Source: Aerophototrophica crusticola (GTDB lineage: Bacteria > Pseudomonadota > Alphaproteobacteria > Azospirillales > Azospirillaceae). From it: a DNA stretch of 32,742 nt. Within the stretch, counting starts at the first letter, position 1. The number at the start of each line of letters is the position of its first letter. Under the pieces are notes generated by a model. That model was not told where the DNA came from. It saw only the letters and a program-made list of their open reading frames with translations, and did no database searches. Below are positions 1-32,742 of the stretch, one piece after another. Position numbers and translations under genes: made by a program. The DNA lies in NCBI GenBank assembly GCA_001939945.1, contig MOEB01000044.1, positions 1,742 to 34,483 of the forward strand. Direction: 5' to 3'.

Positions 1-1
1 C

Positions 2-121
2 GCCCAGGCGTGCATCACCGTCGCCAGCGGGGCGGCGCTGTTCCTGGTGGGCTGGGCCAAGGAGCGGGGGGCCGCGCCCCTGCCCGCCCCGGTGCCGGCC
101 GGGCGGGCCTCGAACGTCTGA
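2..121 (+). CDS. C-terminal fragment of a probable membrane transporter
   Basis: An open frame entering from the left edge gives 39 residues and stops at TGA 119-121. The visible part has one hydrophobic stretch (residues about 4-18, ending FLVGWAKE), then a Pro/Ala-rich tail. That looks like the last membrane helix and cytoplasmic tail of a multi-pass transporter such as an MFS protein, but the family cannot be fixed from so little. It converges on the response-regulator gene, whose stop lies at 159. Third-position GC is high in this frame, which supports it over the other open frames across the same bases. Confidence 0.5.
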   Translation, partial: AQACITVASGAALFLVGWAKERGAAPLPAPVPAGRASNV

Positions 122-130
122 AACCTTCCC

Positions 131-150
131 CGGGGCGGCCGGCCGCCCCG
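131..150. terminator. Palindromic hairpin between convergent genes
   Basis: A perfect 20-bp GC palindrome (arm CGGGGCGGCC) lies in the 37-bp gap between the stop at 121 (+) and the stop at 159 (-). Its placement fits a bidirectional terminator. There is no clear U-tract on either side, so termination by hairpin alone is uncertain. Confidence 0.4.
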
Positions 151-158
151 TGCCCGTG

Positions 159-782
159 TCAGGGGTGCGGACCCGGCGGGTGGGGAAGGGCGTGGTTGGC
201 CATGGCCCAGACGGCGGCCTGCGTACGGTTGCTGACCCGCAGCCGCCGCAGCAGCGCCTTCACCGCGCTCCGCACCGTGCCGTGGCTGAGCCCGTGGGTG
301 GCGGCGATGGCCCGGTCGGACTCCCCGCGGGCAAGGCAGGCCAGCAGCTCCTGCTCGGACAAGGCATGCCCCACCACCAAGCGCCCCGCCCGGCGGGCCG
401 GCGACGGGTCGGCCAGGATGCCGCCCGGGAAGACGCGCTGCCCCTGCAACACCAGCGTCATGGCCGCGGACAGGGCCGCCGGCGTGATGTCGTCACCCAA
501 GCAGCCGTCCGCCCCGCAGGACAGGGCCGCCGCCACCCGGCCGGGCCGGTCGGCGCCCAGGAACAGCACCCTGGCCCCCGGCGCCGCGGCGCGGGCCCGG
601 GCCATGGCGGCTGCCTCCCGCGCCTTGGTGTCCAGCAGCAGCACGGCCGCCGCGGCCGGCTGGCCGCGCAGGTCGCCCACCGGGCCTTCGGCCACGACCT
701 GGCAGCCCAGGCCCCGCAGGACCGCCCCGATCCCCTCACGCACCAACCGGTCCTCGACCGCCAGCGCCACCGTCGCACCCAT
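159..782 (-). CDS. LuxR/NarL-type response regulator with degenerate receiver domain
   Basis: A 207-residue protein. Residues about 4-120 resemble a receiver domain and residues about 140-195 a LuxR-type helix-turn-helix (LSEQELLACLARGESDRAIA, then LSHGTVRSAVKALLRRLRV and the usual RTQAA tail). The probable phospho-acceptor D51 (VLLLD) is kept. The acidic pair at strand 1 is altered (AVEDR where ADDHP is usual), the Ser/Thr after strand 4 is Gly (LFLGADR), and the conserved Lys is missing (GADGCLGDD). Known family: DNA-binding two-component regulators. Inference: phosphorylation may be absent or non-canonical. No partner kinase is visible nearby. It lies downstream of the anti-sigma gene on the same strand with a 197-bp gap. 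The start at 782 has a GGGACAGG stretch just upstream. Confidence 0.8.
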   Translation of the reverse strand: MGATVALAVEDRLVREGIGAVLRGLGCQVVAEGPVGDLRGQPAAAAVLLLDTKAREAAAMARARAAAPGARVLFLGADRPGRVAAALSCGADGCLGDDITPAALSAAMTLVLQGQRVFPGGILADPSPARRAGRLVVGHALSEQELLACLARGESDRAIAATHGLSHGTVRSAVKALLRRLRVSNRTQAAVWAMANHALPHPPGPHP

Positions 783-949
783 GGTCCTGTCCCATCATCC
801 GGAAGCCGATCCGAGCGGGGTCCCGCGGACGCAGGGCCCCATCCCAGACCATAGCGCGATCCTGAGATGCCGGTTCCGGCCCCGCGGTGGAAGGCCCCGG
901 CCCCTTGGAAGGCCTGTCCGGCGGCTCGGCGCTAGTCCTCCAGCACCTG

Positions 950-974
950 GGATGGATTCCCCGGGACGCGCGTA
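950..974 (+). promoter_or_regulatory. Third copy of the GGATGG-N15-CGTA element, antisense to the anti-sigma gene
   Basis: GGATGG at 950-955, a 15-base spacer ending in GCG, then CGTA at 971-974 on the plus strand. This is the same spacing and the same GCG-CGTA junction as the two elements at 2315-2387. Transcription from it would start near the stop codon of the anti-sigma gene and run antisense through it. The match may be chance. Confidence 0.3.
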
Positions 975-979
975 GCGGC

Positions 980-1738
980 CTACTCCCCCGTGGGCACGCC
1001 CGACGCGCCCAGGGCGGAGGCCACCTGTTCCAGCCGGTCCTGGGTGGTGCGGCCCACCAGGGCATAGGCGAAGCCGCGGCCCCGCCAGACGCCCACGACG
1101 TACCCTTCGGCCTCGCTGACCTCCAGCCCCTCCGGCGCCCCTTCCCCCTCGGGCACCAGGGCCAGGGACAGGCGGCGCCCGGCATCGTCCTGGTAGACGA
1201 GCTGGGCCGCCGGCCCCTCCTCCGTTCCCACCAGCCGGGCCCCCACCAGCCGGAAGCCGATGGCGCGCAGCTCCGGCACCTCCACCGGCTCACCCAGCCG
1301 GGCGGCCAGGAAGCGGGCCAGCTCCGGCCCGCGGGCGGCGGCCACCTCCATGGGGGGGTCGGGCATCTCCGCCAGGGCCTCGTGGGTCTCCAGCGCTGCC
1401 TGGGCGTATTCGGGCAGGTCCCGCCCCAGCAGCCGGTCGGCCAGGCCGTGACCGCCCCATCCCACCGCCACCAGCAGCAGGGCCGCCGCGGCACGGCCCA
1501 CCAGGGCCACCCGCTGCCGCGCCAACAGCCGCCCCGCCAGCGCCGTGGCGCCGGCCCCTTGCGACGCCGCTTCCGGCCCGGCCAGCACGAGGGCCAGCTT
1601 TTGCTCCGCATAGGTCCGCAGCCGCGCCCGGTCGGCGGGGTTGTTTTCCAGGTGCGCCCGCACCAGGGCTTCCCGCGCCGGGTCCAGTTCCCCGTCCAGG
1701 TAGGCGTGCAGGTCGCACTCGTCGATTTCGTCCGTCAT
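980..1738 (-). CDS. Membrane anti-sigma factor of the ECF operon
   Basis: A 252-residue protein. The N-terminus (DECDLHAYLDGELDPAREAL and following, about residues 6-60) is the typical anti-sigma opening found next to alphaproteobacterial ECF factors. No full HxxxCxxC zinc motif is present. One transmembrane helix lies at about residues 82-103 (AAAALLLVAVGWGGHG). The rest would be periplasmic and ends in a compact domain. The start codon overlaps the sigma gene stop (ATGA, 1735-1738), so the two are translationally coupled. Role by family: it holds the sigma factor at the inner membrane until a signal arrives, and the signal cannot be read from the sequence. Confidence 0.8.
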   Translation of the reverse strand: MTDEIDECDLHAYLDGELDPAREALVRAHLENNPADRARLRTYAEQKLALVLAGPEAASQGAGATALAGRLLARQRVALVGRAAAALLLVAVGWGGHGLADRLLGRDLPEYAQAALETHEALAEMPDPPMEVAAARGPELARFLAARLGEPVEVPELRAIGFRLVGARLVGTEEGPAAQLVYQDDAGRRLSLALVPEGEGAPEGLEVSEAEGYVVGVWRGRGFAYALVGRTTQDRLEQVASALGASGVPTGE

Positions 1739-2265
1739 GGCTTGTCCCCCCCCACCAGCCTCAGCCTCGGCCGCCGGTTCCCCTCCAGCGCCTGGCGCAA
1801 CGCCTCCCGCCCACGGGCCAGGCGCGACATGAAGGTCCCCACCGGGATCCCCAGCCGGCCCGCGGCATCGGCATATCTTACGTCGTCCATGGCGACCATG
1901 ACCACCACCTCCCGCTGCTGTGGCGGGAGCTGGTCCAACGCCGCCAGCAGGTCGGCCACCTCCAGCCTCAGCAGCTGGTCCGGTTCCCCGGCCCCCTCCT
2001 CCGCGCCCGGGGGCGGGGTCCCGGCATGGCGGTCGCGCACGTCGCGCCGCCGCCGTTCCGAGATGAAGGTTGTGTAGAGGATGCGGAACAGCCAGACGCG
2101 CAGGTCGCTGCCCGGCCGCCAGGTGTCGGCGGCCGCCAGCGCCTTGGCCAGGCACTCCTGCACCAGGTCGTCCGCGTCCGCCGGGTCCCGCGCCAGCAGC
2201 AGGGCATAGCGGCGCAAGGCGGCCAGGTGCCGCGCGAGCCCTTCCCGGAAATCCCGGTCGCTCAT
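1735..2265 (-). CDS. ECF (sigma-70 family, group 4) RNA polymerase sigma factor
   Basis: A 176-residue protein with sigma region 2 at about residues 10-75 (DADDLVQECLAKAL, then VWLFRILYTTFISERRR) and region 4 at about 108-160 (LPPQQREVVVMVAMDDVRYA, then the helix-turn-helix GIPVGTFMSRLARGREALR). Length and layout are standard for an ECF factor. The start at 2265 (MSDRDFREGL) is chosen because the family begins just before region 2; the frame stays open further upstream without similarity. It is the first gene of a two-gene operon with the anti-sigma factor. A promoter-like element pointing at it lies at 2315-2339 and has an almost identical partner facing the exoD-like gene, which suggests autoregulation. 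Confidence 0.9.
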   Translation of the reverse strand: MSDRDFREGLARHLAALRRYALLLARDPADADDLVQECLAKALAAADTWRPGSDLRVWLFRILYTTFISERRRRDVRDRHAGTPPPGAEEGAGEPDQLLRLEVADLLAALDQLPPQQREVVVMVAMDDVRYADAAGRLGIPVGTFMSRLARGREALRQALEGNRRPRLRLVGGDKP

Positions 2266-2314
2266 GGCCCCGCGGCCCTCCCGCTGATTGTGGCTCCCGT
2301 CATCATCCCCCACA

Positions 2315-2339
2315 TACGCGCCGGGGTCGCCTTCCATCC
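2315..2339 (-). promoter_or_regulatory. Promoter-like element for the ECF sigma operon
   Basis: Read on the minus strand: GGATGG (2339-2334), 15-base spacer, CGTATGTGGG starting at 2318. The CGTA core fits typical ECF -10 elements. It lies about 50 bases ahead of the sigma start codon and mirrors the element at 2363-2387. The two -10 parts form a 14-bp inverted repeat (CCCCACATACGCGC). Confidence 0.55.
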
Positions 2340-2362
2340 GACGGCCGCCGTGTTTTTTCCCC

Positions 2363-2387
2363 GGATGGCCTCGGCCGCCCGCGCGTA
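2363..2387 (+). promoter_or_regulatory. Promoter-like element for the exoD-like gene
   Basis: GGATGG at 2363-2368, 15-base spacer, CGTATGTGGGG from 2384. It is identical in core, spacing and flanking -10 bases to the element facing the sigma operon. It ends about 30 bases before the ATG at 2421, as expected for a promoter with a short leader. Confidence 0.55.
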
Positions 2388-2420
2388 TGTGGGGTCGGGA
2401 CAGATGGAAGAGGATCGGGC

Positions 2421-3038
2421 ATGGCCGACACCGGGACGCTTGTGGAAGCCACCCTGCCCCCCTGCGCGGTGGGTGCCCTGGGGGCCGCCCTGGCCCCGCC
2501 GGGGACCCTGGACGACGCGGCGGAGCGGCTGGGTCCCAGCGGCCACGGGCTGATGCTGACCGCCCTGGCCCTGCCCAACTGCGTGCCGGGGCCGCCCGGC
2601 CTGTCATTGGCCTTCGGGTTGCCGGCCATGCTGGTGGCGGGCGGGCTGGCCCTGGGCCACCGGCGGGTGCGCCTGCCCCGCTTCCTGGCGCGGCGGCCGC
2701 TGGACGCCGGGACCGCCGCCGCCGTGGCCAGAGGGGCTCGGAAGATCCTGGGGCCCATCGCGTCGCGCTGCCGGCCGCGCCTCGCCAAGCTGGTGGAAGG
2801 CAGCGGCGCCCGGCTGGCAGGCCTCGCCGCCATCCTCCTGGCCTTCGTCATGGCCCTGCCCATCCCCCTGGGCACCCTGCCCCCAGCCGTGGCCCTGGCG
2901 ATCCTGGGCCTCGGCCTCGCCACCCGCGACGGGGCCGTGGCCCTGCTGGGCATCGGGCTGGGCGTGCTGGCCGTTATGGTCGCCCTGACGGTGAACGTGG
3001 GCATCGTCCTGTTGCTGCTGGGCATCGCGGACGGCTAA
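2421..3038 (+). CDS. ExoD-like integral membrane protein (exopolysaccharide synthesis, ExoD family)
   Basis: A 205-residue protein matching the ExoD layout. A soluble N-terminal part is followed by a first hydrophobic block with the family signature around residues 52-75 (PNCVPGPPGLSLAFGLPAML), then a basic loop (RVRLPRFLARRPL). Further helices at about 130-200 contain LPIPLGTLPPAVALAILGLGL followed by the ATRDG turn. ExoD proteins were linked to exopolysaccharide production and stress tolerance in rhizobia; the molecular activity is unknown. It is divergent from the ECF sigma operon and shares a matching promoter element, so it is the best candidate direct target of that sigma factor. The ATG at 2421 is the only well-placed start after the promoter. 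Confidence 0.8.
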   Translation: MADTGTLVEATLPPCAVGALGAALAPPGTLDDAAERLGPSGHGLMLTALALPNCVPGPPGLSLAFGLPAMLVAGGLALGHRRVRLPRFLARRPLDAGTAAAVARGARKILGPIASRCRPRLAKLVEGSGARLAGLAAILLAFVMALPIPLGTLPPAVALAILGLGLATRDGAVALLGIGLGVLAVMVALTVNVGIVLLLLGIADG

Positions 3039-3220
3039 GGTGTGTCCGCGCCGACCCTGAACATGCTCCGGCGACGACTGCCACCGCGCGGGCATGGTCA
3101 CCCGCCCCGGCCCGGCCCTCATTCCTGATCCTGGTCAATGACCGATGGCCCGAGATGGCGGCACCCTGCGGCCCTTCCGGCAGGAAAGGGGGCCAGGGCG
3201 TGCGGGACGGGACCAAGCCG

Positions 3221-3718
3221 ATGCATGGGTGTGTGGAGGATGCGGAGGGCTGCCGTTCCCGCTACCTCGCGGGGTCTTGCCGCCAGCAGCCCCGGCAGGT
3301 CATCCTGGGCGACCACGCCTATGCCGCGGACATGGACACTGTCCGGGCAGTGATCGCCCATGTGCTGCGGGAGCCTGCCTGGCTGCCCGGCACCGCCCGG
3401 CTCCGCGCCCTGCCCGGCGGCCGGCTGGAGTTGCGCGACGCCGCCGGGGCCGACCTGCTGCAACCGTTGGAGCACCCGGAGGACGGCTTCCGCTTCAACC
3501 TGGCGGACGAGCCGGAAGGCGGCGTTGAGGAATGGACCCTGGGCCCTGGCCCCGGCGGGGTCGGCTGCACCGTGACGGTGACCGCCTATCTGGAGGTCTG
3601 GTCCGCCGGCCGCTGCTTCCTGGGCTGCCAGACCGGGTCCCTGCCCGGCCGCGCGGGCCGGGTCAGGGCTTTCCTGGACGGGGTGGCCAGCCTGCTGGTC
3701 CCCGCCTTGCCGGATTGA
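3221..3718 (+). CDS. Hypothetical protein, unrecognised
   Basis: An open frame ending at TGA 3716-3718 gives 165 residues from ATG 3221. Other in-frame starts at 3155 and 3332 are possible, and none has a strong ribosome site. From about residue 30 on, the composition looks like a real small globular protein: DMDTVRAVIAHVLREPAWLP, then alternating strands such as VTVTAYLEVWSAGRCFLGCQ. It has no signal peptide or membrane helix. I do not recognise the family. It follows the exoD-like gene after about 180 bases and converges on the maltoporin gene with only 10 bases between stops. The two Cys near the C-terminus (GRCFLGCQ) might bind metal, but that is a guess. Confidence 0.45.
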   Translation: MHGCVEDAEGCRSRYLAGSCRQQPRQVILGDHAYAADMDTVRAVIAHVLREPAWLPGTARLRALPGGRLELRDAAGADLLQPLEHPEDGFRFNLADEPEGGVEEWTLGPGPGGVGCTVTVTAYLEVWSAGRCFLGCQTGSLPGRAGRVRAFLDGVASLLVPALPD

Positions 3719-3728
3719 CCGTCTCCCC

Positions 3729-5309
3729 CTACCACCAGGTCTCGATCTGTGCGCCGAAGGTGATGTCGTTGGTCTTGTTGCCGGTACCTTCCAGGCCGGC
3801 GTCGCGGGCGGCCTTGTTCCAGTCGGCATAGGTGACGAACAGGCGGAGCTGCGGCCGGTCGAAGAATTTCGGCCCGGCCGTGATCATGGGGGCGACGGTG
3901 AACTTGGTCAGGGTCTGGGTCGGGCCGATGGCCGGGTTCACCCTGTCGTGGCCCACCTCCACCGCCACGGCCGTGGTCTCGGTGAAGTGGTAGACGGGCC
4001 GGGCACCGATGCTGATCCAGTCGCGCCGTTCGTCCGGGGTGCCGCCGATCTCATGCTCCCAGATGGCCACCGCCTGGGCGGACCAGGGCCCCGCCTCGTT
4101 CAGGGTCCAGGCGTTCAGCAGGCGGATGTTCTTCACGTTCTGGCCCAGCGTGTCGTCTGGCACGTTGGACAGGGTGGAGCCGGAGCCCTGGCCGTATTGG
4201 ATGACGGCCGTGTTGTTGCCGCCGAAGACGTTCTCCTGGTTGTGCTGCACCGTGAAGAACAGGCCGTCGCGCCCGCGGAACTGGTCCCGGTTCTCCTCCG
4301 CCACCCGGATGTTGGCCCCCAGCGCCAGGGTGCCGCCCGGGTTCACCTTCATGTCGGTCAGGCGGAAGTCGTGCCGGCTGGCGGCCCGGTCCGTGACCTG
4401 GAGGCGGGCGTCGGTGATGGTGCGCTCGCTGCCCAGGCTGTCGCGCACGTCGAAGCTGTCGAAATCGTCGCGGGAATTGCGGAACCAGGCATAGCTGAAC
4501 TTGCCGAAGCCGAGGTCGATGTCCTCCACGCCGGCGCCGGGGCCCGTCTCGTCCCAGTAATAGAAGTCGATCATGTGGACGTCGTTGCGCTTGTAGAAGC
4601 GCTTGCCGCCCCAGAAGGTGGCGCTGGCCAGGGGTCCGCCCACCACGTTGGTGGCGCCCACCCAGGCCTGGCGGAAGGCGGGCTCCGTGGTCTCGAAGTC
4701 CTCCTCACCCTCGGCCACATAGGCCAGCAGGGTGGTGACGCTGAACTTGGCCCCTCCTTTGGTCTCGGCCACCAGCGCGTCCAGCTGCAGCTCGCCATAG
4801 ACCTCGCACTCGTTGCCCAGGCGGTACTTGGACCGGGCCTGGGGCAACTGGAAGCAGACCTGGTCGCCGCCCCGGCCGTTGCCGCCGATGCCGGCGCGCA
4901 GATAGCCGGTGAAGTCCAGGGCATAGTCGTCGAACATGCCGGGGAAGCCCCGGTCCTTGGACGCCCAGTTGCCGGCGGACGGCTTGGACTGGGGCTTCAC
5001 CACGGGGGTGTCCTGGATCCGCGGCAGGGGGGCCGGGCCGGCCACGGGGCCGCCGCGGCTGACCACCTCGCTCAATACTTGGCGGCGGGAGGTCTCATAA
5101 TCCTGCTCGGTGATCAGGCCGCGGTCCCAAAGGTCTTTCAAATAGACGAGGCGCCGCTGCATGTCGTCGTCGTTGGCGCGCGCGCCGGGCGGCATGGTGG
5201 CGGCAGGCTTGGCCGTGTCCTGCGCCAGGGTGCCGGTAGCCGACAGGCCAGCCAAGGCGAGTCCGGCGGCCAGCGCGCGGACGCACCTCGAGCGTGATCG
5301 GTTCGTCAT
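3729..5309 (-). CDS. lamB: LamB-type maltoporin / carbohydrate porin
   Basis: A 526-residue outer-membrane porin. It has a signal peptide at 1-30 (cleavage about TLAQ-DT), a barrel starting near residue 120 (ALDFTGYLRAGIGGNGRGGDQVCFQ), and the LamB hallmarks LGNECEVYGE, WGGKRFYKRNDVHMIDFYYW and a C-terminal aromatic residue (IETWW). Family role: diffusion of maltodextrins and other sugars across the outer membrane. Between signal and barrel lies an extra segment (residues about 51-82, LKDLWDRGLITEQDYETSRR) that looks like a SHOCT-type short helical motif, then a Pro-rich linker. LamB usually has at most a coiled coil there. It is monocistronic as far as can be seen; a sugar ABC importer lies 3.5 kb upstream on the same strand. 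Confidence 0.9.
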   Translation of the reverse strand: MTNRSRSRCVRALAAGLALAGLSATGTLAQDTAKPAATMPPGARANDDDMQRRLVYLKDLWDRGLITEQDYETSRRQVLSEVVSRGGPVAGPAPLPRIQDTPVVKPQSKPSAGNWASKDRGFPGMFDDYALDFTGYLRAGIGGNGRGGDQVCFQLPQARSKYRLGNECEVYGELQLDALVAETKGGAKFSVTTLLAYVAEGEEDFETTEPAFRQAWVGATNVVGGPLASATFWGGKRFYKRNDVHMIDFYYWDETGPGAGVEDIDLGFGKFSYAWFRNSRDDFDSFDVRDSLGSERTITDARLQVTDRAASRHDFRLTDMKVNPGGTLALGANIRVAEENRDQFRGRDGLFFTVQHNQENVFGGNNTAVIQYGQGSGSTLSNVPDDTLGQNVKNIRLLNAWTLNEAGPWSAQAVAIWEHEIGGTPDERRDWISIGARPVYHFTETTAVAVEVGHDRVNPAIGPTQTLTKFTVAPMITAGPKFFDRPQLRLFVTYADWNKAARDAGLEGTGNKTNDITFGAQIETWW

Positions 5310-5465
5310 TCCTCACTCCCCGGTGTACTCTTGTGGCCTGGGGTTGCTCCCCAGGTCCGGCCGCTGGGCGGCCGTGGAAAGCCAACCGGGAGGAATGTTC
5401 AACGTCTCGTGATACGGGAGGACGAACCCTTTCCTCTACCAATATAATCCGTTGGGGGCAGGAGA
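5310..5465 (-). promoter_or_regulatory. Leader/promoter region of the maltoporin gene
   Basis: This gap precedes the porin start. Read toward the porin it holds an AT-rich stretch at 5450-5441 (TTATATT, a possible -10). It also holds two tight hairpins in the presumed leader: 5358-5364/5368-5374 (7-bp stem, 3-base loop) and 5337-5343/5349-5355 (7-bp stem, 5-base loop). A ribosome site (GGGGAGTGAGGA) sits right before the ATG. Promoter placement is uncertain. Confidence 0.3.
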
Positions 5466-5885
5466 TCACTCCCCGCCCAAATGGGATTCCGCCTGCGCCA
5501 CCTGCTGCTCGCAACCTTGGGCGTCGCCCTGCTGGTCCAGGGCGCGGGCCCGGTTCAGGGCGGCCTTGGCCTGCATGACCTTGTCGCCGCCCTCCCCGGC
5601 CGCGGCGGCCTGGCCCACGGCCTGGGCCTCCTTGCCCTCACGCTGGTAGGGCACGGCCGGGTCTGCGGCGGGGGAGCCGCCGGTGCCCTCCATGGCCTGT
5701 CCCTCCCGGGCCCCCGCCACCCCCTGCCCGCCGGAGGAGGTGGAGATGGCAACCTCCGCCTCCTTGTCCAGCCGCCCCTCCAACGCGGTGATGCGGTCCA
5801 TGCAGGGTCCGGCGGCGGCCGGCCCGGCCAGGGCCAGCAGGGCGGGGACCAGGATGGCGGGCAGCACCTTGTCCAAGGCTCTCAT
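5466..5885 (-). CDS. Small secreted protein accompanying the molybdenum hydroxylase
   Basis: A 139-residue protein with a signal peptide at residues 1-25 ([14 protein letters not shown]), then [21 protein letters not shown] low-complexity Gly/Ala/Gln-rich middle follows, then a helix with a second Cys ([20 protein letters not shown]). Two Cys near the ends of the mature chain could form a disulfide. It starts 15 bases after the stop of the molybdopterin subunit on the same strand, so it is probably co-transcribed and periplasmic like that subunit. Function is unknown; I do not recognise a named domain. Confidence 0.6.
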
Positions 5886-5900
5886 GGCGGTCCCTTCCCC

Positions 5901-8195
5901 TCAGGTGGCGAGTTGCCCGGCGATGGGCAGTTGGCGGATGCGCTTGCCGGTGGCGGCGAAGACGGCGTTGACGATGGCCGGCGTGACGGGCGGCAGGCCC
6001 GGCTCCCCCACCCCGCCCAGGGGCAGGTCGGGCCGCGGCGGGGCGACCAGGTGGACGCGGATGTCCCGCGGGGCGCTGTCGATGCGGGGGATCAGGTAGG
6101 TGTCGAAATTGTCCTGCTGAGCCCGCCCCTGCTTGAAGCTGATGGCGGCGGACACGGCCTGACCGGCCCCCATCACCACCGCCCCTTCCATCTGTGAGCG
6201 CACCCGGTCCGGGTTCACCTGCGGCCCGCAATCCACGGCGATGTCCACCCGCGGGATGCTCAGGCTGCCGTCGGGGCCCACTGCCACCTCCGCCGCCACG
6301 GCCACGTAGCTGACGAAGCTGTAATGGGCGGCGATGCCCAGCCCGTGCCCCTTGGGCACCTGCCGGCCCCAGCCGATCCCCTCCGCCGCCACCTCCACCA
6401 CCTTGCGCAAGCGGCCGGCGTCGATGGGGTAGAGCTTGGGGTCCTCGCCATAGTTCCAGACGTCGCCCAGCTCCGTCGGGTCCACCAGCCGCGCCGGGCC
6501 GATCACCTCAAGCAGGTAGTCCTTGGGGTCGCGGCCCACGGCATGGGCCAGCTCGGCGATGAAGGACTGGGTGGCGAAAGCGTGGGGGATGTTGGAGACG
6601 GAGCGGTACCAGCCGATGCGCACATGGGCCGGGGCCTCCGGGTTCTCCATCCGGATGTTGGGCACGTCCAGCACCAGGTTGGTCAGGCCCATGCCCAGCT
6701 CGAAGGGCAGCTCGTGCTTGGGGTCCGGCGCGAAGATGGACCCGATGGTGGGGGCCGCCGTGCGGTGCAGCCAGGCCACCGGCTTGCCCTTGGCGTCCAG
6801 CCCCGCCTCCAGCCGCTCCACGGAGACGGTGTGGTAGTAGCCGTGGTGCAAATCGTCATCCCGGGTCCAGGTCACCTTCACCGGCGCCCCGCCCATGGCT
6901 TGGCTGAGGATGCCCGCCTCCAGCACATAGTCCGGCTTGGACTTGCGGCCGAAGCCGCCGCCCAGCAGGGTGACGTGCACCGTCACGTCCTCCGGCTTCA
7001 GGCCCAGCCGCTTGGCCAGGCGCAGGCGGGTGACCTGCGGCGCCTGGGTGCAGGCCCAGGCCTCGCACTTGCCGTTTGTGATGCGGGCCGCGGCGGCCGG
7101 GGGCTCCAGCGGCGCCTGGGCCAGGTGGGGGATGTAGTATTCCGCCTCCACCCGCTTGGCAGCACCAGGGAAGGCCTTCTCCACCGTGCCCTGTTCCCGC
7201 ACCAGCTTGCCCGGCTTGCGGGCCGCCTCTTCCAGTTGGGCGCGGTAGGCGTCGGAGTCATAGGAGGCGTTCGGCCCGTCGTCCCAGGTGGCCTTCAGCG
7301 CCTCCCGCCCCTGCATGGCGGCCCAGGTGTTCCGGGCGATGACGGCGACGCCGCCCAGGGGCTCGAACTCCGACGGGATGGGCGGCGGGTCGATGACCAC
7401 CACCTTGACCACCCCCGGCACCTTCATGGCCGCGGCGGCGTCATGGCTGGCCACCTTGCCGCCGAAGACCGGCGGGCGGGCGATGACTGCATAGAGCATC
7501 CCCTCCAGCCGCACGTCGATGCCATAGATGGCCTTGCCGGTTGTGATGTCCTGGTTGTCCACCAGCCCGATGGCGTCGCTGCCGATATAGCGGAACTCCC
7601 CCGGCTGCTTCAGCCGCACCGTCTCCCGGTCCGGCACCGGCAGGGCGGCGGCGGCCCCCGCCGCTTGGCCGAAGCCCATGGTCCGGCCGCTGGGCTGGTG
7701 CACCAGGAGGTGGTTGCGGGCGCGCACCTCCCCCGCCGGAACGCCCCAGGACTTGGCGGCCGCCTGCTCCAGCATGGTGCGGGCGGCAGCGCCCGCGCGG
7801 CGCATGGGCATGAAGAAGTGGCGCAGGCTGCGCGACCCGTCCGTGTCCTGGTTGCCGTACTTCTCCTCGTCGCCATTGGCCTGGGCCACGCGGACATGGG
7901 CCCAGTCGGCCTCCAGCTCGTCCGCCAGCACCATGGCGATGGAGGTACGCACCCCCTGCCCCATCTCCGCCCGGGTGCAGGTCAGGGTGACGGCCCCGTC
8001 CGGGGCGATGGAGACAAACAGGGTCGGGTCATCCCGCCAGCCGTTGGGCATGGCGTCCCGGCCGAAGCCCTTGGGCGGTTCCTCCTGCGCCAGGCCGCGC
8101 CGCGGCAGCCCCACGGCCAGCACGAAGGCCCCGGCACCGGCACCCGCCAGGAAGCCGCGCCGGCTGACGTTGGCGATCTCCACTTGGCCCCTCAT
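5901..8195 (-). CDS. Molybdopterin-binding large subunit, xanthine dehydrogenase/IorB family
   Basis: A 764-residue protein. The N-terminus carries a Tat signal (residues about 10-35: [19 protein letters not shown]), so it is exported folded. The body shows the two-part Mo-hydroxylase domain of the isoquinoline 1-oxidoreductase beta type: [12 protein letters not shown] near residue 75, [20 protein letters not shown] mid-protein, and the catalytic-Glu motif [10 protein letters not shown] with E at about 731. Family role: hydroxylation of an aldehyde or N-heterocycle using Mo-cofactor and water; the substrate here is unknown. The start at 8195 overlaps the stop of the 2Fe-2S subunit (ATGA). No FAD subunit or cytochrome gene follows, as in IorAB-like enzymes, and the maturation factor is not in the window. 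Confidence 0.9.
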
Positions 8196-8668
8196 GGCTG
8201 GCCCCCTTCGGCCCGGCGGCCACCGCGGGCAGCCTGTTTGATGGCGGCGCGGATGCGCGGGTAGGTGCCGCAACGACACAGGTTCCCGGTCATGGCGGAA
8301 TCGATCTGCTCGTCCGTCGGGTCGGGCGTGCCGGCCAGCAGGGCCGCGGCCTGCATGATCTGCCCGGCCTGGCAGTAGCCGCATTGGGAGACGTTGAGGT
8401 TCCGCCACGCCGCCTGCACCGGGTGGCCGCCGTCGGGCGACAGCCCCTCGATGGTGGTGACCTTTGCCCCCTCCACAGCCGACAGGGGCGTGACGCAGGC
8501 GAAGGTGGCGACCCCGTCCACATGCACGGTGCAGGCCCCGCACAGGGCTTGGCCGCAGCCGAACTTGGTGCCGGTCAGGCCGGCCTCGTCCCGCAAGTAC
8601 CAGAGCAGCGGCATGTCGGGGTCGCCGTCGTACCGCCGTTCCTGCCCGTTCACGATCAACGTCGCCAT
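8192..8668 (-). CDS. 2Fe-2S small subunit of the molybdenum hydroxylase (IorA-like)
   Basis: A 158-residue protein with the two cluster sites of the family. The plant-ferredoxin type cluster uses C38, C43, C46 and C58 ([16 protein letters not shown]). The C-terminal helical cluster uses C96, C99, C131 and C133 (QCGYCQAGQ and [11 protein letters not shown]). It passes electrons from the Mo site to an outside acceptor. It has no signal of its own and would be carried out with the Tat-tagged large subunit, which is the known arrangement. It is the first gene of the operon, followed by the large subunit with a 4-base overlap. Confidence 0.93.
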
Positions 8669-8714
8669 CCGCCATTCCCCCCTGCGCCTGGACCGAACAT
8701 GGTTAACGCCGTGG

Positions 8715-8758
8715 CGCCGCGGGGGGTTGCCCGGCGATTGGGGGGCACCCCCGCGGCG
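8715..8758 (-). terminator. Hairpin after the sugar ABC operon
   Basis: A perfect 11-bp GC stem (8715-8725 with 8748-8758, arm CGCCGCGGGGG) with a 22-base loop lies about 57 bases past the stop of the binding-protein gene and ahead of the next operon. No U-tract follows. Confidence 0.35.
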
Positions 8759-8814
8759 TGGCAGGCTTGCGGGCGCATCCGCGCATTTGGCTCACGCGCC
8801 CATGCCGCTGGCTT

Positions 8815-10083
8815 TTACCAGCGGCCGCCGCGGCTCAGCCGGTCCAGGTTGCGCTGGATCTGCTGCACCGCCGCCTCCGGCTGCTGCTTGCCGGTCAGCA
8901 CGGAATGCACGCCGTTGAAGAACTCGGTGGACACTTGGTTGTAGCGCTGGCCGGTGGGCGTCGCGGGCCGGGCAACGGCGGCGGCCAGGGTCGGCTGGAT
9001 GTCCTTCAGCAGCGGCAGGGCCTTCAGCGCGTCCGGGTCCTGGTACAGGGACTGGATGGTAGGCAGGAAGGACCCGGCGATGACGCGGCGCTTCTGCTCC
9101 TCCTCGCTGGCCAGGTACTTCACCAGGTCGATGGCCGCCTGCTTGTTGGGAGAGTATCTGGACACGGCGAGCTGCCAGCCCCCCAGCGTGCCGGAGTTCT
9201 TGCCCTGCTCGCCGCCCTTGGGCAGCGGGGCCACGCCCACCTTGCCCTTCACCGGGCTGTCCGGGCCCTGGGCCAGGGCCCAGGCATAGGGCCAGTTGCG
9301 CATGAAGGCCGCGTCCCCGGACTGGAAGACGGCGCGGGCCTGCTCCTCCTCATAGTTCAGGGCGCCCTGGGGGCTGATCTGGCCGATCCAGGACTGGGCC
9401 GCCTTCAGCGCCGCCACGGCCTGGGGGTTGTTGATGGTGATCTTGCCGTCGGGCCCGACGATGCTGCCGCCGCCGAAGCTGTCCACCCATTCCAGGGCGT
9501 TGCAGGTCAGCCCCTCATAGGCCTTGCCTTGGAAGACGAAGCCCTGCATGCGGGCCTGGCCGGCCTTGCGCTCCCCGTCCTGGATGATCTTGGCGGTCTC
9601 CGCCATCTCCGCCCAGGTGGTGGGCACCTTGCGGCCGTACTTCTCCAGCAGGTCGCTGCGGTAGTAGAGCAGGCCGGCGTCGGTGAACCAGGGCATGCCC
9701 ACCAGCTTGCCGTTCACCGTGTTGTTCTTGACGATGCTGGGGAAGTGCTTGTCCAGGGTGGGCTTGTCCACCGCGGCGGACAGGTCCTCCAGGTGCTCCG
9801 CCAGCAGGCCGGGCCAGATCACGTCGATCTGGTAGACGTCGATGTCCCCCGACCGCGCAGCCAGCATCTGCTGGTACAGGGCCAGCCGCTCCGTCGCGGA
9901 GCTGGGGGTGGAGACCACCTTCACCTGGTTGCCGGTCTTCTTGGCCCAGGCCTCCGCCCCCTGCTGGCAGATCTGCAGTTCCTGGCCCAGCGCGCCGCAG
10001 GAGATGGTGACCGTAGCCGCCAGGGCGCCGCCGCCGGGCAACAGGGCGACCAGGGCCGCCGCCAGCATCGTCTTGAGCTTCAT
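8815..10083 (-). CDS. Extracellular sugar-binding protein of an ABC importer (ThuE/MalE class)
   Basis: A 422-residue protein with a signal peptide at 1-22 (AAALVALLPGGGALA). The fold is that of family-1 extracellular solute-binding proteins. Typical stretches include DIDVYQIDVIWPGLLAEHL near residue 80, GMPWFTDAGLLYYRSDLLEKY around 130, a Trp-rich ligand region (FMRNWPYAWALA), and GGWQLAVSRYSPNKQAAIDL near 305. Overall it recalls trehalose/maltose-binding ThuE or AglE proteins, but the ligand is not certain. It is the last gene of the operon, 24 bases after the MFS gene; binding-protein genes more often come first. It probably has its own strong ribosome site (GGGAGGGAAACG). Confidence 0.88.
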   Translation of the reverse strand: MKLKTMLAAALVALLPGGGALAATVTISCGALGQELQICQQGAEAWAKKTGNQVKVVSTPSSATERLALYQQMLAARSGDIDVYQIDVIWPGLLAEHLEDLSAAVDKPTLDKHFPSIVKNNTVNGKLVGMPWFTDAGLLYYRSDLLEKYGRKVPTTWAEMAETAKIIQDGERKAGQARMQGFVFQGKAYEGLTCNALEWVDSFGGGSIVGPDGKITINNPQAVAALKAAQSWIGQISPQGALNYEEEQARAVFQSGDAAFMRNWPYAWALAQGPDSPVKGKVGVAPLPKGGEQGKNSGTLGGWQLAVSRYSPNKQAAIDLVKYLASEEEQKRRVIAGSFLPTIQSLYQDPDALKALPLLKDIQPTLAAAVARPATPTGQRYNQVSTEFFNGVHSVLTGKQQPEAAVQQIQRNLDRLSRGGRW

Positions 10084-10107
10084 CGTTTCCCTCCCATGGT
10101 TTGTTCT

Positions 10108-11267
10108 TCAGGCCGGCACGGGCCGGCGGGGCAGTCGAAGGGTCAGCAACGGGATGGTCGCCACCAGCAGCGCCACCAGGCCCATGGCCAGGGGCAGCGA
10201 GGTGACGGAGGCGAGCAGGCCGATCAACGGCGGCCCGGCCAGCAGCCCGCCATAGCCGAGGGTGGAGACGGCGGCGATGGCCGCCCCGGGCCGGCTGGGC
10301 ATCAGCCTGGCGCCTAAGTTCAGGCAGACCGGGAAGATGCAGGACAGGCCGGCCCCGGTCAGGGTGAAGCCCACGACCGCCGCCGCCGCGCTGTCCACCA
10401 GCAGCACGATGGCCAAGCCCGCCGCGGCCAAGCCGCCGCCGCCCTGGAGCACCGCATTGTCCCCCAGCCGCGCGATGATCCGGTCCCCCAGCAGCCGGCC
10501 CGTGGCCATGGCCCCGTTGAAGGCGGCGAAGGCGGCCCCGGCGATGGTGGGGCCGGCATCGCGCCAGTCCGCCAGCAGGATGGCGCTCCAGTCGGCGACG
10601 CTCCCCTCCGCCATCAGGCAGCAGAAGGCGATCACCCCCGGCAGCAGCACGCCCAGCAGCGCCCCCATGCCCCCGCCGCCGTGGCCTTGGCCCTCCCCCG
10701 CCGACATGGCGGAGGACAGCATGAACAGGGACATGGCCGCACCCACCAGGCCCACGGCCGGGCCGACGGTGACGAAGTGCTGCAACGGGCTGAACCCGGC
10801 GCCGGCCAGCAGGGCGGCCGTCGCCGCACCCAGCAGCCCGCCCAGGCTGAACCCCCCATGGAAGCCGGCGAAGACGCGCCGGCCCAGCCGCTGCTCCACC
10901 ACCGCCCCCTGCACGTTCATGGACACGTCCATCGCCCCGCTGGCGATCCCGATCAGCAGCAGGCCCCCTGCCAGTTCCACCACCGTCGTCGCCAGCCCCG
11001 GCAGGGGCAGGCTGAAGCCCAGCACCGCCGCCGACAGGCCGATGGTCACCCGGGTCCCCCATTTGTCCGCCGCCCAGCCCGCCAGCGGCATCGCCAGCAG
11101 CGCCCCGCCGGCCAAGCTCAACAGGGCCAGGCCCATGGCCCCTTCCCCCACCCCCAGCCGGTCGCGCACCTCCGCCACCCGGGGCACCCAGCTGGCGAAC
11201 AGGAAGCCGTTGACCATGAACACGACGAAAACGGCCCAGCGGGCCCGCTCCACCTCCCGCGCAGCCC

Positions 11268-11271
<4 letters not shown>
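10108..11271 (-). CDS. MFS transporter inside the sugar ABC operon
   Basis: A 387-residue protein with about 12 hydrophobic helices. The loop after helix 2 has the MFS motif in the form [10 protein letters not shown]. The [13 protein letters not shown] and [10 protein letters not shown] stretches recall the YbjJ-like MFS branch. Its start overlaps the stop of the second permease (ATGA, 11268-11271), so it is an integral member of the ABC operon, sitting where an ATPase gene might be expected. It could export or import a sugar or sugar derivative related to the ABC substrate; that is inference from position only. Confidence 0.85.
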
Positions 11272-12113
<842 letters not shown>

Positions 12114-12127
12114 GGCGGGCCTTCCCC

Positions 12128-13069
12128 TCAGCGGTCGGCCGACAGCCGGACCTTGCCGGCGGTCAGCAGGATGGCGGTGATGATGCCGATCAGCAGCACC
12201 AGCAGGGTGGAGGCGGCGGACCCGAAGCCCACGTCCTGGAAGTCCACCAGCTGCTGGCGGGCATAGACGGACAGGGTGGCCGTCGCCGGGTTGCCGCCCG
12301 CCAGCACATAGGCCAGGTCGAACATGCGCAGCGCGTCCAGCGCCCTGAAGACGATGGCCACCATCAGGGCCGGGCGGATCAACGGCAGGGTGATCTGGAA
12401 GAAGGCACGGATGGGGCTCACCCCGTCCACCTTCGCCGCCTCGTAGATCTCGTGCGGCAGGGTCTGCAATGCTGCCAGGATCAGCAGTGCCATGAAGGGC
12501 GTCGTCTTCCAGACGTCCACGGCCACCATGGCCCAGAGCGACGTGGTCGGGTCGGCCAGCCAGGCGACGTTCTGGTCGATGATGCCCAGCCCTTGCAGGA
12601 CCACGTTAATGATCCCGTACAGGTCATGGTACATCCAACCCCACATCTGGGCGGAGATGACGGTGGGGATGGCCCAGGGCACCAGCACGGCGGCCCGCAG
12701 CAGGCCCCGGCCCCGGAAATGGGCGTTCAGCGCCAGGGCGATGACCATGCCGATCACCGTTTCCAGCGCCACGGACGCGCCGGCGAACAGCAGTGTCACC
12801 TTGGCCGCCTGCCACCAGGCAGGGTCCTGTAGCATGTAGACGAAGTTGGTCAGGCCGACGAACCGCGCCTCCTCCGTCCCGCCCAGGCGGGCGTCGGTGA
12901 AGCCCAGCCAGACGGTGCGGGCCAGGGGCCAGCCCGCCACCAGCAACAGGGCGGTGACCGTGGGCAATAGGAACCAGAAGGCGGCCTTGCGACGACCCTG
13001 CTCGATCCGGCCGGGTCTCGCCCGGACGACTTCCACCGCCGGCGCGGAACGCTCCGCGGCGGCGGTCAT
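12128..13069 (-). CDS. Sugar ABC transporter permease, MalF/ThuF class
   Basis: A 313-residue protein with an N-terminal helix ([20 protein letters not shown]), six helices in total, and the EAA loop at about residue 220 ([20 protein letters not shown]). The start at 13069 (MTAAAERSA) lacks a separate ribosome site; only GGGG abuts it. It overlaps the stop of a 22-codon open frame with a good ribosome site (ATGA, 13066-13069), so reinitiation is plausible. A GTG at 13147 would add 26 Gly/Arg-rich residues that do not look like family sequence. It is the first main gene of the ABC operon. Confidence 0.9.
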
Positions 13070-13134
13070 CCCCGGCCCCGCGCCAATGCCGAATCCCGGG
13101 CTGCCACGCGCCCGGCCTGCCTGCCGCGTCCCAT
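13066..13134 (-). CDS. Possible 22-residue leader peptide coupled to the ABC permease
   Basis: An ATG at 13134 follows a good ribosome site (GGGAGGG, 6 bases spacing). It opens a 22-codon frame rich in Arg, Gly and Ala, ending in a TGA that overlaps the permease start (ATGA). The layout would explain translation of the permease, which lacks its own ribosome site. It could equally be chance in GC-rich DNA. Confidence 0.35.
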   Translation of the reverse strand: MGRGRQAGRVAARDSALARGRG

Positions 13135-13331
13135 GATGCCCTCCCACCCCTTTTCACCGCCGCCTCTCGGGGCGGCGCTGTGGGACGGTAACGGTCGCCG
13201 CATGGGGGGAGTTCCTGCCGCGACCTACATCCGGCAGATGCAGACACCGGGGGCGGAACAGGCTGGCGGGGTGCCGGCGGCGCCGGGGTCGGCCCCTATC
13301 CCAGGCGCGCTCGGCAAGGAAGGGAGAGGAA

Positions 13332-13376
13332 CCGCGCGACTTTCGAATTCGAAAGTCGCGCGGCCAGGGACTTTCG
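13332..13376. promoter_or_regulatory. 32-bp perfect palindrome plus extra half-site, putative operator
   Basis: Positions 13332-13363 are a perfect palindrome without a loop (arm CCGCGCGACTTTCGAA, centre between 13347 and 13348). The half-site GACTTTCG occurs at 13338-13345, inverted at 13350-13357, and again at 13369-13376. It lies in the 340-base gap between the DUF4394 gene stop (13411) and the ABC operon start, with no U-tract. The rest of this gap shows no gene. An operator for the ABC operon is the favoured reading; a terminator for the DUF4394 gene is the alternative. Confidence 0.5.
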
Positions 13377-13410
13377 CCCCGGGCCGGCCTCCCCTCCCCT
13401 GGCCCGGCGG

Positions 13411-14196
13411 CTACTCCCACCACGCGATGTCGGTGACCGTGCCCTTCAGGCCCGCGGCCTTGCCGGCCGGGGTCGCCTTGCCTGTGGCCAGGTCCACCTG
13501 GTGCAGGGCGCCGTCGGCCAGCAGCCAGCCCGTGTTCCCGCCGTCCTTGGCCACCACCTCGAACGCCATGGGGCCCGTGCCCTTCACGCCAAGGGCCCCG
13601 ATGGTGGACAGCACCCCGTCATTGGGCGGGGCCTGGAGCGCCAATGCCCCCGCCGTCGCGTCCACCACATACAGCGCCGTGGAGGGCGCCTTGCTTCCCT
13701 TGACGGAGTTGGTATAGGCCCCGGCCACCACGCTCGGTGAGCCTGAGGCACCCGGGTCCCCTTCCTTCCACTTGTGGGACCCGTCGATGACGACCTTCCC
13801 ACTATCCACGTCTACGCGGTGACTGCTACCATCGCTGCCCATGACGCGCAGCTTGTCGGCCGCGGGATTGAAATCCACGGTGGCGGTGACACCGTCCTTC
13901 AGCTTCTCCGTCAGCACGGCCTTGGGCGACACCTCACCCGTGGCCGGGTCGACCTTCACCACCAGCCCCGCGGCGGTGACGCCGTACAGCATCCCGTCGG
14001 CGGGGCGCACGTCGATGCCCAGCAGCCGGTCGGTGGTCTTCACCGCCACGACCTTGCCCGCCTTCAGGGAGGTCGGGTCCAGGTGGGCGATGGACGTGCC
14101 GTCCACCAGCGCCAGGATGGTGCCCGCCGCGGCCGGGGCGGCGATGCCCGTGGCGGCGACGGCGGAGAGGAGCAGGGTACGCAGGCCAGCCTTCAT
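13411..14196 (-). CDS. DUF4394-type secreted protein
   Basis: A 261-residue protein with a signal peptide at 1-24 (LLLSAVAATGIAAPAAA). It is then built from repeated short beta-strand units: GTILALVDGTSIAHLDPTSL, LLGIDVRPADGMLYGVTAAG, then VDFNPAADKLRVMGSDG. That matches the propeller-like DUF4394 family. The biochemical role is unknown. It sits 35 bases after the outer-membrane protein gene on the same strand and is likely in one operon with it, divergent from the SigK/RskA-like pair. DUF4394 genes near ECF regulators suggest an envelope stress regulon, but this is inference. Confidence 0.8.
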   Translation of the reverse strand: MKAGLRTLLLSAVAATGIAAPAAAGTILALVDGTSIAHLDPTSLKAGKVVAVKTTDRLLGIDVRPADGMLYGVTAAGLVVKVDPATGEVSPKAVLTEKLKDGVTATVDFNPAADKLRVMGSDGSSHRVDVDSGKVVIDGSHKWKEGDPGASGSPSVVAGAYTNSVKGSKAPSTALYVVDATAGALALQAPPNDGVLSTIGALGVKGTGPMAFEVVAKDGGNTGWLLADGALHQVDLATGKATPAGKAAGLKGTVTDIAWWE

Positions 14197-14231
14197 GGTC
14201 GGTCTCCCGGTTTCGTGGTTGGGCAGGGGGA

Positions 14232-15077
14232 TCAGCCGCCGAAGCGGTAGGTGACGGTCAGCCGGACCGTGTTGACGCTGAAGTCGCTGTCGCCCCGGCG
14301 CATGTCGGTGCCGTCGGGGTTGACCAGCAGGAAGGGGTTGGTGGCCGGGGCCGTGCCCCGCGCGGTGCGGACCACATAGCGGTCGTCATCCAGCCGCGTG
14401 TACAGGTACTCCAGCCCGACGGAGAGGGTCTGGTTCAGCTTGGCCTCGGCACCCGCGCCGAGCTGCCAGCCCCAGGCGCCCTTGTCGCCGCGGGGCAGGA
14501 AGGCGTTGGCGGTGTTGGTGCTCTGGAAGCTGCTGTCCACGTCGCCCCAGGCTAGGCCGCCGGTGGCGTAGACCAGGAACCTGTCGGTGGCGACACCCGC
14601 CCGAAGCCGCAGGGCCGCCAGGAACTCCAACTCGCGGGAGAAGCTGTAGGAAGCGGGCGTCGTGCTGAAGGCGGCCACGCCGTCCTGGACGTCCAGGTAG
14701 CTCAACTCCGCGAGCGCGCCCACCAGGAAGGAACCGTACTGCAGGTCGTAGCCGGCCCGGATGCCCACATCCACGCCGTCATCGTCGCCGTTGCAGCCCT
14801 CCCCCGGCGTGCGGCCCTTGGCGGTGCCGCCGCAGAAGCCGGGGGAGAAGGCATCCACCCCCGCGCCCGTGCGGACCGTGTCGCCGTAACTGCCGTTCAG
14901 GTCGGTGTCGAACAGCACCCGCTCACCGCCGTCGCCGGGCTGGAACCCATAGCCCAGGTGCCCGCCCACATAGGCGCCGGTCCAGGCCCCGGCCGTCTGT
15001 GCCGCTGCCGGCAAGCTGGCCCCGAGGCCGGCCGCCAGGGCCAGGGCGGCCCAGGAAACGGTTGCCTTCATCGTCAT
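14232..15077 (-). CDS. Beta-barrel outer membrane protein (porin-like, OmpA/Omp25-type barrel)
   Basis: A 281-residue protein with a signal peptide at about 1-24 (AALALAAGLGASLPAAAQ), then WTGAYVGGHLGYGF. That is the usual opening of small alphaproteobacterial 8-strand barrels. Alternating strands (LRLRAGVATDRFLVYATGGLAWG, then LSVGLEYLYTRLDD) end in VRLTVTYRFGG. The start at 15077 is chosen because the AGGGGAG ribosome site lies 7 bases upstream; the ATG 6 bases later is too far. An acidic, Cys-containing loop (residues about 80-100) is unusual for the family. It is divergent from the second ECF sigma gene. Confidence 0.82.
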   Translation of the reverse strand: MTMKATVSWAALALAAGLGASLPAAAQTAGAWTGAYVGGHLGYGFQPGDGGERVLFDTDLNGSYGDTVRTGAGVDAFSPGFCGGTAKGRTPGEGCNGDDDGVDVGIRAGYDLQYGSFLVGALAELSYLDVQDGVAAFSTTPASYSFSRELEFLAALRLRAGVATDRFLVYATGGLAWGDVDSSFQSTNTANAFLPRGDKGAWGWQLGAGAEAKLNQTLSVGLEYLYTRLDDDRYVVRTARGTAPATNPFLLVNPDGTDMRRGDSDFSVNTVRLTVTYRFGG

Positions 15078-15301
15078 CACGCCACTCCCCTGCATCTTCA
15101 TCCTTGGCCCGGCGCTGGGTGGCACGGGCGTTCGGCGGCGATACCGGGCGGGGGCGCCGGACAGATGCGCAAACTTTCGTCTTACCCCATCGGCTCAGGA
15201 TGCGGCCTTCGACGATCTCCCACTTTCCTCCGGGGTGACCCGCATCCGAAGGCGTGGCATCCGCGTATCAGCGTCAAAGGCAAGCCTGCGAAGGGGGCGG
15301 C

Positions 15302-15877
15302 GTGGCAGCACATCATGGGACGGTCCCGACAGGCGACGGGCGAGAGGCAGACCTCGCCCGCCTGCTGGCTGCCTGCGCCCGGGGCGACAAGTCGGCCCTG
15401 CGGGCGCTGTATGATGCCGAAGCCCCTGCCATGCTGGGCGTGGCCACCCGGCTGCTGCGCCGCCGCGCCGTGGCGGAGGACGCGGTGCACGACGCCTTCG
15501 TGAAGATCTGGAACGGGGCCGCCGGCTTCGACCCGGCCCGGGGCAACGCCCGGTCCTGGATCTATGCCATCCTGCGCCACCGGTCGCTGGACATGCTCCG
15601 CGCCCAGTCGCGGGAGGAACTGACCGACACCCCCATCGACGAGGAGGAGCCCCTGCCCAGCGAGGACCCGGAAGCCGTGGTGGCCCGCCTGTCGGACCGA
15701 AAGGCCCTGCGCCACTGCCTGGAACAGCTGGCCCCGGGCCAGCGGCGGGCCGTGGTCCTGGCCTTCGTGCACGGGCTGACCCACCCGGAGCTGGCCGGCC
15801 GGCTGGACGTGCCCCTGGGCACCGCCAAGTCATGGGTGCGCCGCGGCGTGCTCAGCCTGCGGGAGTGCCTGGGATGA
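15302..15877 (+). CDS. ECF sigma factor, SigK-like
   Basis: A 191-residue protein from the GTG at 15302, chosen because AAGGGGG lies 4 bases upstream; an in-frame GTG at 15254 is the alternative. Region 2 covers about residues 18-90 (LYDAEAPAMLGVATRLLRRR, AEDAVHDAFVKIW, ARSWIYAILRHRSLDMLR). Region 4 covers about 135-185 (LEQLAPGQRRAVVLAFVHGL, then VPLGTAKSWVRRGVLSLREC). It is followed by an RskA-like anti-sigma gene with a 4-base overlap. It belongs to the class paired with RskA anti-sigma factors. Likely targets are itself and the divergent barrel/DUF4394 operon. Confidence 0.88.
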   Translation: MAAHHGTVPTGDGREADLARLLAACARGDKSALRALYDAEAPAMLGVATRLLRRRAVAEDAVHDAFVKIWNGAAGFDPARGNARSWIYAILRHRSLDMLRAQSREELTDTPIDEEEPLPSEDPEAVVARLSDRKALRHCLEQLAPGQRRAVVLAFVHGLTHPELAGRLDVPLGTAKSWVRRGVLSLRECLG

Positions 15878-16584
15878 GCGACCTGGACCTGCGGGCGAGC
15901 CACTATCTCCTGGGCCTGCTGGACCCGGCGGAGGCTGCGGACGTGGAAGCCCGCCTCGCCACCGACCCGGAACTTGCCACCGCCGTTGCCACTTGGCGGG
16001 AGCGGCTGGGGGAACTGGACACCACCGCCATGCCCATCCAACCCTCCCCGGCCCTGTGGGACCGGGTGGAGGCCAGCCTTGCCGCCGGCCCACCGCAGCC
16101 GGTGCCCCTGCGCCGCCCCGCCGCTTCGGCGCCGCCGCGGCCCGCCAACGACCGGGCACCCTTCTGGCGGCGCATGACCGGCCTTGCCGTGGCCGCCTGC
16201 CTGCTGCTGGCGGTGGGCCTGGGGGTGCAGTCCTGGCGGTTCGAGCGGACGCCCACCATGGTGGCCGTGCTGCTGGCCGGGGCCGACAGGCCCGTGGCCG
16301 TGGTCAACACCTTCCGCGACGGGCGGGTGGAGCTGGTGCCGCTGGAGGCCTTGCAGGTGCCGGAAGGCCGTGCGCTCCAGGTCTGGACCCTGTGGGACCG
16401 CCAAGTCGGGCCCCGCTCCGTCGCCGTGCTGGACCGGCCGCAGACCGCACGGCTGCGGCTGGACGACCTGCCCCTGGGCCAGGACCAGCTTTTCGAGATC
16501 ACCTTGGAACCCGCCGGCGGCTCCCCCACCGGCCGCCCCACCGGCCCGGTCCTGGGCATCGGGCGAACGAAGGGGGCGCTGTGA
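15874..16584 (+). CDS. RskA-like anti-sigma-K factor
   Basis: A 236-residue protein. The N-terminal anti-sigma helices (LRASHYLLGLLDPAEAADVE, residues 6-25) are followed by a Pro/Ala linker, one transmembrane helix at about 102-121 (GLAVAACLLLAVGLGVQSW), and a periplasmic RskA domain (GRALQVWTLWDRQVGPRSVA, then LFEITLEPAGGSPTGRPTG). These are the family hallmarks. The start codon overlaps the sigma stop (ATGA). It ends about 70 bases before a palindromic repeat that may also end transcription. Confidence 0.88.
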   Translation: MSDLDLRASHYLLGLLDPAEAADVEARLATDPELATAVATWRERLGELDTTAMPIQPSPALWDRVEASLAAGPPQPVPLRRPAASAPPRPANDRAPFWRRMTGLAVAACLLLAVGLGVQSWRFERTPTMVAVLLAGADRPVAVVNTFRDGRVELVPLEALQVPEGRALQVWTLWDRQVGPRSVAVLDRPQTARLRLDDLPLGQDQLFEITLEPAGGSPTGRPTGPVLGIGRTKGAL

Positions 16585-16652
16585 GCTTCGCCAGCAGCGC
16601 TTTCCCCGCCCACCCCGATCTTGATCGTTAACCCGCTAAAACAAAAAGATAT

Positions 16653-16680
16653 CGTCATCCCGGCTTTCGCCGGGATGACG
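16653..16680. repeat. REP-like dispersed palindrome
   Basis: A 12-bp perfect stem (16653-16664 with 16669-16680; arm CGTCATCCCGGC) with the loop TTTC. It belongs to the widespread bacterial palindrome class whose translation reads VIPAKAG. It follows the anti-sigma gene and may act as its terminator. Confidence 0.8.
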
Positions 16681-16780
16681 GTTGTCGCTTGGGTGGAGAT
16701 CCGGGTTACTGGAAGGGATTGGGGGTAACGCTGACATCTTCGGGCTGGTACGGTCCCGTCCAACGAATCGGGGAAAACGG

Positions 16781-17311
16781 ATGGCGACGCATGTGGCCCT
16801 GCTGCGCGGGGTGAACCTGGGCAAGGCCAACAAGGTGCCCATGGCGGAGCTGCGGGCCCTGGCCACGCGCCTGGGTTATGGTAACCCGCGCACGCTGCTG
16901 AACAGCGGCAACCTGGTGCTGGTGTCGGCGGAGGACACGGGCACCGTCGCCGCCCGGCTGGAGGCGGGGCTGGCGGCGGATTTGGGCGTCAAGGTGCGGG
17001 TCTTCGTGCTCACCGTGGACGAGCTGGCGGGACTGGTGGCGTCGGAGCCGTTCGGGGACCGGGTGACCGAGCCGTCGCGCCTGTTGCTGGCCGTGGCGGA
17101 CGCAGGTGGCCTCGCCCGGTTGCGCGTGTTGGCGGACCGGGACTGGGGGCCGGAGGCGCTGGTGGTCACGGACCGGGCGGGCTGGATCTGGTGCCCGGAC
17201 GGCATCTCCGCCGGCCTGTTGGCAGAGGCGGCCCTGAAGGCGCTGGGCCAGGGCGGGACCACCCGCAACCTCGCCACCGCCCGCAAGCTGCTGGACCTCG
17301 CCGCCGCCTGA
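16781..17311 (+). CDS. DUF1697 family protein
   Basis: A 176-residue cytoplasmic protein. The start is typical of DUF1697: ATHVALLRGVNLGKANKVPM, then LGYGNPRTLLNSGNLVL near residue 35. The C-terminus ends with the family feature GGTTRNLATARKLLDL (Arg/Asn/Thr-rich). No catalytic activity is established for the family. It stands alone between the repeat at 16653 and the convergent TonB receptor gene. The ATG at 16781 is preceded by a modest site (GGGGAAAACGG). Confidence 0.88.
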   Translation: MATHVALLRGVNLGKANKVPMAELRALATRLGYGNPRTLLNSGNLVLVSAEDTGTVAARLEAGLAADLGVKVRVFVLTVDELAGLVASEPFGDRVTEPSRLLLAVADAGGLARLRVLADRDWGPEALVVTDRAGWIWCPDGISAGLLAEAALKALGQGGTTRNLATARKLLDLAAA

Positions 17312-17444
17312 TCCCCTTCCCCCCGCAAAGAAAGCGGGCCGGACCCGAAGGCCCGGCCCCAGTTCCACCAGGTTGGGAACGCCAAATGCCTGCGAGCCCC
17401 CTCAGGCCGGGCGCGGCTGGGCACGCCCGGGGACTGGGTGAGGG

Positions 17445-20063
17445 TCAGTAGGTGAAGCGGACACCGCCGAAGAAGCGGCGGCCGTTCTTGAAGGCGGCGA
17501 AGGGTACGGACTTGTCGCCCAGGTACTGGTACTGGGTCTCGTCCAGCAGGTTCTGGCCCTGCAGGGTCAGGCTGATCTGCTCCGTCAGGTTGTAGCCCAG
17601 CGAGGCGTCCAGCTGGTGGTAGCTGTCGTTGGTCACCGCCGTGGCGCGGTTCACCTCGCGGAAGTACTTGCTGCGGTAGCTGTAGGTCAGCCGGGCGCTG
17701 AACAGGTCGTCCTCATAGTACGGCGTCAGGCTGACGCTGTGCTTGCTGCTGAACGGCAGGGCCACGCCCGGGTCGCTGGTCTTGCTGTCGGCGAAGGTGT
17801 AGCTGGCCTGGATGCCGAAGCCATAGGCGATGTCGCCCTGGTAGTTAAGCTCAAAGCCGCGCACCTCGGCCCCGCCGCCGTTGCGCGGGCGGGTGACCTG
17901 GTAGGTGCGGAAACCCGGACCCTGCGGGTTGGTCACCGGGTTGGTGTCGTCATTGAACAGGGTCTCCGGCGCCGTGGTCCGGACGATGTAGTTGCTGATG
18001 TCCTTGTAGAACAGGGTGGCGGAGATCAGCGTCAGCCGGTCCATGTAGTACTCGACCGACACGTCGAAGTTGCTGGCCCGGTACGGGTCCAGGTTCGGGT
18101 TGCCGCCGCTGGCGGTCAGCAGGGTGTTGTTCTGCTCCACGAAGCTGGTCAGGTCGGCATAGTTGGCCCGCGCCATGACGCGGGACGCCGCCAAGCGCAG
18201 CACCGTCTTCTGGTCCAGGTCGAAGGAGAAGTTCGCGCTGGGCAGCCAGTCATTGTAGGTCTTCTCGAACTCCACCGGCTCGATCTGGCTGGCCGGGATG
18301 ATCGGGGGCCCGAACTGGCCACCCAGGCGGTCGCGCCGGCCGCTGCTGCTCTGGTCGGTGTGGACGAAGCGCAGGCCGATGTTGCCGCGGTAGTCGTCAC
18401 CCCGGAAGTTGGCCTGGGTGTAGCCGGCCCAGATCTTCTCCTCCACCGCGAACTGGGCGGGCAGGAAGTCGAAGTAGCTCGGGTCCACGAAGCCGCTGGC
18501 GGGGCGGGAATTGAAGAAATCCTTCAGCTTGTCTTCATCCACCGTCAGCCAGTCCTTCAGGACCTGGTTGACGTCGATGCCCTTCAGGTAGCCGCTGGGG
18601 GTGTTGCCAGCGACGAAGCCGGCCAGCGGGGTGGAGGCGCCGTTGACGCGGCGGAGCTGGCTGCCCTGGGTCGTCTCATGGTCGCGGTACTTGACGCCGA
18701 ACTGGACGTCGGACAGGGCGCCGAAGTTCACGTCGAAGCCGGCATCGGCCTGCAGGTAGAACTCCTCGTCCGTGGTCGGCTGCTGGCGCAGCTGGGCGAA
18801 GCCCAGCGTGGTTCCCGCCGGGTCGGTGGGGGAGAACTGGGGCGTCACGCTGGCCAGCTCACCCGGGGCCTTGCTGATGTCGAAGCTGTAGCCGGTGAGC
18901 TGCTCGAACTCCCCGAAGAACTGCTGCTGCGTGCCGCCGGTGGAGCGGGTCTTGCCGCCCTGCACCCCGAAGCGCCAGGTGTCGTCGGTCCAGTCCGCCT
19001 TGAAGTCGGCGGCATAGGTCTCGATCTCGGACTCGCGGGCGATGGCGTCCAGCAGCATCAGGCCCGCGTTCGGGGACGGGGCGTTGGCATAAGACCCGCC
19101 GACAACCACGCCGTTCTTGATGACCGCGTTGTTGGGCAGGCCGCGGAAGTTATTGAAGTAATAGCGGCTCTGGTTGAAGTTGTCGTAGGTGCCCTTGACG
19201 TACAGGCCGGTGGCGTTGATCTCCAGCTTCTCCACCGGCTTGGCCTGCACGCCGATGGTGCCGCCGGTGCGCTCCCGCTTCTGGGTGAACAGGGCGGAGT
19301 TGATGACGTTGGGCATCAGCGCCGTGCCGCCGCCGGGCAGGTCCACCGTGGGGTAGCCCAGGGTCTCGAAGCCGTCGCGGCGCAGGTCCTGCTCCTGGTG
19401 TGTGGCGGACAGCAGGATGCCGAAGGTCTCCGCCTCGTTCTTCCAGGACACCAGGCCCGACGCGTTGGGGGATCCCTTGTCCGCCCGGTCGTTGTAGCCG
19501 TACTCGATGCTGGCGTTCAGGGTCAGCGGCTTCAGGTCCAGCGGGCGGCGGGTGTGCAGGATGACCGTGCCGCCGACGCTGCCCTCGTCGATGCGGGCCT
19601 CGGGGCTCTTGTACACCTCCAGGCGGCCGACCACCTCGGGCGCCAGGATGGTGTAGTTGAAGGTGCGGCCGGGCGCATCCAGGATGAACCAATCGGTGGA
19701 GGCCACCGTCTGGCCGTTCAGCAGGGTGCGGTTCAGGGCCGGGTCGGTGCCGCGGATGGCCACCCGCTCACCCTCGCCGAAGTCGCGGTCCACCTGGATG
19801 CCGGGGATGTGCGACAGGCTCTCCGCGACGTTCTTATCCGGGAACTTGCCGATGTCCTCCGCCGTGATGGCGTCGACGATGGCGTTGGCGTCGCGCTTCG
19901 TCTCGATGGACTGGACCAGGCTGCCGCGGATGCCGGTGACGATGATCTCATCCAACGCCTCACCCCCGCCGGCCGGGGCTCCCTGCGCAAACGCGGCCCC
20001 GGTGATGCAGAGCAGGGCAACGGCGCTGACCGACCCCCTCAGGAAAACCCCCGTCGAACCCAT
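17445..20063 (-). CDS. TonB-dependent receptor, TIGR01782 (Xanthomonas/Caulobacter) type
   Basis: An 872-residue outer-membrane receptor with a signal peptide at 1-26 and a TonB box near residue 38 (DEIIVTGIRGS). The plug shows the TIGR01782 signature (TKRDANAIVDAITAEDIGKF, then LSHIPGIQVDRDFGEGERVA, FNYTILAPEVVGRLEVYKSP). A 22-strand-type barrel ends in FFGGVRFTY. The start at 20063 has a strong ribosome site (GGAGGGAC); longer in-frame starts upstream lack a signal peptide. This receptor class commonly serves carbohydrate uptake, including GlcNAc and chitooligomers in Caulobacter. Here it lies next to GlcNAc catabolic genes, which supports that role by context. It is convergent with the DUF1697 gene. 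Confidence 0.92.
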   Translation of the reverse strand: MGSTGVFLRGSVSAVALLCITGAAFAQGAPAGGGEALDEIIVTGIRGSLVQSIETKRDANAIVDAITAEDIGKFPDKNVAESLSHIPGIQVDRDFGEGERVAIRGTDPALNRTLLNGQTVASTDWFILDAPGRTFNYTILAPEVVGRLEVYKSPEARIDEGSVGGTVILHTRRPLDLKPLTLNASIEYGYNDRADKGSPNASGLVSWKNEAETFGILLSATHQEQDLRRDGFETLGYPTVDLPGGGTALMPNVINSALFTQKRERTGGTIGVQAKPVEKLEINATGLYVKGTYDNFNQSRYYFNNFRGLPNNAVIKNGVVVGGSYANAPSPNAGLMLLDAIARESEIETYAADFKADWTDDTWRFGVQGGKTRSTGGTQQQFFGEFEQLTGYSFDISKAPGELASVTPQFSPTDPAGTTLGFAQLRQQPTTDEEFYLQADAGFDVNFGALSDVQFGVKYRDHETTQGSQLRRVNGASTPLAGFVAGNTPSGYLKGIDVNQVLKDWLTVDEDKLKDFFNSRPASGFVDPSYFDFLPAQFAVEEKIWAGYTQANFRGDDYRGNIGLRFVHTDQSSSGRRDRLGGQFGPPIIPASQIEPVEFEKTYNDWLPSANFSFDLDQKTVLRLAASRVMARANYADLTSFVEQNNTLLTASGGNPNLDPYRASNFDVSVEYYMDRLTLISATLFYKDISNYIVRTTAPETLFNDDTNPVTNPQGPGFRTYQVTRPRNGGGAEVRGFELNYQGDIAYGFGIQASYTFADSKTSDPGVALPFSSKHSVSLTPYYEDDLFSARLTYSYRSKYFREVNRATAVTNDSYHQLDASLGYNLTEQISLTLQGQNLLDETQYQYLGDKSVPFAAFKNGRRFFGGVRFTY

Positions 20064-20225
20064 GCTGTCCCTCCGTGTCCACTGCTTGCTGTTTGTGGGC
20101 CGTTCGCCGGCCAACGCGGTGGGGGAAGGAAAGCGGATATGCGGGAAACCGAAAGGCGAGTTCCGGCAGAACGCCGAAAATGACGGAAAATCACCGGCCA
20201 TTTCTTTGCTTTTCTTGGGTGCCGT

Positions 20226-20235
20226 GTAACGTTAC
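20226..20235. promoter_or_regulatory. Short palindrome with central CG upstream of the TonB receptor
   Basis: GTAACGTTAC lies 163 bases ahead of the receptor start. A central CG in a short palindrome is typical of LacI-family operators, and LacI regulators control GlcNAc genes in related bacteria. Ten bases are too few to be convincing alone. Confidence 0.25.
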
Positions 20236-20250
20236 GGGGCGATTCGCCCC
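20236..20250 (-). terminator. Short hairpin after the sensor gene
   Basis: A 7-bp stem (GGGGCGA/TCGCCCC) with a single central base starts 8 bases after the sensor gene's stop on the minus strand. It is placed like a terminator or processing hairpin between the sensor and the TonB receptor gene. No U-tract. Confidence 0.3.
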
Positions 20251-20257
20251 AGGAATT

Positions 20258-21733
20258 CTAGATCCGTTCCGCCTGCCGCAGCTGCAGCTTCAGGCGGTTC
20301 AGCGACGCGGCCAGGGCGTCGCGCTCGGGCGTGGCCTCGTTGCAGTGGCGCAGCACGTATTCCGCCGTGCGCACCACGTCGCGCCAGCGGGGGTTCCGCG
20401 GCAGGGTCTCCACCAGCAGGTACTTGTCCAGGGTGCGGGTCTGGAGGGAGCTGCGGTCCATGTAGACCCGCCAGATGCCGCTTTCCTCCGCCAGCTCCAC
20501 CTTCCCCTTGCGCCGGGCCTTCTGCCAGTAGTCCAGGGTCAGGGTCATCACGTCCACCAGGGCGCGGCGGTAGCCCTCGTCCGCGTCCAGGGCTGCCTGC
20601 TCCGGGTCGGGCGGCGGGGCGTGCGACTCGTCCGCCAGGGCGGCGGGATGCGGGTCGGCCTCCTCCGGCGCGGGCGGCGGCAACTCAGGCTCGGGCGCCG
20701 CCGCGGGCGGCGGCAGGGGGGCGGGGGCCGCGGCGGCGATGGGCACGGGCAGGGGAACCGCGGCCTCCCGCCGGCGTCGCAGCAGCGGGAAAGCCAAGGC
20801 CGCCAGGGCCAGCAGCATTAGGCCGGCCATATAATAGGTGTAGGGCCCTGCCAGGACCGCGTCGTCGGCCACCACCAGGAAGGGCCAGCCCGCGTCCGGC
20901 ACGGTGAAGGGGCCGTGGGCCGTTTCACCGGCCCCGGGGGCCTGGCCGCCCAGGGGCTTTCCCTGCCCGTCCAGCAACAGGAAGCGGATGCCCGGCACGG
21001 CGATGCCCGCCAGCCGCCGCTCCACCGCCGGCAGCGGCAGGCGGAAGGCCACAACCCCCTCCACCGTTCCATGGCGCACGATGGGCCGGCCCAACAGGAT
21101 GCCGAAGCCGTCGTCCAGCCGTTCCGGCTCCGTCACCACCAGCACCTGGTCTGGCTGTTCCGCCTGTTGCAGGCGGGCGTTGACGGCGCGGACCAAGCCG
21201 GCCAGGGGGGTGTTGCGGTGCTTCTGGTCCCGCAGGTCGGCGGCGAAGGCCGCATCCTTGCGCAGGGAATAGACGACGCGGCCGAACCGGTCCACCAGGT
21301 ACATGTCGTCGAACACCGACGCGGCGATCATGCCCACGAAGCTGGGGTGGAACCGCTCATGCACCGCGTCATAGGCCAGCAGGGCCGGGGCCAGGTCGGC
21401 CGGCCGGTCCTGCCCCGGCAAATAGGCGCCGCGCAACAGGGCCGCCGCCCGCTCCGGGTCCGGGGAGATCTGGGCGAAGGCCGGGGCGAAGCCGTAATAG
21501 CGCCCGACACCATAGCCGATGAAGCTGGTCCCGGCGAAGGCCGCCGTCTGTGCCCGGGCGAACTCCAGCAAGGTCGCCAAGTCGCGCTTGGCCGCGCCCC
21601 GCGCCTGTTCCACCTGGACCGAGACGCCGCGCCCAATGGAAAGCGCCAGCACCACCAAGGAGAGGACGAGCACGACCAGGACCGGCCCCTGTGAGGACAG
21701 GACTCTCCACCAGCCTTGTCTTTGCCCGACCAC
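20258..21733 (-). CDS. Cache-type membrane sensor with an unrecognised cytoplasmic domain
   Basis: About 491 residues. The layout is a transmembrane helix at about 17-36, a periplasmic region at about 40-295, a second helix at about 300-319, a Pro/Ala-rich linker at about 325-380 and a C-terminal helical domain at about 386-490. The periplasmic part contains MYLVDRFGRVVYSLRKDAAF, a Cache-like stretch seen in chemoreceptors. There is no HAMP, kinase, GGDEF or chemotaxis signalling domain. The C-terminal domain (LDYWQKARRKGKVELAEESG, then IWRVYMDRSSLQTRTLDKYL) is unknown to me. GTG 21733 is preferred over TTG 21736 because GGAGG lies 8 bases upstream. It is divergent from nagZ, upstream of the TonB receptor, and may sense the imported oligosaccharide or its binding protein. 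Confidence 0.75.
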   Translation of the reverse strand: MVGQRQGWWRVLSSQGPVLVVLVLSLVVLALSIGRGVSVQVEQARGAAKRDLATLLEFARAQTAAFAGTSFIGYGVGRYYGFAPAFAQISPDPERAAALLRGAYLPGQDRPADLAPALLAYDAVHERFHPSFVGMIAASVFDDMYLVDRFGRVVYSLRKDAAFAADLRDQKHRNTPLAGLVRAVNARLQQAEQPDQVLVVTEPERLDDGFGILLGRPIVRHGTVEGVVAFRLPLPAVERRLAGIAVPGIRFLLLDGQGKPLGGQAPGAGETAHGPFTVPDAGWPFLVVADDAVLAGPYTYYMAGLMLLALAALAFPLLRRRREAAVPLPVPIAAAAPAPLPPPAAAPEPELPPPAPEEADPHPAALADESHAPPPDPEQAALDADEGYRRALVDVMTLTLDYWQKARRKGKVELAEESGIWRVYMDRSSLQTRTLDKYLLVETLPRNPRWRDVVRTAEYVLRHCNEATPERDALAASLNRLKLQLRQAERI

Positions 21734-21775
21734 CAAAAAAGCCTCCCCGCCCCGTGCCCCTTGCCATTATTCTGG

Positions 21776-21794
21776 GATTTTGACGATTTTGACG
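21776..21794. promoter_or_regulatory. Tandem direct repeat in the divergent sensor/nagZ promoter region
   Basis: GATTTTGAC occurs twice without a gap (21776-21784 and 21785-21793), giving TGACGATTTTGACG at 21781-21794. The same TGACGA-N3-TGACG arrangement recurs before the binding-protein gene. Tandem half-sites one turn apart are typical of response-regulator binding sites. Confidence 0.4.
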
Positions 21795-21942
21795 GCGCTT
21801 TTATTGGCCGCCCCGGCAACGGGCAGGGGGAAGCATATCGGTAAATTCGTTGTTGCGCAAAGGGGGCCTTGATCGGGCCGGTCGGCGTGGGGCAGGGCTG
21901 GGGAAGCGACACGCCACCCCATCCAGGCCGGGACCGGAAACC

Positions 21943-22962
21943 ATGACCAGCGCCAGACGCCCCCTCGCCGTGATCTTCGGCACGCCCGGGACGGAGCTGA
22001 CCGCCGACCAGCGGGCCTTCTTCCGCGACGCCGACCCGCTGGGCCTGATCCTGTTCAAGCGCAACTGCGAAAGCCCGGACCAGGTGCGCCGCCTCTGCGC
22101 CCAGTTCCGCGACGCGGTGGGCCGGGCCGACGCCCCCATCCTGGTGGACCACGAAGGGGGCGAGCACCAGCGGCTGGACCCGCCGGTGTGGCCGGCCTTC
22201 CCCTCCCCCGCCGCCTTCGGCCGGGTTTATGCCCGGGACATGGCCCAGGGGCTGGAGGCGGCGCGGCTGGGCGGCCTGGGAATCGGCCAGGTGTTGGCCG
22301 CCCATGGCATCAGCGTGGACTGCGCGCCCCTGCTGGACGTCCCGGTGGCCGGCGCCGACCCGGTGATCGGCGAACGCGCCTTCGCGTCGGACCCGGAGGT
22401 GGTGGCCCTGCTGGGCGGTGCCTTCGTGGACGGGCTGCTGGCCGCCGGCGTCGCCCCCGTGGTCAAGCACATCCCCGGCCACGGCCGCGCCGCGGTGGAC
22501 AGCCACAAGGCGCGGCCGGTGGTGGAGACGAGCCTGGAAGAGCTGGACGGCACGGATTTCCTGCCCTTCCGCCGGCTGGCGGACTGCCCCTGGGCCATGG
22601 TGGCCCACGTGGTCTATGCGGCGGTGGACCCGGAGCGGCCGGCCACCACCTCCGCCGCCGTGATCGAGCAGGTGGTCCGGCAACGCATCGGCTATCCCGG
22701 CGTGCTGGTATCGGACTGCATCTGGATGGACAGCCTGGTGGGCACCCTGGCGGAGCGCTGCCGCGACGTGCTGGCCGCCGGCATGGATGTGGCCCTGGCC
22801 AGCCATGGCGACGTGGAGACCTGGACCGACATCGCCGCCCAGTCCCGCCCCCTGACGGAAGCGGCCTGGGCCCGGCTGGAGGCCGCGCGGGTGCCCGTGC
22901 CCGCCGATCCGGGGGATGTGGCGGACACGCTGGCGCGGCTCGGCGCCCTGTTGAAGGGCTGA
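21943..22962 (+). CDS. nagZ: Beta-N-acetylhexosaminidase, glycoside hydrolase family 3 (NagZ)
   Basis: A 339-residue cytoplasmic enzyme without a signal peptide; NagZ length is normal. Motifs: LGLILFKRNCES near residue 33, DHEGGEHQRL at 69-78 (the usual form is DQEGGRVQRL, so H replaces Q), and KHIPGHGRAAVDSHKARP at 175-192 with the Asp-His dyad of the acid/base loop. The nucleophile is D258 in LVSDCIWMDSL (usually SDDL-M). Family role: release of terminal GlcNAc from muropeptides or chitooligosaccharides. Here it lies between the sensor and an oligosaccharide importer, so it may act on imported chitooligomers as well as cell-wall fragments. Confidence 0.92.
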   Translation: MTSARRPLAVIFGTPGTELTADQRAFFRDADPLGLILFKRNCESPDQVRRLCAQFRDAVGRADAPILVDHEGGEHQRLDPPVWPAFPSPAAFGRVYARDMAQGLEAARLGGLGIGQVLAAHGISVDCAPLLDVPVAGADPVIGERAFASDPEVVALLGGAFVDGLLAAGVAPVVKHIPGHGRAAVDSHKARPVVETSLEELDGTDFLPFRRLADCPWAMVAHVVYAAVDPERPATTSAAVIEQVVRQRIGYPGVLVSDCIWMDSLVGTLAERCRDVLAAGMDVALASHGDVETWTDIAAQSRPLTEAAWARLEAARVPVPADPGDVADTLARLGALLKG

Positions 22963-22985
22963 GGCCGCGGTAATCGTGCCGGGGC

Positions 22986-22999
22986 TGACGAAAGTGACG
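22986..22999. promoter_or_regulatory. TGACGA-N3-TGACG repeat ahead of the binding-protein gene
   Basis: TGACGAAAGTGACG lies 104 bases before the ATG at 23103. It shares 11 of 14 positions with the repeat at 21781-21794, including both TGACG units and their spacing. Confidence 0.4.
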
Positions 23000-23102
23000 A
23001 TATTCCACCCTGGCCCGCGGCGGCCGGGGCAACGAGACTAGGGACACGGACCCGCACCGGCCGACAGAATGCCGGGCAGGGTCGCGGGACGGGAGAGGCG
23101 GG

Positions 23103-24794
23103 ATGCGGAAACCCTTGGCAGCGCTGTTGGCAGGCCTCACGGCCCTGGCCGCCGTGCCCCTGGCACAGGCCCAGGGCCAAGCCACGGTGCCGGGCCGGTC
23201 AACCCTGACCGTGGTGGCCAGCCTGTCGACGGGCTGGGTGCGCAACTTCAACCCGTTCAACGAGACGACGCGCCTGCACAGCACCCGCGATTTCGTCTAT
23301 GAGCCGCTGGTGGTCTTCAACACCCAGCAGGGCGGGCGGCCCGAATACCGGCTGGCGACGGCCTACGACTTCTCCGACGACCTCCGCACCCTGACCTTCA
23401 CCCTGCGCCCGGGCGTGAAGTGGTCGGACGGGCAGCCCTTCACGGCCGCCGACGTGGCCTTCACCTTCGACCTGCTGCGCCGGAACCGGGCCCTGGACAG
23501 CTTCGACCTGTCGGAGCGCATCGCCGCGGTGGAGACGCCGGACCCGCTGACCGTGGTCTTCCGCCTGCGCAAGGTGAACGCCAACATGGCGTATGAGATC
23601 GTGCGCGTGCCCATTGTGGCCAAGCATGTCTGGTCAAAGGTGGCCAACCCCGTCAGCTTCACCAACGACATCCCGGTGGGCACCGGCCCGATGACGGAGG
23701 TGGCGCGCTTCACCTCCCAGCTCTACGTGCAGTGCCGCAACCCGCATTACTGGGACGCCGGGAACCTGAAGGTGGACTGCATGAGCTTCCCGCAGCTCTC
23801 CACCAACGACCAGCTCCTGACCGCGGCCGCTGCCGGCAAGGTGGACTGGTTCGGCGCCTTCATCCCGGACATCGAGCGCACCTACGTGGCCGCCGACCCG
23901 GCCCACCACCGCTACTGGTTTCCGCCCGGTGGCACGGTGTCGGTGAACATCAATTTGGACAGCCCCACCGCCGGCAACCGCGCCGCCTTCCGCGACGTGA
24001 AGTTCCGCCGCGCCGTCAGCATGGCCGTGGACCGCCGCGCCATCGTGGACATCGCCGGCTACGGCTACCCGGTGGTCAACGAATACGCCTCCGGCCTGGG
24101 CCGCACCTACCATGAGTGGGTGAACCAGGAAGCCGAACGCTCCTTCGGTCGCTTCGCCAAGTTCGACCAAGCCGCCGCCCGGGCCCTGCTGGCGGAGAGC
24201 GGCTACCGCGACATGGACGGCGACGGCTTCGTGGACAACCCGGACGGCACGCCCATCCGCTTCACCATCCTGGCCCCCAACGGCTGGACCGACTGGGTCA
24301 ACACCACCCAGCTGGTGGCCGAGGGGCTGAACGCCATCGGCATCGACGCCCGCGTCAGCACGCCGGAGCCCGCGGCCTGGACCCAGAAGCTGATCACCGG
24401 CGACTATGACATGGCCATCAACGGCCTGCTGGCGGGGGAGACGCCGCACCGCAGCTTCGACAGCGGCTTCCATTCCCGCTTCGTGGGCAAGACCCGCTGG
24501 GCCAGTACCCGCTTCGTGGACCCCGGGCTGGACGCGGCGCTGGACGCCTTCACCGCCACCATCGACCCCGCTGCCCAGCGCAAGGCCATGGACACGGTGC
24601 AGATGATCCTGGCGGCCAACATGCCCACCGTGCCGCTGTTCAGCAACCCGGTCTGGTACGAATACAACACCAGCCGCTTCAAGGGCTGGTTCAACGCCGA
24701 CAACCCCCGCGGCAAGCCCGACGTGTTCGACGGCACGCCGGAACGCCTGCTGCACCTCTTGTCGCTGGAGCCCGTGCGCCCCGGCGACAGCTGA
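23103..24794 (+). CDS. Chitooligosaccharide-type ABC substrate-binding protein (SBP family 5)
   Basis: A 563-residue periplasmic protein with a signal peptide at 1-23 (LAALAAVPLAQA). It is a family-5 (Opp/Dpp class) binding protein. Long stretches resemble the Vibrio chitin-oligosaccharide-binding protein as I remember it: WVRNFNPFNETTRLHSTRDF, YEPLVVFN, PIVAKHVWSKVANPVSFTND, QLYVQCRNPHYWDAGNLKVD, FIPDIERTYVAADPAHH, and the end motif YNTSRFKGWFNADNPRGKPD followed by PERLLHLLSLEPV. This points to (GlcNAc)n rather than peptide binding. It heads the five-gene transporter operon after a gap holding a TGACG repeat. In Vibrio the homologue also controls a sensor kinase, relevant to the Cache protein nearby. 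Confidence 0.87.
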   Translation: MRKPLAALLAGLTALAAVPLAQAQGQATVPGRSTLTVVASLSTGWVRNFNPFNETTRLHSTRDFVYEPLVVFNTQQGGRPEYRLATAYDFSDDLRTLTFTLRPGVKWSDGQPFTAADVAFTFDLLRRNRALDSFDLSERIAAVETPDPLTVVFRLRKVNANMAYEIVRVPIVAKHVWSKVANPVSFTNDIPVGTGPMTEVARFTSQLYVQCRNPHYWDAGNLKVDCMSFPQLSTNDQLLTAAAAGKVDWFGAFIPDIERTYVAADPAHHRYWFPPGGTVSVNINLDSPTAGNRAAFRDVKFRRAVSMAVDRRAIVDIAGYGYPVVNEYASGLGRTYHEWVNQEAERSFGRFAKFDQAAARALLAESGYRDMDGDGFVDNPDGTPIRFTILAPNGWTDWVNTTQLVAEGLNAIGIDARVSTPEPAAWTQKLITGDYDMAINGLLAGETPHRSFDSGFHSRFVGKTRWASTRFVDPGLDAALDAFTATIDPAAQRKAMDTVQMILAANMPTVPLFSNPVWYEYNTSRFKGWFNADNPRGKPDVFDGTPERLLHLLSLEPVRPGDS

Positions 24795-24868
24795 CCCCCT
24801 ACGGCCGCCCCGGCCGCACCCCACCCGCCGCGCCTTTCCACCGCCGCCAGCCCCCCGGGAGACGGCCG

Positions 24869-25846
24869 ATGCCCTTCCTTGCCCGACGCCTCGGGTTCTA
24901 CGTGGCCGCCTTCCTGGTGGCCGCCACCTTCAACTTCCTGCTGCCACGGCTGCTGCCCGGCAACCCGGTGGACGTGATGTTCGCCCAGGCCGGCACCGCC
25001 CTGCCGCCAGAAAGCCTGGAGGCGCTGAAGTCCACCTTCGGCTTCCTGGATGAGCCGCTGCCCGTGCAGTACCTGCGCTACCTGGCCAGCGTCTTCACCT
25101 GGGATTTGGGCCTGTCGGTGAAGTTCCACCCCCTGACGGTGGGGGAGGTGCTGTGGGCCTCCCTGCCCTGGACGCTGTTGCTGGTGCTGGCCTCCGCCGC
25201 CCTGGCCTTCGGGCTTGGCACCCTGGGCGGCATCGCCGCGGCCTGGCGGCGGGGCGGCTGGCTGGACAGCACCCTGGCGCCGGCGGCCCTGGTGCTGCAG
25301 GCCGTGCCGCCGCTGGTCACGTCGCTCCTCGCCCTGTCGCTCTTCGCCGTCACGCTGAAGTGGCTGCCCACCGGCTATGCCTGGGAACCCATGCTCGACC
25401 TGGGCTGGACGTGGGAAAGCATCGCCAGCGTCGCCACCCATGCGGTGCTGCCGGTCACCACCCTGGCCCTGGCCCAGGTGGGCGGCTACCTGGTCACCAT
25501 GCGTAACAGCATGATCAACCTGCTGGGGGAGGACTACATCACCCTGGGGATCGCCAAGGGCCTGACGGAAAGCCGCCTGCGCCACGCCTATGCCGCGCGC
25601 AACGCCCTGCTCCCCTCCGTCACCAGCCTTGCCATGACGCTGGGCGCCGTGTTCGGCGGGGCGCTGGTGACGGAGGTGGTCTTCAACTACCCGGGCCTGG
25701 GCTATACCCTGTACCAGGGCATCACGGCGCGGGATTACCCGCTGGTCCAGGGCCAGTTGCTGGTGATGACGCTGGCCATGCTGGTGGCCAACTTCGCCGC
25801 CGACCTGGCCGCCTTCGCCCTCGACCCCCGTCTGCGGAGGGGCTGA
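24869..25846 (+). CDS. Opp/Dpp-class ABC permease (first subunit)
   Basis: A 325-residue inner-membrane protein of the DppB type. The N-terminal helix is followed by PRLLPGNPVDVMFAQAG, the usual conserved opening, then a periplasmic loop, then five helices. The EAA loop is seen at about residues 228-247 (LGIAKGLTESRLRHAYAARN), with the trailing FNYPGLGYTLYQGITARDYP. It is 74 bases after the binding-protein gene and 3 bases before the second permease. With the chitooligosaccharide-type binding protein it most likely imports (GlcNAc)n. Confidence 0.92.
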   Translation: MPFLARRLGFYVAAFLVAATFNFLLPRLLPGNPVDVMFAQAGTALPPESLEALKSTFGFLDEPLPVQYLRYLASVFTWDLGLSVKFHPLTVGEVLWASLPWTLLLVLASAALAFGLGTLGGIAAAWRRGGWLDSTLAPAALVLQAVPPLVTSLLALSLFAVTLKWLPTGYAWEPMLDLGWTWESIASVATHAVLPVTTLALAQVGGYLVTMRNSMINLLGEDYITLGIAKGLTESRLRHAYAARNALLPSVTSLAMTLGAVFGGALVTEVVFNYPGLGYTLYQGITARDYPLVQGQLLVMTLAMLVANFAADLAAFALDPRLRRG

Positions 25847-25849
25847 GAC

Positions 25850-26728
25850 ATGCTGCGCACCCTGCTCGCCAACCCCAAGGCCGCCGTCGGCGCCGTGATC
25901 GTGGGCGTGTTCCTGCTGCTGGCCGTGTTCGGCCCCTGGATCGCCCCCGCCAACCCCAACCAGCGCGTGGCCGCCCCCCACCAGCCGCCCAGCGCGGAGC
26001 ATGTGCTGGGCAGCACCCGGATGGGCCGCGACGTGCTGAGCCAGACCATCCACGGCACCCGCACCAGCCTGCTGGTGGGCTTCTCTGCCGGCCTGCTGGT
26101 CACCATCATCGGCGTGGCAGTGGGCGTCACCGCCGGGTACGCCGGTGGCCGGGTGGATGAGGGGCTGAACCTCGCCACCAACATCGTGCTGGTCATCCCC
26201 AACCTGCCGCTGATGCTGGTCCTGGCCAGCTTCATCGGCCAGGCTGGCCCCTTCGTCATCGCCGCCATCATCGGCCTGACCAGCTGGGGCTGGGCCGCCC
26301 GCGTCGTCCGCGCGCAGACGCTGAGCCTGCGCCAGCGGGACTATGTCCTGGCGGCGGAACTGCTGGGGGAGCCCGCCTGGCGCATCGTGCTGGTGGAGCT
26401 GCTGCCCAACTTGACCAGCATCATCGGCTTCACCTTCATCGGCAGCGTGCTCTACGCCGTGACGACGGAGGCGACGCTGGAGTTCCTCGGCCTCGGCGAC
26501 CCCCTCGCCGTGTCCTGGGGCACCATGCTGTACCATGCGCAGAGCACCTCCGCCCTGCTGGTGGGCGCGTGGTGGGAGATCGCGGCCCCGGGCCTCGCCC
26601 TGGTCATCTTCGGCGCCGGCCTGTCCCTGCTGAACTTCGCGCTGGATGAGGTGGCGAATCCCCGCCTGCGGACCCTGCGGGTGCCCAAGGCGGTGATGAA
26701 GGCCGCCCTGAGCGGGAGGACGGCATGA
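25850..26728 (+). CDS. Opp/Dpp-class ABC permease (second subunit)
   Basis: A 292-residue DppC-type permease. Features are LGSTRMGRDVLSQTIHGTRT near residue 50, a family hallmark, followed by helices, the EAA loop at about 160-180 (QRDYVLAAELLGEPAWRIVL), and EATLEFLGLGDPLAVSWGTM. It pairs with the upstream permease. Its stop overlaps the start of the first ATPase gene (ATGA, 26725-26728), so the genes are tightly coupled. Confidence 0.93.
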   Translation: MLRTLLANPKAAVGAVIVGVFLLLAVFGPWIAPANPNQRVAAPHQPPSAEHVLGSTRMGRDVLSQTIHGTRTSLLVGFSAGLLVTIIGVAVGVTAGYAGGRVDEGLNLATNIVLVIPNLPLMLVLASFIGQAGPFVIAAIIGLTSWGWAARVVRAQTLSLRQRDYVLAAELLGEPAWRIVLVELLPNLTSIIGFTFIGSVLYAVTTEATLEFLGLGDPLAVSWGTMLYHAQSTSALLVGAWWEIAAPGLALVIFGAGLSLLNFALDEVANPRLRTLRVPKAVMKAALSGRTA

Positions 26729-27546
26729 GCACGGTACCCCTGCTGTCCGTCCGCGACCTCTGCGTCGATTACGCCACCGGCACCAAGCTGGTCCGCGCCG
26801 CGGACCGGGTCAGCTTCGACCTCGCCCAGGGGGAGGTGATGGGCTTGGCCGGCGAGTCAGGCTCCGGCAAGAGCACCGTCGCCTTCGCCATCGCCCGGCT
26901 GCACAAGCCGCCCGCCTTCGTCACTGGCGGCAGCGTCACCCTGGACGGCACCGACGTGCTGGCGTTGAAGGGCGAGGAGCTACGGCAGTGGCGCTGGCGC
27001 GACCTGTCCGTGGTGTTGCAGAGCGCCATGAACGCCCTGAATCCCCTGCTGACGGTGGAGGCGCAGTTCCGCGACCTGTTCCACGCCCACGGCGTGCGCG
27101 ACAAGGCGGAGGTGCGGGAGCGCAGCGCCGAGCTGCTGCGGCTGGTGGGCATCGCGCCGGACCGGCTGGGCGACTGGCCCCACACCTTCAGCGGCGGCAT
27201 GCGCCAGCGGCTGGTCATCGCCATGGCCCTGGCCCTGCGGCCCAAGCTCATCGTCATGGACGAGCCCACCACCGCCCTGGACGTGGTGGTGCAGCGGGAG
27301 ATCCTGGAGCAGGTGGCGGAGCTGCGCGCCAAGTTCGGCTTCGCCGTCCTGTTCATCACCCACGACCTGGCCCTGATGAGCCAGTTCTGCGACCGGGTCG
27401 GCATCATGCTGAAGGGGGAGCTGGTGGAGCAGGGCACCCCGGCCGAGCTGCTGGCCCGGCCCCGCCACCCCTATACCAAGCGCCTCTGGGACAGCCTGCC
27501 CCGGTTGCACCCCGATACCCCAGCCCGCACCGGGACCGCGCCATGA
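26725..27546 (+). CDS. Opp/Dpp-class ABC transporter ATPase (DppD type)
   Basis: A 273-residue ATPase. Walker A is at 43-51 (GESGSGKST), the Q-loop at Q99 (VVLQSAMNALNPLLT), the signature at 155-159 (FSGGM in place of LSGGQ, common in DppD), Walker B with catalytic Glu at 175-180 (LIVMDE), and the switch His in THDLALMS. The C-terminal RHPYTKRLWDSLP is the usual Opp-family extension. It overlaps the flanking genes by 4 bases on both sides. Confidence 0.93.
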   Translation: MSTVPLLSVRDLCVDYATGTKLVRAADRVSFDLAQGEVMGLAGESGSGKSTVAFAIARLHKPPAFVTGGSVTLDGTDVLALKGEELRQWRWRDLSVVLQSAMNALNPLLTVEAQFRDLFHAHGVRDKAEVRERSAELLRLVGIAPDRLGDWPHTFSGGMRQRLVIAMALALRPKLIVMDEPTTALDVVVQREILEQVAELRAKFGFAVLFITHDLALMSQFCDRVGIMLKGELVEQGTPAELLARPRHPYTKRLWDSLPRLHPDTPARTGTAP

Positions 27547-28454
27547 GCCAGACTGCCGACACGCCCGTGCTGGAGGTGCGGGACCTGACCATGCGCTTCC
27601 CGGGCCAGGAATTCCCCAGCCTGGACCGCGCCTCCTTCGCCCTGCACCGCGGCCGGGCCCTGGCCCTGGTGGGGGAGTCCGGCAGCGGCAAGAGCACCTG
27701 CGCCAAGCTGCTGACCCATGTGCTGGCCGCCACGTCGGGCCAAGTGCTGTTCGGCGGCCGGGACGTGACCCGCCTGAACGGTCGGGCGGACCAGCTCGCC
27801 TACCGCCGCCAGGTCCAGATGGTGTTCCAGGACCCCTTCGCCTCCCTGAACCCGGCGCACACCATCCGCCACCACCTGGTGCGCCCCCTGGCCCTGCACC
27901 GGCCGGACCTGCCATCCCAGGACCGCGCGGCGGAGGCGGCGCGGCTGCTGGAGGGGGTCGGCCTGGACCCGGAGGCCACCCTGCCCAAATACCCGCATGA
28001 GCTGAGCGGCGGCCAGCGCCAGCGGGTGAACCTGGCCCGCGCCCTGGCGGTGGGCCCGTCCGTGCTGGTGGCGGACGAGCCCACCAGCATGCTGGACGTC
28101 AGCCTGCGCCTGTCGGTGCTGGAGACCTTCCGCCGGTTGAAGGCCGAGCGCGGCATCGCCCTGCTCTACATCACCCACGACATCGCCACCGCCCGCCATG
28201 TGGCGGAGGACGTGGCCGTGCTCTACCGGGGCCGGATCGTGGAGAGAGGACCTGTGGACGCCGTCATCGACCGACCGCAGCACCCCTACACCCGCCTGTT
28301 GCTGTCGGCCGTGCCGGAGGTGGGCCGTCCCCTCGCCGCCGACGGCGGCATCCTGGCGCGGGCGGAGGCGGTCCGCCGGGCCAGCGCCTCCGCCGGGGAC
28401 CTGCGGGAAGTGGCGCCCGGCCACCTTGTCCGCGACTGCCTGTTGCCGGCATGA
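27543..28454 (+). CDS. Opp/Dpp-class ABC transporter ATPase (DppF type)
   Basis: A 303-residue ATPase. Walker A is at 44-52 (GESGSGKST), the Q-loop at FQDPFASLNPAHTI, the signature LSGGQRQR at 154-161, Walker B at 174-179 (VLVADE), the D-loop SMLD and the switch His in THDIATA. The C-terminal HPYTRLLLSAVPEV is followed by a tail of about 40 residues. It completes the transporter operon, so this system has both its ATPases, unlike the sugar importer at 8815-13069. It is convergent with the GNAT gene, 17 bases between stops. Confidence 0.93.
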   Translation: MSQTADTPVLEVRDLTMRFPGQEFPSLDRASFALHRGRALALVGESGSGKSTCAKLLTHVLAATSGQVLFGGRDVTRLNGRADQLAYRRQVQMVFQDPFASLNPAHTIRHHLVRPLALHRPDLPSQDRAAEAARLLEGVGLDPEATLPKYPHELSGGQRQRVNLARALAVGPSVLVADEPTSMLDVSLRLSVLETFRRLKAERGIALLYITHDIATARHVAEDVAVLYRGRIVERGPVDAVIDRPQHPYTRLLLSAVPEVGRPLAADGGILARAEAVRRASASAGDLREVAPGHLVRDCLLPA

Positions 28455-28471
28455 GGGGGTGGATGATGGAG

Positions 28472-28933
28472 TCAGCGCGCCGTCAGCATGCCACGGTAGA
28501 GGCCGGGCTCGGAGCCCGGGATCTCCATGGCCCCGCAGGCCTTCTTGTAGAACTCCACCGGCCCCGCCCCGCCGATCACGGCATAGGCATAGCCGTCCGC
28601 CGCCATGGCCCGCAGCGCATGCAGCAGCAGCGCCTTGCCCAGCCCGAGGCCCCGCGCCTCCGGCCCCACCCCGGTCGGGCCGAACAGCCCCTTGGCCGTG
28701 GCGTCATAGCAGGCGAAGCCCAGCAGGTCGTCGCCCATGGTGGCGACCAGGATGCGCGGCGGGGTCCCTGCGAAGGCGGCAGCCGCCTCCCCCCGCCATC
28801 CCTTGCCGAACCGCTCCCCCACCCATTCCAGCACCCGCTCCCGCTCCGGCGCCAGGGCCCGGCGGACGGTGACGTCCAGCGGCAGGGCCGGCAAGTCGGC
28901 GGGCAGGTCATAAAGCTTGACCAGCAGGTCCAT
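28472..28933 (-). CDS. GNAT-family N-acetyltransferase
   Basis: A 153-residue protein with the GNAT acetyl-CoA site at about residues 86-106 (TGVGPEARGLGLGKALLLHA; the R/Q-x-x-G-x-G/A loop is RGLGLG), a preceding strand (DDLLGFACYDAT) and the C-terminal motif AVIGGAGPVEFYKKACGAME. Substrate cannot be told from sequence. It sits between the oligosaccharide importer and the GlcNAc catabolic genes but on the other strand, with a good ribosome site (GGAGGGAG). An N-acetyl step on amino sugars is an idea from context only; it could be unrelated. Confidence 0.85.
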   Translation of the reverse strand: MDLLVKLYDLPADLPALPLDVTVRRALAPERERVLEWVGERFGKGWRGEAAAAFAGTPPRILVATMGDDLLGFACYDATAKGLFGPTGVGPEARGLGLGKALLLHALRAMAADGYAYAVIGGAGPVEFYKKACGAMEIPGSEPGLYRGMLTAR

Positions 28934-28999
28934 GGGCGTGCTCCCTCCGTTTGTTACGAGATCGATACTACATTTGCGGGAAGAGGCAAGCGCGTTGTT

Positions 29000-29121
29000 C
29001 CCCCTCTCCCCACCGGGGAGAGGGTCGGGGTGAGGGGGGCTCCCCGCCGCACCGACTCCAAGCCGTCCCCTGCTCCCGGCACCCCCTCACCCCTAACCCT
29101 CTCCCCGGGGGGGAGAGGGGG
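29000..29121. repeat. Pair of inverted dispersed repeats ahead of the fused kinase/deaminase gene
   Basis: A block of about 39 bases (29000-29038, CCCCCTCTCCCC...GGGGAGAGGGTCGGGGTGAGG pattern) recurs inverted at 29082-29121 with few changes. About 43 bases lie between, and each block has its own small CCCTCTCCCC/GGGGAGAGGG stem. It resembles the common intergenic CCCTCTCCCC repeats of GC-rich proteobacteria. The right copy ends 2 bases before the ribosome site (AAAGGAGG) of the gene at 29137. Confidence 0.65.
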
Positions 29122-29136
29122 AGAAAGGAGGCCCCA

Positions 29137-31062
29137 ATGACCTGGCTCCTCGGCATCGACGGCGGCGGCACGCGCTGCCGGGCCCGGCTGACGGACGCCG
29201 GCGGGCAAATCCTGGGCGAGGGGCTGGGCGGGCCGGCCAACATCCGGCTGGGCTTGGCAACCGCCTGGTCCGGCATCATGCAAGCGGTGGACGCGGCCCT
29301 GGCCGCCGCGGGGCTGGACCGGTCGATTTTGGACCGGACACGGATCGGTCTCGGTCTTGCAGGTATCGTTACGGATGCGGACGGGGTTTCGATTTCGAAA
29401 GTCGCCCCCTTGCGCTTCGCCGCCGTCGCGGCGGTCAGCGACGCCCACACCGCCTGCCTGGGCGCCACGGGTGGGGCGGACGGGGCCATCCTGATCACCG
29501 GCACCGGCAGCCAGGGCTTCGCGCTGGTGGGCGGCACCAGCCACGCCATCGGGGGCTACGGCTTCCCCGCCTCCGACCAGGGCAGCGGCGCCTGGATCGG
29601 GCGGGAGGCGGTGCGCGCGGCCCTGCTGGCCCATGACGGCCTTGCCCCCCTCGGGCCCCTGACCCGCGCCGTGCTGGACGGGCTGGGCGGTGGCCCGGCG
29701 GAGGTGGTGCCCTGGTCCTTCGCGGCCAAGCCCGCCGACTATGCCGCCCTGGCGCCCCTGGTGCTGGAGCATGCGGGCAAGGGCGACGAAGCCGCCGCCA
29801 CGATCCTGCGCCGCGCCGCCGACGACCTGGCCGCCATGGCCCGCCGCCTGAGGGAACTGGGCGCCCCCACCGTGTCCCTTGTCGGCGGCCTTTCCACCCC
29901 CCTCCTCCCCTGGTTGCCGGACGACATCCGCCGGGCCCTCGCCCCACCCAAGGGCGACGCCATGGACGGCGCCCTGATCCTGGCCCGCCGGGCCGCCCCC
30001 CTTGCCGAGGCCCAAATGCCCTACGCCCCCGACATCGCGCCCTTGCCCCTGATGGCCCAGGAGGCGGCGGAGTCCCCCGCCGTCGCGGCCCGCCAGATGG
30101 AGCGCTGCGGCCCCCTGTTCCGCGATCTGGGTGCCCGGCTGCGGGCACTGAACCCAAGCGTGGTCGTCACCTGCGCCCGCGGCAGCAGCGACCATGCCGC
30201 CAGCTACGGCAAGTACCTGATCGAGACGGCCCTCGGCCTGCCCGTGGCCTCCGTCGGGCCGTCGGTGGTGTCGCTCTATGACACGCCGTTGAAGCTGGAC
30301 GGCGCCCTGTTCATCGCTGTCTCCCAATCCGGCAAGAGCCCGGACCTGCTGCGCCTGACGGAGTCCGCCAAGGCGGGCGGCGCGTTGACCGTTGCCTTCG
30401 TCAATGACGAGGCCTCCCCCCTGGCCGGCCTCTGCGACGTGTTCATCCCGCTCTGCGCCGGGCCGGAGCGCAGCGTGGCCGCCACCAAGAGCTATGTCGC
30501 CAGCCTGCTGGCCTTCCTGCAACTCACCGCCCACTGGTCAGACAGCGCCGACCTGCACGCCGCGGTGGCCGCGGCCCCGGGGGCCCTATCCAAGGCCGCC
30601 GCGCTGGACTGGCACCCGGCCCTGTCACGCCTTGTGTCCGCCACCGGCCTGTATGTCATCGGCCGCGGCCTGGGCATGGGCGTCGCGCAGGAAATGGCGC
30701 TGAAGTGCAAGGAGACCTGCCGCCTGCATGCGGAGGCCTTCAGCGCGGCGGAGGTGATCCATGGCCCCCTGGCCCTGGTGGGGCCCGGCTTCCCGGTCCT
30801 GGCCCTGAGCCAGCATGACCAGACGCGGGAGCCCACGGCACAGGCCGCGGCCCGCATGGCCGGATTGGGGGCCGACGTGCTAAGCACAGACCCGGGTGTT
30901 CCGGGCGCCACGGCCCTGCCCGTGGTGGCTGGGCTGCCGCCGGAGTTGGAGCCGATGGCGGCGGTGCTGTCCTTCTACCTGGCCATCCACCGGATCTCCG
31001 CCGCGCGCGGCCTGGACCCGGACGTGCCGGCCAACCTGCGCAAGGTGACGGAGACGATCTGA
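29137..31062 (+). CDS. Fusion of N-acetylglucosamine kinase and SIS-type glucosamine-6-phosphate deaminase
   Basis: 641 residues with two full catalytic modules. Residues 1-285 form a BadF/BadG/BcrA/BcrD-type sugar kinase: phosphate loop GIDGGGTRCRARL at 6-18, likely catalytic D102 (SDAHTACLGA), second phosphate loop GTGS at 122-125, GSGAWIGREA at 149-158, adenosine motif VGGLSTPLLPWLP near 250. Residues 303-641 form a NagB-II/GlmS-like SIS protein: CARGSSDHAASYGKYLIE at 346-363, SQSGKSPD at 396-403, and KCKETCRLHAEAFSAAEVIH at 523-542 with the conserved Glu and His. It ends with DPDVPANLRKVTETI. Known steps: GlcNAc to GlcNAc-6-P, and GlcN-6-P to Fru-6-P plus ammonia. The step between is NagA, encoded next with a 1-base overlap. 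ATG 29137 follows AAAGGAGG. The linker is about 18 residues and no stop or frameshift is seen. Confidence 0.9.
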   Translation: MTWLLGIDGGGTRCRARLTDAGGQILGEGLGGPANIRLGLATAWSGIMQAVDAALAAAGLDRSILDRTRIGLGLAGIVTDADGVSISKVAPLRFAAVAAVSDAHTACLGATGGADGAILITGTGSQGFALVGGTSHAIGGYGFPASDQGSGAWIGREAVRAALLAHDGLAPLGPLTRAVLDGLGGGPAEVVPWSFAAKPADYAALAPLVLEHAGKGDEAAATILRRAADDLAAMARRLRELGAPTVSLVGGLSTPLLPWLPDDIRRALAPPKGDAMDGALILARRAAPLAEAQMPYAPDIAPLPLMAQEAAESPAVAARQMERCGPLFRDLGARLRALNPSVVVTCARGSSDHAASYGKYLIETALGLPVASVGPSVVSLYDTPLKLDGALFIAVSQSGKSPDLLRLTESAKAGGALTVAFVNDEASPLAGLCDVFIPLCAGPERSVAATKSYVASLLAFLQLTAHWSDSADLHAAVAAAPGALSKAAALDWHPALSRLVSATGLYVIGRGLGMGVAQEMALKCKETCRLHAEAFSAAEVIHGPLALVGPGFPVLALSQHDQTREPTAQAAARMAGLGADVLSTDPGVPGATALPVVAGLPPELEPMAAVLSFYLAIHRISAARGLDPDVPANLRKVTETI

Positions 31063-32216
31063 TGCGGCAGTTCCTGGCAGGCGGCCGGGTCTTCACCGGC
31101 GACACGATCCTGGAGGGCCACGGCGTCCTGCTGGAGGACGACCGCATCGCCGCGGTGCTGCCGGAGGAGGAGGCTCCTGCCGGCGCGGCGCACGTGACGC
31201 TGCCGGAACATACCCTGCTGGCCCCCGGCTTCCTGGACACGCAGGTCAATGGCGGCGGCGGGGTGCTGTTCAACGACACGCCGACGGTGGAAGGCGCGCT
31301 CGCCATCGCCCGGGCCCACCGGCGCTTCGGCACCACGGGGCTGCTGCCCACCTTCATCACCGACCATGCCGACGGCATGCGCCGCGCGGCGGACGCGGCC
31401 GCCGAGGCGGCTGCCAGCCCGGGCAGCGGGGTCGTCGGCCTGCACCTGGAAGGCCCCTTCCTGAACCGGGAGCGGCGGGGCGTGCACAAGGCGGAGTTCG
31501 TCCGCGCGCCCACGGATGCCGACCTGGACTTCCTCTGCGCCCTGCCCGCCCGCTTCCCGCAGGGCCGGGTGCTGCTGTCCCTGGCGCCGGAGGTAGTCGC
31601 CGACACGGACATCGCCCGGCTGGCCGCCGCCGGAGTGGTGGTGGCCGGCGCCCACTCGGCAGCCTCGTTCGATCGGACAGGGCAGGCCATCGCCGCGGGC
31701 CTGTCGGGCTTCACCCACCTGTTCAACGCCATGCCGCCGATCCAGAACCGGGAGCCGGGCATCGCCCTGGCGGCCATGACCGACCCCGGCACCGCCTGCG
31801 GGATCATCGCCGACGGCATCCATGTCCACCCGGCCCTGCTGCGCGCGGCCCTGGCGGCCAAGCCAGCGGACAAGCTGTTCCTGGTCACCGACGCCATGCC
31901 GCCCACCGGCACGGACGTGACCAGCTTTGCCCTGTATGGGGAGACCATCCACCGCCGGGACGGCCGGCTGGTGACGGACGCGGGCGTGCTGGCCGGGGCG
32001 GACATCGACATGGCCCAGGCCTTGCGCAACGCCATCCGCCTGCTGGGCCTGCCGCTGGAGCGGGCGTTGCGCATGGCAAGCCTTTATCCCGCCCGGTTCC
32101 TGGGGTTGGAGCGGCGATACGGCCGCCTTTCCGCCGGGACCGCGGCCAACCTGGTGCTGCTGTCCGCCGACCTCTCCGTCCTCGCCACCTGGGTGGCCGG
32201 GCGGCGGGAGGGGTGA
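31062..32216 (+). CDS. nagA: N-acetylglucosamine-6-phosphate deacetylase
   Basis: A 384-residue amidohydrolase. Motifs: APGFLDTQVNGGGGVLF at 54-70 (the NagA form in which the usual HxH is replaced by Gln and Asn), metal Glu E130 in LHLEGPFLN, H198 in AGAHSA, H219 in FTHLFNAMPP, substrate loop DGIHVHP at 251-257, and catalytic D277 in LVTDAMPPTG. The C-terminus has the usual ERALRMASLYPARFLGLERR. It deacetylates GlcNAc-6-P in the cytoplasm, between the two reactions of the upstream fused enzyme. The start overlaps that gene's stop by one base (TGATG), which means strong coupling. Confidence 0.95.
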   Translation: MRQFLAGGRVFTGDTILEGHGVLLEDDRIAAVLPEEEAPAGAAHVTLPEHTLLAPGFLDTQVNGGGGVLFNDTPTVEGALAIARAHRRFGTTGLLPTFITDHADGMRRAADAAAEAAASPGSGVVGLHLEGPFLNRERRGVHKAEFVRAPTDADLDFLCALPARFPQGRVLLSLAPEVVADTDIARLAAAGVVVAGAHSAASFDRTGQAIAAGLSGFTHLFNAMPPIQNREPGIALAAMTDPGTACGIIADGIHVHPALLRAALAAKPADKLFLVTDAMPPTGTDVTSFALYGETIHRRDGRLVTDAGVLAGADIDMAQALRNAIRLLGLPLERALRMASLYPARFLGLERRYGRLSAGTAANLVLLSADLSVLATWVAGRREG

Positions 32217-32220
32217 GCCC

Positions 32221-32469
32221 ATGCCCCGCCCAGGACACAGCGCGGAGGAGATCGCCGCCAAGCTGGCCCTGGCGGACGAACTGTTGCGCCAGGGCCAGAC
32301 CATCGTGGCCGTGGCGCAAGCCCTGGGTGTCACGCGCATGACCTATTATCGCTGGCGCCAGGAACAGCAGGGCGCCAAGGCGGACCTTGCCCAACGGCTG
32401 CGGGCCCTGGAGCGGGAGAACGCGGAGCTGCGCCGCCTGCTGGCCGACCGGTCCCCGACGGCTGCCTGA
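32221..32469 (+). CDS. Orphan IS3 OrfA-like helix-turn-helix protein
   Basis: An 82-residue protein starting 4 bases after the nagA stop. The N-terminal helix-turn-helix (HSAEEIAAKLALADELLRQG, then ALGVTRMTYYRWRQEQQG) and the C-terminal leucine-zipper-like helix (LAQRLRALERENAELRRLL) match OrfA of IS3-family transposases. It is shorter than most OrfA proteins, lacks the LDKLILKE end, and is not followed by OrfB or by visible inverted repeats. So it is either a remnant or a domesticated DNA-binding protein co-transcribed with nagA. Confidence 0.75.
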   Translation: MPRPGHSAEEIAAKLALADELLRQGQTIVAVAQALGVTRMTYYRWRQEQQGAKADLAQRLRALERENAELRRLLADRSPTAA

Positions 32470-32532
32470 ACGGGCCGACCGGCACCGGGCACAATCGTGA
32501 AGTGTGACAAATGGGGGGCCGGCCCCGGCACC

Positions 32533-32556
32533 GGCCGTGCGCGCCGGGCCACGGCC
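32533..32556 (+). terminator. Possible terminator after the nag genes
   Basis: A stem GGCCGTG/CACGGCC (32533-32539 with 32550-32556) with a 10-base loop lies in a very GC-rich, repeat-like stretch 64 bases after the HTH gene. No U-tract. Confidence 0.3.
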
Positions 32557-32682
32557 CGCGGGATTCCTGGCCTGTGCGGCACCGGGACCGGGCGGCCGCC
32601 TACAGCGGATACTTGAAATCCTTCGTGGGACGTGTATCCATGCTGAGTACCGTAAAGGCGGTAGGATTGCGGGAGCACAGTC

Positions 32683-32742
32683 ATGGCAAACTCGATCGTC
32701 ACCAATTCCGCGGCCCAGGCCGCCATCCGCTCCCTGTTCACC
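32683..32742 (+). CDS. Flagellin, N-terminal fragment
   Basis: Twenty codons from ATG 32683 to the window edge read MANSIVTNSAAQAAIRSLF plus one residue. This is the conserved N-terminal start of flagellin (the usual opening is INTN-xA-ALxAxxSL). A ribosome site (GGGAG, 32671-32675) lies 7 bases upstream. Before it, TACCG/CGGTA at about 32647-32663 could form a small leader hairpin. The gene continues outside the window. It suggests a motile organism and marks the end of the sugar island. Confidence 0.8.
   Translation, partial: MANSIVTNSAAQAAIRSLFT

Follow-up and report, generated by a model that had tools for sequence, protein, structure and literature searches.

Can the first and the third step of N-acetylglucosamine (GlcNAc) breakdown be encoded as one protein, and how could such a protein have come about? 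The question is raised by a stretch of 32,742 nt from Aerophototrophica crusticola (the window), in which a single frame appears to join a GlcNAc kinase (NagK) to a glucosamine-6-phosphate (GlcN-6-phosphate) deaminase of the SIS type (NagB-II). We know of no earlier enzyme with these two steps on one chain. Searches of the open PMC library listed no paper that describes the fusion. Judging from the sequence, we consider it probable that the fusion is genuine, that it encodes a working bifunctional NagK/NagB-II which arose from a nagK-(gntR/nagQ)-nagB-nagA operon, and that it mainly equalises steps 1 and 3.

Domain content, key residues and gene neighbourhood

The gene (Table 1) starts at ATG 29137, with AAAGGAGG 5 nt 5′ of the ATG, and runs through 641 codons to TGA 31060-31062. 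No stop lies between the modules, and the motifs DGGGT (residues 8-12), GTGS (122-125), SQSGKSPD (396-403), KCKET (523-527) and EVIHG (539-543) are found where the preliminary description had placed them in a single frame. A mechanical ORF list extends the frame 5′ to TTG 28951 (703 aa); homology begins at about ATG 29137. Pfam matches are BcrAD_BadFG (PF01869, residues 5-253, 124.1 bits, above the gathering cut-off of 31.5) and SIS (PF01380, in two stretches, the best at 344-464 with 97.8 bits, above the gathering cut-off of 25); NCBIfam matches are NagK_SO3507 (NF046058, residues 4-286, 241.8 bits) and NagB_SO3506 (NF046059, residues 305-641, 332.9 bits). These matches are far beyond chance and agree with the enzyme types that had been proposed, a GlcNAc-type kinase and an SIS-type deaminase. 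The proposal that both halves are complete also holds: each NCBIfam profile is covered nearly whole, and the ends seen in separate homologues are present. Separate kinases end between the last conserved block itself and about 20 residues beyond it, separate SIS proteins have a short variable start followed by a conserved MAxEAAE-like block, and the fused protein has both of these ends. Judged by its domains, the gene is two complete proteins joined end to end.

The closest solved relative of residues 3-288 is 1zc6, whose annotation reads probable GlcNAc kinase; solved relatives in the kinase family also include 2e2n (a hexokinase) and 8zo3 (a MurNAc/GlcNAc kinase). The roles of the kinase residues that we checked are known from human NAGK. 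D8-T12 are present, and D8, G9, G10, D102, G122-S125, D147 and S150 are invariant among the 10 kinases compared; position 126, adjoining GTGS, varies among relatives. D102 aligns with human NAGK D107, the catalytic base. The SIS residues checked, whose roles are known from E. coli GlmS, were S350, S351, S396-S398, S401, V447, K525, E526, H542 and K636. E. coli GlmS S303, S347, Q348, S349, V399, K487, E488, H504 and K603 have identical counterparts among them, and S350 and S401 are serines where GlmS has T302 and T352, as they are in all 11 separate SIS proteins compared. E526, H542 and K636 match the catalytic GlmS residues E488, H504 and K603, and S396-Q397-S398 match S347-Q348-S349 of the phosphate site. 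All catalytic residues examined are kept in both halves. The SIS half shares its fold and catalytic residues with the isomerase domain of GlmS but lacks the glutaminase domain, and it scores 332.9 bits as NagB-II versus 149.7 bits as GlmS (NCBIfam). Solved relatives of residues 304-641 are 7kqa, 3fj1, 3hba and 8eol, with Shewanella NagB-II entries among them. TM-scores (target) are 0.91-0.92 for 7kqa, which is titled GlcN-6-phosphate deaminase of Stenotrophomonas maltophilia in one listing and named FecR in another, and 0.92-0.94 for 8eym.

Neither half reaches the equivalog cut-off of its NCBIfam model (370 for NF046058, 430 for NF046059), which counts against a working bifunctional enzyme. 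Separate kinases of three family relatives likewise stay below 370 (206.6, 213 and 242.7 bits), as do the separate SIS proteins of loci L074, L076 and L069 below 430 (327.1, 334.8 and 368.4 bits), whereas a gammaproteobacterial pair (L064, order nagK-nagB-nagA) exceeds both cut-offs (438.1 for NagK, 546.1 for NagB). The cut-offs therefore seem to follow the branch around Shewanella, after whose SO3507 (NagK) and SO3506 (NagB-II) the models are named. Shewanella has the same two enzyme families in the order nagK-nagB-II-nagA (PMC3223726, PMC2996990), and PMC2996990 reports that both activities were confirmed in vitro. Its genes are separate and come with a LacI-type NagR, whereas those of the window are fused.

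The fused gene lies in a GlcNAc cluster with the order NagZ-type GH3, Opp-type importer, nagK::nagB-II, nagA, in keeping with the GlcNAc catabolism that the preliminary description had assigned to it. The GH3 gene and the five-part importer are 5′ of the fused gene on the same strand, with an opposite-strand GNAT gene in between. At the 3′ end, nagA starts at 31062, so that the one-base overlap that had been noted is indeed present (TGATG at 31060). From the protein families and the gene order, the cluster probably takes up oligosaccharides or cell-wall fragments that contain GlcNAc, releases the GlcNAc and converts it to fructose-6-phosphate. The kinase half, whose family and neighbours point to GlcNAc as its substrate, would form GlcNAc-6-phosphate from GlcNAc and ATP, the separate NagA would remove the acetyl group, and the SIS half would convert GlcN-6-phosphate to fructose-6-phosphate and ammonia.

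Table 1. Positions of the features discussed (window coordinates unless another locus is named).
Feature	Position	Strand	Basis or remark
nagK::nagB-II fused gene, 641 aa	29137..31062	+	domains, profiles, solved relatives, AlphaFold2 model
Kinase half, residues 1-288 (BcrAD_BadFG / NagK type); DGGGT 8-12, D102, GTGS 122-125, D147	29137..30000	+	Pfam, NCBIfam, structure search, alignment
Linker, residues 289-303; 290-300 predicted disordered (pLDDT < 50)	30001..30045	+	alignment with separate genes, AlphaFold2
Possible leftover nagB-II start: GAGG 30007-30010, 5 nt, ATG 30016-30018 (Met294)	30007..30018	+	read from sequence; function inferred
SIS / NagB-II half, residues 304-641; S396-Q397-S398, K525, E526, H542, K636	30046..31059	+	Pfam, NCBIfam, structure search, alignment
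nagA, GlcNAc-6-phosphate deacetylase	31062..32216	+	TIGR00221 294.7 bits, cut-off 225.65
GH3, NagZ-type beta-N-acetylhexosaminidase	21850..22962	+	NF003740 210.2 bits, cut-off 207; TTG start maybe not the true one
SBP_bac_5 solute-binding protein, Opp-type importer	23103..24794	+	Pfam and match in relatives
OppB-type permease	24869..25846	+	Pfam and match in relatives
OppC-type permease	25850..26728	+	Pfam and match in relatives
OppD-type ATPase	26725..27546	+	Pfam and match in relatives
OppF-type ATPase	27528..28454	+	frame open from 26988; query/matched part starts at 27528
GNAT acetyltransferase, between importer and nagK	28472..28933	-	68% identical gene 5′ of nagK in G067
TonB-dependent receptor, divergent	17445..20201	-	35-39% identical receptors near four Nitrospirillum-side nag loci
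Long divergent GlmS frames	G067:C1:2383099-2384799 (L120:9140-12703); L119:7509-10910; L122:8549-11929		profile search

Separate relatives and the origin of the fusion

An unbroken match over both halves occurs in one of 82 Azospirillaceae genomes and in one of the 11 of the genus, among the matches listed; it is the window's own. The gene-order search of the family drew the same 82 genomes. Samples of the class (1/385) and the phylum (1/398) again returned the window's genome only, and two gammaproteobacterial samples returned no unbroken fusion (0/369 and 0/394); these wider samples were scored under strict E-value limits with at most three candidates per genome, so that divergent or reversed fusions could be missed, and all samples, that of the family included, overlap. 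The other matches to both halves in the phylum and gammaproteobacterial samples all contain stops. Among plasmids, 404 records matched. In 25 of them a single place accounted for 80% or more of the query, and no match among the 40 listed spans both halves in one piece; seven stretches of viral contigs matched a pattern, none a relative. The six Nitrospirillum/Azospirillum loci that came from a contig scan all have nagK and nagB-II as separate genes. Within these samples, the survey for fusions that the preliminary description had called for yielded none beyond the source genome, and its idea of a lineage marker was not borne out; the fusion is a species-level oddity.

That nagK and nagB-II are normally separate genes, as had been stated, is supported by all 30 loci that carry both on one strand. 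These are part of 36 loci with a usable kinase match, from which kinase matches of <200 residues and frames cut by the end of a stretch were left out; the other six have a kinase without a full SIS gene. Thirteen of the 36 repeat a place already included, and two of the six kinase-only loci are the same place as another. The two genes overlap by 4 nt or lie 12-46 nt or 769-858 nt apart. Nitrospirillum L074 (G059) and L080 (G065) have the same genes in the same order as the window's cluster, GH3-SBP-OppBCDF-nagK-nagB-nagA, with identities of 58-59% (kinase), 71% (SIS), 66-67% (NagA), 63% (GH3) and 68-76% (importer proteins), but there 34 nt divide nagK from nagB-II, which are separate genes in different frames, and no GNAT gene was matched. 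In L074 the gap opens with a stub led by an ATG (MTTHPDIATQEPS), which in our reading bears some likeness to the beginning of the GntR gene of G064.

Genomes of the same genus share the pathway genes in another arrangement. G067, G070, G069 and G073 have nagK-gntR-nagB-nagA, with the 780-858 nt between nagK and nagB-II occupied by a GntR-type gene 95.7-100% identical to that of G067; G074 carries it too and is cut off after gntR. Unlike the window's cluster, G067 gave no match to an Opp-type importer gene in the 20 kb examined. In all five genomes the GntR-type gene is directly 3′ of nagK; four of these loci have nagB-II on its other side, and the fifth (L047) stops short of nagB-II. Among 18 loci searched, the G067 GntR protein was found in 10 (the five of the genus, 95.7-100%; two stretches of one place in G064, 66.7%; three from other families, 65-68%) and was absent from eight, including Nitrospirillum-type L010-L012, L074 and L080 and same-genus L041. 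Neither the window's genome (best 45.1 bits) nor G066 (none at 1e-10) has a close copy. NagQ is described as a GntR regulator of GlcNAc use in alphaproteobacteria in PMC5343134; by our own assignment, the same-genus gene appears to be of the NagQ type. A triple fusion suggested by 904-residue frames in G067 and G070 was rejected, as stops and the separate GntR gene lie between.

G066, of the same genus, has the kinase (69%) and NagA (79%) closest to those of the window, yet its nagK and nagA lack an SIS gene between them (G066:C7, L041:4476-6636). No deaminase was recognised in G066, its one PF01182 match also looking like 6-phosphogluconolactonase, and the organism may salvage GlcNAc to GlcN-6-phosphate without further breakdown. 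In the trees, the fused kinase half pairs with that of G066 (93/90, below the starred level of the tool), and the SIS half belongs to a 19-row group (96/93) that also contains rows from Nitrospirillum, the same genus and other families, within which it is sister to all others. Since the other clusters of the genus (G067 and kin) group with neither half, the trees lend no support to simple vertical descent from nagK-gntR-nagB-nagA; an older duplication or transfer in the history of the halves is possible. A simple path would start from an ancestral nagK-(gntR/nagQ)-nagB-nagA operon. The regulator gene would have been lost first, nagK and nagB-II would then have come into contact, and the nagK stop would have disappeared by substitution or in the deletion that took out the regulator, with a short, flexible linker as the result; this order of events for the window's genome is our inference.

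Alternative readings of the fused gene

The junction itself could mislead. If a base error in the draft had removed a stop or a frameshift, the organism would have two genes like its relatives. The assembly is a draft of 328 contigs, the window ends at the end of its contig, and no other family genome has the fusion among the matches listed. A run of six C (29996-30001) stands at the start of the linker, where one base fewer would end the kinase frame at the TGA within TGATG 30050-30054, and a single base error there is possible. However, when codons 289-306 are read in the fused frame, G or C occupies 16 of the 18 third positions, and a home-made test, uncalibrated on known errors, found no start-less segment among 125 coding segments in 157,504 bases (11 stretches) of the window's genome, nor among 195 in 280,000 bases (14 stretches) of G067. 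We regard such an artefact as quite unlikely. A tentative idea, which would hold alongside a bifunctional enzyme, is that ribosomes also start at ATG 30016, the old nagB start, and make free NagB-II beside the fused protein. GAGG lies 5 nt before this ATG, and Met294 sits where separate NagB-II proteins begin, with a short stretch of variable sequence between the start and the conserved block that they share; such a GAGG is nevertheless weak evidence in GC-rich DNA, and this second product is a real possibility but on balance less likely than not. The preceding codon 293 (30013-30015) is CAA, one transition from TAA. In a set of 22 window genes, CAA makes up 22 of 8037 codons and TAA is the stop of one gene; a TAA-to-CAA change as the origin of the fusion is only suggestive.

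Glucosamine, MurNAc or GalNAc, and not GlcNAc, could be the main substrate of the kinase half. The family relatives hexokinase 2e2n and MurNAc/GlcNAc kinase 8zo3, the unreached cut-off of NF046058 and Vibrio GspK, a glucosamine kinase of the same family, would allow it, but the 10 NCBIfam matches of the fused protein include no kinase model besides NagK, 1zc6 is the best solved relative, and nagA, NagB-II and the NagZ-type GH3 are the neighbours; a different main substrate is improbable. Still less probable is that the fusion serves as the scaffold of a metabolon in which NagK, NagA and NagB channel intermediates or sense flux. The joined enzymes do stand at the two ends of the pathway, and the nagA gene shares one base with the fused gene, yet steps 1 and 3 are not consecutive and the relatives manage without a fusion. 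The structure model is no more favourable. AlphaFold2 (18-row alignment) gave a mean pLDDT of 89.8, at least 90 at 461 of 641 residues and below 50 at 142-146, 290-300 and 638-641, with a pTM of 0.59; the domains are confidently modelled, but the pTM leaves the relative placement of the halves unfixed across a predicted disordered linker of about 15 residues. The direct channelling suggested earlier thus found no support in the model, and is unlikely because the separate NagA works between the two steps. A true bifunctional kinase/deaminase in which the two halves control one another or keep NagA between them also deserves very little credence.

For the bifunctional enzyme that we prefer, the main effect would be equal output of steps 1 and 3 from one ribosome-binding site, with passive tethering of the halves. 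The dN/dS against relatives, 0.35-0.69 in a rough count that takes no account of the strong GC bias, counts against it, as does the absence of the fusion from any second genome; the fusion may be nearly neutral. The enzymes are already known and the pathway is unchanged, so the fusion is a modest and so far one-off variation. It also illustrates cleanly how two adjacent operon genes can turn into a single protein, and its relatives display candidate stages of that path (regulator between, regulator lost, genes touching, genes fused). It would offer a cheap test of whether joining non-consecutive enzymes alters flux.

Other deaminases, GlmS and flanking regions

The window's genome has one match to the fused protein and one PF01182 match, the latter between genes that we read as G6P-dehydrogenase-like and Edd-like. 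With such neighbours, the PF01182 proteins of this genome and of G066 were rejected as classical NagB and are most likely 6-phosphogluconolactonase, which leaves the fused SIS half as the only deaminase recognised in the window's genome.

A profile search found no GlmS above cut-off in this genome, and 23 of the 82 Azospirillaceae genomes have none above the TIGR01135 cut-off. In 19 of these 23, an open frame of 1131-1220 residues matches GlmS from position 61-65 (193-212.5 bits). Two examples (P0002, P0003) start with MCGIAGF/MCGVAGF, match GlmS only from residue ~247 and continue ~300 residues past the match; a long, divergent GlmS seems to replace the normal one. The window's genome holds two pieces (G000:C279:27733-27897 and G000:C322:7988-8152) with only the last ~55 residues of the long GlmS, 69-71% identical to P0003, each ending 2 bases from a contig end. 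Probably a duplicated long GlmS gene was broken by assembly, its remainder lying in assembly gaps. The SIS half was rejected as a stand-in for an absent GlmS, given these C-terminal pieces and the long GlmS of several family genera, the window's included. A match on contig C110 reads, in our view, as the amidophosphoribosyltransferase PurF.

Beside the TonB receptor, a divergent gene (20258-21736, minus strand) encodes a conserved 492-residue protein, 50-56% identical in L074, L075 and L080 (Nitrospirillum-type genus). It has a weak dCache_1 match (E 0.011, below cut-off), its C-terminal part (389-483) resembles PDB 7kpo, called a response regulator (E 9.3e-31), and it is perhaps a sensor for the GlcNAc cluster. 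Between the GNAT gene and nagK (28999-29122) lies a 41-nt inverted repeat, 83% complementary, possibly a dispersed repeat, possibly an element that resembles a terminator. With up to 3 mismatches allowed, a 23-base piece of one arm matched nowhere else in the window. A transposase helix-turn-helix (PF01527, 32221-32469) lies just 3′ of nagA, near the contig end. On the minus strand, a 924-residue frame (5901-8675) has its listed molybdopterin-binding matches from residue 489 onwards; its first part looks unlike protein and may reflect a wrong start or a broken frame. A LamB porin, an SBP_bac_1 solute-binding protein, an MFS protein and two ABC permeases (3729-13147, minus strand) probably form a second sugar-uptake cluster.
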